From NCBI RefSeq assembly GCF_022414575.1, contig NZ_JADWYQ010000004.1:211921-275920 (forward strand): DNA of 64,000 nucleotides. Reading direction: 5' to 3'. A program made the position numbers and the translations under genes. Source of the stretch: Streptomyces sp. MUM 178J (GTDB lineage Bacteria > Actinomycetota > Actinomycetes > Streptomycetales > Streptomycetaceae). The notes below the pieces were generated by a model. That model was not told the DNA's origin. It worked only from the letters and a program-made list of their open reading frames with translations, and made no database searches. Below are positions 1 to 64,000 of this stretch, piece by piece (the first letter of the stretch is position 1; every line of letters begins with the position of its first letter).

Positions 1-36
1 CAGCTCACCGTCGACACCCACCCGGCTCAGGCCTGA
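1..36 (+). CDS. C-terminal end of an upstream gene (partial)
   Basis: The first 36 bases read open in frame 1 and end in TGA at 34-36, giving the tail QLTVDTHPAQA. The next gene begins with GTG only 3 nt later, so this is probably the end of the previous gene in the same operon. Eleven residues are too few to assign a family. Confidence 0.35.
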   Translation, partial: QLTVDTHPAQA

Positions 37-39
37 GCC

Positions 40-495
40 GTGGACGCGGTGCTGGGGACGGCCGTTCTCCTCGGCAGCGGCGTCACCGCGGGGGTGCTCT
101 TCGCCGTGGCGCTGAGCGTGCTGCCGGCGCTCTTCGCCATGGAGACCGGCACCTATGTGTACGCGCACAAGCTGCTGGGCCGCAACTGGGACCCGACCAT
201 GCCGGTCGTCGTCCTGACCTCGACCCTGCTGGCCGGGGCCCTCGCCGTCACTGCCGACGACAGTGCGGCGAGGGTGCTCTTCGGCGTCGCCGCGGTGCTG
301 CTGCTGGGCGTCTCGGCCGTGTCGCACCTGTGCAATGTGCCGATCAACCGCCGGGTCAAGGCCGTCGAGAATCCCGAGGAGCTTCCGGCGGACTGGGAGG
401 ATCCGCGCCCGCTGTGGCGACGCTGGCATATGCTTCGCACCCTGCTGGCGCTGCTCGCCCTGGTCGTGAACGCGACTGCGGTCACTATGATCTGA
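40..495 (+). CDS. DUF1772 (anthrone-oxygenase-like) membrane protein
   Basis: 151-aa protein with about four hydrophobic segments (near residues 5-27, 52-70, 77-98 and 130-150). The conserved N-PINR pattern near residue 105 and the tail W-RWH-LRT are typical of DUF1772. Members of this family occur in aromatic polyketide clusters, some as cofactor-free anthrone oxygenases. A paralogue lies at 6344-6805; both have a tyrosine/histidine patch after helix 1 (TYVYAHKLLG here, DRYVHAHAFF there). The GTG start lies 3 nt after the previous stop. A role in quinone-forming or ring oxidation is inference; the fold assignment is good. Confidence 0.75.
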   Translation: MDAVLGTAVLLGSGVTAGVLFAVALSVLPALFAMETGTYVYAHKLLGRNWDPTMPVVVLTSTLLAGALAVTADDSAARVLFGVAAVLLLGVSAVSHLCNVPINRRVKAVENPEELPADWEDPRPLWRRWHMLRTLLALLALVVNATAVTMI

Positions 496-515
496 GGTGC
501 GGTCAACTCAAAAGC

Positions 516-555
516 ACCGCGGCGGCCACCAACCTGACACGGTGACCGCCGCGGT
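516..555. terminator. Bidirectional hairpin terminator
   Basis: Inverted repeat with arms at 516-530 and 541-555 (15 nt, one G-T wobble) and a 10-nt loop. It lies between the end of the plus-strand DUF1772 gene and the end of the minus-strand multicopper oxidase, so it probably serves both. Confidence 0.75.
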
Positions 556-624
556 TTCCCTCTGCTGGTCTTCCTCTGTGCGTCCGCGGGCCTCCGGCAT
601 ACGCTCAAAGCAGCCCGCGAGGGC

Positions 625-2043
625 TCAGCGCACCATCTCCATCTGGCCCATCATGCCCATCGTCAGATGGCCCATCAGATGGCAGTGGAACATGAACAGC
701 CCCGTGTAGTCGGTGAACTGGATCTTGATTCTGGCCTCTTCCCCGGCCCGGACCGTGACCGTGTCCTTCCACCCGGCCTCGCTCGGACCGGGCGGCTGGC
801 CGTTGCGGTCCACGACCTGGAAGTGCGCGAGATGCGGGTGCAGCGAGTGCGGTATCCCGAACTCCGCGTCCTTGTTCCGGATCGTCCACAGCTCGACATC
901 GCCCAGGCGGGACCGGAAGTCCACCCGGTTGACGTCGAACGGCTTGCCGTTGATCAGATGCTGACCGGTCTCGGGACTGAACGACATCTCGAACATCCGC
1001 TCGACCGTCGGCGTGCCCAGGTCCTCCACGGGCCGCAGCACCTCCGGCACGCTGCTCGGGTCCTCGGCCTCACGCACCACGTCAAACCGCATCACCTCGG
1101 GCGTCTCACCCGGATACGTCACCATGGTCTGCAGCTCGACCTTCGAGCCGACCGGATACCGTGAGAAGTCGACCACGATCTCCTGCCGCTCCGCCGGCCA
1201 CAGCTGGAGCACCCGGCTCGGCACGGGCGCCGGCAGCAGCCCGCCGTCGGTCGCGATATGAGTGAACTCGTCGCCCTCGCCGAGCCGCAGTACGAACGCC
1301 CGCTCGTTGGAGGTGTTCACCAGCCGCAGCCGGTACTTGCGCGCGGCCACCTCGAAATACGGGGTGGGCACGCCGTTCACCAGAAACACCGGACGGTCGT
1401 TGAAGCCGTTCGGGTCCCAGACGAACGTGCCGTCGTCCTCCACCTTGGCGTCGCGCATCTGCAGGACGACGTCGTACTGCCCCTTCGGCAGCGGCAGCTC
1501 GTCCTCCTCGGGGTCGGTCAGCAGATAGGTGGCGGCCGTCCCCATGTAGATGTTCTCCGCGTGCGTGTCGTGCGAGTGGTCGTGCACCCACATCGTCGAG
1601 CCCGCCTGCGTGTTGGGGTAGTGGAACAGCCGGCGGCCGCCCGGCTCGACCTCGTTGTTGGGATGGCCGTCGGAGTGATGCGGCACATGCCCGCCGTGCA
1701 GATGCATCGAGAACGGCTCCGGCAGCTCATTGACCTGCTCGATCAGCACCGGACGGCCGCGCTGCGCCCTGATCAGCGGGCTGAGCTGCCCGTTGAAGGT
1801 GCGCACCCGTGAGGTGGCGCCCGGCACGATCGACACATCCGACTCCCGGGTGGTCAGCCGGTACACGTCGTATCCGCCCATGCGCAGCGCACGCTGCGGC
1901 CGGGGAATCCGCAGCGGCACGGCGAAGGGGTCCCTCGCCGCCGCGGCGGCCCGGCCCGGCCGCGCCCCCAGGAGGCCGGCGGGCACGGCCGCCAGCACCC
2001 CGGCAGCCGTGCCCGCCTTGAGCAGTGATCTGCGGTTCAGCAC
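625..2043 (-). CDS. Tat-exported multicopper oxidase (MCO1)
   Basis: 472-aa multicopper oxidase of the bilirubin oxidase / CotA type. It opens with a twin-arginine signal (NRRSLLKAG followed by an alanine/leucine-rich stretch), so it acts outside the membrane. All copper-binding blocks are present: MHLHGG, WVHDHSH, HSLHPHLAHF and the C-terminal FHCHLMGH with a methionine-rich tail. The GTG start at 2043 is preceded by a G-rich ribosome-binding site. It sits just downstream of the SchA/CurD-like gene on the same strand. It is one of three MCOs in the window and could couple or oxidise phenolic polyketides outside the cytoplasm; the substrate is unknown. Confidence 0.85.
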   Translation of the reverse strand: MLNRRSLLKAGTAAGVLAAVPAGLLGARPGRAAAAARDPFAVPLRIPRPQRALRMGGYDVYRLTTRESDVSIVPGATSRVRTFNGQLSPLIRAQRGRPVLIEQVNELPEPFSMHLHGGHVPHHSDGHPNNEVEPGGRRLFHYPNTQAGSTMWVHDHSHDTHAENIYMGTAATYLLTDPEEDELPLPKGQYDVVLQMRDAKVEDDGTFVWDPNGFNDRPVFLVNGVPTPYFEVAARKYRLRLVNTSNERAFVLRLGEGDEFTHIATDGGLLPAPVPSRVLQLWPAERQEIVVDFSRYPVGSKVELQTMVTYPGETPEVMRFDVVREAEDPSSVPEVLRPVEDLGTPTVERMFEMSFSPETGQHLINGKPFDVNRVDFRSRLGDVELWTIRNKDAEFGIPHSLHPHLAHFQVVDRNGQPPGPSEAGWKDTVTVRAGEEARIKIQFTDYTGLFMFHCHLMGHLTMGMMGQMEMVR

Positions 2044-2071
2044 GTGATTTCCCCCATGTGTCTTCCTCGAT

Positions 2072-2470
2072 TCAGTTCGTGTGCGGGGCCGGCCGCGCGG
2101 CCGGCAGATCGCGTACGGACATCTGCGCCATACACGTGAGCAGGGACCGCTTGAAGGTGGCGATGAAGCCCTCCACGGTGTCCGTGGCGCGGGGCCGGGA
2201 CAGATAGGGCGCGAGCTTCTCCTCGACCTCGCGCACCCCCGGCTGGGTGGCCATATGCCGGGCGATGGCGTCCAGGTCGCCCTCGTACTCGATGACGCGC
2301 ACCATCGTCTCGTCGCGGATGAAGACGGCCGTGGCGAGAATGCGGGCCGTCTCCTCGCCGTTCTCACCCTGCACCACGGGGGAGCCCACCCGGCGGAAGC
2401 CGGTGAAGATCTCGGTGATCTCCTTCTCGTAGCCGGCCTTGATGTCGTACGTGATGGCGGCGAACGGCAT
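2072..2470 (-). CDS. SchA/CurD-like domain protein
   Basis: 132-aa soluble protein resembling the SchA/CurD-like family first seen in Streptomyces spore-pigment clusters. It starts MPFAAITYDIKAG and has the ferredoxin-like alpha/beta look of a dimeric small oxygenase or cyclase. The ATG at 2470 was chosen over longer readings because the upstream sequence is an intergenic repeat. It faces away from the cupin gene, as in whiE-like clusters. It is probably involved in polyketide oxidation or ring closure, but the reaction is not established. Confidence 0.75.
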   Translation of the reverse strand: MPFAAITYDIKAGYEKEITEIFTGFRRVGSPVVQGENGEETARILATAVFIRDETMVRVIEYEGDLDAIARHMATQPGVREVEEKLAPYLSRPRATDTVEGFIATFKRSLLTCMAQMSVRDLPAARPAPHTN

Positions 2471-2763
2471 GGCTGCTCCCTCGCTGGCGCCCGTGGACGC
2501 GTGAGACGGCTGATTCCTGCCGTGCCATGGCAGAACACGGGCCTCGGACCGGGCTTGAGCGCTGGTACACCCCGGACCGGGGGGCTCCGCCCCCACCTCA
2601 GCGGTTTCAGCCCCTCCGGTGCGTGAGGAGCGGGGGTCCGGGGGCGGAGCCCGGGATCGGGACGGCGGGACGCCTGGCCGTCCACGTTTCTTCAAGCGGC
2701 CCTGTAGGACCGACTGCGACGGTTCAGGCCATTGGACATAAAGGGCCGTCAAGGAGGCGGGCA
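2471..2763. repeat. Divergent intergenic region with a Streptomyces-type repeat
   Basis: This region holds the promoters of the SchA/CurD-like gene (left) and the big PKS operon (right), though no clear -35/-10 pair could be fixed. From about 2579 to 2655 it contains GC-rich foldable repeats: a 6-3-6 palindrome within 2579-2594 and a second arm pair around CCCCTCC...GAGGAGCGGGG. This type of sequence is scattered through Streptomyces intergenic regions. A related copy lies near 12850-12900. Confidence 0.5.
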
Positions 2764-3198
2764 GTGACCACCGAGATCACGCGTACCGTCCGGGTGCACG
2801 CGGACGACGTCGAGGCCAACACCCGGCGCGGCGGCGACATCCGGACCACGCTCAGCCCGAAGACTGTGGGGTGCACCTCCGGTTTCGGCGGAGTGCTCAC
2901 GCTCGAGCCGGGCGACTTCGTCACCGAGCACTACCACCCGTACTCGGAGGAGTTCCTCCATGTCGTCGCCGGAGAGCTGGAGATGACCATGGACGGACAG
3001 CCCGTGGCGCTCGGCCCCGGAGACTCGCTGCTGGTGCCCATCGGAGTGCGGCACCGGCTCGTCAACACGGGTACGGAGACGGCCAGCGCGGCCTTCCACC
3101 TCTCCCCGCTCGCACCGCGCCCCGACCTCGGGCATGTCGACACCGAGAAAGTGCAGCGCCCCGAACAGGCCAACCCCCAGGTGGGCGGTGCCCAGTGA
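2764..3198 (+). CDS. Cupin-domain protein (WhiE-ORFII type)
   Basis: 144-aa single-domain cupin. The metal-binding block [10 protein letters not shown] (H-x-H-x4-E) and a later RH near residue 98 are visible. Cupins of this kind sit immediately before KS-alpha in spore-pigment and pentangular polyketide clusters and are thought to assist oxidation or cyclisation; the exact reaction is unknown. The GTG at 2764 follows a strong AAGGAGG site, which decides the start against longer readings. Its stop overlaps the KS-alpha start (GTGA), so the two genes are translationally coupled. It is the first gene of the main PKS operon. Confidence 0.85.
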
Positions 3199-4478
3199 GC
3201 CGCAGGGCCGTCATCACCGGCATAGGCGTGGTGGCGCCGGGCGGGATCGGCAGGGAGCCGTTCTGGGACATGCTCACGGCGGGCCGCACCGCGACCCGCC
3301 GGATCACGCTGTTCGACCCCACCGCCTTCCGCTCCCAGGTCGCGGCCGAGGCCGACTTTGACCCGGCGGCCGCCGGACTCAGCCCGCGCCAGATACGCCG
3401 TATGGACCGCGCGGCGCAGTTCGCCGTGGTCAGCGCACGTGAGGCGGTCGCCGACAGCGGCCTCGACCTGGCCAACACCCCGCCCGAGCGGATCGGCGTC
3501 AGCATCGGCAGCGCGGTCGGCTGCACCATGGGCCTGGAGGAGGAGTACGTCCTCCTCAGCGACGCCGGCAGGCACTGGCTCGTCGACCACTCCTACGGGG
3601 TGCCGCATCTGTACGGCTATATGGTGCCCAGCACCCTCGCCGTCGAAGTCGCGTGGGAAGTCGGCGCAGAGGGCCCCACCGCCCTGATCTCCACCGGCTG
3701 CACCTCCGGGCTCGACTCCATCGGGCACGGCGCCCAGCTCATCGAGGAGGGCGCCGCGGACGTGGTGGTCACCGGAGCCACCGACGCGCCGCTGTCGCCG
3801 ATCACCTCGGCCTGCTTCGACGCGATCAAGGCCACCTCGCCCAACAACGACGACCCCGAGCACGCCTCCCGCCCCTTCGACCAGGACCGCGACGGCTTCG
3901 TCCTCGCCGAGGGCGCCGCCGTCCTCGTCATGGAGGAGAAGACGGCCGCCGAGGCACGCGGTGCGCATGTCTACGGGGAACTGGTCGGCTTCGCCGGACG
4001 CAGCAACGCCTTCCATATGACCGGGCTGAAGGCCAACGGCCGGGAGATGGCCGAAGCGATCAAGGTGGCCCTGGACCGGGCCCGCCTCGCCCCGGCGTCC
4101 GTCGACTACATCAACGCCCACGGCTCCGGCACCAAGCAGAACGACCGCCATGAGACGGCCGCCTTCAAACGCTCCCTGGGCAGCCACGCCCACAAGGTGC
4201 CGGTCAGCTCCATCAAGTCCATGGTGGGCCACTCGCTCGGCGCGATCGGCTCCATCGAGGTCGCCGCCTGCGCCCTGGCCCTGGACCGCCAGGTGGTCCC
4301 GCCCACCGCCAATCTGCGCACCTCCGACCCGGAGTGCGATCTGGACTATGTGCCGCTGACCGCCCGGGAACACCGCATGGACGTCGTCCTCAGCGTCGGC
4401 AGCGGCTTCGGCGGCTTCCAGAGCGCCATGCTGCTGGCCCGCTCGGGCGCGGTCGAGTACGGAGGGGACCGAAGGTGA
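3195..4478 (+). CDS. Type II PKS ketosynthase alpha (KS-alpha)
   Basis: 427-aa FabF-like ketosynthase that condenses malonyl units on an acyl carrier protein to build the poly-beta-ketone chain together with KS-beta. The nucleophile is visible as Cys169 in [10 protein letters not shown], and both catalytic His regions are present (NAHGSGT around residue 310 and the later [10 protein letters not shown]). Length is normal for the family. It starts with GTG overlapping the cupin stop and ends overlapping the KS-beta start. The cupin/KS/CLF/SRPBCC order points to the spore-pigment / pentangular branch of type II PKSs, so a long (about 24-26 carbon) chain is likely but inferred. Confidence 0.95.
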
Positions 4479-5770
4479 CCACAGCAGACCTCCAGACGGC
4501 GCGCATCACCACGGCGACCGGGCTGCCGGCCCCCGGGCAGGCCGGCGCGTCCACCGCCGCACCCGTCATCACCGGCATCGGCGTGATCGCGCCCACCGGG
4601 CTGAGCACCGAGGCGCACTGGTCCGCCGTACTCGCCGGCCGGTCGGCCATCGGACGGATCAGCCGGTTCGACCCGACGCCCTATCCGGTGCGGCTGGCCG
4701 GGCAGGTGCCCGGCTTCGCGGCCAAGGAGCAGGTGCCCAGCCGGCTCATCCGGCAGACCGACCACTGGACCCATATGGGACTGGCCGCCGCCGAGGCCGC
4801 CATCCAGGACGCGGAGGCCAACCCGGCCGAGCTGCCCGAGTACGAACTCGCCGTCGTCACCTCCAGCTCCTCCGGCGGCACCGAGTTCGGCCAGCACGAG
4901 ATGGAGAACCTCTACCAGCACAACCCCGAGTGGGTCGGCGCCTACCAGTCCATCGCCTGGTTCTACGCCGCCACCACCGGACAGGTCTCCATCCGGCACG
5001 GCCTGCGCGGCCCCTGCGGCGTCATCTGCTGCGAACAGGCCGGCGGCCTCGACGCCGTCGGCCAGGCCCGGCGGCTGATCCGCACCGGCTCCCGGCTCGT
5101 CGTCACCGGCGGCACCGACGCCTCCCTGTGCCCGTACGGACTGACCGCCCAGCTCTCTGCCGGCAAGCTCTCCACGGTCCAGGACCCCGCCCGCGCCTAT
5201 GCGCCCTTCGACGAGCACGCCGCCGGCTATCTGCCCGGCGAGGGCGGCGCGATGCTGATCGTCGAGAGCGCCGAGTCCGCCGCCGCCCGCGGCGCGGGGC
5301 AGGGATACGGCCGGGTCCTCGGATACGCCGCCGGATTCGACCCCGCGCCGGGCTCCGAGCGCCCGCCCGCGCTGCGCCGCACCATCGCCGAGGCCCTCGC
5401 CGACGCCGGCGTCGAACCATCCGCCGTCGACGTGGTGTTCGCCGACGCGCTCGGCGTGCCCGCCGCCGACCTGGCCGAGGCCGAGGCGCTCGCCCAGGTC
5501 TTCGGGCCGCGCGGCGTGCCCGTCACCGCACCCAAGACCCTCACCGGACGGCTCTACGGCGGCGGGGCGCCGCTCGACGTCGCCACCGCCCTGCTCGCCC
5601 TGCGCGACCAGGTGATCCCGCACACCACGGGCACGGCCGCGCCGGCCCCCGGGATCGAGATCGACCTGGTCCTCGGCGAGCCGCGCCACCAGGAGCTCAC
5701 CACCGCGCTCGTGCTCGCCCGCGGGCACGGCGGCTTCACCGCCGCCCTCGTCCTCGGCCGGGCCGACTGA
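4475..5770 (+). CDS. Type II PKS ketosynthase beta / chain length factor
   Basis: 431-aa partner of KS-alpha. The active-site Cys is replaced by Gln188 (motif [10 protein letters not shown]), the hallmark of chain length factors, which generate the starter by decarboxylation and set chain length. An extra N-terminal stretch of about 28 residues, rich in Ala/Thr/Pro, precedes the usual VITGIGV start. This may mean the GTG at 4475 is used with an extension; its 4-nt overlap with the KS-alpha stop supports this start. The next gene is a cyclase 84 bp away, with no acyl carrier protein gene in between, which departs from the usual KS-CLF-ACP order. Confidence 0.95.
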
Positions 5771-5779
5771 CACCGCTGA

Positions 5780-6322
<543 letters not shown>

Positions 6323-6343
6323 GGGGAGCGGAGGAGAACACCG

Positions 6344-6805
6344 GTGATCGCCTATCTGGTCCCCGCGGTCGTCCTGCTCAACGGACTGGCCGCCGGAGTG
6401 CTCTTCGGCACCCAGCTCGGCGGCTGGCCGCTGCTCGCGGCGCTGCCCGCCGACCGCTATGTGCACGCACACGCCTTCTTCGCCTCGCGCTACGACCCGG
6501 CGATGCCGCTGTGCCTGCTCGGGACCCTGGTCGGCGATGTCGTCCTGGCCGTGATCGCCCCCGACAACGCGGTCCGCACCCTGTTCATCGTCGGCGCCGC
6601 GCTCGCCGCCGTCACCGTCACCATCTCGCTGACCAAGAACGTCCCGGTCAACAGATGGGTGCAGACCCTCGACCCGGACGCTCTGCCGGACGACTTCGAG
6701 GCCAACGACCCGCGCTGGAACTGGGGCGCCTGGAACGCCCGGCGCAGCTGGCTCACCGTACTCGCGCTCCTGGTCAACTGCGCCGCACTCGCCCTGCTGC
6801 TCTGA
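6344..6805 (+). CDS. DUF1772 (anthrone-oxygenase-like) membrane protein, second copy
   Basis: 153-aa paralogue of the protein at 40-495, with four hydrophobic segments and the conserved K-NVPVNRW pattern. The GTG start at 6344 is preceded by GGAGGAGA. Its place between the aromatase and the ketoreductase ties it directly to polyketide tailoring. Oxygenation of an anthrone-type carbon to a quinone is a reasonable guess from the family. The presence of two diverged copies suggests two oxidation positions or a heteromer; neither is shown by the sequence. Confidence 0.75.
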   Translation: MIAYLVPAVVLLNGLAAGVLFGTQLGGWPLLAALPADRYVHAHAFFASRYDPAMPLCLLGTLVGDVVLAVIAPDNAVRTLFIVGAALAAVTVTISLTKNVPVNRWVQTLDPDALPDDFEANDPRWNWGAWNARRSWLTVLALLVNCAALALLL

Positions 6806-6856
6806 CCGCTTGGCGAACAGCCCTGCAACTTACCGCACTTCGATGGAGGACCATCC

Positions 6857-7609
6857 ATGGATCTCGGCCTCACGGGCAAGAAAGCCCTGGTCACCGGCGG
6901 CACCCGGGGAGTCGGCCGGGGCATCGTCCGGGCGCTGGCCCAGGCCGGCGTCGATGTCCTGACCTGCTACCGCACCGAAAGCGACGCCGTCGCCTCACTG
7001 CAGAAGGAACTCGGCGAGACCGCGGGCGACCACCACGTCGTCAAGGCGGACGTCGCCGACCCGGCCGATGTGACCGCCCTGGTGGACGCCGCCAAGGAGC
7101 ACTACGGCCACCTCGACCTGATCGTGAACAATGCGGGCGCCATCAGCCACATCCCCTACGCGGAACTCCCGTTCGAGGAGTGGCGGCGAATCATCGACAC
7201 CAATGTCACCGGCGTCCATCTGGTGATCCAGAAGGCGCTGCCGCTGCTCGGCTCGGGCGCGTCCGTCGTCAGCATCGGCTCCAAGGCCGTCGAGGCCGGC
7301 ATTCCGCTGCGCTCCCACTACACCGCCACGAAGGCCGCGCTCGTCGGCCTGAACCGCTCCCTGGCCAAGGAGTTCGGCGGCCAGGGCGTCCGGTTCAACG
7401 TCGTCGCACTCGGCGTCATCGAGACCGAGAACCTGCACAAGATGCCCGAGGAACAGCAGAAGCTGATGATCGAGCGGTACAGCGCCAAGACCGCGCTCGG
7501 CCGGCTCGGCACGCCCGACGAGGTCGCGGGCGCCGTCCTCTGGCTCGCCAGCGACCTCTCCCGGTATGTCACCGGGGCCACCATCGGCGTCGACGGAGGG
7601 ATCTCCTGA
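6857..7609 (+). CDS. SDR-family polyketide ketoreductase
   Basis: 250-aa short-chain dehydrogenase/reductase. It has the cofactor motif TGGTRGVG near residue 14, NNAG near 94, catalytic Ser in SIGSKA and the YTATK pair near 155-159, with the C-terminal GVDGG loop. TGGTRG followed by a later Arg suggests NADPH. The RBS GATGGAGGA precedes the ATG. It lies inside the PKS operon and ends overlapping the next gene (TGATG). It probably reduces a keto group on the nascent chain or a ring, as the fabG-like enzymes of pentangular clusters do. Confidence 0.9.
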
Positions 7610-7953
7610 TGACCGCACAGACGAACGGCGAGGGCGCCTTCCGGGTCCTGCTCCGCATGGAGATCAACCCCGGCATGGAGGCCGACTTCGAAAAGGCCTG
7701 GCGCGGCTCCACCGAGGCCGTCACCGGCCACCCCGCATGTCTCGGCCAGTGGCTGTCCAAGGACAACGACGAGGACAGCGTCTACTTCATCGTCAGCGAC
7801 TGGACCGACGAAGCGGGCTTCCGCGCCTTCGAGTCCAGCGACGCCCACCTCGCCCACCGCGAACGCCTCCAGGCCTACCGCGGCAAGGGCTCGTTCAACA
7901 CCATGCGGGTGGTGGCGCACATCGAGGGCAAGGCCGCCTCGCATGGCGCGTGA
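7609..7953 (+). CDS. ABM-fold polyketide cyclase/monooxygenase (long form)
   Basis: 114-aa antibiotic-biosynthesis-monooxygenase (dimeric alpha/beta barrel) protein. The core pattern is FRVLLRMEINPGMEADFEKAW, then a VSDWTDEAGFRAFE segment. It is a close relative of the N-terminal domain of the fusion at 59665-60939 (LRMEIQPG, VTDWTDEEAFRAFE). In pentangular pathways such proteins act as later-ring cyclases or cofactor-free oxygenases. Its ATG overlaps the ketoreductase stop, and its end overlaps the next ABM gene by 11 nt, so expression is tightly coupled. Confidence 0.85.
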   Translation: MTAQTNGEGAFRVLLRMEINPGMEADFEKAWRGSTEAVTGHPACLGQWLSKDNDEDSVYFIVSDWTDEAGFRAFESSDAHLAHRERLQAYRGKGSFNTMRVVAHIEGKAASHGA

Positions 7954-8254
7954 AGTACGCGTCCTGGTCTACCAGGCGGCCTGCGACGACGAGCAGCTCC
8001 AGGCGGTCCGCGAGGCCTACCACCTGGTCAGCAAGCGGCTCGAGGGGGTTCCGGGCATGCTCGGCAACGAACTGCTGCGCTCCCCGCTGGACCCCACCGC
8101 GCTCGTCGTCGTGAGCCGCTGGTCCGACCTCGCCGCCTTCCGCCGCTGGGAGGAGGGCGCGGAGCACCGCGAGGACACCGCGCCTCTGCGCCCGTACCGC
8201 GACACCCGGCTCGCCACGCCGTTCGGCGTCTACGAAGTGGAGGCGGCCTACTGA
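7943..8254 (+). CDS. ABM-fold polyketide cyclase/monooxygenase (short form)
   Basis: 103-aa second ABM-like protein. It keeps the ferredoxin-like pattern with [15 protein letters not shown] in its middle, but is clearly diverged from its neighbour. It overlaps the preceding gene by 11 nt in a different frame, and both code well. The two may form a heteromeric cyclase or act on different rings. It is a stand-alone cyclase of the type usually found beside ketoreductase genes in pentangular clusters. Confidence 0.8.
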
Positions 8255-8282
8255 CGGCCGGCCTACTGAAGGGCAAGCACAG

Positions 8283-9992
8283 ATGACCACCACGCTTCCA
8301 TCCGCAGGCAAGGCACAGAAGGGGGCGGCCGAGCAGGCGGCCTGGGTCTCCTGCTCCGGCTGCCGCTCCCTGGTCTACGGCAAGCGCTATACGCGTCTGC
8401 TGCGCGTCTGCCCCGAGTGCGGTGCGCACGCCCGGCTGGACGCGCCCACCCGGATCGCGCAGCTCCTCGACGAGGGCAGCGCCCGGCCGGTCCAGGTGCC
8501 CGCCACCCAGCACAACCCGCTGGACTTCGTGGACCAGCTGCCCTACGCCGAGCGGCTGGAGCGGGCCAGGGCGCGCACCGGGCAGCAGGACGCCGTGCTG
8601 GTGGTCCGCGGCCGTGTCGAAGGACGCCCCCTGGTCGCCGCCGTCATGGACTTCCGCTTCTTCGGCGGCAGCCTCGGCGTCGCCGCGGGCGAGGCGATCA
8701 CCACCGCCGCGGAGACCGCGCTTGCGGACCGCGCCCCCCTGCTGATCGTCACCGCCTCCGGCGGCGCCCGGATGCAGGAGGGCGCGCTCTCGCTGATGCA
8801 GATGGCCAAGACGTCCAACGCGCTCGCCGAGCTGGACGAGGCCGGGCTGCTCACCGTCACCCTCATCACCGACCCGACGTACGGCGGCGTCGCCGCGTCC
8901 TTCGCCACCCTGTCGGACGTGGTGGTCGCAGAGCCCGGCGCCCGTATGGGCTTCGCCGGGCCCCGCGTCATCGAGCAGACCATCGGGCAGCGGCTGCCCG
9001 ACGGCTTCCAGACCGCCGAGTTCCTGCTGGAGCACGGCCTCGTCGACGACGTCTGGCCACGCGCCGAACTGCGCGGCCGGCTCAGCAGACTGCTCGCCGT
9101 CGCCGACGACCCCGGACCCGACTGGGGCGCCGAAGAGGACGACCCGGCCGTCCGCGACAGCCAGCTCCTCGACCAGCTCCCCGCCTGGGACTGCGTCCAA
9201 CTGGCGCGCGAGTCGGGCCGGCCCACCGCCCTGGAGCACATCGGCTTCTGGCTCGACGGCTTCGTCGAACTCCACGGCGACCGGGCCGGCGAGGAGTGCC
9301 CGGCCGTCGTCGGAGGCCTCGGCCGGCTCGACGGACTGCCCGTGATGGTGATCGGCCACCAGAAGGGCCACACCACCGCCGAACTCGTCGGCCGCAACTT
9401 CGGCATGCCCTCACCGGCCGGCTACCGCAAGGCCGCCCGGCTGATGCGGCTGGCGGCCAAACTCGGCGTCCCGGTCGTCACCCTCATCGACACCCCCGGC
9501 GCCTACCCCGGACTCACCGCCGAGGAGAAGGGCCAGTCCGTCGCCATCGCCGAGAACCTGCGGCTGATGGGCTCGCTGCCCGTCCCGGTGGTCGCCGTGG
9601 TGACCGGCGAGGGCGGCAGCGGCGGGGCGCTCGCGCTCGGCGTCGCCGACCGGGTGCTGATGTGCGCCAACGCCACCTACTCGGTGATCAGCCCCGAGGG
9701 CTGTGCCGCAATCCTGTGGAAGAACGCGGCCGAGGCCGCCGTCGCAGCCGACGAACTCGCCCTGGACGCCGCCTCGCTGCTGCGCCTCGGCGTCGTCGAC
9801 GCAGTCATACCGGAGCCCGAGGGCGGCGGGCACACGGACACCTCCGCCATGAGCGACTCCATCCGCCGGGCAGCCGTGGCCGCGCTGCGCGAGCTGCGCT
9901 CCAGGACCGTCTCGCCCGCCGCCCGCCGCCGGCGCTTCCGCGCCTTCGGCCTGGCCCAGGACGTGCCGGCCTCCTCGGGAGCGCGGCCGTGA
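8283..9992 (+). CDS. Acetyl-CoA carboxylase carboxyltransferase, fused beta-alpha
   Basis: 569-aa fusion of the two carboxyltransferase subunits. The N-terminal half is AccD-like, with a zinc ribbon (CSGC near residue 22 and CPEC near 45) and the SGGARMQEG block. The C-terminal half is AccA-like ([34 protein letters not shown]). With the next two genes it forms a complete dedicated acetyl-CoA carboxylase making malonyl-CoA for the PKS. Similar fused subunits are known from other aromatic polyketide clusters. The end may overlap a GTG for the next gene. Confidence 0.92.
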
Positions 9993-10069
9993 TCCGTCAG
10001 AACGGCCACAACGGGCGCCGCGGCCACAACGGCAACGGCAACGGCAGCAGGTACTACGGAGAGAGACCG

Positions 10070-10600
10070 ATGAGCGAAGTCACCAAGGAGAGTCTCCGCA
10101 CCGCCCCCACCGACGACCCACTGGCAGGCCTGGACTACGACACCAGCGCCCTGGCTCTCACCGACATCTGCCGCAGCATCGCGGACGTGGTCCGGGTGGG
10201 GGCCGGGCACCCCCGCCGGGTGCGCGTCACCCTCGGCGCGGCCAGCGTCGAGGTGGAGTGGGACGAGCAGCAGCAGACCGCTGCCACCGCGCGCGAGCCG
10301 GCGACACTCGACCGCATCGAGGACACCGTCCAGGGCCACCATGAATGCGCGCCGCTGGTCGGCACCTACTACGTGGCCCCCTCGCCCGGGGCCCCGCCCT
10401 TCGTGCGGCCCGGCGACCGGGTCGAGGTCGGCCAGCAGCTCGGCATCATCGAGGCGATGAAGCTGATGAACCCCCTGGAGGCGACCCGCGCCGGCCGAGT
10501 CGTCGAGGTGCTGGTCGCCGACGGCACCCCGGTCGAGTACGGCCAGCCCCTGGTGCTGGTCGACCCCGAGGAGCCCGCGGGCGGGGCCGGGGAGGACTGA
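10070..10600 (+). CDS. Biotin carboxyl carrier protein
   Basis: 176-aa carrier. The biotin-accepting lysine is Lys131 in IIEAMKLMNPL, inside a C-terminal biotinyl domain (about 95-170) after an acidic N-terminal region and an alanine-rich linker. It carries CO2 between the biotin carboxylase and the carboxyltransferase encoded beside it. The ATG at 10070 has a GGAGAG site. An alternative GTG at 9989 overlaps the previous stop (GTGA) and would add a 27-residue Gly/Asn/His-rich leader; that extension looks low-complexity and is less likely. Confidence 0.9.
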   Translation: MSEVTKESLRTAPTDDPLAGLDYDTSALALTDICRSIADVVRVGAGHPRRVRVTLGAASVEVEWDEQQQTAATAREPATLDRIEDTVQGHHECAPLVGTYYVAPSPGAPPFVRPGDRVEVGQQLGIIEAMKLMNPLEATRAGRVVEVLVADGTPVEYGQPLVLVDPEEPAGGAGED

Positions 10601-10602
10601 CC

Positions 10603-11946
10603 GTGCCATTCGACACCATCCTGGTCGCCAACCGCGGCGAGATAGCGCTCAGAGTGATCAGGACGTGCAAGGAGATGGGCATCCGCACCGTCGCCGTGCA
10701 CTCCACCGCGGACAAGGACGGCGCCCATGTGCGGGCCGCCGACGCGGCCGTGCAGATCGGCCCCGGCGCGCCCCGCAAGAGCTATCTCTCCGCCCCCGCC
10801 GTGATCGAGGCCGCCCTGAGCACCGGCGCCCAGGCCGTCCACCCCGGCTATGGCTTCCTCTCCGAGGATCCCGACTTCGCCGAGATCTGCGCCGACAACG
10901 GCCTCGTCTTCATCGGCCCCCGGCCCGAGGTCCTCTCCCGCCTCGGCGACAAGGCCGTGGCCCGCGAGCTGATGACGGACGCCGGGCTGCCAGTCCTGCC
11001 CGGCAGCCCCGGCACCGTCGACAGCGCGGCGGAGGCAGCCGACCTCGCCGCCCGCATCGGCTTTCCACTGATCATCAAGGCGGCGGCGGGCGGCGGCGGC
11101 CGCGGCATGACCGTCGTACGGCAGCCGAGCGAGCTGCTGCCCGCCTACCGGCAGACCCGCGCCACCGCGCAGGCCGTCTTCGGCGACAACCGCGTCTATC
11201 TGGAACGGTTCTGCGACAGCGCCCGCCATATCGAGGTGCAGGTGCTCGCCGACGGCCACGGCGCGGTGCTGCACCTCGGTGAACGCGACTGCTCCGTGCA
11301 GCGCCGCCACCAGAAGCTGATCGAGGAGAGCCCGGGGCCCGGCCTGCACAAGGAGCTCACCGCAGCCATGGCCCGCGCTGCCGTGCGCGGCGCCCGGGCC
11401 GTCGGCTACACCGGCGCCGGCACCTTTGAATTCCTCGTCCACGACGAGGGCTTCTCCTTCATGGAGATGAACTGCCGCATCCAGGTGGAGCACCCGGTCA
11501 CCGAGGCCGTGTTCGGCGTCGACCTGGTCCGCGAGCAGATCCAGGTCGCCGCGGGGGAGGAGCTGCGCTTCACCCAGGACGACCTTCAGCCGCGCGGCGC
11601 GGCCGTCGAATGCCGGGTCAACGCCGAGGACCCGGCACGCGACTTCGCCCCGAGCCCGGGAACGCTCGAGCAGTTCGTCCCGCCGGGCGGCCCCTTCGTC
11701 CGGGTCGACACCCACGGCTACGCCGGCTGGCGGGTGCCGTCCCACTACGATTCCCTGCTCGCCAAGGTCATCACCTGGGCGCCCGACCGCGACCGGGCCC
11801 TGGACCGGATGGACCGGGCCCTCGCCGAGTTCCGCATCTCGGGCCCCGGGGTGCACACCACGATCCCGCTGCTGCGGGATGTGCTCGCCGACCCGGCCTT
11901 CCGCGACGGCAAGCACGACACGTCCTTCCTCGACACGCGCCGCTGA
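10603..11946 (+). CDS. accC: Acetyl-CoA carboxylase biotin carboxylase subunit
   Basis: 447-aa AccC-type ATP-grasp enzyme, the normal length. It begins with the family's ILVANRGEIALRVIR, has the glycine-rich ATP loop KAAAGGGGRGM, HPGYGFLSE and the metal/catalytic stretch EMNCRIQVEHPVTE. It carboxylates biotin on the neighbouring carrier protein. The GTG start is 3 nt after that gene's stop, and the coding region ends just before a strong terminator that closes the PKS operon. It is probably a cluster-specific copy that boosts malonyl-CoA supply during antibiotic production. Confidence 0.93.
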   Translation: MPFDTILVANRGEIALRVIRTCKEMGIRTVAVHSTADKDGAHVRAADAAVQIGPGAPRKSYLSAPAVIEAALSTGAQAVHPGYGFLSEDPDFAEICADNGLVFIGPRPEVLSRLGDKAVARELMTDAGLPVLPGSPGTVDSAAEAADLAARIGFPLIIKAAAGGGGRGMTVVRQPSELLPAYRQTRATAQAVFGDNRVYLERFCDSARHIEVQVLADGHGAVLHLGERDCSVQRRHQKLIEESPGPGLHKELTAAMARAAVRGARAVGYTGAGTFEFLVHDEGFSFMEMNCRIQVEHPVTEAVFGVDLVREQIQVAAGEELRFTQDDLQPRGAAVECRVNAEDPARDFAPSPGTLEQFVPPGGPFVRVDTHGYAGWRVPSHYDSLLAKVITWAPDRDRALDRMDRALAEFRISGPGVHTTIPLLRDVLADPAFRDGKHDTSFLDTRR

Positions 11947-11956
11947 GACGCCCGTC

Positions 11957-11998
11957 GAGCGAGGCCCGGCTCCCCTTACGGGGAACCGGGCCTCGCTC
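11957..11998. terminator. Bidirectional hairpin terminator
   Basis: Arms 11957-11975 and 11980-11998 (19 nt, one mismatch) with a TTAC loop. It lies between the end of the plus-strand PKS operon and the end of the minus-strand SDR gene. Confidence 0.85.
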
Positions 11999-12025
11999 AT
12001 GTCTCGTCGCGCTTCTCCGCGCCAT

Positions 12026-12712
12026 TCACCAGTCCATGACGGCGTCCCGGCGGAGGAACACCCCGGACGGCCCGTCGTCGGGCAGCGTCGCCGCCCGGAC
12101 GATGTGCTCCGCCGCGGCCTCGGGGGTCTGCTCGGCGTCCGGCCGCATCCGGGTGCGCACCATGCCCGGGTTGATCGCGTTCACCAGCACGCCCGTGCCC
12201 GCGGTCTCCTTGGCCAGCATCACGGTGAGCGCGTTGAGCGACACCTTGGAGACCGAGTACGCCGGACACATCTCGGCGATGCCGAAGGCGAACGAGCCCG
12301 TCCCGCTGGAGACGTTGACCACCCGGCCCCAGCCGCGGCGCACCATCTGCGGCACCACCGCCTGGGCCACCCGCCACGAGCCGTACAGATTGACCTCCAG
12401 GGTGCGGCGCACCAGCTCCAGGTCGACGTCGCTGGGGCGCTCCCCCCAGTCCAGTTGGATGCCCGCGTTGTTGACGAGGACGTCCACTTCGCCGGCCTGC
12501 TGCACGGCCAGCGACACCGACGCCGGGTCCGTGACGTCCAGCGCCACGCCCCGCGCCCCTTCCCCGAGGCCCGCCGCGGCCTTGTCCGCCGCCTCCCGGT
12601 CACGTGCCGCGATCACGACCCGACATCCGCCGGAATGCAACCGTGCGGCGACGGCGAGGCCGATGCCGCGGTTGGCGCCGGTGACGAGGGCGGTGGGGGT
12701 GGACGGTTTCAT
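12026..12712 (-). CDS. SDR-family oxidoreductase
   Basis: 228-aa classical short-chain dehydrogenase: TGANRGIG near residue 10, NNAG near 82, Ser in NVSSGTG and YSVSK near 150. The ATG at 12712 has a GGAGGAG site. It resembles carbonyl-type reductases that act on small or aromatic ketones. It stands apart from the main operon on the other strand, downstream of MCO2. It may reduce a tailored intermediate; the substrate cannot be told from the sequence. Confidence 0.8.
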   Translation of the reverse strand: MKPSTPTALVTGANRGIGLAVAARLHSGGCRVVIAARDREAADKAAAGLGEGARGVALDVTDPASVSLAVQQAGEVDVLVNNAGIQLDWGERPSDVDLELVRRTLEVNLYGSWRVAQAVVPQMVRRGWGRVVNVSSGTGSFAFGIAEMCPAYSVSKVSLNALTVMLAKETAGTGVLVNAINPGMVRTRMRPDAEQTPEAAAEHIVRAATLPDDGPSGVFLRRDAVMDW

Positions 12713-12952
12713 GGCTCCTCCGGTGGTGTTTCCCCAGCCCCGCCCCATCCCGTAACCGGGGCTGAGCCCTGGACCCCCGGCGCCTGGATCTCTCCCGGCT
12801 GCCTCCCCCGGACTCCGTCCGGGGGTGCCCCCACGGAGGTACCCACAGGCGGGGCTTGATTTTCAAGCCCGTCCGGCGATTGAGGACACGGCCGAAGGCC
12901 GTACGGGGCCCGGGGGCCTGCCCCGGTTGCGGGAACGGGGCGGGGTGGGGGA
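12713..12952. repeat. Intergenic region with Streptomyces-type repeat and hairpins
   Basis: 240 bp between MCO2 (ending at 12953) and the SDR gene. It contains a 9-3-9 hairpin (12805-12825) that may end MCO2 transcription, and a perfect 8-3-8 palindrome GGGCTTGATTTTCAAGCCC at 12852-12870. This is followed by the GTCCGGCGATTGAGGAC type of sequence, widespread between Streptomyces genes. No coding potential was seen. Confidence 0.55.
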
Positions 12953-14587
12953 CTAATGCCGTGCGTAGGCGATGATCTGCCGCGGCGCATCCCCCTCGGA
13001 CCCGGGCTTCACGACGGTGAACTGCCCCATCATCCCCTGGTCCTCGTGGCGCAGCTGATGGCAGTGGAACATGTAGGGCTTCTTCTCGTCCGTGTAGTCG
13101 GGCAGCGCCACGGCCAGTCGCACCATGTCCCCCGGCGGCACGTACACGGTGTCCTTCGCACCGACCAGATGCGCCGCCGGCTTGTTTCCCGCGTACTGCA
13201 GGACGTTGAAGCTGAGACCGTGGATATGGAAGCTGTGGACGCCGTCCGCGTTGCCCTCGACCTCCCAGACCTCCACCCGGCCCGCCGGGCACACCTCGTC
13301 GATGCGCTCCATGTCCATCTTCTTGCCGTTGATGTTGGTGCCGCTGAGGCGGAAACGGCGTACGCGGGGCGAGTCGGGCAGCTCGATCGGGGCGGGTGCG
13401 CCGCGCAGCCGGTCCGGCACGGGGGGCGACTCGGTCAGCCGCTTGTCGGCACGCAGTTCGATCATGTCGAAGGTGTCCTCGCCGCCGTCGAGCCGCTTGG
13501 TCGGGAAGCCGACGCCGATGTCGGGCGGGAAGCTGCGCAGCACGGTGCGCTCGCCGGGCTCGACCGCCACGACGACCTCCGCGCGCTCGGCGGGCGCGAG
13601 CTGGATGCGGCGCAGCGGCACCGGTTTGGCCACCAGCCCGTTCTCCAGCGCGACGAGGGTGAACTCCCGGTTGTCGGTGAAACCGAGGTTGAAGACGCGG
13701 GCGTTGGAACCGTTCATCAGTCGCAGCCGCACCAGTGTGGTGGTGACCCTCAGATGCGGGTCGTAGGTGCCGTTGACCAGGATCGTGTCGCCGAGCACCC
13801 CGATGTTGCCGACGCCGGCGAAGCTCTCCAGCGTGGAGACGTTGCGCAGCTCGATGGAGCCGTCGTCGTTGAACTCGCGGTCCTGGAGGATCAGCGGGAT
13901 GTCGTCGACGCCGTACCGGCCGGGCAGTCCCGCGCCGTCGGAGGCGTCGTCGTCCAGGATGAACATGCCCGCGAGGCCCCGTGAGACATGGTCGGCGGTC
14001 TGGCCGTGCGGATGCGGGTGGTACCAGAGCGTGGACGCGGGCTGGACGATCTCCCACTCCGGCCGCCACACCGCCCCCGGCACCACGGACTGGTGCGGGC
14101 CGCCGTCGTTGACGGCGGGCAGATGCATGCCGTGCCAGTGCATCGTGGTCGTCTCGGGCAGCTTGTTGGTGAAGTGGACGGAGACTCTGTCGCCGCGCCG
14201 GGCACGCAGGGTGGGGCCCAGGAACGCGCCGTTCACGCCCCAGGTCGGCGTCTGCTTCCCCGGGATCAGCTCGCTGGCGCCCTCCTGCGCCGTGAGGGTG
14301 AAGCGCCTTCCGCCCGAGCCGTCGGACGTGCCTTCCAGAAGCGGGGGGATCCGGACTTTGTTGGCGAACGACAGGGTGCCGAGGTTGGTCATCTTCCGGT
14401 CGCCGTACACGGATGCGAAGTTGACGGCGTATGCGCCGCCGAGCAGCACTCCGCCGCCTAACACGCCCGATGCGGTGAGGAACAGCCGCCGCCGCAGCGT
14501 GCGGGGCCTTTTCTCACCGCGGGCCTGCCTTCCTCCGCGTCCGTCGGGGCCGGCTCCCTGTCCGTTGCCCTGTGCATGATGGGTCAT
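12953..14587 (-). CDS. Multicopper oxidase (MCO2), with a TTA codon
   Basis: 544-aa CueO/laccase-like enzyme. After a 30-residue polar N-tail comes a Tat-like signal (RRRLFLTASG and a hydrophobic run to about residue 58). The copper sites are complete: MHWHGMHLP, WYHPHPHGQ, HSFHIHGLSF and FHCHQLRHEDQGMMG. Codon 43 (14461-14459) is TTA, the only TTA found in a gene in this window, so translation probably depends on the developmental leucyl-tRNA bldA. The ATG at 14587 has no strong ribosome-binding site. It faces away from a P450 gene. The role is probably oxidation or coupling of phenolic intermediates outside the cell, or copper detoxification. Confidence 0.85.
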   Translation of the reverse strand: MTHHAQGNGQGAGPDGRGGRQARGEKRPRTLRRRLFLTASGVLGGGVLLGGAYAVNFASVYGDRKMTNLGTLSFANKVRIPPLLEGTSDGSGGRRFTLTAQEGASELIPGKQTPTWGVNGAFLGPTLRARRGDRVSVHFTNKLPETTTMHWHGMHLPAVNDGGPHQSVVPGAVWRPEWEIVQPASTLWYHPHPHGQTADHVSRGLAGMFILDDDASDGAGLPGRYGVDDIPLILQDREFNDDGSIELRNVSTLESFAGVGNIGVLGDTILVNGTYDPHLRVTTTLVRLRLMNGSNARVFNLGFTDNREFTLVALENGLVAKPVPLRRIQLAPAERAEVVVAVEPGERTVLRSFPPDIGVGFPTKRLDGGEDTFDMIELRADKRLTESPPVPDRLRGAPAPIELPDSPRVRRFRLSGTNINGKKMDMERIDEVCPAGRVEVWEVEGNADGVHSFHIHGLSFNVLQYAGNKPAAHLVGAKDTVYVPPGDMVRLAVALPDYTDEKKPYMFHCHQLRHEDQGMMGQFTVVKPGSEGDAPRQIIAYARH

Positions 14588-14785
14588 GGCGCCATGATTG
14601 ACCTTCACCGGCCCAGATTGGTACGGAGATCTCAAGTCCCGCTCGAATGCCATGGGAATCACCCTGGAGAGAGCGCTTTCACCGGTGCGGCTGATTTTCG
14701 ATCGTGTTCGAGTTCTGTTCGAGCCATGGCGGCGAGCGTCGAGGTGACCTTGCTCGCGGACAGCGGATAACCGGAGGTAGACACT

Positions 14786-15973
14786 GTGATCGCACAGTCC
14801 CCGGCACCACCGAAGCCCGCCATGGACGACGGCGGAAGAAAGCTTTTTGCGTGGCTGAAGACCATGAGAGATGAGCATCCCGTCTGGCAGGATCAGCACG
14901 GGGTCTGGCATGTGTTCCGCCACAAGGACGTCCAGCGTGTCATCACCGAGTACGAGGAGTTCTCCGCCGACCAGACGCGGGTCGTCCCCGACCAGCAGCG
15001 CATCTCCCGCGGCGACCTCACCCTGATGGACCCGCCGTTGCACCGGACGATGCGCACGCTGGTGTCGTCGGTCTTCACCCGCAGGGCCATCGACGCGCTC
15101 GCTCCCCGCATCACCGAGATAAGCAGGAACCTGCTGGACGAGGTGGCGGACAAGGAGGAGTTTGACCTCGTCCGCGACTTCGCCTATCCGCTGCCGGTGA
15201 CGGTCATCGCCGAACTGCTCGGCGTTCCAGCCTCCGACCAGCCCCTGTTCAGGAAGTGGGCGGAGACCATCCGGTTCGCGGACGGCGCGGACCCCAACAG
15301 TCCGGAGCTGATCGAGTCCGTCGAGGGCGCGGTGAAGGCCACCACCGAGTATCTCGGCGAACACTGCCGCAGCCGCCGCACCCACCCGCGGGACGACCTC
15401 ATCAGCAGGCTCGTCGCCGCGGAGGTCGACGGTGAACGCATGGACGAAGAGGAAGTCTCCACCTTTGCCGGGCTGCTGCTGATGACGGGGCATGTCACCA
15501 CCGTGGTGCTCCTCGCCAACGCACTGCTCTGCTTCGACGAGGCGCCCGGCGCCTACGACGACGTCCGCGACGACCGCTCACTGGTGAGCGGGGCGGTGGA
15601 GGAGGTGCTGCGGCTGCGCACCCCCTTCATGCACACCAAGCGCGTCGCCGTGAAGGAGACCGAGGTCGCGGGGGTGCTCGTCCCGCCGGACCAGATGATC
15701 GAGGCCTGGCTGCTGTCCGCCAACCACGACGAGCGGCAGTTCCCCGACGCCGAACGCTTCGACTGCCGGCGGGAGCACAATGCGCACCTCGGTCTCGGCC
15801 ACGGTGTGCACTTCTGCCTCGGGGCGCCGCTGGCCCGGCTGGAGGGCACGATCGCGCTCAACGCGCTCATGGACCGCTATCTGCACGTCGACGTCCTCCA
15901 GAAGGAGTTCGAGCCGTACGGATGGGGCCTGTCCGGCGCTCAGCAGCTGATGGTCCGCGCCCGCCGGGCATGA
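14786..15973 (+). CDS. Cytochrome P450 (first)
   Basis: 395-aa bacterial P450. The heme loop is GLGHGVHFCLG near residue 335-345, with ExxR in EEVLR. The I-helix motif reads TGHVTT (234-239): the acidic residue normally before the threonine is Val237, which is unusual for a simple hydroxylase. The GTG at 14786 follows GGAGG. In related xanthone and pentangular pathways P450s make methylenedioxy bridges or hydroxylate rings; which applies here is unknown. The gene stands alone between MCO2 (divergent) and the MFS gene (convergent). Confidence 0.9.
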   Translation: MIAQSPAPPKPAMDDGGRKLFAWLKTMRDEHPVWQDQHGVWHVFRHKDVQRVITEYEEFSADQTRVVPDQQRISRGDLTLMDPPLHRTMRTLVSSVFTRRAIDALAPRITEISRNLLDEVADKEEFDLVRDFAYPLPVTVIAELLGVPASDQPLFRKWAETIRFADGADPNSPELIESVEGAVKATTEYLGEHCRSRRTHPRDDLISRLVAAEVDGERMDEEEVSTFAGLLLMTGHVTTVVLLANALLCFDEAPGAYDDVRDDRSLVSGAVEEVLRLRTPFMHTKRVAVKETEVAGVLVPPDQMIEAWLLSANHDERQFPDAERFDCRREHNAHLGLGHGVHFCLGAPLARLEGTIALNALMDRYLHVDVLQKEFEPYGWGLSGAQQLMVRARRA

Positions 15974-16046
15974 TGACGCCCGGCACGTTCGGGACGCTTG
16001 GAGAGGCGCTCCGACCGCTCCGGCCGGCACGCCGTCGACGGCCGGA

Positions 16047-17525
16047 TCAGCGATAGGGCGTGGCATCACGTGGGAGGGCCTGGGCGATCAGCGCCACCAG
16101 CACCAGGCCCCCCACCGCGTACGGGTGGAACGCACCGAAGGCGTCCGCGAACGCTTCGGCGGCAGCGGACGCCTCTTCGCTTCCCGCCGGCGGACCGGTT
16201 CCCGCGGACACGGGCAACCCGCTCAGCAGCAGCACCCCCAGGAGCGCGGTGCCCACCGCTCCGCCCAGCTGGACGGAGGCGCCGCACGCGCCTGAAGCCG
16301 CCCCCGCGTCGCCCGGCTCCACACCCGTCCCCGCGTACATGAAGGCCGGGCCGATCACCGCCACCGTTCCCACCCCGCCGAGAAAGGTTCCCGGCGCCAG
16401 CTGCCACCACGCGGCGTCGGCGTCCAGCGCCAGTGCGAACCACAGCAGCCCCGCCGCGGCCAGCAGCGCGCCCATACTCACCGCGTTCCGGCCCAGCCGG
16501 GGCACGGCCCAGCGCAGCAGTTGGGAGGCGATCCCGCCGCCGACGGCCCACGGCAGAAACGTCAGACCGGTGCGCAGCGCGGTGTAGCCCAGGCCGTTCT
16601 GCAGGGTCACGGAGACCGCGACAAAGAAGGCGATCATCACGATGTGCACGGTGAACAGCACCGCGACGGCCGGGCTGAAACCCGGCAGCGCGAACAGCCG
16701 CAGCGGCACCAGCGCCGAGCGGTCCCGCCGGTCCTTGACCCGCGCGTGTGCCGCGTACAGCGCCAGCACCGGCGGCGCGCACGCCAGCGAGATCAGCATC
16801 CAGGCCGGCCACCCGGCGTCCTCGCCCTGCACCAGCGGATACAGCGCACACAGCAGACCGGCCGTCACCAGCGCCACGCCCACCAGATCCATCCGCAGCG
16901 GTCGCTCGGCGCGGGTGTCGGGGATGAGCGCCCAGGAGGCGGCCAGAGCGACCAGCCCCACCGGCACATTGATCAGGAAGAGGCCGCGCCAGCCGAGCCC
17001 CGCGACGTCGTATGTCACGAACACCCCGCCCAGCAGCGGCCCGATCACCGAGGCGACTCCGGTCACCGCGCCGAACGCCGCGCTGGCCCCGGCCCGTTCC
17101 CGCAGCGGGAAGACCGCGTACACCGTCGCCATCACCTGCGGCACCATCAGGGCGGCGGCCAGCCCCTGGAGCGTCCGCGCCACGATCATGAAGGGGGCGT
17201 CGGGCGCGAGCCCGCAGGCCGCGGAGGCCGCGGTGAAGCAGCCCACGCCCAGCAGGAACAGCGTGCGGCGCCCGTACCGGTCGCCCAGCCGCCCGCCGGT
17301 GATGACCCCTGCGCCGAACGCCAGCGTGTACGCGGCCAGGAACCACTGCGAAGCCGCATGGCCGGCGCCCAGTCCGTCGCGCATCGCCGGCAGCGCCACG
17401 GTGACCACGGTGACGTCCAGCAGGTTCATGAACATCGCCACGAGCATCAGCGAGAGCATCATCCGGCGGCGGGGATGCGGCTCTGGCTCCGCCCCCGTCG
17501 TACGGGTCGTCTCCGGCACGGCCAT
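16047..17525 (-). CDS. MFS drug exporter (DHA2, 14-TMS type)
   Basis: 492-aa EmrB/QacA-like transporter with about 14 hydrophobic helices, starting LSLMLVAMFMNLLDVTVVTVALP. The family loop GGRLGDRYGRR lies after helix 2. It exports small hydrophobic drugs by proton antiport, so it is a likely self-resistance or product exporter. The ATG is preceded by CGGAGGA. It diverges from the MMPL gene across a region with a large inverted repeat (17620-17659). Confidence 0.9.
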   Translation of the reverse strand: MAVPETTRTTGAEPEPHPRRRMMLSLMLVAMFMNLLDVTVVTVALPAMRDGLGAGHAASQWFLAAYTLAFGAGVITGGRLGDRYGRRTLFLLGVGCFTAASAACGLAPDAPFMIVARTLQGLAAALMVPQVMATVYAVFPLRERAGASAAFGAVTGVASVIGPLLGGVFVTYDVAGLGWRGLFLINVPVGLVALAASWALIPDTRAERPLRMDLVGVALVTAGLLCALYPLVQGEDAGWPAWMLISLACAPPVLALYAAHARVKDRRDRSALVPLRLFALPGFSPAVAVLFTVHIVMIAFFVAVSVTLQNGLGYTALRTGLTFLPWAVGGGIASQLLRWAVPRLGRNAVSMGALLAAAGLLWFALALDADAAWWQLAPGTFLGGVGTVAVIGPAFMYAGTGVEPGDAGAASGACGASVQLGGAVGTALLGVLLLSGLPVSAGTGPPAGSEEASAAAEAFADAFGAFHPYAVGGLVLVALIAQALPRDATPYR

Positions 17526-17619
17526 CCGGTCCTCCGTCAGTCCGGCTCACGCGCTGTGCGGTAGCGCGCCTCGCGGACGCAGCACGGCCGAGAGGGCGCG
17601 GTCACCCTGCCAGCGGCCT

Positions 17620-17659
17620 CTACAGCCTCGCTCAAGCCGGGCGTTGAGCGGGTCTGTAG
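17620..17659. promoter_or_regulatory. Long inverted repeat in a divergent promoter region
   Basis: Arms 17620-17635 and 17644-17659 (16 nt each, 14 matching) around an 8-nt spacer, with outer ends CTACAG/CTGTAG and inner ends GCTCAA/TTGAGC. It is placed midway between two divergent transporter genes (MFS and MMPL), where a shared repressor operator would be expected. No matching regulator gene adjoins it. Confidence 0.55.
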
Positions 17660-17713
17660 TCACCGGCGAGCCGGGCTTGGGTTGATGGACTCCCGAAGTG
17701 TGAGGAGGGCTCC

Positions 17714-19894
17714 GTGACCGTCACGCCTGACGAGAAGACACCGACACCGAATGCCGAGCCCCCCGAACGGGCCGGCGTCTTCGCACGGATGGCCCGGCTC
17801 GCCGGCCGGCGCAAGTGGTCCGCACTTGCCCTGTGGGTGGTCGTGCTGGTCGGCGTGTGGGCGGCCGCGTCCGCCCTCGGGGAGAAGTACCGCGACGACT
17901 ACACCCTCCCCGACACCGAGTCCCAGCGTGCCGTGGAGCTCCTGAAGGAGCACTCGCCCGCCAGCGCCGGCGGCTCGGTCGAGATCGTGCTGCACAGCGA
18001 GGCCGGACTGCGCGACCCCGGCACGGTCACCGCGGTCGAGGCGATGCTCGACAAGGTGTCCGGGCTGCCGCATGTGAGCCAGGTGCGCAGTCTGTACGAC
18101 GACGGGGCGGCCATCTCCCAGGACGGCACGATCGGTTTCGCCACCGTCTCCCTCGATGTGCCCGACGAGGAGATGGAGATCGCCGACACCCAGCGGATCC
18201 TGGACACCGCGCGCACGGCGCAGACCGACGAGCTGGCGGTCGAGCTGGGCGGCGAGCCCGCCCGTGAGCTGGACGTTCCGGCGGGCGGCGCGGCCGAGGG
18301 CGCGGGCATCATCGCCGCGCTGGTCATCCTGGTGTTCATGTTCGGCACGGTCATCGCCGCCGGACTGCCCGTGATCACCGCCGTGTTCGCGGTGGGCTCC
18401 ACCATGGGCCTGATCGTGCTGGCCTCGCATCTGTTCACCATCGCCAGCTTCACCCCGTATGTGATGATGCTCGTCGGCCTCGGCGTCGGCATCGACTACG
18501 CGCTGCTGATCTTCGCCAGATACCGCGCGGAGCTGGTCCGAGGAGTCGCCCCCGACAAGGCCGCCGAGCGGGCCCTTGACGTCGCGGGGCGCACCGTCTT
18601 CTTCGCCGGCTGCACCGTGATCATCGCGCTGCTGGGCCTGGTCGCGCTGGGGCTCGGCATGCTGCGCGGCACGGCGATCGCGGTGAGCCTCACGGTGCTG
18701 ATCACCATGCTGGCCTCGCTGACGCTGCTGCCCGCGCTGCTGGGGATCTTCGGCAAGCGGTTCGCCCGGCAGTTCACCGCGCGGGCGGAGAAGAAGGCCG
18801 CGCGGGGCAAGAGCACCGACGGCGCCGGCTGGCGGCGCTGGGGCGCGGTCGTGCAGCGGCGTCCCATCGCCGCTCTGGCCGTGGCGGTACTGGCGCTCGG
18901 GGCGCTGTCCGCCCCGGTCCTGGGCATGCGCCTGGGGCTGGCCGACGCGGGCAACGAGCCGACGACGGCCACCAGCCGCACCGCGTACGACCTGCTGGCC
19001 GACGGCTTCGGCCCCGGCTTCAACGGCCCGCTGATCGTGGTGGCCGACGGGGGCGAAGGCTCACAGCAGGCCGCGGCCGCGCTCACCGAGCGGCTCGGCT
19101 CGGTCTCCGGCGTCGCGGGCGCCAGCGACCCGATCCCCACCGAGGACGGCCGGGCCGCCATGGTCATCGCCTATCCGAAGACCTCGCCGCAGGACGAGCA
19201 GACCACAGAACTGCTGCACGATCTGCGGGACGAGGTGCTCCCGCAGGTGGCGAACGAGACCGGAGCGGAGTTCGCGGTGGGCGGCGCGACCGCGGCCATC
19301 GTGGACTACTCCGACACCGTCGCCGCCAGGATGGCGCTCTTCGTCGCCATCGTGGTCGGCCTTTCCGTGCTGCTGCTGATGGCGGTGTTCCGTTCCGTGC
19401 TCATCCCGCTCAAGGCGGCCGTGCTCAATCTGCTGAGCATCGGCGCGGCGCTCGGCGCGGTCACGCTCGTCTTCCAGCACGGCTGGCTCGGCGTCGACAA
19501 GGGGCCCATCGAGGCGTTCCTGCCGATCATGATCTTCGCGATCGTCTTCGGCCTCTCCATGGACTACGAGATCTTCCTGATCTCCCGGATGCGCGAGGAG
19601 TGGCAGGCGACCCGCGACCACGCCCGGGCGGTGCGCGAGGGCCTGGCCCGCACCGGCGCGGTCATCACGGCCGCCGGCGCCATCATGATCGTCGTCTTCG
19701 GCGCCTTCATGCTCAGCCATGACCGGATGCTGCGTCAGTTCGGTTTCGGCCTCGCCGTCGCCATCTTCATCGACGCCGTGATCGTCCGCTGTCTGATCGT
19801 CCCCGCCGCCATGCAGCTGATGGGACGCCATGCCTGGTCGCTGCCGCGCTGGATGGAAAAGGCGCTGCCTCGAGTGGAACTCGAGAAGGACTAG
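17714..19894 (+). CDS. MMPL-family transporter
   Basis: 726-aa RND-superfamily (MMPL) membrane protein. The N-terminal helix near residues 35-55 is followed by a soluble domain, then six-helix blocks around 195-350 and 530-715, the typical two-fold layout. Conserved stretches GVGIDYALLIFARYR and LSMDYEIFLISRMREEW carry the proton-relay Asp/Tyr pairs of the family. Streptomyces copies in antibiotic clusters export products. The GTG start at 17714 follows GAGGAGGG. It is divergent from the MFS gene. Confidence 0.9.
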   Translation: MTVTPDEKTPTPNAEPPERAGVFARMARLAGRRKWSALALWVVVLVGVWAAASALGEKYRDDYTLPDTESQRAVELLKEHSPASAGGSVEIVLHSEAGLRDPGTVTAVEAMLDKVSGLPHVSQVRSLYDDGAAISQDGTIGFATVSLDVPDEEMEIADTQRILDTARTAQTDELAVELGGEPARELDVPAGGAAEGAGIIAALVILVFMFGTVIAAGLPVITAVFAVGSTMGLIVLASHLFTIASFTPYVMMLVGLGVGIDYALLIFARYRAELVRGVAPDKAAERALDVAGRTVFFAGCTVIIALLGLVALGLGMLRGTAIAVSLTVLITMLASLTLLPALLGIFGKRFARQFTARAEKKAARGKSTDGAGWRRWGAVVQRRPIAALAVAVLALGALSAPVLGMRLGLADAGNEPTTATSRTAYDLLADGFGPGFNGPLIVVADGGEGSQQAAAALTERLGSVSGVAGASDPIPTEDGRAAMVIAYPKTSPQDEQTTELLHDLRDEVLPQVANETGAEFAVGGATAAIVDYSDTVAARMALFVAIVVGLSVLLLMAVFRSVLIPLKAAVLNLLSIGAALGAVTLVFQHGWLGVDKGPIEAFLPIMIFAIVFGLSMDYEIFLISRMREEWQATRDHARAVREGLARTGAVITAAGAIMIVVFGAFMLSHDRMLRQFGFGLAVAIFIDAVIVRCLIVPAAMQLMGRHAWSLPRWMEKALPRVELEKD

Positions 19895-20031
19895 AGGCAC
19901 AGAAGTGAAGGAAGGGCCGTCGGAGCGCTCTCTAGCAAGGCGCAAGCGGCTCTTCCTATCCTGAGCGCGCACAGCAAGCACGGCAAACCAGCAGCAGCGC
20001 TACTCCCTTCACAGGGGAATCGAGGTTGAAC

Positions 20032-21237
20032 ATGGGCGGCGGAGCACCGGCTGCACCCAGGAAAGCCCTTTTGATCGGATGCGGCATCGCAGGCCCCACC
20101 CTGGCCATGTTTCTCCAGAGGATCGGCATTGACGCCGTTGTCTACGAGGCGGGAGAGGAACCCAGGGACAGTGCCGGAGCATTCCTGAATCTGGCGCCGA
20201 ACGGAATGGCGGTGCTGAAGACCCTCGGAGTGTTCGACGACGTGGAGAAGTACGGGTCGTACACTACGTCGACCGCTTTCCTGAACCACAAGGGAAAGGT
20301 GCTCGGGGAGAATCCGGCCCAGACGCTGCTGATCAAGCGCGGTCTGCTCAACAAGGCGCTGCGCGAGGCGGCGCAGGGCCGCGGCGTTCCGATCGAGTTC
20401 GGCAAGCGGTTCAGCAGCATGGAGCACACCGAGACGGGGGTGCGGGCCCAATTCACCGACGGCTCCGTCGCGGAGGGCGACTTCCTCGTCGGCTGTGACG
20501 GCATCCATTCCAAGACCCGCTACACCGTGCTGCCGGACGCCCCGCACCCGGAGTACACGGGAGTCATCGGCACCGCCGGCTACACCCGCAGCGACCAGGC
20601 CGCCCCCGCCGACGGGGTGATGCGGATGTCGTTCTGCCTCAAGGGCTTCTTCGGCTACCAGACCATTCCCGGCGGAGAGATCTACTGGTTCGAGAACTAC
20701 CACCAGGCGGCCGAGCCCGGCCGCGGCGAGCTGGACAAGGTCCCCCACGAGACCTGGAAGAAGAAGCTGCTCGACAAGCACCGGGACGACCACCATCCGG
20801 TGAGCGCGATCATCGACTCCACCTCCGACGGCATCATCGGCTATCCGATCTACGACATGCTGTCCATCCCCACCTGGCACCGTGAGCGCGTGTGCCTCGT
20901 CGGCGACGCGGCACACGCCACCTCGCCGCACGTCGGCCAGGGCGCGTCCATGGCGATGGAGGACTCCATCGTGCTCACCAAGTGCCTGCGCGATCTGCCC
21001 ACCCCCGAGCGGGCGTTCGCCGCCTTCCAGGCGCTGCGCAAGGAGCGCGTCGAGAAGATCATCAAGGAGGGGCGCAAGACCGGCAACCAGAAGGCCGCGG
21101 CCAACGGCTTCCAGCGGGCCGTACGCGACCTGGTGCTGCCGTTCTTCCTCAAGCTGGGCGTCAAGGCCACCGACCCCGTCTACTCGTACCGCGTGGACTG
21201 GGACCGGCCGGTGAACGTCGCCGCCCGCGCCGCCTGA
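20032..21237 (+). CDS. FAD-dependent monooxygenase (PHBH-type)
   Basis: 401-aa flavoprotein hydroxylase. The FAD-binding GCGIAGPTLAMFLQRIG is near residue 16, GCDGIHSKTR near 155 and GDAAHATSPHVGQGAS near 290. Such enzymes hydroxylate or open aromatic rings of polyketides, including Baeyer-Villiger-type chemistry. ATG 20032 was chosen; a TTG two codons earlier is also in frame but lies too close to the GAGG site. It is flanked by terminators and is apparently a single-gene unit. Confidence 0.87.
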   Translation: MGGGAPAAPRKALLIGCGIAGPTLAMFLQRIGIDAVVYEAGEEPRDSAGAFLNLAPNGMAVLKTLGVFDDVEKYGSYTTSTAFLNHKGKVLGENPAQTLLIKRGLLNKALREAAQGRGVPIEFGKRFSSMEHTETGVRAQFTDGSVAEGDFLVGCDGIHSKTRYTVLPDAPHPEYTGVIGTAGYTRSDQAAPADGVMRMSFCLKGFFGYQTIPGGEIYWFENYHQAAEPGRGELDKVPHETWKKKLLDKHRDDHHPVSAIIDSTSDGIIGYPIYDMLSIPTWHRERVCLVGDAAHATSPHVGQGASMAMEDSIVLTKCLRDLPTPERAFAAFQALRKERVEKIIKEGRKTGNQKAAANGFQRAVRDLVLPFFLKLGVKATDPVYSYRVDWDRPVNVAARAA

Positions 21238-21553
21238 GTATTTCGCCGGAAGCGCCGACGACCGGCCGTCGAGCGTGTGCGGGCACGTCGTGGCCGGTCG
21301 CGCCCAGGCGGCGGAGCCGAAGGCCGACACGGCCCGCGTTCCCATGGGCGCCGCCGAAGGCCCCGGACGCCGGCAGAACCGCTGGCCGAACGCCCCGGAC
21401 GCCGGCAGAACCGCTGAGCGCACGGCGCGCACACCGCAGGGGGGCGTGCATCCTTCGGGATGCACGCCCCCTGTCGTCTGTCGGTCCTGCCGTCTGTCAC
21501 TCGGTCCCCTGTCGCTGAGGCCGGCCGCTGCCCGCCCGCGTCGGGCCGTTTGT
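21238..21553. other. Intergenic stretch: direct repeat and terminator, no gene
   Basis: 316 bp between two convergent genes. It contains a perfect 23-bp direct repeat (21361-21383 and 21393-21415) and the strong terminator at 21440-21471. Open frames here are short and not convincing. Confidence 0.6.
21440..21471. terminator. Bidirectional hairpin terminator with TTCG loop
   Basis: Perfect 14-bp stem (21440-21453 with 21458-21471) and a TTCG tetraloop, between the convergent FAD monooxygenase and VOC genes. Confidence 0.9.
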
Positions 21554-22081
21554 CTACTCGTTGTGCGTGGAGAGCTGCACCAGATTGCCCTCCGGGTCCC
21601 CGACGTACGCCGAACGCTCACCCCACGGCTGGTCCTTGGGCGCCATCAGCGACTTCGCCCCGGCCTTCAGCGCCTGCTTGTACGCGGCGTCCACATCCGC
21701 CACGATCACCACCAGCTCAGACTGCTTGCGCCAGGTGCGGCCTATGTTCTGCATCCCCGTCGCCTGCCTGACCACGTCGTAGGTCGAGACGGTGATGTAG
21801 TAGTCGCCCATGACGACCGTGCCGAACACCCCGGGCCCCGTCTCCGGGAAGCGGTACAGGATGTCGAAGCCGAGTCCGTCGCGGTAGAACGCCATCAGCG
21901 TGTCGATGTTCCTGGCGTACAGGCCCGGCTGACCGTACCGGACCTCGGTTGTCGTGACGGCGGTCGGCTGCCGCTCAGTCGTCGGCGCGGCCCCCGCGGG
22001 CGCGCCGGCGGCCAGTCCGACGGTCAACAGCGTCGTCGCCGCGGCGCCCGCGGCCCAGCGTCTTACAGCGATGGAAGGCAT
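21554..22081 (-). CDS. Secreted VOC (glyoxalase-fold) protein
   Basis: 175-aa protein with an export signal (positively charged start RRWAAG, hydrophobic run, cleavage near AGAAP at about residue 33), then one vicinal-oxygen-chelate domain (YARNIDTLMAFYRDGLGFDILY to the end). VOC proteins in antibiotic clusters often bind or modify the product as resistance proteins, or act as metal-dependent oxygenases. An exported form is unusual. The ATG follows GAAGGAGA. The gene is divergent from the halogenase. Resistance by binding the exported product is a guess. Confidence 0.78.
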   Translation of the reverse strand: MPSIAVRRWAAGAAATTLLTVGLAAGAPAGAAPTTERQPTAVTTTEVRYGQPGLYARNIDTLMAFYRDGLGFDILYRFPETGPGVFGTVVMGDYYITVSTYDVVRQATGMQNIGRTWRKQSELVVIVADVDAAYKQALKAGAKSLMAPKDQPWGERSAYVGDPEGNLVQLSTHNE

Positions 22082-22279
22082 CTCGTCTCCTTCGGGTTTC
22101 GGCAACAGCGCCGACTTTGCGCCACCAGACGACCAGTTCCGGCTTGAACCCGGCTCGAGGCCGCGGGGCCGCCCCCGCCTCACGTCGAGGAGTTCTCCAC
22201 TCCGCCTCCGGCCGGCCCCGGCACGGTGCAGCCGACGGTCCGAACCCGTCTCGCGAGCTTCGGAGGAATGGAGAAACAG

Positions 22280-23683
22280 ATGCGTGGTTCCACCCAGATC
22301 CTCGTCATCGGGGGAGGGCCCGCGGGCTCCACCGCTGCAGGACTGCTGGCCAAGGAAGGCTTCGAGGTCACACTGCTCGAACGGGACCAGTTCCCCCGCT
22401 ACCACATCGGCGAGTCGATCCTCCCCTCGTGCCGGCCGATCCTGGAGATGCTCGGCGTCTGGGACAAGGTGCAGGCCCATGGCTTCCAGCCCAAGGGCGG
22501 GGCGTACTTCTTCTGGGGCCCCGAGGAGTGGGAGGTCCGCTTCAACAGCCTCGGCGACGACGGAACCAACGCCTGGCAGGTGGTCCGTTCGGAGTTCGAC
22601 GAGCTGCTGCTGCGCCACGCGGCCGATCTCGGCGTCGAGGTCGTGGAGAACACCGTCGTCAAGGAGCTGGAGTTCGACGGCGACCGCCCCGTCGCCGCGC
22701 TGTGGGCCGGCGCCAAGGACCCCTCGCTCAGCGGCCGCATCACCTTCGACTATGTGATCGACTGCTCGGGCCGCGGCGGCGTCTTCGCCGCCCGCCATCT
22801 GAAGAACCGCCAGTACCACGAGATCTTCCGCAATGTCGCCGCCTGGTCGTACTGGAAGAACGTGAAGCCGCTCGACCGCGGCCCCGAGGGCTCCATCGCC
22901 GTTCTGTCCGCCGAGGACGGCTGGTTCTGGAACATCCCGCTGCACAACGGCACCACCAGCATCGGACTTGTCACCGGCCGGGACATCTTCAACGAGAAGA
23001 AGAACACCCTCGGCGGAATTCAGCAGGTCTACGACAAGGCCATCGCCGAATGCCCCCATCTGCTGCGCTACCTCGAAGGCGCCGAGCAGATCTCCGGCAT
23101 GAAGGTCGAACAGGACTACTCGTACGCCGCCGATTCCTTCTGCGGCCCCGGCTATCTGCTCAGCGGAGACGCCGCCTGCTTCCTCGACCCGCTGCTGTCC
23201 ACCGGGGTCCACCTGGCCACCTACAGCGCCATGCTCGCCGCCGCCAGCGTCGGCAGCGTGCTCCGCGGCGAGGCGGAGGAGAAGGAGGCCTGGGAGTTCT
23301 ACCAGACCGTCTACCGGCACGCCTACGAGCGGCTGCTGGTCCTGGTCTCGGTCTTCTACGAGAGCTACCGCGGCAAGGAGCACCACTTCTACAACGCCCA
23401 GAAGCTCACTGCCGAACAGCGCGAGAGCCTGTCCATCCAGGACGCCTTCGACCGCATCGTCACCGGCATCGCCGACCTGGAGGACGCCCAGGACGTCTAC
23501 TCCCGCGTCCACGCCCACCTCAACGGCGCGGAGAGCGGCGACCCCAACCCGCTGGCCAACCTGAACAAGGTCCATGAGCAGAAGCAGGCCCCGATGCGGC
23601 CCGAGAACGCCGTGGGCGGGCTGTACCTCGCCTTCCGGCCGCGGCTGCACCTGGCACGCGCGGAGGGAGCGACCAGCGCATGA
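22280..23683 (+). CDS. FAD-dependent halogenase
   Basis: 467-aa flavin-dependent halogenase of the type acting on phenolic or carrier-bound substrates. The FAD loop is GGGPAGST (11-18). The halogenase signatures are W215-x-W217-x-I-P220 (WFWNIP) and F301-x2-P304-x2-S307-x-G309 (FLDPLLSTG). It would install chlorine or bromine on the polyketide. ATG 22280 (GGAG six bases upstream) is preferred over ATG 22268, which directly abuts the GGAGGA site. Its stop overlaps the POT transporter start (ATGA); the four genes to 27117 look like one operon. Confidence 0.88.
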   Translation: MRGSTQILVIGGGPAGSTAAGLLAKEGFEVTLLERDQFPRYHIGESILPSCRPILEMLGVWDKVQAHGFQPKGGAYFFWGPEEWEVRFNSLGDDGTNAWQVVRSEFDELLLRHAADLGVEVVENTVVKELEFDGDRPVAALWAGAKDPSLSGRITFDYVIDCSGRGGVFAARHLKNRQYHEIFRNVAAWSYWKNVKPLDRGPEGSIAVLSAEDGWFWNIPLHNGTTSIGLVTGRDIFNEKKNTLGGIQQVYDKAIAECPHLLRYLEGAEQISGMKVEQDYSYAADSFCGPGYLLSGDAACFLDPLLSTGVHLATYSAMLAAASVGSVLRGEAEEKEAWEFYQTVYRHAYERLLVLVSVFYESYRGKEHHFYNAQKLTAEQRESLSIQDAFDRIVTGIADLEDAQDVYSRVHAHLNGAESGDPNPLANLNKVHEQKQAPMRPENAVGGLYLAFRPRLHLARAEGATSA

Positions 23684-25227
23684 CTGCCGTACGCGCCGAA
23701 CAGGGCCCCGGCGGGGCGGGCACCGGATCCATCAGAACCTGGCCCGCCTGGTACCGCACGCTCTTCATGAGCGACGTGTGGGAGCGGTTCGGCTTCTTCG
23801 GAATGCAGGCCATCCTGGTGCTGTTCGCCGTCGCCCCGCGCGACGAGGGCGGCCTCGGACTCGCCAAGGCCGACTCCGCGGCGCTGTTCGGCGCGTGGAT
23901 CGGCCTGGCGTTCATGCTCTGCCTGCCCGGCGGCTGGGTCGCCGACCGGCTGCTCGGCCCCCGCCGCACGCTGCTGCTGGGCGCCTGGGTCACCACCGCC
24001 GGCCACTTCACCCTCGCCGCACCCTGGCTGTGGACCACCCCCATCGGGCTGATCCTGCTGGCCGCGGGCCTCGGCCTCTACAAGCCGAACCACCAGGCCA
24101 TGCTGAACCTGATGTTCGGCAAGGACAGCGGTCGCCGCGAGGCCGGCATCTCCATGATGTACGTCGGCATCCAGGTCAGCGCCCTGCTCTCGCCGCTCAT
24201 CGCCGGCTTCCTCGGCGAACGCGTCGACTGGCGGCTCGGCTTCGCGGTCTCCGGAACCGCCATGCTGCTCGGCACGCTCCAACTGTGGATGAGCCGACAC
24301 CAGTTCAAGGACATCGGCTCCGCGCCCGGCCGGCCGCTCAGCGGGGAGGAGTCCCGCCGCGCCTCGCAGCGCATCGGGATCGGCGCGGGCGTCCTCGCCC
24401 TCCTGCTGGCCGGCATGGCCGCCTCCGGCGGGCTCAACCCCGGCAGCGCCATCGCGCTCGTCGGCATGGCCTCCATCCTCGCGCCCGTCATCGCCTACAC
24501 CGTCCTCTACCGCAGCCGCGAACTGACCGCGGGCGACCGCAGGCGGCTCCGCTCCTTCCTGTGGATCTTCCTCGGCTCCACCCTGTTCTGGTCGATGATC
24601 GCCCAGGACGGCTCCTCGCTGACCCTCTTCGCCAAGGAGTCGACGGACCGCCACGTCCTCGGCTTCGATGTTCCGGTCAGCTGGCTCCAGTCGGCGACCC
24701 CCCTGTTCATCCTGGTCCTCGCGCCCCTCTTCGCATGGCTGCTGCTGCGCTCCGGCGGGGGAGTGGCCGGGGTTCCGGTGAAGTTCTCCGTCGGACTCGC
24801 TCTGACCGGAGTGAGCTTCCTCGTCATGGCACTCGCCGCCGGGCTGGCCGCGGACGGGGAGAAGGTCTCCCCCCTGTGGCTGCTGACCGTCTATCTGATG
24901 CACGCCTGCGGCGAGCTGATCGTAGCGGCCGTCGGCATCGCCGCCGTCGCCTTTGTACTGCCACGCAGGTTCATGGCCCATATGCTCGGCCTGCTCTGGC
25001 TGTTCGCCGCCCTCGGCGGCGGCGCGGGCAGCGGCATGGTGCGGCTGATCGACGTCATCCCCGAGTACGCCTACTACCTGATGCTCGCGGGGATGGCCCT
25101 GGCGGCGGGCGGAGTGCTGGCACTGCGCAGACACGCGGTCGTACGCGGCCTCGCCCCCGACGACGCCGAGGCCCCCGGCGCACCCCCGACCGACCCCAAG
25201 GCCCTCAAGGAGGACAGCCCGGCATGA
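23680..25227 (+). CDS. POT/PTR-family proton-coupled transporter
   Basis: 515-aa membrane protein of the peptide transporter (POT) branch of the major facilitator superfamily, with about 13-14 helices. The N-terminal segment MSDVWERFGFFGMQAILV matches the family's ERFxxYG helix, followed by GGWVADRLLG and GLGLYKPNHQAMLN (family signature GxGxxKPN). It is probably an exporter or importer linked to the cluster. Overlaps with the halogenase (ATGA) and with the next methyltransferase (ATGA) show co-translation. Confidence 0.87.
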   Translation: MTAVRAEQGPGGAGTGSIRTWPAWYRTLFMSDVWERFGFFGMQAILVLFAVAPRDEGGLGLAKADSAALFGAWIGLAFMLCLPGGWVADRLLGPRRTLLLGAWVTTAGHFTLAAPWLWTTPIGLILLAAGLGLYKPNHQAMLNLMFGKDSGRREAGISMMYVGIQVSALLSPLIAGFLGERVDWRLGFAVSGTAMLLGTLQLWMSRHQFKDIGSAPGRPLSGEESRRASQRIGIGAGVLALLLAGMAASGGLNPGSAIALVGMASILAPVIAYTVLYRSRELTAGDRRRLRSFLWIFLGSTLFWSMIAQDGSSLTLFAKESTDRHVLGFDVPVSWLQSATPLFILVLAPLFAWLLLRSGGGVAGVPVKFSVGLALTGVSFLVMALAAGLAADGEKVSPLWLLTVYLMHACGELIVAAVGIAAVAFVLPRRFMAHMLGLLWLFAALGGGAGSGMVRLIDVIPEYAYYLMLAGMALAAGGVLALRRHAVVRGLAPDDAEAPGAPPTDPKALKEDSPA

Positions 25228-26246
25228 GCGCTGCAGACCAGGCGACGACCGACCCCAAGGACCCCTCCGGCACCGCCGCGCTGGGCCTCGGCTTCGCCTC
25301 CGCCAAACTTCTCCTGAGCGCCCTGGAGCTGGGCGTGTTCACCGTTCTCGACCAGACCCCCGACCGGGAGGCGGGAGTCGAGGAGCTGCGCGCCGCGCTC
25401 GGGCTGCACCCGCGCGCCGCTGCCGACTTCTTCGACGCGCTCGTCGCGCTCGGCCTGCTGGAGCGCACCTCCGGCCGGTACCGCAACGGCGAGGCGGCCC
25501 GGCGTCGGCTGGTCCGCGGCGAGGACTACGCGGGCGGCTTCCTCGAGGGAGCGAACCTCGTGCTCTACCCCGCCTGGGGGAAACTCACCCAGGCCCTGCG
25601 CACCGGCGCCCCGCAGGCCGAGGGCGACTTCGAGGCCATGCTCAGCGACCCGGCCGCCCAGCGGGTCTTCCTCGCCATGCAGGACTCCCTGAGCGCCCCT
25701 CTCGTCCCGCAGCTGCTGGACGCCGTCGACCTGACCGGTTACACGACGCTCGTCGACGTCGGCGGCGCCCGAGGCAACCTCGCCGGACTGCTGCTGCGCG
25801 CCTGCCCGCAGCTGACCGGCCGGGTCTTCGACCGCCCGCAGAACGCCGGCCCGTGCGCCGAACACGCCGAGACGCTGGGCGTGGCCGGGCGGCTGGACTT
25901 CACCGGAGGCGACTTCTTCGCCGACGACCTGCCCGAGGCCGACGTCATGGTCATCGGCCATGTGCTGGCCGACTTCTCCCAGGAGGAGCGCAAGCAGCTC
26001 ATCGGGAAGGCGTACAAGGCGCTGCGGCCCGGCGGAACGCTGCTCGTGTACGACCCCATGCCCGGCGACAAACCCGATCTCGCCTCGCTGGTGGCATCGC
26101 TGCACATGCTGGTGATGACCCCGGCGGGTGCGGGCTACCACCCGGGCGACTGCGCCCAGTGGATGCGCGTCGCCGGGTTCACCGACACCGCGCAGCATGC
26201 CCTGCCGCTCGGGAACACCCTGGTGACGGCCCGCAAGACCGCCTGA
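25224..26246 (+). CDS. SAM-dependent O-methyltransferase (first)
   Basis: 340-aa class I methyltransferase of the plant-COMT-like / O-methyltransferase family 2 group: an N-terminal winged-helix dimerisation domain (to about 95), then a Rossmann domain with the SAM loop VDVGGARGNLAG near residue 175 and the GGDFFADDLPEADV acidic strand. It is homologous to the enzymes at 44812 and 48113 (shared LYPAWG and EALRTG/QALRTG segments). That links the left and right arms to one pathway. It methylates a hydroxyl on the polyketide. Confidence 0.88.
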   Translation: MSAADQATTDPKDPSGTAALGLGFASAKLLLSALELGVFTVLDQTPDREAGVEELRAALGLHPRAAADFFDALVALGLLERTSGRYRNGEAARRRLVRGEDYAGGFLEGANLVLYPAWGKLTQALRTGAPQAEGDFEAMLSDPAAQRVFLAMQDSLSAPLVPQLLDAVDLTGYTTLVDVGGARGNLAGLLLRACPQLTGRVFDRPQNAGPCAEHAETLGVAGRLDFTGGDFFADDLPEADVMVIGHVLADFSQEERKQLIGKAYKALRPGGTLLVYDPMPGDKPDLASLVASLHMLVMTPAGAGYHPGDCAQWMRVAGFTDTAQHALPLGNTLVTARKTA

Positions 26247-26259
26247 CCGAGGAGCCCTG

Positions 26260-27117
26260 ATGGACATAGGAGTGGGCCTGCCCACCACAGTGCCGGACAT
26301 CGACGGCCGTCGGCTCGTCGACTGGGCGCGGCTGGCCGAGAACCACGGCTTCGCCAGCCTCGGCTGCCTCGACCGTCTGGTGTACGACAGCTACGAGCCG
26401 CTGACCTCGCTCGCCGCCGCGGCCGCGGTGACCGAGCAGATCCGGCTGACGACCTCCATCCTGATCGCCGCGTACCGGCCGGGCCCCGCGCTGCTGGCCA
26501 AACAGCTCGCCACCATCCACGAGATCTCCGGCGGACGGCTCACCGTCGGTGTGGCGGCAGGGGGCCGGGACGACGACTTCCGCGCCACCGGAGCGCCGTA
26601 CCACGACCGCGGCAAGCGCCTGGACGCCCTCCTCGGCGAACTCCGCGACGTGTGGAGCGGCAAGGGCCCGGTTCCCGGCATCGGCCCCTTTCCCCAGGGG
26701 GACGGCCCCGAGCTGATCGTCGGAGGCCACACCCCGGCCGCGATGGCCCGCGCGGCCCGCTTCGCCGACGGCTGGATCGCGGGCGGCAGCTCCGCCACCG
26801 CCTACGCGGACCTGGCCCGCCGGGCCCGCGAGGCCTGGCGGTCCCACGGCCGCACTGACGCCCCGCGGCTGGTGGCCCTGGTGTACGCCTGCCTGGGCCC
26901 CGGCGCCCGCGAGACAGCCGAGTCCTATCTGCGCGCGTACTACTCCTTCATCGGCCCCAAGGCGGAGATGGCGGCCAAGGCGGTCATCACCAACGCCTCC
27001 CAACTGCGCGACACCGCCGCCGCGTATGCGGAAGCGGGCTGCGAAGAACTGCTGGTGTTCCCCTGCACGGCCCAGGCCGGCCAGTTGGAACTCCTGGCAG
27101 CCGCGACGCTCGGTTGA
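26260..27117 (+). CDS. Luciferase-like (LLM class) oxidoreductase
   Basis: 285-aa TIM-barrel flavin- or F420-dependent oxidoreductase. Visible blocks are MDIGVGLPTTVP, LTTSILIAAYRPGPALLAKQ and VGGHTPAAMARAARFADGW. Such enzymes reduce or oxidise C-C bonds or perform monooxygenation in aromatic polyketide pathways. It is the last gene of the halogenase operon. The cofactor (FMN or F420) cannot be decided from the sequence. The hydrogenase island starts after the following 746-bp gap. Confidence 0.85.
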   Translation: MDIGVGLPTTVPDIDGRRLVDWARLAENHGFASLGCLDRLVYDSYEPLTSLAAAAAVTEQIRLTTSILIAAYRPGPALLAKQLATIHEISGGRLTVGVAAGGRDDDFRATGAPYHDRGKRLDALLGELRDVWSGKGPVPGIGPFPQGDGPELIVGGHTPAAMARAARFADGWIAGGSSATAYADLARRAREAWRSHGRTDAPRLVALVYACLGPGARETAESYLRAYYSFIGPKAEMAAKAVITNASQLRDTAAAYAEAGCEELLVFPCTAQAGQLELLAAATLG

Positions 27118-27123
27118 GGGTCA

Positions 27124-27283
27124 GGGCCTGTCGTCCGGATCTTGCCGGGCTCGCGTGCCCTGGCACCGCACCTCGCTGCGTTGTCATCAGTCGCCGATGC
27201 TCCGCATGGGCTCCTTCTTCCGCCTTGCGATGCACGGCGCCAGACCCCGCTCCCTGATCCGGCCTGATCCGGACGACAGGCCC
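27124..27283. mobile_element. MITE-like element with perfect 18-bp terminal inverted repeats
   Basis: It begins with GGGCCTGTCGTCCGGATC (27124-27141) and ends with the exact reverse complement (27266-27283). Total length is 160 bp, with no gene inside. No target-site duplication is obvious. From memory, similar short elements recur between Streptomyces genes. It sits exactly at the junction of the two gene sets. Confidence 0.7.
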
Positions 27284-27300
27284 CGGGCGCCGCGCACCAA

Positions 27301-27328
27301 GGCCCCGCCGGGTGCACCCGGCGGGGCC
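27301..27328. terminator. Hairpin terminator
   Basis: Perfect 12-bp stem (27301-27312 with 27317-27328) around a TGCA loop. It lies downstream of the halogenase-to-LLM operon. Confidence 0.85.
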
Positions 27329-27863
27329 TCTTCGCCCCGTCGGCGCGCCCGCGAACTGCTCTCGCGGACCGGCCACGTGCGCCCGTGCCGCCGGTCCGCG
27401 CGGCGGCCTACGGAACGCGTGGGCGGCCCGCGCCCGGCAGGGTCGGGGCGCACACCGCGGACGGCGCGGCCGTACCCGGCCCGTATCGCGTCGCGGCTGC
27501 CGCCGCCGACATCCTGCGTCCGTGCGGACCGCGGGCCGACGGGCTTCCGCCTGACGCCGGGGGGAGACCGGCGTCGCATGTGATCCCCTCGGACGTCCGG
27601 TCGCTCGCTGGCGGGCCGGGGCCGTCACCGTCCCGTGCGGAAGAAGCGGCCGGCACGCCGCACGGACGGCAGCCTGTCCGCCACGGCCGGCGCGTCGACG
27701 CCTCAGGTGGTCCGGCCGCCCGGCAGCACGTGCGCGACCACGGGACGGCAGGCCGCCTGCCACGGCCGGGGAGCCGCAGCCCGCGGGTTGGGGCAGCGCC
27801 GCGGACGGCGCGGCGTGCAACGCCCGCCTCGGTTCTCAGCCGCACCCGGCCGGGGCGGTTTCG

Positions 27864-28949
27864 TCAGCAGATCCGCGGCAGTTGTTCGCCCAGGGGCAGA
27901 TCGATCACGCGGGTGCCGCCCAGACCGGTGCGGGAGACCACCATGCCCGGGTGTTCGGCGACGCACTCGCCGATCACGGCCGCGCCCGTGCCCAGCGGAT
28001 GGGCGCGCATCGCGGCGAGCACCGCGTCCGCCTCGGTGCGCGGGACGAAGGCCACCAGGCGCCCCTCGTTGGCGACGTACAGCGGGTCCAGGCCCAGGAA
28101 TCCGCACGCGCCCGCCACCGCCTCCGGGACGGGGACATGCCGCTCGACGAGGGCGACGCCCGTGCCCGAGGCCGCGGCGATCTCGTTGAGGGCCGTGCCC
28201 AGGCCGCCGCGCGTCGGGTCGCGCAGCACATGCACATCGCGGGTGACCGCGAGCATCGCCTCCACCAGGGAGCCCAGCGGCGCGGTGTCGCTCTCCACCT
28301 CCACCCCGAACTCCAGCCCCTCGCGCACGCTCATGATGGCGATGCCGTGCAGCCCGACCGGGCCGCTGACGATGACGACGTCCCCGGGAACGGCCCGCTG
28401 GGGGCGGATGTCCACCCCGTCCGGCACCAGCCCGATCCCCGAGGTGTTCACATACACGCCGTCGCCGTGCCCTGCCTCGACGACCTTGGTGTCGCCGGTG
28501 GCGATCACCACCCCGGCCGCCGCCGCTGCCGCCCCGATCGCGTCGGCGATCCGCCCCACGACCGGCAGCCCGACACCCTCCTCCAGGATGAAGGCGCATG
28601 ACAGATAGGCCGCACGGGCGCCGCTCATCGCCAGGTCGTTGACCGTGCCGTTGACCGCCAGGTCGCCGATGCTGCCGCCGGGGAAGAACAGCGGCCGTAC
28701 GACGAAGGAGTCGGTCGAGAACGCCAGCCGCGCCCCCGGCAGCGGCAGCACTGCCGAGTCCCCGAGGCCGCCGAGCGTCTCGTTGCCGTACGCGGGCGTG
28801 AACAGATGCCGGGTGAGCTCGCCCGACAGCGCGCCGCCGCCCCCGTGCCCCATGACCACCACGGGGTGGTCGCGCAGCGGCGCGGGGCAGGTCCAGCCGG
28901 CCGGGTCCAGAGCCGTCGGCTCCGGTACGGTGATCGTGGTCTCAGCCAA
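27864..28949 (-). CDS. hypE: Hydrogenase maturation protein HypE
   Basis: 361-aa AIR-synthase-like enzyme that dehydrates carbamoyl-thiocarboxamide on its C-terminal cysteine to make the CN ligands of the [NiFe] site. The essential tail PRIC is intact, and the ATP-binding GDTKVVE and NDLAMSGA blocks are present. The start is a TTG at 28949, set by an AGGAGG site and an 8-nt overlap with hypD; no ATG or GTG fits as well. It is the last gene of the leftward hyp operon. Confidence 0.93.
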
Positions 28950-30081
28950 CGGTCGTCGCCTCCTGGGCAGTCGCGGGCCGCCGCGCCGGGGCGTCCAGGC
29001 GGCGATAGAGGTAGTACGCGGCACAGGCCCCCTCGCTGGAGACCATCGTGGCCCCGAGCGGGGTGCGCGGGGTGCAGGCGACGCCGAACGCCTCGCACTC
29101 GTGCGGCTTGATCAGCCCCTGCAGCACCTCGCCGCTGCGGCACATCGTCGGCTCTGCGGTGTGCATCGACTCCACGTCGAAGCGGCGCTCCGCGTCGTAC
29201 TCCCAGAACGCCTCCGCGAGCCGCCAGCCGCTGCCGGGAATCACCCCGATGCCGCGCCACGCCCGGTCGGCGACCTCGAAGACCGCCTCGATCATGCGTA
29301 GCGCGACGGGGTTGCCCTCCTCGCGGACGGCCCGCGCATAGGCGTTCTCCACCCGGTGCTCACCGCGTTCGAGCTGCCGCACGGCCCGCCGGACCCCTTC
29401 CAGGATGTCCAGCGGCTCGAACCCCGTCACCACGATGGGCGCCTTGTGCCGCTCGGCGAGCGGCGGGTACTCCCGCGTGCCCATCACACTGCACACATGG
29501 CCCGCCGCCAGGAACGCCTGCACCCGGCAGTCCGGCGCGCCCATGATGGCCTCGACGGCCGGGGGAACCCGCACATGCGACACCAGCAGGCTGAAGTTGC
29601 GGACGCCCAGCCGCCGCGCCTCGTGCACGGTCATCGCGTTCGCGGGCGCCGTGGTCTCGAAGCCGATGCCGAAGAAGACGACCTCCTTCTCCGGGTGACG
29701 GCGGGCCAGTTCGAGCGCGTCCATCGGCGAGTACACCACCCGCACGTCCCCGCCCTCGCCGCGCACCCGGAACAGATCGCGGCCGGTGCCGGGCACACGC
29801 AGCATGTCGCCGAACGAACAGAAGATCACATCCGGTCGGGAGGCGATCTCCAGCGCCTTGTCGATCATCTCCAGCGGGGTCACGCACACCGGGCAGCCCG
29901 GGCCGTGGATCAACTCCACCGTGTCGGGCAGAAGCTGGTCGATGCCGTGCCGGATGATCGAGTGGGTCTGGCCGCCGCAGACCTCCATCAGCGCCCAGGG
30001 GCCGGTGACGGCCGTGGCGTGGATGTCGTCCAGCAGCCGGCGGGCGAGTTCGGGGTCGTGGAATTCTTCGATGTACTTCAC
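28942..30081 (-). CDS. hypD: Hydrogenase maturation protein HypD
   Basis: 379-aa iron-sulfur protein that, with HypC, assembles the Fe(CN)2CO unit. The motifs [26 protein letters not shown] and the C-terminal cysteine-rich [11 protein letters not shown] are all present. It starts with GTG overlapping the hypC stop (GTGA). The length is normal. Confidence 0.95.
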
Positions 30082-30410
30082 CGCGGCTCCTGAGGTGCGA
30101 GGGCCGCCGTCCGCCCGGCGGCCGGTTCGTCGGTCAGTCCGGCCTCGGCGGCCGCACGGCTCCAGGGGTCGCCGAACTCCTCCTCCAGCAGACCCAGTTC
30201 CCCGAAGAGCCGCAGCGAGGCCCGCGCGGACTCCTCGTCGAGCCGCTGCAGGGCGAAGCCGACATGGACGATGACGTACTCGCCCTCCTCCGCCTCGGGC
30301 ACATAGGCGAGGCAGACGTCCTTCACCACCCCGCCGAAGTCGACGCGCGCCATCTGCGTGCCGTCCCGTTCAAAGACCCCGACCACCTTGCCGGGCACCG
30401 CCAGGCACAT
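30078..30410 (-). CDS. hypC: Hydrogenase assembly chaperone HypC, extended
   Basis: 110-aa HypC/HupF chaperone. The conserved N-terminus MCLAVPGKV supplies the essential Cys2. The normal HypC fold ends near residue 80 ([14 protein letters not shown]), and about 30 further residues rich in Ala/Glu/Pro follow, a tail longer than usual. It binds HypD and then the large subunit. It lies 38 bp downstream of hypF. Confidence 0.92.
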
Positions 30411-30448
30411 GGTGTTCTCCGTTCGTCGCTGGTTCGTTGACTGGCCGT

Positions 30449-32863
30449 CTAGGTCGTGCCGTCCCGCCGCGCGGCCACGAGAAGCTGGCCCAGGGCGAGC
30501 CCTCCGTCGCCCGGCGGCACCTCGCCGTGGCGCAGCACGGTCAGTCCCGCGGCCCCCAGCCGTCCGGCGCACTCCTCGTCGAGCAGCGCATTGGCGAACA
30601 CGCCGCCGGTCAGGCCCACCGCCTCGGCCCCGGTCTCCCGGCGGGCCGCCAGACACACCTCGGTGACCGCCGCCGCCACCGCCCGGTGGAACCGCGCCGC
30701 CACGACCGGGGCGGGCGCCCCGCCGCGCAGGTCCGCGACCGCCGCCCGCAGGACGGGAGCGGGATCGATCAGGGTGACGCCACCGGGACCGGTCCCGCGC
30801 AGCCCGAAGCCGTACGCGCGTCCGTCGCCGTCCCACGCCCGCGCGGCGGCGGCCTCCAACTCGACGGCCGCCTGTGCCTCGTAGCCCGCCCGGTGGCACA
30901 CCCCGGCCAGGGAGGACACGGCGTCGAACAGCCGGCCCATGCTGGAGGTGGGGACGCAGGCGAGGCCCCGCTCCAGCTGACGTGCCAGCAGCCGCAGCTC
31001 ATCGGGCGCGCAGGCCGCGGTGCACGGCAGATCCGGGTCCCAGGCGACGCCGGCCGCACGCAGCCGGGCCAGCGCCATCCGGCAGGGGTTGGCCACGCCC
31101 GCGTCCCCGCCGGGCAGCGGGGCATAGGCGAGATGGGCGAGCCGCCGGTATCCGCGGTAGTCGGCCAGCAGCACCTCGCCGCCCCACACCGCGCCGTCGT
31201 CGCCGTAGCCGGTGCCGTCGAAGGCCACCCCGATGACGGGCGCGCTTCCGTCGAGGCCGTGCTCGGCCATGAGGGAGGCGACATGGGCGTGGTGGTGCTG
31301 CACGCGCCGCAGCGGCAACCCCGCCCCGGCCGCGCGGCGTGCGGCACGGCGCGCCGAGAGGTATCCCGGGTGGCGGTCGGCGGCCAGAAGTCCGGGGGCG
31401 ACGCCGGTCAGCTCCGTCAGCCGGCGCTCCGCGGCCTCGGCCGCCTCCGCCGTGGCGAGGTCCGCCATGTCGCCCACGTGGGGGGAGAACCACGCCTCGT
31501 GCCCCGCGCCGAGGCACAGCGTGTTCTTCAGGTCGCCGCCGACGGCCAGCGTCGGCGGGACGGCCGACGGCAGTGCGACGGGGGAGGGCGCATAGCCGCG
31601 TGAGCGGCGCAGCACCAGCACCCCGCCGTCGTCCGGGCGGAGACGGACCACGGAGTCGTCGCACGGCGCCGCGACGGCCCGGTCGTGCCAGAGCCAGGCG
31701 TCGGCGATCCCGGCGAGGCGGCGGACCGCATCGCCGTCATCGGTCACGATCGACTCGCCCGAGCGGTTGCCGCTGGTCATGACGAGCACGCGCGGGCCGG
31801 GTGGATCGCCGGGCAGCCCGAACAGCAGCCGGTGCAGCGGGGTGTACGGCAGCATCACCCCCACATGCGGACTGCCCGGGCAGACGCCCCCGGCCAGTCC
31901 CCGCTCCGCCGCGGCCCCGGCCGTGCGGCGGCGCAGCAGCACGATCGGACGGCGGCGGCCGGCCAGCACCGTGCGCTCCGCGGGACTGATGTGCGCGATC
32001 CGCTCCGCCGCGTCGAGGTCCGCGCACATGACCGCGAACGGCTTGCCGCCGCGCTCCTTTCGTGCGCGCAGCGCCTCCACGGCGGCCGGGTCGTCGGCGG
32101 CGCAGGCGAGGTGGTATCCGCCGAGGCCCTTGACCGCCAGGACCGCGCCCCGCGCCAGGAGCTCCCGCGCCCGGTCCAGGGCCTGCTCGCCCTGGCACTC
32201 GGGCCGCGCGCCGCGGGCGAGGGTGAGGCGGAGCCGCGGCCCGCAGTCGGGGCAGGCGACCGGCTGGGCGTGGAAGCGGCGGTCGGCCGGGTCCGCGTAC
32301 TCCCGTGCGCACAGCGGGCACAGCGGGAACGCGGCCATCGTGGTGGCGGCCCGGTCGTAGGGGAGGCCGGTCGCGATGGTGAAGCGAGGCCCGCAGTGCG
32401 TACAGGTGATGAAAGGGTGCCGGTGGCGGCGGTCCCCGGGGTCGGCCAGCTCTCTCAGGCAGTCGGCGCACACGGCGGTGTCGGGCGGGATCGCCGTCCT
32501 GGCGCTCCCGCCCCCGTCCACGGTGTCGTCCGAGGGCAGGATCGTGAAGTCTCGGCCGCCCGTGGCCCGTACGGGTTCCCAGTCGACTCCGGTCACGGCC
32601 GCCAGCGGCGGCTGCTCCTCCCGCAGCCGTCTGCAGAACTCCTCGACAGCCGCAGCCGGGCCCTCCACCTCGGCGGTGACGCCGTCCGTTCCGTTGCGGA
32701 CGAAGCCCGCCAGGGCGAGGCCCCTCGCCAGCCGGCACACGAACGGCCGGAAGCCCACGCCCTGCACCGTGCCGCGCACCCGGACCCGGAGGCGCACCGC
32801 CGTGCCCGGCGAGGCGTCGGCCTCGAGCGGGTCCGGCGCGGTGCGCGTCGGGGTGTCCTTCAC
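30449..32863 (-). CDS. hypF: Carbamoyltransferase HypF
   Basis: 804-aa, full length. Domains in order: acylphosphatase (VQGVGFRPFVCRLA near residue 35), two zinc fingers (CADCLRE to CTHCG, and CPLC to CPDCG), a YrdC/Sua5-like domain, and a Kae1-like carbamoyltransferase with HHHAHVASLMAEHGL. It uses carbamoyl phosphate and ATP to make the cyanide precursor for HypE. The GTG start overlaps the hypB stop. Confidence 0.95.
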   Translation of the reverse strand: MKDTPTRTAPDPLEADASPGTAVRLRVRVRGTVQGVGFRPFVCRLARGLALAGFVRNGTDGVTAEVEGPAAAVEEFCRRLREEQPPLAAVTGVDWEPVRATGGRDFTILPSDDTVDGGGSARTAIPPDTAVCADCLRELADPGDRRHRHPFITCTHCGPRFTIATGLPYDRAATTMAAFPLCPLCAREYADPADRRFHAQPVACPDCGPRLRLTLARGARPECQGEQALDRARELLARGAVLAVKGLGGYHLACAADDPAAVEALRARKERGGKPFAVMCADLDAAERIAHISPAERTVLAGRRRPIVLLRRRTAGAAAERGLAGGVCPGSPHVGVMLPYTPLHRLLFGLPGDPPGPRVLVMTSGNRSGESIVTDDGDAVRRLAGIADAWLWHDRAVAAPCDDSVVRLRPDDGGVLVLRRSRGYAPSPVALPSAVPPTLAVGGDLKNTLCLGAGHEAWFSPHVGDMADLATAEAAEAAERRLTELTGVAPGLLAADRHPGYLSARRAARRAAGAGLPLRRVQHHHAHVASLMAEHGLDGSAPVIGVAFDGTGYGDDGAVWGGEVLLADYRGYRRLAHLAYAPLPGGDAGVANPCRMALARLRAAGVAWDPDLPCTAACAPDELRLLARQLERGLACVPTSSMGRLFDAVSSLAGVCHRAGYEAQAAVELEAAAARAWDGDGRAYGFGLRGTGPGGVTLIDPAPVLRAAVADLRGGAPAPVVAARFHRAVAAAVTEVCLAARRETGAEAVGLTGGVFANALLDEECAGRLGAAGLTVLRHGEVPPGDGGLALGQLLVAARRDGTT

Positions 32864-33666
32864 AGGGCGGAGCCCGCGCCGACGGACCCGTGGCTGTGCG
32901 GTCGGCCGTCCGCACCGCGGCCGTGGCCGTGTTCTTGCCCGTGGTCATGGGCGTGGTCGTGGCCGTGGGCGCTCAGGTGCTCCGCGGCGAGCAGCGGACG
33001 GTGCGGCTCGGCCCCGTCGCACACCGCCGCCACCCGGTCCGTGAACGCGTCCACGCCCCGCCCGAGGCGGGCGCTGGTGCGCAGCACCTCCACGCCCGGG
33101 TTGATCCGCTCGACATGGGCCAGGAACTCCGCCTCGTCAAAGCAGACGGCCTCCGCCAGATCGGTCTTGGTCAGCACGACCAGGTGTGCCAGACCGAAGG
33201 CGGTCGGGTACTTGACCGGCTTGTCCTCGCCCTCGGTGACCGACATCAGCGCCACCCGGAGGGTCTCGCCGAGGTCGTAGGAGGCGGGGCAGACCAGATT
33301 GCCCACGTTCTCCACGAAGAGCGCCCGGATCCCGTCGGGCAGCCATCCCGTCACATGGGCGCGCAGCTGCGCGGCTTCCAGATGGCAGAGCCCGCCGGTC
33401 AGGAGCTGCTTGACGGGTGCGCCTGAGCGCGCCAGCCGGCGTGCGTCGTTCTCGGTCGCCAGGTCGGCGGTGAGCGCGGCCGCAGGCAGCCCGCGTTCGG
33501 CGGCCCGGCGCAGCACGTTCTCCAGCAGGGCGGTCTTGCCGCTGCCCGGGCTGGACAGCAGATTGACGGCCGTCACGCCCCTGGCCGCCAGTTCGGCGCG
33601 GAGACCGGCGGCCAGATCGTCGTTCTTGGCCAGTACGGCCTCGCGTAGCTCGACGCTGCGGCACAT
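32860..33666 (-). CDS. hypB: Ni-inserting GTPase HypB with C-terminal His-rich tail
   Basis: 268-aa SIMIBI GTPase that delivers nickel. P-loop SSPGSGKTAL is near residue 39, the metal-site GGLCHLEA near 103 and VLTKTDL for guanine recognition. The usual N-terminal histidine stretch is absent. Instead the last 35 residues carry about ten histidines (HGHDHAHDHGQEHGH, then HSHG), so the nickel store has moved to the C-terminus. It overlaps hypA by 1 nt and hypF by 4 nt. Confidence 0.94.
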   Translation of the reverse strand: MCRSVELREAVLAKNDDLAAGLRAELAARGVTAVNLLSSPGSGKTALLENVLRRAAERGLPAAALTADLATENDARRLARSGAPVKQLLTGGLCHLEAAQLRAHVTGWLPDGIRALFVENVGNLVCPASYDLGETLRVALMSVTEGEDKPVKYPTAFGLAHLVVLTKTDLAEAVCFDEAEFLAHVERINPGVEVLRTSARLGRGVDAFTDRVAAVCDGAEPHRPLLAAEHLSAHGHDHAHDHGQEHGHGRGADGRPHSHGSVGAGSAL

Positions 33667-34088
33667 CAGGCGTCCTCTTCTCTCCCCGCGGAACGGGGCG
33701 CGACCGGACAGGGCTCCCGGTCCGGCGGGCGTACGTCGTCGGGCTGCGCGAGCTGTACGCCGATCAGCTCCAGTTCGCGTCCGGCGAGCAGTCGTGCGGC
33801 GGGCCGCTCGCACCGCGGGCACCACAGCCGGGGCGGGGAGCCGACGGCGAACTCGGCGTCGCAGCCGTCGCACGCGGCGCGGGCGGGCACCTCCTCGACG
33901 ATCAGTTCCGCACCGGCCAGCGCGGTGCCTTCGGCGGCCAGCCGGAAGGAGAACCGCAGGGCGTCGCCGACCACGCCGGACAGTTCGCCGACGCGCAGCC
34001 GTACGGCGTCCACCGAGGCCGCACCATGTGCGCGTGCTGTCTCCTGGGCCCGCTCGACGACGGCTGCGGCGATCGACAGTTCGTGCAT
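33666..34088 (-). CDS. hypA: Nickel metallochaperone HypA
   Basis: 140-aa protein that begins MHELSIA, giving the nickel-binding His2. The zinc site is CDGC...CPRC near residues 72-93. The last 30 residues are longer and more polar than in typical HypA. It is the first gene of the leftward hyp operon, divergent from hypX across about 180 bp (34089-34269) that must hold both promoters; no clear -35/-10 was fixed. Confidence 0.93.
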   Translation of the reverse strand: MHELSIAAAVVERAQETARAHGAASVDAVRLRVGELSGVVGDALRFSFRLAAEGTALAGAELIVEEVPARAACDGCDAEFAVGSPPRLWCPRCERPAARLLAGRELELIGVQLAQPDDVRPPDREPCPVAPRSAGREEDA

Positions 34089-34269
34089 GGGTCCCCACGC
34101 TAGGCGTGGCGGGGCGCCGGCTTTCGGATGGCGTACGCGGGGCGGCCTCCGATTCCACCCGCTGGCCCAAACCCGGCGCGGTGTGCGGCGCGCCCGTGTC
34201 GTCGGCGGCGCCCCGGCGGCCACCATCGGCGGTCGGGAGCCGAGCCGAACGCCGATCCGAGGAGCCGTC

Positions 34270-35961
34270 ATGCGGGTGCTGCTGGTCGCCAGCGCGTTCA
34301 ACAGCCTGTCGCAGCGAGTCCAGTGCGAGCTGAGGGACCGGGGCCACGCCGTCTCGGTCGAGCTGGCCGGCCGCGGCGGGGTGCGTCCCGACGCCGTGGC
34401 CCGCCACGCCCCGGACCTCGTGGTCGCGCCGATGCTCACCGTCGCGATCCCCGAGGAGGTGTGGTCTACGTACACCTGTCTGATCGTGCATCCCGGTCCG
34501 CCGGGGGACAGGGGGCCGTCCTCCCTGGACCGCGCACTCCAGGGCGGCGTCGAACGGTGGGGGGTGACGGTACTTCAGGCGGTCGCGGAGATGGACGCCG
34601 GTCCCGTCTGGGCGTCGGCGGCCTTCGACGTGCCGGCGGGCGTCGGCAAGAGCGACCTCTACCGCGGCGAGGTCGCCGACGCTGCGGCGGAAGCGGTGCT
34701 CCTGGCTGTCGAACGCTTCTCCTCGGGGACATACGCACCGGCGCCGCAGTCTCCGGCTGCGGCCTCGGTGTTCCCGTATATGAGTCAGGAGGAGCGACGG
34801 ATCGACTGGCTGCGGGAGCCGACGTCCTCCGTGCTGCGCAGGCTGCGGGCCGCCGACTCCCATCCGGGCGTGCTCGACCGGCTCCTGGGAGGCGAGTGGT
34901 ATCTGTGCGGCGGCCATGAGGAGGACACCCTCACGGGACCGCCGGGCGAGCTGCTGGCCACCCGGCACGGGGCCGTGTGCCGGGCCACCGCCGACGGCGC
35001 GGTGTGGATTCCGCAGCTGCGGCCCAGGCGGGCTTCCGGCGGCCCGGCGACGTTCAAGCTCCCTGCGGCCCTGGCGCTCGGCGACCGGCTGCCGGCCGTT
35101 CCCGAGCTGCCCGGCCCGCTGCGGCCGCCTGCGGGGCGGAGCACCTGGTCGGACATCCGCTATGAGGAGCAGGGGGCGGTCGGGTTCCTGCGGTTCTCGT
35201 TCCCGGGCGGCGCGATGGGCGTCGACCACTGCCGCCGGCTGCTCGACGCCTACCGTGTGGCGCTGACCCGGCCGACGGACGTTCTGGTGCTGGGCGGGAG
35301 GCGCGACTTCTTCTCCAACGGCATCCATCTGGGCGTCATCGAGGCCGCGGCCGACCCCGCGGCGGAGTCGCGGGCGTGCATCGAGGCCATGGACGACCTG
35401 GTGGAGGCGGTGCTCACCACGACCGACCGGCTCGTCGTGGCCGCCCTGGCGGGCAACGCGGCGGCGGGCGGGGTGATGCTGGCGCTCGCCGCGGACGAGG
35501 TGTGGTGCAGATCCGGAAGTGTGCTCAACCCCCACTACCGGCTGATGGGCCTCACCGGCTCCGAGTTCTGGACGTACACGCTGCCGCGGCGGGTGGGCGC
35601 GGCGGCTGCCGGACGGCTGATGCGCGAGGCGGAGCCGGTGAGCGCCCGGGCCGCGCTGGGCCTGGGGCTCGTCGACCGGGTGGTGGAGTGCGGCCCGGAG
35701 GACTTCGCCGACCAGGTCGCCCGTTCGGCCGAGCGGCTCGCCTCGTCGGCCGCGCTGCGCTCCCGTGTCGGGGCGAAGAAGGCGGCCCGGGAGCGCGACG
35801 AGGCCGTCCGCCCGCTGAGCGACTGGCGGGCGGAGGAGCTGAAGCGCATGCGGGGCGTCTTCGACGACCCGGAGGCTCCGTATCACGCGCTGCGGTCGGC
35901 TTTTGTGCGCAAACAGCCCCGTCCCGGCGTGCCCACCACCCCAGACATGCCCGAATTGTGA
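34270..35961 (+). CDS. hypX: HypX (CO-ligand synthesis under aerobic conditions)
   Basis: 563-aa two-domain enzyme: an N-terminal formyl-THF hydrolase/transferase-like part (1 to about 270; HPGPPGDRGPSSLD) and a C-terminal enoyl-CoA hydratase-like part (about 290-550). HypX makes the CO ligand from formyl-tetrahydrofolate so that [NiFe] hydrogenases can mature in air, which fits an oxygen-tolerant enzyme in an aerobic actinomycete. Its last residues, TPDMPEL, recall the tail of the small protein at 40201. Confidence 0.92.
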   Translation: MRVLLVASAFNSLSQRVQCELRDRGHAVSVELAGRGGVRPDAVARHAPDLVVAPMLTVAIPEEVWSTYTCLIVHPGPPGDRGPSSLDRALQGGVERWGVTVLQAVAEMDAGPVWASAAFDVPAGVGKSDLYRGEVADAAAEAVLLAVERFSSGTYAPAPQSPAAASVFPYMSQEERRIDWLREPTSSVLRRLRAADSHPGVLDRLLGGEWYLCGGHEEDTLTGPPGELLATRHGAVCRATADGAVWIPQLRPRRASGGPATFKLPAALALGDRLPAVPELPGPLRPPAGRSTWSDIRYEEQGAVGFLRFSFPGGAMGVDHCRRLLDAYRVALTRPTDVLVLGGRRDFFSNGIHLGVIEAAADPAAESRACIEAMDDLVEAVLTTTDRLVVAALAGNAAAGGVMLALAADEVWCRSGSVLNPHYRLMGLTGSEFWTYTLPRRVGAAAAGRLMREAEPVSARAALGLGLVDRVVECGPEDFADQVARSAERLASSAALRSRVGAKKAARERDEAVRPLSDWRAEELKRMRGVFDDPEAPYHALRSAFVRKQPRPGVPTTPDMPEL

Positions 35962-36017
35962 GCATTGTTACGGCGTGAAAGCCTGCCGTAGAGGCCGTCG
36001 GCAGAAAGGAATCCGCC

Positions 36018-37085
36018 ATGAGCACGGGAACCGAGGCGTCGCTGAACGAGGCCGCCGCCTCCGTGGACGAGGTCCATATCCTGTGGACCTCGGAGGGGAT
36101 GAGCTGCGACGGGGACACGGTGTCGGTCACGGCAGCCTCGCTGCCCAGCCTGGAGGACGTCGTCCTCGGCGCGATCCCCGGCCTGCCGAAGGTCGTCCTG
36201 CACAACAAGGTCCTGGCGTACGAGAGCGGCGACGACTTCATGGCGGCCTTCCACCGGGCGGCCCGTGACGAGCTGGGCCCCTTTGTGCTCGTCGTGGAGG
36301 GCTCCATCCCCAATGAGCGTGTCAACGGCGACGGCTACTGGGCGGCGATGGGCAACGATCCGAAAACCGGGGAGCCCATCACCTTCAACACCTGGCTCGA
36401 CCGGCTGGCGCCCAAGGCGTTCGCCGTCGTGGCCGTCGGCACCTGCGCCGCCTACGGCGGAATCCACGCCATGGCCGGCAACCCCACCGGCTCGATGGGC
36501 CTTGCCGACTATCTGGGCTGGGACTTCCGCTCGGCCGCGGGCATGCCGATCGTGAACGTGCCGGGCTGCCCCGTCCAGCCCGACAACTTCATGGAGACGC
36601 TCACCTGGCTGCTCTACCAGGCGGCGGGCCTCGCTCCGCCGCTTCCGCTCGACGAACAGCTGCGGCCCACCTGGCTGTTCGGCAAGACTGTCCACGAGGG
36701 GTGCGACCGCGCCGCCTACTACGAGCAGGGCGACTTCGCCAAGGACTACAACTCCCCCAAATGCCAGGTGAAGATCGGCTGCTGGGGGCCCGTGGTGAAC
36801 TGCAACGTCACCAAGCGCGGCTGGATGGACGGCGTCGGCGGCTGCCCCAACGTCGGAGGCATCTGCATCGGCTGCACCATGCCGGGCTTCCCCGACAAGT
36901 TCATGCCCTTCATGGACGAGGCGCCCGGCGCCAGCATCTCCTCCAGCATCCTCTCCTCCTCGTACGGCCCGCTCATCCGGTCCCTGCGCGCCATCACCAA
37001 CAAGGCGGCCAACCGCGAACCCAAGTGGCGGCACGACCGCGAGCTCGTCACCTCCGGCTACAACCCCCGCTGGCCGCACCGCTGA
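36018..37085 (+). CDS. hhyS: [NiFe]-hydrogenase small subunit (group 1h type)
   Basis: 355-aa electron-transfer subunit. There is no Tat signal, so it stays cytoplasmic as in group 1h (group 5) enzymes. Near the N-terminus the proximal-cluster motif reads C30-D-G-D33 in place of the usual C-x-x-C; an aspartate cluster ligand is reported for high-affinity actinobacterial-type enzymes. Other cluster ligands are in GTCAAYGG, PGCPV, and the C-rich KIGCWGPVVNCN / GGCPNVGGICIGCTMPGF region. It oxidises H2, probably at atmospheric level, together with the next gene. Confidence 0.94.
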   Translation: MSTGTEASLNEAAASVDEVHILWTSEGMSCDGDTVSVTAASLPSLEDVVLGAIPGLPKVVLHNKVLAYESGDDFMAAFHRAARDELGPFVLVVEGSIPNERVNGDGYWAAMGNDPKTGEPITFNTWLDRLAPKAFAVVAVGTCAAYGGIHAMAGNPTGSMGLADYLGWDFRSAAGMPIVNVPGCPVQPDNFMETLTWLLYQAAGLAPPLPLDEQLRPTWLFGKTVHEGCDRAAYYEQGDFAKDYNSPKCQVKIGCWGPVVNCNVTKRGWMDGVGGCPNVGGICIGCTMPGFPDKFMPFMDEAPGASISSSILSSSYGPLIRSLRAITNKAANREPKWRHDRELVTSGYNPRWPHR

Positions 37086-37133
37086 CCCGCTTCCGCCCGC
37101 CCCCGCCGAAGACCGCCCCGGAAAGGACCGTCC

Positions 37134-38921
37134 GTGTCGAGCGAGACCCTCGTGCCGTCCCAGCAGCGTGAACTGACCGACGTCGCGTTTGACCCCATCA
37201 CCAGGATCGTCGGCAACCTGGGCATCTACACGAAGATCGACTTTCCGCGCCGGGAAGTCGTCGAATGCCGCAGCACCTCGTCCATCTTCCGCGGCTACAG
37301 CGTCTTCATGAAGGGCAAGGACCCCCGGGACGCCCACTTCATCACCAGCCGCATCTGCGGCATCTGCGGCGACAACCACGCCACCTGCTCCGTCTACGCC
37401 CAGAACATGGCCTACGGGGTCAAGCCCCCGCCGCTCGCGGACTGGATCATCAACCTCGGCGAAGCCGCCGAGTACATGTTCGACCACACGATCTTCCAGG
37501 ACAACATGGTCTTCGTCGACTACTGCGAACGCATGGTCAAGGAGACCAACCCGGGGGTGTGGGAACGCGCCGAGCGCACCCCCGCGCCACGCGCCGACCG
37601 GCACGGCCTGCGCACCATCGGCGAGATCATGGCCTCGTACAACCCCTTCGAGGGGAGCACGTACAAGGAAGCCCTCGAGATGAGCCGGCTCACCCGGGAG
37701 ATGATCTGCCTGATGGAGGGCCGGCACGTCCACCCCTCCACGCTCTACCCAGGCGGCGTCGGCACCGTCGCCACCCCGCAGGTCTTCACCGACTACCTCG
37801 TCCGGCTCACCCGCTGCCTCGACTTCATCAAGCGCGCGGTCGCCATGAACGACGACGTCTTCGACTTCTTCTACGAGGCCCTGCCCGGCTACGAGGAGGT
37901 CGGCCGCCGCCGTACGCTGCTCGGCTGCTGGGGCGCCTTCCAGGACCCGGAGGTCGTCGACTACGACTACCGGACGATGAACACCTGGGGCAACGCCATG
38001 TTCGTCACCCCCGGCATCGTCGTCGACAACCAGCTCGTCACCACCGACCTGGTCGACATCAACCTGGGCATGCGCATCCTGCTGGGCAGCTCGTACTACG
38101 AGGACTGGGAGGGCGAGGAGACCTTCGTCGACACCGACCCCCTGGGCAATCCCGTCGACCGGCGCCACCCCTGGAACCAGACCACGCTGCCCGCGCCGCA
38201 GAAGCGGGACCTCAACGGCGGAAACTACAGCTGGGTGATGAGCCCCCGCTGGTACGACAAGCGCACCGGCGACCATCTCGCGCTGGACACCGGCGGCGGA
38301 CCCATCGCCCGCCTGTGGGCCACCGCGCTCGCCGACAAGGTCCGCACCCCGTACGTCCGTTCCACCGGGCACAGCGTGGAGATCGACCTGCCCAGGACGC
38401 CGTCGAGCCCCGAAGTGCGCCTGGAGTGGAAGCCGCCCGCCTTCCCCAACACCATCGAACGCAACCGCGCCCGCATGTACTTCGTCGCCTACGCCGCCGG
38501 GATGGCGCTGCACTTCGTCGACAAGGCCCTGGGCGAGGTGCGGGCCGGGCGCACCAAGGTCTTCCAGGACTTCACCGTCCCCTCCGACGGCATCGGCGTC
38601 GGCTTCCACGAGGCCGTCCGCGGAGTCCTCTCGCACCACCTGGTGATCCGCGACCGGAAGATCGCCAACTACCACCCGTATCCGCCCACCCCGTGGAACG
38701 CCAGCCCCCGAGACAGCTACGGAACGCCGGGCCCGTACGAGGACGCCGTACAGGGCTGCCCCATCTTCGAGGAGAACGGCCCCGACGGCTTCAAGGGCAT
38801 CGACATCATGCGCACCGTGCGCAGCTTTGACCCCTGTCTGCCCTGCGGCGTCCATATGTACCTCGGCGGCGGACGCACCCTGAAGCAGTCCCACTCGCCG
38901 ACCTTCGGCGCACACTCCTGA
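37134..38921 (+). CDS. hhyL: [NiFe]-hydrogenase large subunit (group 1h type)
   Basis: 595-aa catalytic subunit. The N-terminal nickel motif is RIC75GIC78GDNH82 and the C-terminal one is DPC568LPC571GVH574. A 21-residue tail follows His574 and would be removed by the protease encoded at 42184. The GTG at 37134 has an AAAGGA site; the gene is 48 bp after the small subunit. With the Asp-ligand small subunit and the accessory set, this fits the high-affinity uptake enzymes that let Streptomyces scavenge trace H2. Confidence 0.95.
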   Translation: MSSETLVPSQQRELTDVAFDPITRIVGNLGIYTKIDFPRREVVECRSTSSIFRGYSVFMKGKDPRDAHFITSRICGICGDNHATCSVYAQNMAYGVKPPPLADWIINLGEAAEYMFDHTIFQDNMVFVDYCERMVKETNPGVWERAERTPAPRADRHGLRTIGEIMASYNPFEGSTYKEALEMSRLTREMICLMEGRHVHPSTLYPGGVGTVATPQVFTDYLVRLTRCLDFIKRAVAMNDDVFDFFYEALPGYEEVGRRRTLLGCWGAFQDPEVVDYDYRTMNTWGNAMFVTPGIVVDNQLVTTDLVDINLGMRILLGSSYYEDWEGEETFVDTDPLGNPVDRRHPWNQTTLPAPQKRDLNGGNYSWVMSPRWYDKRTGDHLALDTGGGPIARLWATALADKVRTPYVRSTGHSVEIDLPRTPSSPEVRLEWKPPAFPNTIERNRARMYFVAYAAGMALHFVDKALGEVRAGRTKVFQDFTVPSDGIGVGFHEAVRGVLSHHLVIRDRKIANYHPYPPTPWNASPRDSYGTPGPYEDAVQGCPIFEENGPDGFKGIDIMRTVRSFDPCLPCGVHMYLGGGRTLKQSHSPTFGAHS

Positions 38922-38933
38922 AGGGAGGCGGCC

Positions 38934-39497
38934 ATGCCCTGGGACGAGGAAGCAGCCCGCCGGCACGTCGTCAGGACCGAGCAGCAGCTCGCCGCCCTGG
39001 ACTCCCTCCCGGACCATGCGGCGGCCGCCCGTGCCCGCGAGGCCGTGCAGGCGCTGGTGGACCTGTACGGAGAGTGCCTTGCGAGGATCACGGCACAGCT
39101 CGGCGAGGCGGACGGGCAGGCGGTCCGTCGGCTGGCCGGCGACCCGCTCGTCGGCCATCTGCTCCTGGTGCACGACCTCCACCCCGACCCGGTCACCAGC
39201 CGCATCGGGGCCGTACTCGCCGAACTGCGGCCGGCGCTCGGCGGCGGCGAGGCCGAACTCCTCGCCGTCGAAGGGCCGGTGGCACGGCTCCGGCTCACCG
39301 AGGGCGGCGCTTCGGGCGGCTGCGGCTGCTCCCCGGACGGGCGGCCCGACGACATGGTGCGGGACGCGGTCCTGGGGCGCGCCCCGGAGATCGAACAGGT
39401 CGAGATCGAGACCGTGCGGGCCGCCGCTCCGCAGGCCGTGATCCCCGTCGCCGACCTCTTCCGCGGTCCCGCCCTCGCAGTGCGGGAGGCGGGGTGA
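38934..39497 (+). CDS. NifU-like protein of the hydrogenase locus
   Basis: 187-aa protein: an N-terminal helical region (1 to about 85), then a NifU-C-like domain with GGASGGCGCSPDG near residue 125-135 and VEIETV toward the end. It may help deliver iron-sulfur clusters to the small subunit. The true NifU CxxC is changed to a C-G-C arrangement. It starts 12 bp after the large subunit gene and its stop overlaps the next start. Confidence 0.78.
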   Translation: MPWDEEAARRHVVRTEQQLAALDSLPDHAAAARAREAVQALVDLYGECLARITAQLGEADGQAVRRLAGDPLVGHLLLVHDLHPDPVTSRIGAVLAELRPALGGGEAELLAVEGPVARLRLTEGGASGGCGCSPDGRPDDMVRDAVLGRAPEIEQVEIETVRAAAPQAVIPVADLFRGPALAVREAG

Positions 39498-40216
39498 CCA
39501 CGCCCCGGGCCTTCGCGGCCCCCCGGCTGCGCCGACTGGCGGCCCGCGCGGGCCCGTCCCCCGGCGGCGCCTCGCACAGAACGCACGAAGTGTGCGACCT
39601 GTGCGCCCAGCCGATCCCACCGGACCACCGGCACCTGCTCGAGGCAGGCAGCGGCGACATCGCCTGCGGCTGCCCCGCCTGCGCACTGCTGTTCGATCGC
39701 GCGGACGCCGAAGGGGCCCGCTACCGGCTGGTCCCGGACACCCGCAGACGGCTGGACGGACGCGTCATCGACGACGCGACCTGGGCCGGTCTCGGCATCC
39801 CCGTCGGCCTGGCCTTCTTCACCCGGCCCTCGGGCTCCGACGCGGTGCACGCCGCGTACCCCAGCCCGCTGGGCCTGATGCGCTCCGTCGTCGCCCCGGA
39901 GAGCTGGGCCTCAGCCGAGGCCGCCTGCCCCGCCCTGGCCGCCATGACCCCCGATGTGGAGGCCCTGCTGGTCAACCGGGTGCACTCAGAGCCCCGGCAC
40001 TGGCTCGTCCCCCTGGACGACTGCTACCGCCTCGCGGCGCTGGTGCGCGCACACTGGAAGGGACTGGGCGGGGGAGACGAGGTCTGGCAGCAGGTCGACG
40101 GATTCTTCCAGGCACTCACACCAGGCCCCGCCGCGCGCGGCGCGGGCCATACCGGCCCCGCATCCGGCGAGGGCCCCGCACACGACACCCAGGAGGCGTC
40201 ATGGGCATCACCGTAG
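39494..40216 (+). CDS. DUF5947-like hydrogenase-associated protein
   Basis: 240-aa protein of unknown function. It has a zinc-ribbon-like beginning (CDLC near residue 34, then CGCPAC near 56) and later two conserved-looking blocks, PVGLAFF and YPSPLG. It resembles the DUF5947 proteins that accompany actinobacterial group 1h hydrogenases. GTG start, overlapping the NifU-like stop. The C-terminal tail (after about 215) is low-complexity and overlaps the next gene by 16 nt. It may be a metallo-chaperone or electron-transfer partner. Confidence 0.7.
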   Translation: MTTPRAFAAPRLRRLAARAGPSPGGASHRTHEVCDLCAQPIPPDHRHLLEAGSGDIACGCPACALLFDRADAEGARYRLVPDTRRRLDGRVIDDATWAGLGIPVGLAFFTRPSGSDAVHAAYPSPLGLMRSVVAPESWASAEAACPALAAMTPDVEALLVNRVHSEPRHWLVPLDDCYRLAALVRAHWKGLGGGDEVWQQVDGFFQALTPGPAARGAGHTGPASGEGPAHDTQEASWASP

Positions 40217-40407
40217 GCAAGCCCGACGTCCGCGTGGACAAGGCGGCACACGTCCCCGGCGTCCGCCGGGGCAACCATCAGGGACTCGGCAAACACCAGC
40301 CGGGACACCGGCGCGACGACACCTCCACCGCACGCCGCTCGACCGGCATCAACGCCAGGCGCCACGACCCGATCATGCCCGACATGCCGAACCTGTCGCC
40401 CGCATGA
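40201..40407 (+). CDS. Small basic His-rich protein, hydrogenase locus
   Basis: 68-aa hydrophilic protein rich in Arg, His, Gly and Asp, without a membrane segment. It ends PDMPNLSPA, sharing the PDMP-x-L block with the C-terminus of HypX (PDMPEL). It starts 16 nt before the end of the preceding gene, and its stop overlaps the next ATG. It lies between two locus-specific genes, so it is probably a real component, perhaps a small assembly factor; no function is known to me. Confidence 0.7.
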   Translation: MGITVGKPDVRVDKAAHVPGVRRGNHQGLGKHQPGHRRDDTSTARRSTGINARRHDPIMPDMPNLSPA

Positions 40408-41120
40408 CGGCCGCCGCCCAGCAGGCGACCGGGCCCCTCGGGGCCGACGGCGGCGCGACCGCCCCGGCGCCCGAACTGACCTTCGCCGTCACCGGGGTCG
40501 AGCCGGAGCGCCACGCCGCCGTTCCCACCCTGCGCTTCACACTGCGGACGGCCCGCAGCGGCGGCGGGCCCGTCAGGGCCGTGGCGCTCACGGTCGCCGT
40601 CCGCATCGAGGTGACCCGCCGCGCCCACGACCCCGTCGCCTGCCGGGCGCTGACCGAACTGTTCGGACAGCCGGAGGAGTGGGGCCGGACCATGCGGCCG
40701 CTGCTGTGGACTCAGGCCGCGGTACAGGTGCCGCCGTTCGACGAGCAGACCTCCGTACCGCTGCTGGTGCCGTGCGCCACCGACGCCGAACTGGCCGTGA
40801 CCAAGTATCTGCGCGCCGCCGGGGACGGCGAGGTGCCGCTCGGCTTCCTCTTCAACGGCACGGTCTTCTACCAGGCCCCCGGCCCAGTGCCGGCGCCCGG
40901 CATGCTGCGCACCGCGCACATCCCCTGGTCCGCCGAGGCGTCCTGCCGGCTGCCCGCAGGGCTCTGGCCCCGGCTCGTCGAGCGGTACCACGGGACGGAC
41001 CCCTGGCTGCGGCTGCCCCGGGAGACCTGTGACCGGCTGGACGCCTACCGCGCACACCACGCACTGGGCAGCACCGACGACGCGGTGCGCGCCCTGCTCG
41101 ACCGATCGGGAGCACCATGA
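40404..41120 (+). CDS. DUF6084-like hydrogenase-associated protein
   Basis: 238-aa soluble protein with a beta-rich N-terminal half (alternating strands to about residue 140) and a C-terminal half containing YHGTDPWLRLPRET. It resembles the DUF6084 family. No metal motif or active site is visible. ATGA overlaps at both ends place it in the hydrogenase operon; a structural or assembly role is likely but unproven. Confidence 0.65.
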   Translation: MTAAAQQATGPLGADGGATAPAPELTFAVTGVEPERHAAVPTLRFTLRTARSGGGPVRAVALTVAVRIEVTRRAHDPVACRALTELFGQPEEWGRTMRPLLWTQAAVQVPPFDEQTSVPLLVPCATDAELAVTKYLRAAGDGEVPLGFLFNGTVFYQAPGPVPAPGMLRTAHIPWSAEASCRLPAGLWPRLVERYHGTDPWLRLPRETCDRLDAYRAHHALGSTDDAVRALLDRSGAP

Positions 41121-42187
41121 ACGACCCGGCAGTGCCCACCGCCGTCGACGCCATCGCCCGCACCTGCCTGTACGAGGGCTATCTGCTGTGGCCCTACCGC
41201 AGGTCCGCGCTGAAGAACGCCAAACGCTGGACGTTCGGCGGGGTCTTCCCCCGGGGGGACTGCGCCGAGACGCTCGGCGAACGGGACGGCGTCACCGCCC
41301 AGGTGCTCCTGGAGCACGTCCGCCCGCCGTACGAGGTGACGGTGCGTCTGAGGTTTCTGCACGTCGTGGACCGCACGGTCTGGCGGGAAGGCCCCGAGGG
41401 GCCCGAACGGGCAGACGCGCTCACCGTCGCCGGCGAGCGCCATGTGACCTGGCAGGAGGCGACCGAGCGGGACGTCCTGCTCGCACTCTCCGTGCCCGGC
41501 GACGGCCCGCGCACCACGTCCTTCGACATCCCCGAGGGCTCCGACACCGAGCCCCTCGCCGACACCCGGGGACGGCGGGCGGGCAGCGTCGTCCACAGCT
41601 GGCGGCGGCTGACGGGCACGCTCACGGCCGACAGCGAGCCCCTCGCGCCCGGCGTGGACCGGCTGACCGTCCGCGTGGTGAACACCTCGGACTGCCCGCC
41701 GCCCCGACCCGGAGACCGGCACGCCCGGGAGCGCGCCGCCGGCAGCGCCTTCGCCTCCACACATCTGATCCTGCACAGCGACCAGGGCCGGTTCGTCTCC
41801 CAGCTGGACCCTCCGGAGGAACTCCGTCAGACCGCCGCGGCCTGCGTCAACGACGGCGTCTGGCCGGTCCTCGCGGGGGAGCCGGGCGGCGCCGACGGCC
41901 GACGGGCGCACACCGTACTCGCCTCCCCCATCACGCTGTACGACTTCCCCGCAGTGGCCCCGGAGAGCCCCGGCGACCTCTTCGACGGCACGGAGATCGA
42001 CCAGCTGCTCGTCCTGAGCGTGCTCAGCATGACCGAGGAGGAGCAGGCCGAGGCCCGCGCCTGCGACCCCCGGGCCCGCGAGATCCTCGACCGCTGCGCC
42101 GGACTCGGCCTGGACGAGCTGGCCCGGTTGCACGGCGCGATCCGGGAGTTCCGCCCCGCGGCCCCGCAGCCGAGGGAGGACGCGTGA
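41117..42187 (+). CDS. Conserved hydrogenase-associated protein of unknown function
   Basis: 356-aa soluble protein beginning with a short helical region (VDAIARTCLYEGYLLWPYR), then a long beta-rich domain (HVTWQEATERDV, VVNTSDCPPP) and a C-terminal helical segment with MTEEEQAEARACDPRAREIL. I recognise no enzyme motif. It is translationally coupled on both sides. Its neighbours suggest it belongs to the actinobacterial group 1h accessory set. Confidence 0.65.
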   Translation: MNDPAVPTAVDAIARTCLYEGYLLWPYRRSALKNAKRWTFGGVFPRGDCAETLGERDGVTAQVLLEHVRPPYEVTVRLRFLHVVDRTVWREGPEGPERADALTVAGERHVTWQEATERDVLLALSVPGDGPRTTSFDIPEGSDTEPLADTRGRRAGSVVHSWRRLTGTLTADSEPLAPGVDRLTVRVVNTSDCPPPRPGDRHARERAAGSAFASTHLILHSDQGRFVSQLDPPEELRQTAAACVNDGVWPVLAGEPGGADGRRAHTVLASPITLYDFPAVAPESPGDLFDGTEIDQLLVLSVLSMTEEEQAEARACDPRAREILDRCAGLGLDELARLHGAIREFRPAAPQPREDA

Positions 42188-42987
42188 GCGACCGGCCGCG
42201 GACGGTGCTCGTGGACGGCGTCCCCGTCGGACGGGGCAGCCGTGTCCGGCTGAGGCCGTCCCGCAGGGCCGACATCCTCGATCTGGCGCTCACCGGCCGG
42301 GAGGCCGAGGTCGACGCGATCGAGGAGGACCTCGAGGGACAGCTCCACCTGGCCGTGCTCGTCCGGGACGACCCCGGCCGCGACCTGGGGGCGAGCGGCA
42401 AGATCGGCCACCGCTTCTTCTTCACACCGGAGGAGGTGGAGCCGTTGGAGCCCCGCGGCGGCGGCGCGCCCCCTCGGGTGCTGGTCGCGGGCATCGGCAA
42501 CATGTTCCTCGCCGACGACGGCTTCGGCCCCGAGGTCGTCGCCGCGCTCCGGGAGCGGCCGACTCCGCCCGGCGTGCACCTCGTGGACTTCGGCATCCGG
42601 GGGATGGACCTGGCCTACCGGCTGCTCGACGGCTACTCCGCCGCACTGCTCGTGGACGCGGCCCCGCGCGGGGAGCGGCCCGGCACGCTCAGCGTCATCG
42701 AGCCCGACCTCCCGCCGGAGACCGCCATGCCGGAGGCCCACGCCATGGACCCGGTCCGGGTGCTCGCCCTGGCCCGGAGGCTGGGCGACGGCACGCTGCC
42801 ACGCGTCCTGGTCCTCGGCTGCGAACCCGAGGTGCGCATGACGGGCGAGGAACCCGATGTCGTCGTCGGTCTGAGCGTCCCCGTGACGGAGGCCGTGTCA
42901 CGGGCCGTGCCGCTCGTCGAGTCCCTCGTCGCCGAACTGCTTGAACAGACATCCGTCCCCGACGCAGGAAAGGCAGCAGCCCCATGA
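42184..42987 (+). CDS. Hydrogenase maturation protease with extra N-terminal domain
   Basis: 267-aa protein. The C-terminal part (from about residue 97) is a HycI/HybD-type endopeptidase: GIGNMFLADDGFGPEVV with the nickel-sensing Asp, then LVDFGIRG. It would cut the tail of the large subunit after His574. The first 95 residues are an additional small beta-rich domain (VLVDGVPVGRGSRVRLRP..., ending HRFFFTPEEVEPLE), not part of ordinary proteases. GTG start overlapping the previous stop. Confidence 0.85.
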   Translation: MSDRPRTVLVDGVPVGRGSRVRLRPSRRADILDLALTGREAEVDAIEEDLEGQLHLAVLVRDDPGRDLGASGKIGHRFFFTPEEVEPLEPRGGGAPPRVLVAGIGNMFLADDGFGPEVVAALRERPTPPGVHLVDFGIRGMDLAYRLLDGYSAALLVDAAPRGERPGTLSVIEPDLPPETAMPEAHAMDPVRVLALARRLGDGTLPRVLVLGCEPEVRMTGEEPDVVVGLSVPVTEAVSRAVPLVESLVAELLEQTSVPDAGKAAAP

Positions 42988-43115
42988 AGAACGGCATCTT
43001 CATCCCCGCCTCCGTCGTCCGCCTCGCCGTCGGCGCCCTGGCGGTCGCGGTGACCGCCATCGTCGTCGCGGAACTGCCCGAGGCGTGGCGCTACTACAAG
43101 ATGGAGACGATGTGA
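42984..43115 (+). CDS. 43-aa single-pass membrane peptide, hydrogenase locus
   Basis: A short gene reading MKNGIFIPASVVRLAVG, then a hydrophobic helix (about residues 9-31) and the tail LPEAWRYYKMETM. Its ATG overlaps the protease stop (ATGA), and a strong terminator follows 5 bp after its stop, so it is the last gene of the hydrogenase operon. It could anchor the cytoplasmic hydrogenase to the membrane or quinone pool. It resembles small DUF6893-type proteins, but I am not certain of the family. Confidence 0.72.
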   Translation: MKNGIFIPASVVRLAVGALAVAVTAIVVAELPEAWRYYKMETM

Positions 43116-43119
43116 CCGA

Positions 43120-43160
43120 GCAGGGGCCCGGACGCCCGCGGAGGGCGCCCGGGCCCCTGC
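43120..43160. terminator. Strong hairpin terminator at the right end of the hydrogenase island
   Basis: A long, nearly continuous stem (GCAGGGGCCCGG at 43120-43131 pairs with 43149-43160, with an inner CGCCC/GGGCG helix). It also lies beyond the end of the minus-strand FAD monooxygenase gene. Confidence 0.88.
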
Positions 43161-43178
43161 CCGTGCCATGACGCGGTG

Positions 43179-44771
43179 TCAGGCCGTACGGGACAGCAGG
43201 GCCTTCACCGCCGCCGTAAGGTCCGCCTTGGGGTCGGCGGACGCGCCCGCGGAACGCCAGGCGACGAAGCCGTCGGGACGGATGAGCGCCGCGCCGTCGG
43301 ATTCCAGGCCGTACGCCTTGGCGAAGGCGTCGCCCGCGTACTCGGCGTCCGGGCCGCCGATGCGGTGGGCGCGCAGCGTGACCCCCAGCTCCTCGGCGAC
43401 GGCCGCGGCCGCGGCCGCCCACGCCTGGCCGCCCCCGGGGGTGACCACGACCGGTGCGCGTCCGTACAGGTCGAGCACGGAGACCGTCTTGCCGGAGTGC
43501 TCCAGCTCCACATGCGGGGCGCGGGTGCCCGGCTCGCCGCTCAGATGCTGCGGGGGGACCGGCGGGCCGTCGCTGTAGCGGTAGCCGAAGACCGTGGTCC
43601 CGTACGCCTCCGCGGCGTCCTGGCCGTCCGCCTCGTCGCCGGTGCGCTCCTGCATCATGCCCAGCGCCTGCTGAAGCGTCATCCAGGCCACCGGGTGCCG
43701 CTCGGCCTGGTAGGTGTCGAGCAGCTCCTCGCCCGCCTCGCCGTCCAGCACCGCGGCCAGCTTCCAGGCCAGGTTCGAGGCGTCCTGGATGCCCAGGCTT
43801 GCGCCGAACCCGCCGGTCGGCGGCACCAGATGGGCCGCGTCGCCGACCAGGAACACCCGGCCCCTGCGGTACTCGCGGGCCACCTGCGCGCCGATGACAA
43901 AGCTCAGCCACTGCGCCCCGCCGGCCGGCAGCTGCGGAATGATCCCGACCTTCAGCTCGGGGTCGCCGATGGCGGCCCGCACCAGCCCGACGGCCTTCTC
44001 CTCGGTCATGTCGTCGAGCGACTCGCCCGGCGGCATGCCGGTGGCGAAGATCCACCTCCGCTGCCCGTCGTGCGCGAACAGGATCGTGGACGGCGCGGGC
44101 TTGTCGAGGTAGCAGACGCCGACCGGACGCCCCCTGGCCGCCTTCGACAGATCGGCCTCGAACAGCACGGACACGGTCGTGGCGAACTCGCCCGGCCCGT
44201 CCGCCTCGATGCCGAGTGTGGAGCGGATCGGACTGCGGCTGCCGTCCGCCGCCACCAGGTACTTGGCGCGCACGGTGCGCTCCGCGCCGGTGACGGTGTC
44301 CTTCAGCAACGCGACGACCCCGTTGTCATCCTGCTCGAAGGAGACCAGCTCGGTGGAGAACGCCAGCTCGGCGCCCAGCTCCCCGGCCCGCTCGCGCAGC
44401 AGATGCTCCAGCCGGTCCTGGTCGATCGGCGCCCACTCGCACGGGCTGACCGAACCGCTGGGGTCGGGCTGGTCGGTCGGGCCGCTGAAGATCTCCGGGC
44501 CCGCCAGGGTCTCGGCGCGGATCATCAGCAGCTTGCTGAAGTCCGTGGCCAGCGACGCCTCGGACCATACCCGGCCCTCCAGACCCACCTGGCGGTACAA
44601 CTCGACGGTACGCGGGTTGACGCCGCGCGAACGCGGATGGCTCAGGGTGTCCGGATGGCGCTCCACCACCAGCGAGCGCACCCCGTGCCAGCCGAGGAAC
44701 ACCGCCGTCGACAGCCCGGTCACCGCCCCTCCGACGACGAGGACCGGAACCTCCTGATCGGTCGTGCTCAT
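43179..44771 (-). CDS. FAD-dependent aromatic hydroxylase (PgaE/RdmE type)
   Basis: 530-aa flavoprotein: FAD loop VVGGAVTGLSTAVFLGWHG near residue 11, GADGSRS-like AADGSRSPIRS near 162, GDAAHLVPPTGGFGASLGIQDASNL near 300, and a C-terminal thioredoxin-like domain (about 410-530) as in angucycline and pentangular hydroxylases. It hydroxylates or opens polyketide rings. The ATG at 44771 has AGGAAAGGA upstream. It is co-oriented with the adjacent methyltransferase. The paralogue at 46477 has the same architecture. Confidence 0.9.
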   Translation of the reverse strand: MSTTDQEVPVLVVGGAVTGLSTAVFLGWHGVRSLVVERHPDTLSHPRSRGVNPRTVELYRQVGLEGRVWSEASLATDFSKLLMIRAETLAGPEIFSGPTDQPDPSGSVSPCEWAPIDQDRLEHLLRERAGELGAELAFSTELVSFEQDDNGVVALLKDTVTGAERTVRAKYLVAADGSRSPIRSTLGIEADGPGEFATTVSVLFEADLSKAARGRPVGVCYLDKPAPSTILFAHDGQRRWIFATGMPPGESLDDMTEEKAVGLVRAAIGDPELKVGIIPQLPAGGAQWLSFVIGAQVAREYRRGRVFLVGDAAHLVPPTGGFGASLGIQDASNLAWKLAAVLDGEAGEELLDTYQAERHPVAWMTLQQALGMMQERTGDEADGQDAAEAYGTTVFGYRYSDGPPVPPQHLSGEPGTRAPHVELEHSGKTVSVLDLYGRAPVVVTPGGGQAWAAAAAAVAEELGVTLRAHRIGGPDAEYAGDAFAKAYGLESDGAALIRPDGFVAWRSAGASADPKADLTAAVKALLSRTA

Positions 44772-44811
44772 AAAGCGGAATCCTTTCCTCGAAAGTCGTC
44801 CGGTCAGGCGG

Positions 44812-45831
44812 TCAGGCGGCCTTGCGGCAGATGACGACCGTGTCGTAGTCACTGAGCGGGGCGACCTCGGTGGAGACAAAGCCGGCCTTCTTCGCATGCT
44901 CCAGCAGCTCGGAGGTCGGGTACTCGGAGCCGCCGTCGGTGACCAGCAGCATGTCGAGGCTGATGACCAGGTTCTCCACGTGGTCGGGCTCGTCGTCCAG
45001 CATCCGGTCGTAGACGATCAGCGCGCCGCCGGGGTTGACCGCGTCAAACGCCTTGGCGACCAGTTCGCCGCGCTGCTCGCGGTCCCAGTCGTGCAGCACA
45101 TGGCCCATCGTCACCACGTCCGCCTTCACCGGCAGCGGTTCGGTGAAGAAACTGCCGCCGTGGAAGTGGACCTTCCCGGTCAGTCCGTAGCTCTCCACGT
45201 GCTCGTCGAACAGCGGCTCCATGGGCGGCAGGTCGAAGACATGGCCCTCCAGATGCGGCTGGTTCCTGACGATGATCGAGCAGAGATTGCCGCGGGCGCC
45301 GCCGACGTCCAGCACGGACTTCGAGTTCGACCAGTCGAACTTGCCGACCAGCTCCGGCCCGACGACATGGGTCAGCGCGTCCATCATATGGACGAACTGC
45401 TTGAGGATGTGCGGGTTCTTGACGACCTCGTCGAAGTGCGATCCCGACTGCTGCTCACCGGTGCGCAGCGCCTCGCCGAGCCGCCCCCAGGCCGGGTACA
45501 GATTGCGGTTGGAGCGCTCCAGGAACCCGCCGACCCAGGTGCGCTCGCCGCGCACCAGATAGGTGTCCGCGCCCGGGGCGTTGCGGAACCGCCCGCCGTC
45601 CGCGCGCTCCAGCAGTCCGAGCGCCGTCAGCAGATTGAGCCAGTCGCCCAGGCCCCGCCCGTGCAGTTTCAGCTCGGTGCGGATCTCCTCCTGGGTGGCG
45701 GGGCCCTTCTTGTGCAGAGTGGTGAACAGATCCAGTTCCACTGCCGTGAGCAGCGCCTTGGCGTCGCAGAACGCGTTGCTCAGCCGGATGATTCCGGCCG
45801 GCGTGCTGACATCCGGGCTGGTGTGCGTCAT
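44812..45831 (-). CDS. SAM-dependent O-methyltransferase (second)
   Basis: 339-aa homologue of the 25224 and 48113 enzymes: winged-helix N-domain, LYPAWGRLGEALRTG segment, SAM loop LDVGGARGNLCS near residue 172 and GHVLHDWD near 242, where a base may lie. GGAAGGAG ribosome site before ATG 45831. It lies upstream of the FAD hydroxylase on the minus strand, probably one transcript. The target hydroxyl is unknown. Confidence 0.88.
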   Translation of the reverse strand: MTHTSPDVSTPAGIIRLSNAFCDAKALLTAVELDLFTTLHKKGPATQEEIRTELKLHGRGLGDWLNLLTALGLLERADGGRFRNAPGADTYLVRGERTWVGGFLERSNRNLYPAWGRLGEALRTGEQQSGSHFDEVVKNPHILKQFVHMMDALTHVVGPELVGKFDWSNSKSVLDVGGARGNLCSIIVRNQPHLEGHVFDLPPMEPLFDEHVESYGLTGKVHFHGGSFFTEPLPVKADVVTMGHVLHDWDREQRGELVAKAFDAVNPGGALIVYDRMLDDEPDHVENLVISLDMLLVTDGGSEYPTSELLEHAKKAGFVSTEVAPLSDYDTVVICRKAA

Positions 45832-46000
45832 GCGCAGGGCTCCTTCCGACACGGCGCATGGCCTGGTGCCAGGCCGCTGGCCGGAGAATCCACGGCGCGG
45901 GTTGAGGTCGCCTAGAGGGGTGCTGGTGACGGGCGGCGGCCTGCACTCGCGTTGCTGCACCCGCGTTGCCGCGCTCGCTCCCGCGCGCGAGCATCCGTAC

Positions 46001-46390
46001 ATGGGCCGCACCACTGCCGTCGTCAACCTCAAGGGCCATCGCGACGACCCCGCGTACTCCGACGTGGTCTACGTCGGCCGCGCCATGCACCGCGGCGGCT
46101 GGCACCTCGACGCTTCCCCGCTGGCCTGCCCGTACCGCCCCGGCCCCGACGGCACCCGCGACGAGGTCGTGGCCCTCTACCGCGCCCACCTCCTCGCCCG
46201 CCCCGACCTCCTCGCCCTGCTGCCCGCCCTTCGCGGCCGGCGGCTGGGGTGCTGGTGCGCGCCGCTGCGCTGCCATGCGGAGGTGATCGCGGAGCTCGCG
46301 GACAATCCTCCGGCCCCGCCGGTGGCCGAGGCACGGGGGTCCGGGGGCGGGGCCCCCGGAGAGACAGCGCCGCCCCCGCCGCAGCTGTAG
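46001..46390 (+). CDS. DUF4326 protein
   Basis: 129-aa protein with the DUF4326 pattern: VVYVGRAMHRGGWHL-like start, DEVVALYRAHL in the middle and the cysteine block LGCWCAPLRCHAEV near residue 90-103. The last 25 residues are low-complexity Ala/Pro/Gly. The function of the family is unknown to me; it is often found in phages and actinomycetes. It is out of theme for the cluster, and no good ribosome-binding site was seen. Confidence 0.65.
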   Translation: MGRTTAVVNLKGHRDDPAYSDVVYVGRAMHRGGWHLDASPLACPYRPGPDGTRDEVVALYRAHLLARPDLLALLPALRGRRLGCWCAPLRCHAEVIAELADNPPAPPVAEARGSGGGAPGETAPPPPQL

Positions 46391-46476
46391 CCGCTTTCAA
46401 GTCGCCGGGGCTACCCATCAGGGGTGCCGTGGACGGAGTCCCCGGCGGAAGCCCAGCTTGCCCAGAGGGGATATGC

Positions 46477-48099
46477 ATGTATGACGTGAAGATCCCGGTG
46501 CTGATCGTCGGTGGTGGTCCCGTCGGCCTGTCCACTGCGCTGTTCAGCGGCCGGCGAGGCGTGCGCACGATGCTCCTGGAGAAGAGGGACAGCACCTCCA
46601 TGCTCCCCCGCGCCCCGGGTCTGCAGGCCCGCACGATGGAGCTGTTCCGCGCGGCGGGGCTCGGCAAGGACATCCGTGCGCTTGAGATGGGCGACTCCCA
46701 CGCCTACTTCGAGGGCGGCATCATCAAGGTCGAGACGTTCTCGGACATCGACGACGCCGAGCTGCTGGAGGCGCCGTCCCTGGACGGCGAGACGGTCAGC
46801 CCGGAGCGGGTGATGGGCTGCGGCCAGGACCGGTACGAGAAGGTGCTGGTGGCCAAGGCCAAGGAGTTCGGCGCCGACGTGCGCTTCAACACCAAGCTGA
46901 TCTCGTTCGAGCAGGACGCGGACGGCGTCACGGCGGTCGCCGAGGACGGAGAGACCGGCGAGCGCCTGACCATCCGCGCCGACTACCTGGTGGGCGCGGA
47001 CGGCGCGGGCAGCCGCATCCGTGAGGGGCTCGGCGTCCAGCGCGTCGGCCGCGGCACGGTGTTCAACGCGCTCTCGATCTACTTCCGCGCGCCGGAGCTG
47101 GAGACGCTGCTGAAGGACGCCAAGTTCATCCTCTGCTACGCCTCCGCGGGCGGCACCCTGATGGGGCTGTCGCGGCTGCACGGCTGCGACCCGTGGCTGG
47201 CCGCACCGATCTACTACCCGGAGAAGGGCGAGAAGCCCGAGGACTACACGGACGAGCGGTGCGTCGAGATCGTGCGCCGTGCGGCCGGCAAGGACATCGA
47301 CGTCGAGATCATGGCGAAGGTGCCGTGGCAGGGCGCCCAGCTGGTGTCCGAGACGTTCCGCGCGGGCCGGGTGTTCCTGGCGGGCGACGCGGCGCACGTC
47401 CACCCGCCGGCCGGCGGCTTCGGCGCGAACACCGGCATCCACGACGCGCACAACCTGTCCTGGAAGCTGGCCGCGGTGCAGCACGGCTGGGGCACGGACG
47501 CGCTGCTGGACACCTATGACGCGGAGCGGCGCCCGCTGGGCACCGCGATGTCGGAGCAGGCGCTGGTGCGCAACCGCATCCGCCACGGGTACGCCACCGA
47601 GCAGGACCGCGCGGACTTCGTCGACGACGTCATCATCACCCTCGGCTACCGCTACCGCTCGACGTCGGTCGTCGGCGCGGAGGGCGCGAAGGTGCTGACC
47701 CCGGACCTGGAGCTGACCGGCGAGCCCGGCACCCGCGCCCCCCACGTCTGGCTCAGGAGGGGCGACGAGACGATCTCCACGATCGATCTGTTCTGGGACT
47801 CCTTTGTGCTGCTGACCGGCCCGGAGGGCGGGGAGTGGGCGAAGGCGGCCGTGCCGATCGCGGAGAAGCTGGGCGTTCCGCTGCGTACGCATGTCATCGG
47901 AGTGGGCGGGGAACTGCAGCCGACCGACCGGGACTGGGCCGAGGTGTACGGCGTCGGCAGCGGCGGTGCGGTGCTGGTGCGGCCCGACGCGTTCGTGTCC
48001 TGGCGCTCCGCGGAGGCGAGCGACGACCCGCACGGTGCGCTGGCGGATGTGATCGCCCGCGCGTCGGGGGCCGAGACCGCCGCCGTGCCGGCGCCGTGA
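46477..48099 (+). CDS. FAD-dependent aromatic hydroxylase (PgaE/RdmE type), second
   Basis: 540-aa paralogue of the enzyme at 43179: FAD loop VGGGPVGLSTALFSGRRG, GADGAGSRIREGLGV near 170, GDAAHVHPPAGGFGANTGIHDAHNL and the C-terminal thioredoxin-like domain. Two such enzymes are typical of pathways with several ring oxidations, including quinone or xanthone formation. ATG 46477 was selected because the ATG four bases earlier hits a stop after two codons. It is followed by the third methyltransferase 13 bp later. Confidence 0.9.
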   Translation: MYDVKIPVLIVGGGPVGLSTALFSGRRGVRTMLLEKRDSTSMLPRAPGLQARTMELFRAAGLGKDIRALEMGDSHAYFEGGIIKVETFSDIDDAELLEAPSLDGETVSPERVMGCGQDRYEKVLVAKAKEFGADVRFNTKLISFEQDADGVTAVAEDGETGERLTIRADYLVGADGAGSRIREGLGVQRVGRGTVFNALSIYFRAPELETLLKDAKFILCYASAGGTLMGLSRLHGCDPWLAAPIYYPEKGEKPEDYTDERCVEIVRRAAGKDIDVEIMAKVPWQGAQLVSETFRAGRVFLAGDAAHVHPPAGGFGANTGIHDAHNLSWKLAAVQHGWGTDALLDTYDAERRPLGTAMSEQALVRNRIRHGYATEQDRADFVDDVIITLGYRYRSTSVVGAEGAKVLTPDLELTGEPGTRAPHVWLRRGDETISTIDLFWDSFVLLTGPEGGEWAKAAVPIAEKLGVPLRTHVIGVGGELQPTDRDWAEVYGVGSGGAVLVRPDAFVSWRSAEASDDPHGALADVIARASGAETAAVPAP

Positions 48100-48112
48100 G
48101 GGGGCGCGGACG

Positions 48113-49144
48113 ATGACGGGGCACGCATCCGAAGAAGCCGTCCACCCGGGCCTGGTGCTGGCCCAGGCGATGGCCTTCCAGCCGGCCCGGCTGGTCCTGA
48201 CCGGCATCGAGATCGGGCTGTTCTCGGCGCTGGCCGAGCAGCCCGACACCGAGGCCGGGATCAGGCGGCGGCTCGGCCTGCACACCCGCGGCACGGACCA
48301 CTTCCTGGCCGCGCTCGTCGAACTCGGTTTCCTGGAGCGCTCGGCGAACGGGGTCTTCGCCGACTCGCGCGTGGCGCGGCGGTTCCTGGTGCCCGGTGAC
48401 GACGCTTATCTGGGCGGCTTCCTCAAGGTCGCCGGCCAGGTGATGTACCCGGCGTGGGACAGGCTCGGGGAGGCGCTGCGCACCGGCGCCCCGCAGGCGG
48501 CCACATACACCGGCGAGGACATGTTCTCGGAGCTGTACGAGAGCGACGAGAAGAAGGACGGGCTGGTCGGCATGGCGGAGGACGCCAGCCGGCCGCTCAT
48601 CCCGGCGCTCGCCGAGTCGTTCGACTGGGCGAAGCGCTCCTCGGTGCTGGAACTCGGCGGCTGCCGGGGGAATGTGCTGGCGGGCCTGGTGAAGGCGCAT
48701 CCGCATCTCGACGCGCGCGTCTTTGACCTGCCGCAGCTGGAGGGCGACTTCACCTCCCATATGTCGGCGATCCAAATGACGGACCGGGTCCGCTACCACG
48801 GCGGTGACTTCTTCGCCGATCCGCTGCCCCAGGCCGATGTGCTGATGATCGGTCATGCGCTGGTGGACTGGAACGACGAGCAGCGCCGGCAGCTGGTGAA
48901 GAACACGTTCGCGGCGGTGCGCCCCGGCGGGGCGTTCCTGGTCTGGGACCCGGTGATCGTCGAGGACGACGAGAGCTATCTGCGCAATCTGATCCGCAGC
49001 CTGAACCTGCAGCTGATGACGCCGCACGGCAAGGGCTACCGCTTCGAGCAGTGCGCCGAGTGGATGCGGGAGGCCGGCTACGCCGACGTCACCCGCACCT
49101 CGCTCGGCCACGATGTGACCCTGGTGATCGCCCACAAGGAGTAG
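48113..49144 (+). CDS. SAM-dependent O-methyltransferase (third)
   Basis: 343-aa homologue of the other two cluster methyltransferases, with MYPAWDRLGEALRTGAPQ and the SAM loop LELGGCRGNVLAG (an Ala-to-Cys variant of GGARGN). GHALVDWND is near residue 247. It is co-transcribed with the FAD hydroxylase. Three diverged enzymes imply at least three methylated oxygens, or two with one redundancy. Confidence 0.88.
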   Translation: MTGHASEEAVHPGLVLAQAMAFQPARLVLTGIEIGLFSALAEQPDTEAGIRRRLGLHTRGTDHFLAALVELGFLERSANGVFADSRVARRFLVPGDDAYLGGFLKVAGQVMYPAWDRLGEALRTGAPQAATYTGEDMFSELYESDEKKDGLVGMAEDASRPLIPALAESFDWAKRSSVLELGGCRGNVLAGLVKAHPHLDARVFDLPQLEGDFTSHMSAIQMTDRVRYHGGDFFADPLPQADVLMIGHALVDWNDEQRRQLVKNTFAAVRPGGAFLVWDPVIVEDDESYLRNLIRSLNLQLMTPHGKGYRFEQCAEWMREAGYADVTRTSLGHDVTLVIAHKE

Positions 49145-49163
49145 GGGGCGGGGGTCTGCCCGG

Positions 49164-49625
49164 TCACCGCCGGATGCGTTCCGTGTGCCGCTCCTGGAGT
49201 TCTCTGCTGGTGCGGAAGAAGTCCAGGAGCAGCGCGAGCTCGTCGACGCTGTAGCGGGCGACCTGCCGGAAGCCGTCCTGCGCGAGCGGTCCGAAGATCT
49301 CCTCGGCGGCCTTGACGGCCTTGTCGGTGGGCCGGACGACGGACCGCCGGCGGTCGGCGGGGTCGGGGGAGCGGGTGATGTACCCGAGCCTGTCCAGCCG
49401 GTCGAGCAGGGCTGTGACACTGCCCGTGGTGAGATTCAGCGCCGCACCCAGTTCGCTGGGTGCGGCGCTTTCGCGCTGCATGAGGACGTCCAGGCAGTGC
49501 AGGTCGGTGCGGTTGACGCCGAGGCGTTCCGCGGCCGCGTAGTCAAAGGAGTCGACGGCTGTCTGGAGCGCGCGGATCTCGGCGGCGAGCTCCCGCTGAA
49601 GATTTTCCGGGTTATCGCTTGACAT
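49164..49625 (-). CDS. MarR-family transcriptional regulator
   Basis: 153-aa winged-helix repressor. The DNA-binding region is SELGAALNLTTGSVTALLDRLDRLGYITR, then the wing DPADRRRSVVR. It is the only DNA-binding regulator visible in the window. It is divergent from the gene at 49741 across a stretch with three CTTGA/TCAAG-type palindromes, so it probably represses itself and the neighbouring genes. A phenolic product or intermediate could be its ligand. Confidence 0.92.
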   Translation of the reverse strand: MSSDNPENLQRELAAEIRALQTAVDSFDYAAAERLGVNRTDLHCLDVLMQRESAAPSELGAALNLTTGSVTALLDRLDRLGYITRSPDPADRRRSVVRPTDKAVKAAEEIFGPLAQDGFRQVARYSVDELALLLDFFRTSRELQERHTERIRR

Positions 49626-49700
49626 CCAAGTAACTCGACCTTCAAGATAAATATATCGGATAGCTTGACGTTCAAGCTAGATGATTCTCAAGAGAAGTCA
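49616..49700. promoter_or_regulatory. Candidate MarR operators and divergent promoter
   Basis: Perfect 7-3-7 palindrome AGCTTGACGTTCAAGCT (49662-49678); related half-matched sites CTCGACCTTCAAG (49635-49647) and CTTGACATCCAAG (49618-49630). Read on the minus strand, TTGAAC, 16-17 bp and TATTTA form a plausible marR promoter overlapped by the palindrome. The patch is strikingly AT-rich for this genome. Confidence 0.7.
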
Positions 49701-49740
49701 AGATCGGGTCGTTGCCCGGGTTCCCGGAAGGAACACTGCG

Positions 49741-50241
49741 ATGAACACCCAGACATTCGACAAGGCCCCACACGAGACCGAGCGGGTCGAGGCGTACTAC
49801 ACCAACGTCAAGCGGCTGGGCCACTGGACCGACGCCCGCACGATCGACGTGACCGCGCGCCGCGGCTCCGTCCAGCTGGACCTGAGGTCCGCACAGATCC
49901 CCGAGGGCGACATCGAGGTGCGGATCACCGGCGAGCGCTCCATCCTCAAGCTCCTCGTCCCCGACGGCGCCGTCGTCGACGAGCGGGAGCTGGCGTACGA
50001 GGGCCGCAGCGAGGTCAAAGACGCCCAGCGGCACTCCGCCTCGGGGGGCAGGCGGCTGAAGCTGACCGGAGTCCTCAAGCGGAGCGAGGTCCGCATCGTG
50101 CGCGGCGGCGTGGCGACGCTGACGGCCATGCTCTCCCGCGAGTTCGTCGAGGACTGCCGCACCGCGCACCGCAACGGCACCCTGCCGACCGTGCACGCTC
50201 CCGAGAGCGTCCGCGAGGGAACCCCGAGGGAGGCGGACTGA
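49741..50241 (+). CDS. Beta-rich protein of unknown function next to marR
   Basis: 166-aa soluble protein. After a polar start, residues 30-110 alternate short strands (TIDVTARRGSVQLDLRSAQ, DIEVRITGERSILKLLVPDG), a pattern reminiscent of LiaF-like or polymer-forming beta-helix domains, but without firm family identity. ATG 49741 has GGAAGGA upstream; an in-frame ATG at 49681 lies inside the operator region and is unlikely. It is probably under MarR control. Confidence 0.65.
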   Translation: MNTQTFDKAPHETERVEAYYTNVKRLGHWTDARTIDVTARRGSVQLDLRSAQIPEGDIEVRITGERSILKLLVPDGAVVDERELAYEGRSEVKDAQRHSASGGRRLKLTGVLKRSEVRIVRGGVATLTAMLSREFVEDCRTAHRNGTLPTVHAPESVREGTPREAD

Positions 50242-50334
50242 TCCCTCAACACTCCTTTGAGCAGGCCCCCTTAGCTTTGCGACAGCGCCGCCGGGTCCTC
50301 CGGCGCCTGGCGCGCGGCTCAAGGGGGCAGGCAT

Positions 50335-51648
50335 ATGACGGCACATCAGATCGAGTCCCTCTTCATCGGACTCGCCGCCATCCTGGTCCTCGGCCGCGTC
50401 CTCGGCGCGGCCGCCCGCCGCCTCGGCCAGCCGCCCGTGGTGGGGGAGTTCCTCGCCGGCCTGCTCGTCGGCCCCACGCTCTTCGGCGGGGCCGTCGCCG
50501 ACTTCCTCTTCCCGGCCGACATCCGCCCGTTGCTCACCGCGCTGGCCCATCTGGGGCTTGCGCTGTTCATGTTCGTCATCGGCTACGAACTCGACCTCGC
50601 ACTGCTGCGCGGCAAGGAGCGCATCGCGGCCAGCGTCTCGCTCTGCTCCGTGCTGCTCCCGTTCGGCCTCGGGGCTCTGCTCGCCGTCTATCTGAGCCGC
50701 ACCCACCCGACCGACAACCGCACCGGGTTCATCCTCTTCCTGGGTGCGGCCATGTCCGTCACGGCGTTCCCCGTGCTCGCCCGCATCCTGGCGGACAGCG
50801 GTCTGGGCAGAACCCGCGTCGGGGGCATCGCCCTCGCCAGTGCGGCCGTCGACGACATCGTGGCCTGGTCGCTGCTCGCGGTCGTCGTCACGGTCTCGGG
50901 CGGCGGCGCCCAGTGGACCACACTCCTCGCCCCCGTCTACCTCGCGGTGATGTTCCTGGCGGTCCGGCCGGGCCTGCGCCGCCTCTTCGACGAACGCCGC
51001 GGCCGCGGCCAGATCACCGCGGACCGGCTGATCGTGGTCCTCGGCGGCCTGATGCTGTCGTGCTGGGCTGCGGAATGGCTCGGCGTCCACTTCGTCTTCG
51101 GCGCGTTCCTCTTCGGCGTGGTGATGCCCCGGACCACCTCCGAGCGGGTCCGCGCCCAGGTCGTCGACCGCTTCGAGTACCTCAGCCGGCTGCTTCTGCT
51201 GCCGGCGTTCTTCGTGGTCGCCGGCCTCCAGGTCGACCTCTCCCGAACCGACCTCCGCGCCCTCGGCGAGCTGGCACTCGTCCTCCTGGCCGCCATCTCC
51301 GGCAAGTTCCTGGGCGCCTACGCGGCATCCCGCGCCAACCGCGTCCCTCCCCTGCAGAGCGCGGTCCTCGCCACCCTGATGAACACCCGCGGCCTCACCG
51401 AGATCGTGATCCTCACCGTCGGCCTCCAACTCGGCGTCCTCACCCCGGACCTGTACGCCCTGATGGTCGTCATGGCACTGATCACCACGGCCATGACAGG
51501 CCCCCTCCTCCACCTTCTGAAGCGCCGCGCGGGCGGCGCCCAGGCCCTGGGCTCGTACGCCGACGGCCCTCCTGCGCGGCCCCCGGCCGACGACCCGGCC
51601 CCCGCCCGCACGGCTCCCCGGGCGACGACGCGGCGACAAGCGCCCTGA
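50335..51648 (+). CDS. CPA2-family cation:proton antiporter
   Basis: 437-aa membrane protein with about 12-13 helices. Typical KefB/NapA-like segments are LGQPPVVGEFLAGLLVGPTLFG, GAAMSVTAFPVLARIL and ASAAVDDIVAWSLLA (the paired Asp of the ion site) and LMNTRGLTEIVIL. Related antiporters occur in polyether and polyketide clusters, where they may offset ionophore effects. The C-terminal 40 residues are Ala/Pro/Arg-rich and disordered. RBS AAGGGGG. Confidence 0.88.
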   Translation: MTAHQIESLFIGLAAILVLGRVLGAAARRLGQPPVVGEFLAGLLVGPTLFGGAVADFLFPADIRPLLTALAHLGLALFMFVIGYELDLALLRGKERIAASVSLCSVLLPFGLGALLAVYLSRTHPTDNRTGFILFLGAAMSVTAFPVLARILADSGLGRTRVGGIALASAAVDDIVAWSLLAVVVTVSGGGAQWTTLLAPVYLAVMFLAVRPGLRRLFDERRGRGQITADRLIVVLGGLMLSCWAAEWLGVHFVFGAFLFGVVMPRTTSERVRAQVVDRFEYLSRLLLLPAFFVVAGLQVDLSRTDLRALGELALVLLAAISGKFLGAYAASRANRVPPLQSAVLATLMNTRGLTEIVILTVGLQLGVLTPDLYALMVVMALITTAMTGPLLHLLKRRAGGAQALGSYADGPPARPPADDPAPARTAPRATTRRQAP

Positions 51649-51950
51649 ACACTCGGGGGGTACGACGGCCGCCCGGGCGGCCGGCTTCGAGCGCGGCCCC
51701 GGCCGCTCTGACGCCCCGCCGGGCCCGCTCGCCGCCGAGCCGCCCGCGTGCCCGGAGCGCCGCTCCCGGAGCAGAGCAGTCGGCCCACGGCGAACCGTAT
51801 CCGGACACCCCGGCAACGGCGTTCCCGGCCTGGCCGGGCAGCCGCTGCGCGGCCCTCCCCGCAGCCTTCACCGGGTGGCGGGGCTCCCCGCTGACGCAAC
51901 GAGGCGGCGCCCCGGATCGATGATCCGGGGCGCCGCCTCCTGCGGGACGC
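51649..51950. other. Intergenic stretch with terminator, no gene
   Basis: 302 bp between convergent genes. It is GC-rich with no credible coding frame, and contains the terminator at 51901-51937. Confidence 0.6.
51901..51937. terminator. Bidirectional hairpin terminator
   Basis: Perfect 17-bp stem (51901-51917 with 51921-51937) and a 3-nt loop, between the antiporter and ferredoxin genes. Confidence 0.92.
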
Positions 51951-52178
51951 TCACGCCGGGGCCGTCGGCGACGCCGGAGCCCCTTCGTCCTCATGGACCT
52001 GGATCGACTTCGTCGGGCAGCCGCGGGCCGCGCGGCGGATCTCCTCGTGGAGTTCGGCCGCAGGCCGCTCCTCGAGGATGCGGACCAGGCCGTCCTCGTC
52101 CTGGTCGAAGACCCCCGGCACCCGGTAGACGCACAGGCTGCTGACCGCGCAGGTCTCGGAGTTGGCCGTCACTCGCAT
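51951..52178 (-). CDS. [3Fe-4S]-type ferredoxin
   Basis: 75-aa ferredoxin with cysteines at C10-x5-C16 and a later C-P (RGCPTKSI near residue 54), the three-cysteine arrangement of actinobacterial P450 partners. It supplies electrons to the P450 encoded immediately upstream (14-bp gap, same strand). GGAGGG ribosome site. The C-terminal acidic/Ala-Pro tail is usual. Confidence 0.9.
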   Translation of the reverse strand: MRVTANSETCAVSSLCVYRVPGVFDQDEDGLVRILEERPAAELHEEIRRAARGCPTKSIQVHEDEGAPASPTAPA

Positions 52179-52191
52179 GGCGTCACCCTCC

Positions 52192-53394
52192 TCACCACTC
52201 GACGGGGATCTCGGTGAAGCCCTCCATGAAGCCGCCCAGGGCGCGCGGCAGCTCCTCCGCCTTCGCGGCGAGACGGATGTCCGGGAAGCGGCGCAGCAGG
52301 GTCTCGGTGGCGACCTGGAGCTCCATCCGGGCCAGCGCCGCGCCCACGCAGTAGTGCAGGCCCGCGCCGAAGGTCATGTGGTGGTTCTCCTTGCGGCGGA
52401 TGTCCAGCTCGAAGGGGCACTCGAAGACCTCGGCGTCCACGTTCGCGCCCTCCTCGGAGAGCAACACGCTGGTGCCCTTCTTGATGACGGAACCGTCGGA
52501 GAGCGGGATGTCGTCGATCGCGTACCGCATGGTGCCCACCGACGAACCCATGATCTGGGTGCGCAGCAGCTCCTCCACCGCCGACGGCACCAGCGACCAG
52601 TCGGCCTGGATCTCGCGCACCAGGTCCCGGCGGTGCAGCAGCACCGCGGTGCCCGTGCCGATCTGGCTGGCGGTCGTGACATAGCCGGCGATCAGCAGGC
52701 CCTGCGTCCAGAAGTGCAGCTCGTGCTCGTTCAGCCGGCTGTCGTCCTCGTCGTCCCGTACCCGGATCAGCTCGCTGACCAGGTCGTCGCCCGGGTTCTC
52801 CCGCTTGGACTCGATCAGGTCGCCCAGATACTTCCACAGGTTCTGGCGGCACTCGCCGACCTTCTCCGGAGGCAGCTTCGTCACCGACAGGAAGCCGTCG
52901 ACATAGCCGCGGAACCGGTCCCGGTCCTCCGCAGGCACGCCCAGCAGCTTGCAGATCACCTTGATGGGCAGCGGGAAGGCGAACGCCTCGTTCAGCTCGG
53001 CCGGCTGCGGGCCCGCCGCCATCTCGTCCAGCAGCTCGTCGGCGACCTGCTGGACGTACGGACGCAGCGCCTCGATGCGGCGTGCCGTGAACGCCTTGGT
53101 GACCAGGGACCGCACCCGGGTGTGCTCCGGCGGGTCCGGGTCGATGTTCGGGTCCATGAACAGGTCGTTGTCCTTGGAGATCCGCGCGCAGTCGGGGCGT
53201 GCGATGTTGCGGGAGAGCCGCTTGTCGGCGAAGAGCGCGCGCACGTCCTTGTAGCGGGTCACGAGCAGTGCGACGTCCCCGCTCGGCAGCGTCACCTCCA
53301 TCGCGGACGAGTCGTGTACATGGCGGAGTGCCTCGGGGACCTGCATGGGCGGGGTCCACGCGAACGGATACCTGGGCGGGGTCTGGGTGCTCAC
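52192..53394 (-). CDS. Cytochrome P450 (second)
   Basis: 400-aa CYP105-like P450 with heme loop FGAGLHYCVGAALAR and ExxR in EELLRTQ. The I-helix motif is AGYVTT (236-241): Val239 replaces the acidic residue, as in the first P450 of the window. The GTG at 53394 opens MSTQTPPRYPF. It pairs with the following ferredoxin. It belongs to the minus-strand operon of GT, AsnB-like and TenA-like genes. Possible chemistry is methylenedioxy closure, coupling or hydroxylation. Confidence 0.92.
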   Translation of the reverse strand: MSTQTPPRYPFAWTPPMQVPEALRHVHDSSAMEVTLPSGDVALLVTRYKDVRALFADKRLSRNIARPDCARISKDNDLFMDPNIDPDPPEHTRVRSLVTKAFTARRIEALRPYVQQVADELLDEMAAGPQPAELNEAFAFPLPIKVICKLLGVPAEDRDRFRGYVDGFLSVTKLPPEKVGECRQNLWKYLGDLIESKRENPGDDLVSELIRVRDDEDDSRLNEHELHFWTQGLLIAGYVTTASQIGTGTAVLLHRRDLVREIQADWSLVPSAVEELLRTQIMGSSVGTMRYAIDDIPLSDGSVIKKGTSVLLSEEGANVDAEVFECPFELDIRRKENHHMTFGAGLHYCVGAALARMELQVATETLLRRFPDIRLAAKAEELPRALGGFMEGFTEIPVEW

Positions 53395-53440
53395 AGCAGT
53401 CCCTTCCGGTCAATGGTGTGCGAAAAGAGTTCTCGTGATG

Positions 53441-54109
53441 TCAGAAGGGCCAGCTCGGTCGGGACCACGCCGCCTCGGCGAAGGCCCACTCGTACCGCGT
53501 GCTGACGCTGAAGTGCTTGACGAGTTCGGCGCGCTCCGCGTCGCCGAGCTCCTTGCCGAGCCGGTCGGCGGCGCCCAGGAAGGCCTTCACGGCATAGCCG
53601 TAGCCCTCGCCCGGGTGGTACACCTCGATCCAGCGCGCATAGCGTGAACCGGGCGTGTGCCGCTTCAGCAGATCGTCGGAAACCTGGTGGTTGAACCAGA
53701 CCATCGGCAGCAGGGCGCCGAAGCCGGCCGCGAACGAGCGGGCGCTCGCCGCCTGGAAGAAGGCGCAGTGCGCATGGGTCGCCGGGTCCGGCATGCCGTC
53801 CGGGCCGAGCTCCGGGGCGCCCAGTTCCCCGCACAGCTCCCGGTACGCCTCGCGCAGCCGGTCCCGTGCCTCCAGGGTTCCGGTGATCGACCGGCCCAGC
53901 AGCGCCACATAGTCGTCGGTGCGCGCCGCCGCCGCGGTGCGGGCCAGCGCCCGGGCGTAGAACGGCAGCAGATACGCCGTGTCCTGACGTACGAAGTGCG
54001 CCAGCGACTCCGGCGGAAGTGAGCCGTCCCGCAGCCCGCTCCAGAAAGGATGCGCCTTCACCTTCTCCAGGGCCGGCGCCGCGAGCTCCTTGAGCTCCTC
54101 CTGCAGCAT
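53441..54109 (-). CDS. TenA-like protein without catalytic cysteine
   Basis: 222-aa all-helical TenA/THI-4 family protein (FRAxD-type core: HFVRQDTAYLLPFYARALA near residue 38, EVYHPGEGYGYAVKAFL near 170). The segment that holds the thiaminase cysteine in TenA (LPC) reads LLPMVWF here, with Met136, so thiamine hydrolysis is unlikely. It lies between the AsnB-like gene and the P450 in one operon, suggesting recruitment to polyketide tailoring. The ATG at 54109 was chosen. Confidence 0.8.
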   Translation of the reverse strand: MLQEELKELAAPALEKVKAHPFWSGLRDGSLPPESLAHFVRQDTAYLLPFYARALARTAAAARTDDYVALLGRSITGTLEARDRLREAYRELCGELGAPELGPDGMPDPATHAHCAFFQAASARSFAAGFGALLPMVWFNHQVSDDLLKRHTPGSRYARWIEVYHPGEGYGYAVKAFLGAADRLGKELGDAERAELVKHFSVSTRYEWAFAEAAWSRPSWPF

Positions 54110-54123
54110 GGAATGTCCCTTCT

Positions 54124-54205
54124 CAGATGTCTCTCGGAGGTCTCAGAGGTCTCGGAGGTCTCAGACGTCTTGGGCGTCTTGGACGACCCGGATGTTCCGG
54201 ACGTC
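54124..54205. repeat. Degenerate short repeats between AsnB-like and TenA-like genes
   Basis: The gap is made of irregular repeats of GGTCTCAGA / GGTCTCGGA / CGTCTTGG units. It looks like an expanded or decayed microsatellite. No gene. Confidence 0.65.
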
Positions 54206-56053
54206 TCAGAGGTCCAGGCGTACGCGGTAGTGGCGCAGCCAGGCGTCCAGTTGCAGCACCATCTCCACATTCCGCCGCTCGCCCCACCCGTCCACGGCGA
54301 TCGGCCGGTCCTCCGCCGCCAGCTGAGCGCACGCCGGGCCGTCCAGCAGCGGCCGCACCGGGCTCGACGCGTCGGCGACCACCGCGTTGAAGCGCGCCCG
54401 CAGCACCTCGCCGTAGCGCGGATCCTGGGTGATGGGGAAGGGGCTCTTGCGGCGCTGTGTGACCGACGCCGGCAGCAGATCGGCGACCGCGGAGCGCAGC
54501 ACGCTCTTCTCCCGGCCGTCCGCGGTCTTCATGCCCCACGGGATGTTGTAGACATACTCCACCAGCCGGTGGTCGCAGTAAGGCACCCGGAGTTCCAGGC
54601 CCACCGCCATCGACAGCCGGTCGTCGCGGGACAGCAGCAGCGGCAGCCAGCGCGTCAGATGGGCGTGGCCCACGACCCGCATGGTGTGCTCGTGGTCGGA
54701 CTCCCCGGCCACCCGCGGCACTTCGGCGACGGTCTCCGCGTAGCGCTGCGCCGAATAGCCTGGCACATCGACCTTCTTCAGGAATCCGGGGTCCAGCAGT
54801 CCGGTGCTCATGCCGTGCGGGGCGACCCGCAGACCCATGGTCACCCATGGGAAGTTCGCCGTGTCGACGAGCGTCGGGTCGCGGAACGACTGGTAGCCGC
54901 CGAAGAGTTCATCCGCGACCTCGCCCATCAGGGCCACGGTCGAGCGCTGTCGCACGGCCCGCAGCAGCAGATACAGGGAGCGGTCCATGTCGGGGATGGG
55001 CCGGGGCAGATCCTGGGCGCGCAGCGCGGCCGCGTCCACGACCGGGTCGGCGAGGTCCGCGGTGCGCAGCACCACCGGTTCATGGTCGGCGCCCACATGG
55101 CGGGCGACCTCCGCGGCGTAGGGGGCGTCCGGGTCCTCGTGCCAGAAGTCCTTGCGGAAGCGCTCGGTGTGCCCCTCGAAGTCGACGGCGAAGGTCTTCG
55201 GACGCTCCTTCGCCGACATGGCCGCGAACGCTGCGATGGCACTGGAGTCGACCCCGCCCGACAGCAGGGTGCACAGCGGGACGTCGGAGACGAGATGCCC
55301 GGCCACCGACTCCTTGAGCAGCCCCCGCACCGTGTCCACGGTGGTCGCCAGATCGTCCTCGTGCGGCCGGTTCGGCAGCTCCCAGTAGCGGGACTCGACC
55401 ACGGCCGATCCGTCCCGCACGACGGCCACATGGCCCGCCGGCACCTCCCTCATGCCCCGGTACACCGCATGGCCGGGGGTGGCGATGTACGCCAGCAGCT
55501 CCGCCATGCCCTCCGCGTCGACGACGCACTCCACCGACGGATGCGCCAGCAGCGCCTTGGGCTCGGAGCCGAAGACGATCCCCCGGCCGGCCTTCGCGTA
55601 GTACAGCGGCTTGATGCCCAGCCGGTCCCGGAACATCACCAGCTTCCGGGCGCGCGGATCCCACACGGCGCAGGCGAACATGCCGTCCAGGTGCTCGGCG
55701 CACCGCTCGCCCCACTCCAGATAGGCGCGCAGGACCACCTCGGTGTCCCCGGAGGTGCGGAAGCGGTGGCCGCGGCCCTCCAACTCGGCCCGGACCCGGC
55801 GGAAGTTGTAGATCTCGCCGTTGTGGACCAGGACGGCGAGGGTGCGGCCGCCCTCCTCTGCGACCATCGGCTGCGGGCTGCCCGCCACATCGATGACGGC
55901 CAGTCTGCGGTGCCCGAGGACCGCTCGGTCGTCGGCCCAGACGGCCTCGTCGTCCGGGCCGCGGTTGGCGAGCGTGGCCACCATGGCCCGTACGGTGGAG
56001 GCCTCTTCGGCCAGCCCCCGCTCGAAGTCGACCCATCCCGCTATGCCGCACAT
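54206..56053 (-). CDS. Asparagine-synthetase-like amidotransferase
   Basis: 615-aa glutamine-dependent enzyme: Cys2 of MCGIAGWVDF starts the glutaminase domain, and LLSGGVDSSAIAAF near residue 265 is the AMP-forming ATP site. In pentangular and xanthone clusters such enzymes amidate the polyketide carboxylate, forming the lactam nitrogen or joining an amine; here this is inference. The start overlaps the glycosyltransferase end by 13 nt. Length and domains are complete. Confidence 0.92.
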   Translation of the reverse strand: MCGIAGWVDFERGLAEEASTVRAMVATLANRGPDDEAVWADDRAVLGHRRLAVIDVAGSPQPMVAEEGGRTLAVLVHNGEIYNFRRVRAELEGRGHRFRTSGDTEVVLRAYLEWGERCAEHLDGMFACAVWDPRARKLVMFRDRLGIKPLYYAKAGRGIVFGSEPKALLAHPSVECVVDAEGMAELLAYIATPGHAVYRGMREVPAGHVAVVRDGSAVVESRYWELPNRPHEDDLATTVDTVRGLLKESVAGHLVSDVPLCTLLSGGVDSSAIAAFAAMSAKERPKTFAVDFEGHTERFRKDFWHEDPDAPYAAEVARHVGADHEPVVLRTADLADPVVDAAALRAQDLPRPIPDMDRSLYLLLRAVRQRSTVALMGEVADELFGGYQSFRDPTLVDTANFPWVTMGLRVAPHGMSTGLLDPGFLKKVDVPGYSAQRYAETVAEVPRVAGESDHEHTMRVVGHAHLTRWLPLLLSRDDRLSMAVGLELRVPYCDHRLVEYVYNIPWGMKTADGREKSVLRSAVADLLPASVTQRRKSPFPITQDPRYGEVLRARFNAVVADASSPVRPLLDGPACAQLAAEDRPIAVDGWGERRNVEMVLQLDAWLRHYRVRLDL

Positions 56054-57228
56054 GCGACCACCCTCGACTCGATCTCGGCGACCAGCCCGGCCGGGGCGGG
56101 CAGGCTGAGCATCTGTTCCCGCAGCTTCACCGCGGCCGCCCGGCAGACGTCGCCGGTCAGCAGCTTCTCCGTCTCGGCGCGCAGCCGTTCGTCGGTGGCC
56201 TCGTCGCGGGTGAGGACCTCGCCCGCGCCGGTGGCCACCACCCGGCCCGAGTGGCCGAGATGGTCCGGCAGCTGCGGCACGAGGAGCAGCGGCACCCCGG
56301 CCCGCAGCGAGGTCAGCACGGTGCCCGCGCCCCCGTGCGCCACCACCAGGGAGGCGTCGTCGACCAGCAGATGCAGCGGAGTGTCCTCGACGACCCTCAC
56401 CAGCCCGGCGGACTCGCCGGGCAGCTCGCCGAGCAGAGCGCGCTGCCCCTTGGCCACGGCGAGGACGACTTCGAGTCCCGGCCGGGCGATCGCACGGGCG
56501 ACCTGCCCGGCCAGGAACCGCTCCGGCGACAGCCGTGCCATGGTGTGACCCCAGGTCACGACCACACGCTGCACACCGGACCCCGGCGGGCCGAGCGGGG
56601 GATGAGGCGGCCCGCCGGGGCCGTTGAAGGGGACGTACCGCATGGCCAGCCGCGGATGGTCCACCGGCACCTGGAAGTCGTCAGGACAGGGGTCGACGGT
56701 CAGCGCGCCGAACGGATCGAACGCGCCGACGCCGTTGCGCTCCGCCAGCGGCGCCAGCACCTGCGGCAGCAGGGCGCGGGCGCGCGCCATTAGGTCCGTC
56801 CCGTACAGCAGCCGCACCGCCGGAACGCCCGCGGCCGCGGCCGCCACCGGACCGGCCAACGCGGTCGGCTCGAAGACGACGGCGTCGGCGCGCCAGTCCC
56901 GCGCCAGCCGCGCCAGATCGTCCGTCATGGAGTCGGCGTGGGCGTAGAACATCTGCATCGCCCGCGGTCCCTTCCCGCTGCGCGGCGTCCGGCCGGCGCC
57001 GTCCGCGGGGCCGTTCTCGCTCGGCAGGACATAGCCGCGCACCAGGCCCACGGCGTCGACGTCCGCGCCGACCGAGACGCCCGGCAGTCCGGTGCTCGCG
57101 GTCAGGCCGGCGAGCTCCGGCTGGCTCGCGACCAGCACGTCATGGCCCGCGGCCCGGAAAGCCCACGCCAGCGGCACCATCGCATACAGGTGCGACGGCC
57201 AGGCCCAGGTCGTGAACAGTACGCGCAT
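56041..57228 (-). CDS. Glycosyltransferase (GT1, natural-product type)
   Basis: 395-aa GT-B enzyme. The N-terminal acceptor domain starts MRVLFTTWAWPSHLYAMVPL, and the donor domain has AHGGAGTVLTSLRAGVPLLLVPQLPDHLGHS near residue 290. It would attach a sugar to the aglycone. No sugar-nucleotide biosynthesis gene is visible in the window, so the donor must come from primary metabolism or from genes outside. It is the first gene of the minus-strand operon running to the ferredoxin. Confidence 0.9.
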   Translation of the reverse strand: MRVLFTTWAWPSHLYAMVPLAWAFRAAGHDVLVASQPELAGLTASTGLPGVSVGADVDAVGLVRGYVLPSENGPADGAGRTPRSGKGPRAMQMFYAHADSMTDDLARLARDWRADAVVFEPTALAGPVAAAAAGVPAVRLLYGTDLMARARALLPQVLAPLAERNGVGAFDPFGALTVDPCPDDFQVPVDHPRLAMRYVPFNGPGGPPHPPLGPPGSGVQRVVVTWGHTMARLSPERFLAGQVARAIARPGLEVVLAVAKGQRALLGELPGESAGLVRVVEDTPLHLLVDDASLVVAHGGAGTVLTSLRAGVPLLLVPQLPDHLGHSGRVVATGAGEVLTRDEATDERLRAETEKLLTGDVCRAAAVKLREQMLSLPAPAGLVAEIESRVVACAA

Positions 57229-57363
57229 GCTCGCCCCAACCCCTCTCGGTGCACGTGTGAGTGCCGCTGAGACGGTGGCGCAGCCGCCTATCGGTCCGGT
57301 CGCGGATGGCTGGAAACCGGCCGGACCGACGGCGGCGGACCGTTCGAGAAGCAGCTCCAGAAG

Positions 57364-57402
57364 CAGCTCGAAGAGCTGTCCCGACAGCTGCTCGGGCAGC
57401 TG
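57364..57402. promoter_or_regulatory. Two adjacent palindromes upstream of the glycosyltransferase operon
   Basis: Palindromes CAGCTC-GAA-GAGCTG (57364-57378) and CAGCTGC-TCGG-GCAGCTG (57385-57402), within the 195-bp gap between MCO3 and the glycosyltransferase. They may terminate MCO3 transcription or act as operators; the sequence alone does not decide. Confidence 0.45.
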
Positions 57403-57423
57403 TCGACGGGTTGCTCAAGGCAC

Positions 57424-59031
57424 TCAGACCACCTGGAAGTTCGCCATCATGGCCATGTCCTCGTGCTCCAGGTTGTGGCAGTGGAACATATAGCGGCCGC
57501 GATGCCCGGAGAACCGGGCCAGCACATCCACCACCTCGTACGGCCGCACGTCCACGGTGTCCTTCCAGCCTCCGTCCGTGGGCAGCACATCGCCCCCGCT
57601 GCGCGCCAGCACCTGGAAGTGGGCCAGATGCAGATGCACGGGGTGGTGGAAGTCGCTGGTGATCCGCCAGCGCTCCACCGTCCCCAGGCGCGGCCGCGCC
57701 AGGAACTCATCGGAGCGGAACGGCTTCTTGTTCACCGTCCACACCTTCATCCCCTCCACCTGCGTCTGCCGGAAGTCGAACTGCCGCTCGGCGACGGCCG
57801 CCGAGGCGGCCAGCGGCTCCACATCGGCGAGCTTCCGCGGCACCCGGCTGTCGTCCTTCGCCGCACGGGCCACCCGGAACCGCATCACCCGGCGTGTGGA
57901 GCCCTCGCCGATCCGGTTGACCAGCGTGACGGTCGTGCCGACCGGATACCGGGAGAAGTCGATCACCACGTCATAGCGCTCTGCCGGTGAGATCGGCAGC
58001 TCGTCATGCGAGCGGGGCGCGGCCAGCAGCCCGGCATCGCTGCCCACCTGCGTGAACGACGCCCCCTCGCGCGGCCCCGGCTCCAGCGCGAGCCGGTAGC
58101 GGCGGGCGTTGGAGGCGTTGAGCAGCCGGAAGCGGTAGCGGGCCGCCGCGACCTCGAGCTCAGGCCAGGGCGCGCCGTTGACCAGCACCACATCGCCCGT
58201 CACCCCCTCCATATAGGCGTCTTCGACGCCCGGCTTCCCGATGAGCGAGGGGTCCAGCGACGGATAGCGCAGCGCCCCGTCCTCGTCGAACGCCCGGTCG
58301 CAGATCATCAGCGGGATGTCCCGCTCGCCGGACGGCAGCCCGAGCGCCTCCTCCTCGTCGTCATGGACGAGGAACATCCCGGCGAGGCCCCGCCACACCT
58401 GCGGTGCGCTGAAGTCCATCCGGTGGTCGTGGTACCAGAGCGTCGCGGCGGGCTGGTCGAGCGGATACACATAGTCCTTGGCGAGCCGGGTCACCGTCCA
58501 GTCGTCCGGGGCGACGTGCATCACGCCGTCGTGACCGCCGCCGTGCCCTGGTCCGCCGGGGTTGTGCCGGTACCCCTTCGGCGCCACCAGATCCGTCGGA
58601 TAGCCGTCGGACGCAGGGGCCTGGATGCCGCCGTGCAGATGCGTCGAGGTCGGCGCCGGCAGCTCGTTGCGGACGTTCACCACGATCTGCCGGCCCGAAC
58701 GGGCTGCGATCGTCGTGCCGGGAAACGTTCCGTCGTACCCCCACACCTCGGTCTTCAGCCCCGGCAGGATCTCCGCCTCGGCGACCCGCTGCACCAGCTC
58801 ATAGCGGTCCACGCCGCCCGCCGTCCGCACGGGCACCGCCGTACGCGGGATCGGCAGCGGCGTTCCGTACGGCTTCGGGAGCCTGGCCGCGCTGGTCAGC
58901 AGCTCGCCGGAGACCTCGCGGTCCAGGCTGCCGCAGCCCGCCACCCCGGTTGCGGCGGCGGCTCCGCCGAGCGAGACCGCGCCCGCGAGGCCCAGGAACC
59001 GCCGGCGTCGCATCGGCGCACCGGCGCTCAT
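57424..59031 (-). CDS. Tat-lipoprotein multicopper oxidase (MCO3)
   Basis: 535-aa CotA/bilirubin-oxidase-like enzyme. The twin-arginine signal RRRRFLGLAG ends in a lipobox VAGC with Cys33, so it should be a lipid-anchored exported oxidase. The copper motifs are complete (THLHGG, WYHDHRM, HPVHLHLAHF, FHCHNLEHEDMAMM). The ATG at 59031 overlaps the stop of a membrane protein gene, pointing to a functional pair. Probably oxidises phenols at the cell surface; the substrate is unknown. Confidence 0.88.
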   Translation of the reverse strand: MSAGAPMRRRRFLGLAGAVSLGGAAAATGVAGCGSLDREVSGELLTSAARLPKPYGTPLPIPRTAVPVRTAGGVDRYELVQRVAEAEILPGLKTEVWGYDGTFPGTTIAARSGRQIVVNVRNELPAPTSTHLHGGIQAPASDGYPTDLVAPKGYRHNPGGPGHGGGHDGVMHVAPDDWTVTRLAKDYVYPLDQPAATLWYHDHRMDFSAPQVWRGLAGMFLVHDDEEEALGLPSGERDIPLMICDRAFDEDGALRYPSLDPSLIGKPGVEDAYMEGVTGDVVLVNGAPWPELEVAAARYRFRLLNASNARRYRLALEPGPREGASFTQVGSDAGLLAAPRSHDELPISPAERYDVVIDFSRYPVGTTVTLVNRIGEGSTRRVMRFRVARAAKDDSRVPRKLADVEPLAASAAVAERQFDFRQTQVEGMKVWTVNKKPFRSDEFLARPRLGTVERWRITSDFHHPVHLHLAHFQVLARSGGDVLPTDGGWKDTVDVRPYEVVDVLARFSGHRGRYMFHCHNLEHEDMAMMANFQVV

Positions 59032-59519
59032 CGGCGGCCGCCGCGGGGCGTGAAGGACCAGAACACCAGCGCGGTCGCGCCCGCTGTCAGGGCCACGCCG
59101 AGCGGGATGTGCAGAGCCAGGGAGCGGGAGTAGCCGAAGCCGCTCTGCGTCTGCACCAGAAACGCGATCAGCACGGTGACGGGCATCGGCCACCACGGGC
59201 CACGCCCCGGACGCCAGAGCAGCACCGCGGATACGACCATCAGCCAGCTCAGAAAGGTGAGGGTGTGCGAATTGACCTCGTGCAGCGCCAGCAGATCCAC
59301 ATCACCCGTGATGAACATCCCGGCCAGCACCGGCTGCACCAGCGTCAGCAGCAGAAACGCGGTCACCAGGCAGCGCATCACGATCAGCGGCCAGCGCCGG
59401 ACCTTGCGCGCCGCGGGGCGTCCGGCGTCCGCGCCGAACTGCGCGGACAAAGGGGCCGTCCGCCCCGAGGAGGCGGCGGCCGGGGAGTCCGCCGAGCGGA
59501 CATCCGGTGTGTGGCTCAT
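59028..59519 (-). CDS. Four-helix membrane protein paired with MCO3
   Basis: 163-aa protein: a disordered N-terminus (to about 45), then four hydrophobic helices (about 50-70, 85-105, 112-130, 137-158) with few charges. A His-containing segment (LLALHEVNSHTLTFL) after helix 1 could bind heme or copper, resembling small cytochrome-b561-like proteins. ATG 59519 has GGGAGAGG at ideal spacing; a GTG ten codons earlier is possible. It could pass electrons or copper to MCO3. Confidence 0.68.
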   Translation of the reverse strand: MSHTPDVRSADSPAAASSGRTAPLSAQFGADAGRPAARKVRRWPLIVMRCLVTAFLLLTLVQPVLAGMFITGDVDLLALHEVNSHTLTFLSWLMVVSAVLLWRPGRGPWWPMPVTVLIAFLVQTQSGFGYSRSLALHIPLGVALTAGATALVFWSFTPRGGRR

Positions 59520-59664
59520 GAGGAACCTCTCCCAATCGTCGACCCCCACGACCCTGACAGCGGCGACTCGAGCAGAACTTGAGCGATGGAACCGTTCCTC
59601 GATCCGGCATCGAGCGGCAGCGGAGACGTTGGGAAGGCATCCCTACGCCATGGAGGCTTCACCG

Positions 59665-60939
59665 ATGGCCGAGACTCCGCTCTTCCGCGTGATCCTGCGG
59701 ATGGAAATCCAGCCCGGCACACAGGACGACTTCGAACGCACCTGGTGGGAGGTGGGCTCCGCGATCGCCCGGCAGCCCGCCAACCGGGGACAGACGCTGA
59801 CGCGCGCGACGGAGAGCGAGGGCGGCGCACCCGTCTACTACGTCGTCACCGACTGGACGGACGAGGAGGCGTTCCGGGCCTTCGAGCTGAGCGAGGCCCA
59901 CGTCGGGCACCGCCGGCGGCTCGGCCGCTACCGCACCGGCGGCGAGATGACCACCACCCAGGTGGTGTACGAGATCCCCCCGGCCGCCGCCGCACCCGAA
60001 GTCCCCGCAGCCCGCGCCGCCGCCGCCGAAGACACCGCCGAAGAACGCCCCGCCCTGGCCTTCATCGGACTGGGCAACATGGGCGGCGGCATGGCCCACC
60101 GCCTGCTCGACTCCGGCCGCCAGCTCACCGTCCACAACCGGACCGCCGCAAAGGCCCGTCCGCTCGTCGAGGCCGGCGCCGTCCTCGCCGACAGCCCCGC
60201 CGACGCGGCCCGCGGACGCTCCGTCGTGCTGCTCAGCCTCAGCGACGAAGCCGCCGTGGACGAGGTGCTGTTCCGGCAGATCGTCCCTGTGCTGGCGCCG
60301 GGCGGCATCGTCGTCGACACCTCCACCGTCTCACCTAAGTACGCGCGCAAGGCCGCCGCACGGCTGGCCGACGCCGGTCTCCGCCGCGTCGAGGCCTGCG
60401 TCGTCGGCAACCCCTTCCAGGCCCGCGAGGGCAAGCTCCGCGTGTACACCAGCGGCTCCGAGCAGGATGTAGCCGAGGTCGCGGACATCCTCGACGCGAT
60501 CGGGTCCGAGGTGCTCCACCTCGGCGAGCCCGGCACCGCCGCCACCCTCAAACTCATCTTCAATCTGCTGCTCGGCGCCCAGGTGGCCTCGCTCTCCGAG
60601 GCGGTCGCCTACGGCATACAGGCGGGGCTGGACCGCGACCGGCTGCTGTCGGCGATCGCCGAGAGCGGCTTCAGCTCGATCGTGATGCGGTTCCGCGCCG
60701 AACTGATGCGCAAGGGCAGCTACGAACCCGCCTTCTTCCGGTCGACGCTGATGGAGAAGGACCTGCGCCTCGCCATCGACGACGCGTCCGGCGAGGGCGT
60801 CGCACTGCCCGTCCTGGACACCGTGAAGGCCGGGTTCGCCGCCGTCGTCGCGGCCGGCGACGGCGACAAGGACGCCTCGGTGCTCATCGAGCACACCACG
60901 TCCGCAGCCGCGCAGGCGGCGCAGGGAGCCGCCTCATGA
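59665..60939 (+). CDS. Fusion of ABM cyclase/monooxygenase and beta-hydroxyacid dehydrogenase
   Basis: 424-aa two-domain protein. Residues 1 to about 107 are an ABM domain closely related to the protein at 7609 (FRVILRMEIQPG, VTDWTDEEAFRAFE). An Ala/Glu-rich linker (about 108-129) follows. From residue 131 there is a 6-phosphogluconate / 3-hydroxyisobutyrate dehydrogenase-like domain: LAFIGLGNMGGGMAHRLL (NADP-binding) and the catalytic G-TAATLK-LIFN lysine motif. It could couple ring closure or oxidation with reduction of a keto group. ATG 59665 has GGAGG upstream. I know of no common example of this fusion. Confidence 0.85.
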   Translation: MAETPLFRVILRMEIQPGTQDDFERTWWEVGSAIARQPANRGQTLTRATESEGGAPVYYVVTDWTDEEAFRAFELSEAHVGHRRRLGRYRTGGEMTTTQVVYEIPPAAAAPEVPAARAAAAEDTAEERPALAFIGLGNMGGGMAHRLLDSGRQLTVHNRTAAKARPLVEAGAVLADSPADAARGRSVVLLSLSDEAAVDEVLFRQIVPVLAPGGIVVDTSTVSPKYARKAAARLADAGLRRVEACVVGNPFQAREGKLRVYTSGSEQDVAEVADILDAIGSEVLHLGEPGTAATLKLIFNLLLGAQVASLSEAVAYGIQAGLDRDRLLSAIAESGFSSIVMRFRAELMRKGSYEPAFFRSTLMEKDLRLAIDDASGEGVALPVLDTVKAGFAAVVAAGDGDKDASVLIEHTTSAAAQAAQGAAS

Positions 60940-61376
60940 CTCCGCACGCCCCGGACGCCCGCCACCACCGGCTGAAAGTACTCGCCGAGGCGGGCGCGGT
61001 GGCCCGCGCGGGCCGCGCCCCGTCCGACGACGTCGACCGGCTGCTGGAGCTCGTCTTCGAGTGGTTCCGGTCCTGCTTCCGCCCGGAGCGGGCCCACGGC
61101 CGCTCCGGCATCTTCCGGTACGCCGTCAACACCCCGCTCGGGGTCCGCCACCGCTTCGTCGCCGTCGACGCGGGCGTCTGCACCGCGGCCGCTTCCTCCG
61201 ACCGGCCGGCCGACGCCACGATCGGCGTGGACCTCGACGATCTGATCGCCCTCGCGGTCGGCGAACTCAAGGGCACCGACGCCTTCGTCAACGGACGGTT
61301 GAAGATCTCAGGCGACGTGTTCTTCGCCATGAACTGGATCGAGTGGTTCGGCTCGCGGAGCACCGCGCGCGACTGA
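60936..61376 (+). CDS. SCP2-domain (lipid/sterol-carrier-like) protein
   Basis: 146-aa small protein with the SCP2 pattern: an N-terminal helix, a beta sheet (IFRYAVNTPLGVRHRFVAVDAG, ATIGVDLDDLIALAVGEL), then helix KGTDAFVNGRLKISGDVFFAMNW, where the family's hydrophobic pocket lies. SCP2 domains bind long hydrophobic molecules; here it may hold or transfer an apolar polyketide intermediate. The ATGA overlap with the fusion gene shows co-translation. Confidence 0.8.
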   Translation: MTPHAPDARHHRLKVLAEAGAVARAGRAPSDDVDRLLELVFEWFRSCFRPERAHGRSGIFRYAVNTPLGVRHRFVAVDAGVCTAAASSDRPADATIGVDLDDLIALAVGELKGTDAFVNGRLKISGDVFFAMNWIEWFGSRSTARD

Positions 61377-61634
61377 GCGCTCAGCAGGAAGCGTCGCGAC
61401 CGGCCGGCGGGAGCGTGCGGCACGTAGTGGCAGGTCGCGCAGTTTCCCGTGCCCCCGTGGGGCTGCCGAACCGCGTCGGATTCTCCGGGCCCGCAAAGAG
61501 CGCTCGAAGCGTTACGAACCGCCCCGGGCCGGGGCCGCGCGCTGTTTAGCCGGCTTTGAGCCCCCCTGCAGCCGCCGCGCGCAGGCTGCCCGAAAGCACT
61601 GTCCGGCACACCCTGCGCCGCACTTGGAGGTTCC

Positions 61635-62861
61635 GTGTCCCTACGACTGTTCACCTCGGAGTCCGTGACCGAGGGTCACCCCGACAAGATCGCCGACCAG
61701 ATCAGCGATGCGCTCCTCGACGCGCTGCTGGCGCAGGACCCCGCTTCGCGGGTGGCCGTGGAGACCCTGATCACCACGGGTCAGGTCCATGTGGCCGGAG
61801 AGGTCACGACCCAGGGCTATGCCGAGATCCAGAGCCTGGTCCGCGAGACCGTGCTGAAGATCGGCTACGACTCCTCCTCCAAAGGCTTCGACGGCGCGTC
61901 CTGCGGCGTCTCGGTCTCCATCGGCGCCCAGTCGCCGGACATCGCCCAGGGTGTGGACACGGCGTACGAGTCCCGGGTCGTGGGCGTCGCCGCAGGTGAG
62001 GAAGCCGACGAGCTGGACAAGCAGGGCGCCGGCGACCAGGGCCTGATGTTCGGCTACGCCTGCGACGAGACGCCCGAGCTGATGCCGCTGCCCATCACCC
62101 TCGCGCACCGGCTCTCCGCCCGACTCGCGGAAGTGCGCAAGAACGGCACCGTCCCCTATCTGCGCCCGGACGGCAAGACCCAGGTCACCATCGCCTACGA
62201 CGGGGACCGCGCCGTCGAACTCGACACCGTCGTCGTCTCCTCGCAGCACGCTCCCGGCATCGACCTGGACTCGCTGCTCATCCCCGACATCCGCGACTGC
62301 GTCGTGCAGCCCGTGCTGCACCGGCTCGCCGAGGACGGGGTGAAGCTGCGCACCGAAGGCTACCGGCTGCTGGTGAACCCGACGGGCCGGTTCGAGATCG
62401 GCGGTCCGATGGGCGACGCGGGTCTGACCGGCCGGAAGATCATCATTGACACGTACGGCGGGATGGCGCGGCACGGCGGTGGCGCGTTCTCCGGCAAGGA
62501 CCCGTCCAAGGTGGACCGTTCCGCGGCGTACGCGATGCGCTGGGTCGCCAAGAACGTCGTCGCGGCCGGGCTCGCGGCCCGCTGCGAGGTCCAGGTGGCG
62601 TATGCGATCGGCAAGGCCGAGCCCGTCGGCCTGTTCGTCGAGACCTTCGGCACCGAGACCGTGCCCGTCACACACATCCAGGCCGCCATCTCCCAGGTCT
62701 TCGACCTGCGTCCGGCCGCCATCATCCGCGACCTGGAGCTGCTGCGGCCCATCTACGCGCAGACGGCCGCCTACGGCCACTTCGGCCGTGAGCTGCCCGA
62801 CTTCACCTGGGAGTCCACCGACCGGGCGGAGAAGCTGCGCCAGGCGGCGACGACCGTCTGA
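61635..62861 (+). CDS. metK: S-adenosylmethionine synthetase
   Basis: 408-aa, complete Met[14 protein letters not shown] near residue 14, [12 protein letters not shown] near 130 and [16 protein letters not shown] near 285. It makes the SAM used by the three cluster methyltransferases. The GTG at 61635 has TTGGAGG. Upstream 258 bp (61377-61634) hold no gene and no riboswitch that I can recognise. Followed by the kinase and metH genes, it looks like a dedicated SAM-supply unit. Confidence 0.93.
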
Positions 62862-62920
62862 CCGCGGCGCCCGCCCATGTACCGACCACCGCAGAACCAC
62901 GGAACCAAGGAGCAGTGACC

Positions 62921-63904
62921 GTGCGCATAGCCGTAACTGGTTCGATTGCTACGGACCACCTCATGGTCTTCCCCGGCCGGTTCGCCGAGCAGTTCATCGA
63001 GGGCAGCCTCGACAAGGTCTCGCTCTCCTTCCTCGTCGAGGAACTGGAGATTCGGCGCGGCGGCGTCGCAGCGAACATCGCCTTCGGACTCGGACGGCTG
63101 GGTCTTGGCCCGTATCTGGTCGGAGCGGTGGGCACGGACTTCGCCGACTACCAGGTCTGGCTCAAGGAGAACGGCGTCGACACGGACTCGGTCCGCGTCA
63201 GCGAATCGCTGCACACCGCGCGGTTCGTCTGCACCTCCGATGCCGACCACAACCAGATCGGCTCCTTCTACACCGGGGCCATGAGCGAAGCACGACACAT
63301 CGAGCTCCGGCCCGTGCATGAGCGGGCCGGCGGCCTCGACCTGGTGGTGATCTCCCCGAACGACCCGGAAGCCATGCTCAACCACACGCGCGAATGCACG
63401 GCCCTCGGTGTGCCGTTTGCGGCCGACCCCTCTCAGCAGCTCGCCCGGATGGGCCGCGAGGAGGTGCGCGCACTGCTCGACCACCCCGCGTACCTCTTCA
63501 CCAACGAGTACGAGAGCGTCCTCATCCAGGAGCGGACCGGCTGGACGGAACAGCAGATCCTCGGCCGGGTCGGCACCTGGGTCACCACGCGGGGCGCGGA
63601 CGGCGTACGAGTGGAGCGCGCCGGACTGCACACCGTAGACGTCCCCGCCGTACCCCCGCACGGCACGATCGAGCCGACGGGTGCCGGGGACGCCTTCCGG
63701 GCGGGCTTCCTCGCCGCCACCGCCTGGGAACTCGGCCTGGAACGGGCCGCCCAACTGGGCAGCGCGCTGGCCACCACGGTCCTGGAGACCACGGGCACCC
63801 AGCCCGACGAAGTGCGCGGCGGCGATCTGCTGACCCGTGTGCGCAGCGCCTACGGTGACCAGGCGGCCGACGAACTGGCCCCGTTCATGGCGGTGACGAC
63901 ATGA
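62921..63904 (+). CDS. PfkB-family kinase, adenosine-kinase-like
   Basis: 327-aa ribokinase-fold enzyme beginning MRIAVTGSIATDHLM, with RRGGVAANIAFGLGRLG near residue 46 and the catalytic PTGAGDAFRAGF near 252. It probably phosphorylates adenosine released from S-adenosylhomocysteine, recycling the by-product of methylation; another sugar kinase role is possible. GTG 62921 (8 nt after AAGGAG) is preferred over GTG 62915. Its stop overlaps the metH start. Confidence 0.83.
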   Translation: MRIAVTGSIATDHLMVFPGRFAEQFIEGSLDKVSLSFLVEELEIRRGGVAANIAFGLGRLGLGPYLVGAVGTDFADYQVWLKENGVDTDSVRVSESLHTARFVCTSDADHNQIGSFYTGAMSEARHIELRPVHERAGGLDLVVISPNDPEAMLNHTRECTALGVPFAADPSQQLARMGREEVRALLDHPAYLFTNEYESVLIQERTGWTEQQILGRVGTWVTTRGADGVRVERAGLHTVDVPAVPPHGTIEPTGAGDAFRAGFLAATAWELGLERAAQLGSALATTVLETTGTQPDEVRGGDLLTRVRSAYGDQAADELAPFMAVTT

Positions 63905-64000
63905 ACGCGGGGCGGATCGCGGCGCTGCGCGAGGCGTTGGCTTCGCGTGTGGTGGTGGCTGATGGTGCGATGGGCACGATGTTGCAGGCGCAGGATCCGT
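63901..64000 (+). CDS. metH: Methionine synthase (partial, cut by window end)
   Basis: The first 33 residues are visible, with VVVADGAMGTMLQAQDP matching the start of the homocysteine-binding domain of cobalamin-dependent methionine synthase. It completes the SAM cycle after metK and the kinase (ATGA overlap). The rest lies beyond the window, so length and intactness cannot be judged. Confidence 0.8.
   Translation, partial: MNAGRIAALREALASRVVVADGAMGTMLQAQDP

Follow-up and report, generated by a model that had tools for sequence, protein, structure and literature searches.

The DNA analysed here, a stretch of 64,000 nucleotides from Streptomyces sp. MUM 178J (the window), carries a [NiFe]-hydrogenase locus of about 15.3 kb among the genes of a type II polyketide synthase (PKS) cluster, which raises the question of how the two came to be nested and whether they work together. 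An earlier sequence-only reading had offered two answers: insertion of one module into the other, or a selected association in which H2-derived reductant supports the polyketide pathway. Its description of the island (27864-43115) was borne out by the Pfam assignments. The locus is complete, with all hyp genes, both subunits and the protease; hypEDCFBA run leftward and hypX, hhyS, hhyL, the accessory genes and the protease rightward, gene assignments and strands both agreeing with the orientations proposed; and the limits first given for the island fall on the hypE end and on the stop codon of the DUF6893 gene. The features of the island and its edges are as follows.

27300..27329, no strand, palindrome with hairpin at the island's left edge (palindrome/hairpin search)
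27864..29024, minus, hypE (Pfam AIRS/AIRS_C)
28942..30081, minus, hypD (Pfam HypD, 500 bits)
30078..30410, minus, hypC (Pfam HupF_HypC; start estimated from the domain start)
30449..32863, minus, hypF (Pfam HypF domains, acylphosphatase, YrdC)
32860..33675, minus, hypB (Pfam cobW/HypB; start approximate)
33666..34091, minus, hypA (Pfam HypA, 106.6 bits)
34092..34266, no strand, divergent control region of the cassette, with a hypA-proximal block conserved across aligned islands
34267..35961, plus, hypX (Pfam Formyl_trans_N/C, formyltransferase, and ECH_1, enoyl-CoA-hydratase)
36018..37085, plus, hhyS, small subunit (Pfam; 5aa5_A, 591.8 bits)
37134..38921, plus, hhyL, large subunit (Pfam; 5aa5_C, 1028 bits)
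38934..39497, plus, accessory ORF, weakly NifU-like (Pfam NifU E 0.004, below cut-off), found at the same place in other islands
39494..40216, plus, DUF5947 accessory gene (Pfam)
40401..41120, plus, DUF6084 accessory gene (Pfam; start approximate)
41117..42187, plus, accessory ORF of no family (no match in Pfam or NCBIfam), conserved in other hydrogenase loci
42184..42987, plus, hydrogenase maturation protease (Pfam HycI; TIGR00072 above its cut-off)
42984..43115, plus, DUF6893 small protein, the island's last gene (Pfam)
43120..43160, no strand, palindrome with hairpin at the island's right edge (palindrome/hairpin search)

Genome-wide, hhyL is the only gene above the [NiFe] large-subunit family cut-off, one further match (22.1 bits) lying below it. 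Every NCBIfam hydrogenase subunit model falls below its cut-off for this locus. Among solved hydrogenases both subunits are closest by far to 5aa5, with 1028 bits for HhyL (next best 163) and 592 bits for HhyS (next best 156). The cysteine motifs L1 and L2 of the large subunit (RICGICGDNHATC and DPCLPCGVH) and the small-subunit stretch CDGD near the proximal cluster are identical in 5aa5, the Ralstonia eutropha enzyme, in which the Asp of CDGD ligates that cluster. The Pfam gene set by which group 1h was judged is present, comprising hypA-F, the maturation protease and the DUF5947, DUF6084 and DUF6893 genes, the latter three being known markers of the group. These subunit scores and motifs, shared with a hydrogenase of actinobacterial type, support the designation "group 1h-type" given earlier, in the sense of a group 1h-like enzyme assigned by similarity.

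The flanks of the island consist of four stretches.

40..17525, no single strand, left part of the cluster: KSalpha, CLF, cyclase, KR, carboxylase, multicopper oxidases, MFS (domain searches)
17714..27117, plus, left tailoring block: MMPL, FMO1, halogenase-like, PTR2, OMT1, luciferase-like (same block in sister clusters)
43179..51648, no single strand, right tailoring block: FMO2, OMT2, FMO3, OMT3, MarR, ORF, Na/H exchanger (inverted relative to four named sister clusters)
51951..61376, no single strand, right part of the cluster: ferredoxin, P450, TENA, AsnB, GT, multicopper oxidase, dehydrogenase, SCP2 (sister clusters)

KS domains lie at 2871-4478 and 4334-5770, an ACP (PP-binding domain, G000:C4:210594-210791) lies 1.1 kb left of the window and a PF04673 cyclase also just left of it, so that KSalpha, CLF, ACP and cyclases, the set expected of a type II PKS, are all present. 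KR, a halogenase-like enzyme, FAD monooxygenases, an AsnB-like amidotransferase, a P450 and three O-methyltransferases accompany them. The tailoring genes to the left and right of the island belong to a single pentangular-type type II PKS cluster, in keeping with the earlier placement of polyketide tailoring genes on both sides and of O-methyltransferases at 25224, 44812 and 48113. In PMC13200232, xantholipin/lysolipin-type clusters are recognised by co-located homologues of XanO2 (P450), XanH (halogenase), XanO4 (FAD monooxygenase) and XanF (KSalpha). All four are represented here at the level of enzyme class, but the best solved structural relatives of FMO3 are RubL and GrhO5.

In S. qinglanensis, S. 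smyrnaeus, S. spirodelae, S. albus NRRL B-1811 and a further genome, G260, the two PKS arms are joined in a single cluster that lacks the island. The idea that genes right of 43179 might be unrelated to the left arm, which the sequence-only reading had itself named as its refutation, therefore fails, since the arms are joined in these five relatives. None of nine island-free PKS records contains a DNA match to the island longer than 500 bp, and the hydrogenases of S. qinglanensis, S. smyrnaeus and S. spirodelae lie on a different contig from their PKS. Streptomyces sp. PR69 (NZ_JAOWCB010000005.1) carries the island at the same site with 91.7% DNA identity, and its PKS, junctions and right-block orientation are likewise those of the window. 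Compared with the four named clusters, the 8.5-kb block 43179-51648 is inverted in the window and PR69, so that one insertion and one inversion explain the locus. The most similar island-free cluster, that of G260, carries a rearrangement of its own and therefore no longer shows the ancestral junction. A survey of 80 CLF loci, which found no island even at the PR69 locus, was left out of the evidence because its reach (about 10 kb on each side of CLF) is too short for an island at such a distance.

Between the window and PR69, the dS values of hhyL, hypE and hypD (0.126-0.139) fall inside the span covered by the PKS genes, and, judging from a dN/dS of 0.061 for hhyL, the hydrogenase is under purifying selection. 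In the same table the rows for HypA, o39592 and D6084 are void (out of frame or over-extended), that for HycI spans the gene incompletely, and other values, e.g. those of OMT2, FMO2 and NaH, may be too high owing to overlong ORF starts.

The cassette also occurs in the same gene order without this PKS, in the genomes G058, G018, G045 and G327. The last of these is the closest relative after PR69 among the matches listed, and 486 kb separate its cassette from a related PKS cyclase. A tree built from 45 HhyL sequences groups the window and PR69 with G327 (support 0.91), in a Streptomyces clade (support 0.997) distinct from the HhyL sequences of S. qinglanensis, S. smyrnaeus and S. spirodelae. 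The comparison proposed at the outset, that of PKS clusters without the island and of cassettes elsewhere, thus speaks for insertion. On the other side, the flanks visible for the G018 cassette are short, on a 24-kb contig, and in G045 a distant ketosynthase match (29%) lies about 12 kb away.

At both edges the island ends in convergent genes with strong hairpins. The hypA-proximal block of its control region is conserved in six aligned islands, four of them outside this PKS; G058 was omitted from the alignment because an extra gene intervenes. It counts against insertion that no integrase gene, edge repeat or other insertion agent was recognised. An inverted-repeat (MITE-like) element at the left edge was rejected as the agent because PR69, although it carries the island, matches the element over 33 bp only, the one difference noted between the two loci. 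Repeats common to the breakpoint stretches 27118-27863, 42988-43178 and 51649-51990 were also rejected, the matches reaching at most 14 bases.

That the nesting is a selected association, in which the polyketide pathway draws reductant or energy from H2 oxidation during late growth and the nested order is kept for co-expression, is improbable. The arrangement is intact in two species, the pathway has several oxidoreductases, and other hydrogenases have PKS neighbours: in G041 one lies 7 kb from a spore-pigment-like PKS, and among the matches listed the distance is 40-52 kb in G433, G256 and G398. Within the cassette clade among those matches (17 genomes), at least four, counting the window, carry a type II PKS cyclase no more than 60 kb away; the lists from 392 genomes hold 150 matches each and are no census, those from 150 genomes being complete. 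In these 150 genomes, however, at least 2 of 67 hydrogenase-cyclase pairs, those of the window and of G041, are no more than 60 kb apart, where 0.95 would be expected, cyclase rows with E >1e-45 having been dropped; the count is a lower bound because assemblies are fragmented and only 33 of the 67 pairs share a contig. Co-location is thus near chance, and inside this PKS it recurs only in PR69, a close relative, and is absent from the five cluster-bearing relatives, whose clusters work without it. Against the association stand also the convergent, hairpin-bearing edges and a control region common to cassettes outside this PKS. As far as is known, enzymes of this kind serve respiration. For spores of S. 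avermitilis, additional H2 is reported to lower antibiotic-related expression (PMC4767420). Of the two original readings, insertion is thus well supported, whereas a selected link between H2 and the polyketide is not, co-location having failed to appear as a conserved feature of independent lineages.

It is very improbable that the hydrogenase occupied this chromosomal place first and the PKS cluster was assembled around it. Over evolutionary time blocks of both kinds, hydrogenase and PKS, are mobile, and the neighbouring PKS block is inverted, yet in five relatives the conserved arms adjoin each other, which means that the cluster did exist as an island-free unit. A chromosomal place that the window would share with the hydrogenase regions of G433, G256 and G398 was rejected because the 80 kb left of the window have no DNA match to them at E 1e-20. 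An assembly chimera, or two separate clusters merely abutting at 43179, is extremely improbable: the genome is a draft of 127 contigs, but both junctions recur in PR69, which was assembled separately, and in relatives the genes of the two sides are one cluster. Very probably, then, a self-contained hydrogenase cassette was inserted into a pre-existing PKS cluster in an ancestor common to this strain and PR69, with inversion of the neighbouring 8.5-kb block.

After such an insertion and inversion, the cassette would run its own programme: HypA-F and HypX would assemble the Ni-Fe site, the maturation protease would trim HhyL, and HhySL would oxidise trace H2 and pass electrons to respiration, probably in late growth or in spores. 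The polyketide genes would run separately, the neighbourhood being a by-product of insertion, and the hydrogenase probably scavenges trace H2 independently of their pathway. It is a long shot that the captured enzyme is now a functional part of the cluster, its trace H2 oxidation energising or tuning a late-phase, highly oxidised pentangular polyketide, and that the G041, G433, G256 and G398 loci reflect a general link between H2 scavenging and the aromatic polyketides of sporulating cells. Were a functional association true, the locus would allow a genetic approach to the question whether secondary metabolism is fed by trace H2. As it stands, it provides a clear case in nature of an energy-metabolism cassette placed whole in the middle of an antibiotic-type gene cluster; island-free clusters, cassettes elsewhere and the linked inversion can all be seen. 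It indicates that this hydrogenase type behaves as a compact module in Streptomyces, and warns that a gene may lie inside the predicted limits of a cluster without being part of its pathway.

Among known systems, HhyS and HhyL align nearly end to end with the subunits of the actinobacterial-type hydrogenase 5aa5, and HhyL belongs to a cassette clade of 86-94% identity, other Streptomyces among the matches listed reaching 72-78%. The hhySL locus of S. avermitilis, as described in PMC4767420, combines structural genes with auxiliary genes and hypX, which are likewise present here; in contrast to that locus and to 5aa5, hypX lies between hypA and hhyS and the whole forms one island within a PKS cluster. 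The word "hydrogenase" is absent from the main texts of PMC13200232, PMC9469721 and PMC9327801 (term counts), and a literature search for pentangular clusters with a multicopper oxidase gave no match. By gene content, the cluster shares KSalpha, CLF, ACP, cyclases, a halogenase-like enzyme, FAD monooxygenases, a P450, an AsnB-like amidotransferase and O-methyltransferases with clusters of the xantholipin, lysolipin, albofungin and rubromycin type, from which it is set apart by three multicopper oxidases and a glycosyltransferase.

The stretch from 27864 to 43115 is, on Pfam scans, a full hydrogenase locus flanked on both sides by type II polyketide synthase (PKS) genes, as the sequence-only reading had claimed. 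The features of this island and its edges are as follows:

within 27864-43115, leftward: hypE, hypD, hypC, hypF, hypB, hypA (Pfam)
within 27864-43115, rightward: hypX, small subunit (hhyS), large subunit (hhyL), a weakly NifU-like ORF, DUF5947, DUF6084, a family-less ORF, a maturation protease, DUF6893 (Pfam)
27300-27329: left-edge hairpin, -35 kcal/mol, z -4.2
43120-43160: right-edge hairpin, -47.7 kcal/mol, z -5.3

A genome-wide PF00374 search gave no second large subunit above cut-off. The subunits match PDB 5aa5 with 1028 and 592 bits, against 163 and 156 for the next-best solved structures, and the large-subunit cysteine motifs and the small-subunit CDGD stretch recur unchanged in 5aa5. 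No NCBIfam subunit model scored above its own cut-off for either protein, and the assignment to group 1h is a prediction from sequence similarity and from the gene content of the locus.

The surrounding cluster codes for KSalpha, CLF, cyclases, KR, a halogenase-like enzyme, a P450, an AsnB-like amidotransferase, FAD monooxygenases (FMO1-3), O-methyltransferases (OMT1-3) and a glycosyltransferase (GT), a mix which fits a pentangular polyphenol as the predicted product class; RubL and GrhO5 are the nearest solved structures to FMO3 (45952-48099). The ACP gene is found 1.1 kb beyond the left end of the window, adjoining a PF04673 cyclase, with a thioesterase and a SARP-like regulator further left. 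The window and its contig end at the same place. The cluster also carries three multicopper oxidases (625-2685, 12953-15493 and 57424-59196), all with counterparts in S. qinglanensis, S. smyrnaeus and S. spirodelae. Further left than the PKS genes, outside the window (L133:9274-11550), a gene for a 758-aa YcaO-family protein is perhaps part of a neighbouring cluster.

The CLF protein query found 99 relatives in named genomes, with 80 loci retained, and longer stretches from Streptomyces sp. PR69 and eight others were searched with the window proteins. In four sister clusters, those of S. qinglanensis, S. smyrnaeus, S. spirodelae and S. albus NRRL B-1811, the genes halogenase, PTR2, OMT1 and the luciferase-like LUX are followed at once by the Na/H exchanger, an ORF, MarR, OMT3, FMO3, OMT2 and FMO2, and then by P450, TENA, AsnB and GT; no hydrogenase gene was found in these stretches. 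The most similar island-free cluster, that of genome G260 (KSalpha 87%, P450 93%, AsnB 91%), also contains both arms. Therefore, the genes right of 43179 do not form an unrelated, separate cluster, the outcome that would have undone the earlier claim. The clusters of S. smaragdinus, S. fildesensis and Streptacidiphilus anmyonensis are more distant and show no hydrogenase gene within the stretches compared, and the S. iconiensis contig stops inside LUX.

LUX and FMO2 are the genes that border the island in both the window and PR69, where the block from FMO2 to the Na/H exchanger is oriented opposite to that of the four sisters. Parts of the block in S. fildesensis and S. anmyonensis are oriented as in the sisters, and the block in S. 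smaragdinus and G260 as in the window; in G260 (L197-L200, G260:C1:900001-980000) both tailoring half-blocks are inverted together, the window-like orientation arising as part of that inversion, which makes this stretch of the cluster seem rearrangement-prone. The shortest account would place one insertion and one inversion, in either order, in a common ancestor, before the window strain and PR69 diverged. No DNA match to the island longer than 500 bp turned up in any of the nine island-free PKS records. A MITE-like element with 18-bp terminal inverted repeats occurs at 27124-27283 and, 96% alike, elsewhere in the same genome (G000:C6:29503-29663), with weaker relatives (75-77%) in loci L096 and L054. 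At the far end of the inverted block, in the gap separating the Na/H exchanger gene from the ferredoxin gene, is a very strong hairpin (51885-51950, -51.1 kcal/mol, z -6.6).

The cassette is also found elsewhere. Genomes G058, G018, G045 and G327 have it with its gene order unchanged and no related PKS genes close by (the G018 contig is only 24 kb, and G045 has a distant, 29%, ketosynthase match about 12 kb away). Among the matches listed, the G327 HhyL is the closest after PR69 (94%), and a PKS cyclase of 85% identity lies 486 kb from it; its island matches that of the window at 79.5% DNA identity. When 45 HhyL sequences are placed in a tree rooted at the midpoint, G327 (support 0.91) and G058 (0.695) group with the window and PR69 inside a Streptomyces clade (0.997). 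The HhyL of S. qinglanensis, S. smyrnaeus and S. spirodelae, whose hydrogenase and PKS are on different contigs, branch separately. At least two or three HhyL copies occur in each of G321, G236 and G151 among the matches listed; in G236 a cassette-type copy (89%) shares its contig with one of a different type (73%).

Between the window and PR69, dN/dS is 0.061 for hhyL, 0.147 for hhyS, 0.150 for hypE and 0.161 for hypD, and their dS (0.126-0.214) falls inside the PKS gene range (0.049-0.297). The island is thus older than the split and has been maintained under purifying selection. Some of the accessory genes change more quickly: the ORFs at 38934-39497 and 41117-42187 and the measured part of the protease have values of 0.30-0.37.

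Two readings of the arrangement had been offered, insertion of one module into the other and a selected association of hydrogenase with the polyketide pathway. Insertion is the supported one, given the island-free clusters in relatives and the cassette elsewhere. The association is not supported: at each edge of the island the genes converge and a hairpin is present, and within the divergent control region the end nearest hypA is conserved across six aligned islands, of which four lie outside the PKS. In a sample of 150 Streptomyces genomes, 67 have HhyL and 56 of these a strong cyclase match; pairs within 60 kb number at least two of 67 (G041 at 7 kb, the window at 31 kb), where uniform placement would predict 0.95; the count is a lower bound because both genes are on one contig in just 33 pairs. 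Of the 29 HhyL genomes in this sample with at most five contigs, 24 have the gene in the outer 20% of the chromosome (lengths rounded), and in Streptomyces this region is rich in secondary-metabolite clusters.

Some findings speak against the insertion reading. Among the matches listed, at least four of 17 cassette-clade genomes, counting the window's own, carry a type II PKS cyclase no more than 60 kb away, and in G041 a hydrogenase of another HhyL type stands directly beside a spore-pigment-like type II PKS. Yet these nearby cases involve other PKS families than the window's, and the other three of the four cassette-clade genomes belong to one HhyL sub-clade, so that such neighbours are taken as a lead, not as support, for the association. 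In these three (G433, G256 and G398; L203-L214) the cassette order lacks hypX between hypA and hhyS, and the spore-pigment-like cyclase is 40-52 kb away. At the G041 locus (G041:C227, about 16750-41627, L179-L181) the hhyL match runs across two reading frames and contains a single stop, so the gene is either broken or mis-assembled.

In S. avermitilis, as reported in PMC4767420, deletion of hhySL abolished H2 uptake and lowered spore viability, and elevated H2 lowered relA and antibiotic-related expression. Xantholipin-like clusters are treated in a genome-mining paper of 193 clusters (PMC13200232); the word hydrogenase is absent from the main text of that paper, PMC9469721 and PMC9327801. Among the papers listed by literature searches with thin coverage of subscription journals, none was seen to describe a hydrogenase lodged within a polyketide cluster. 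The component parts are ordinary, and it is their arrangement that is unusual.
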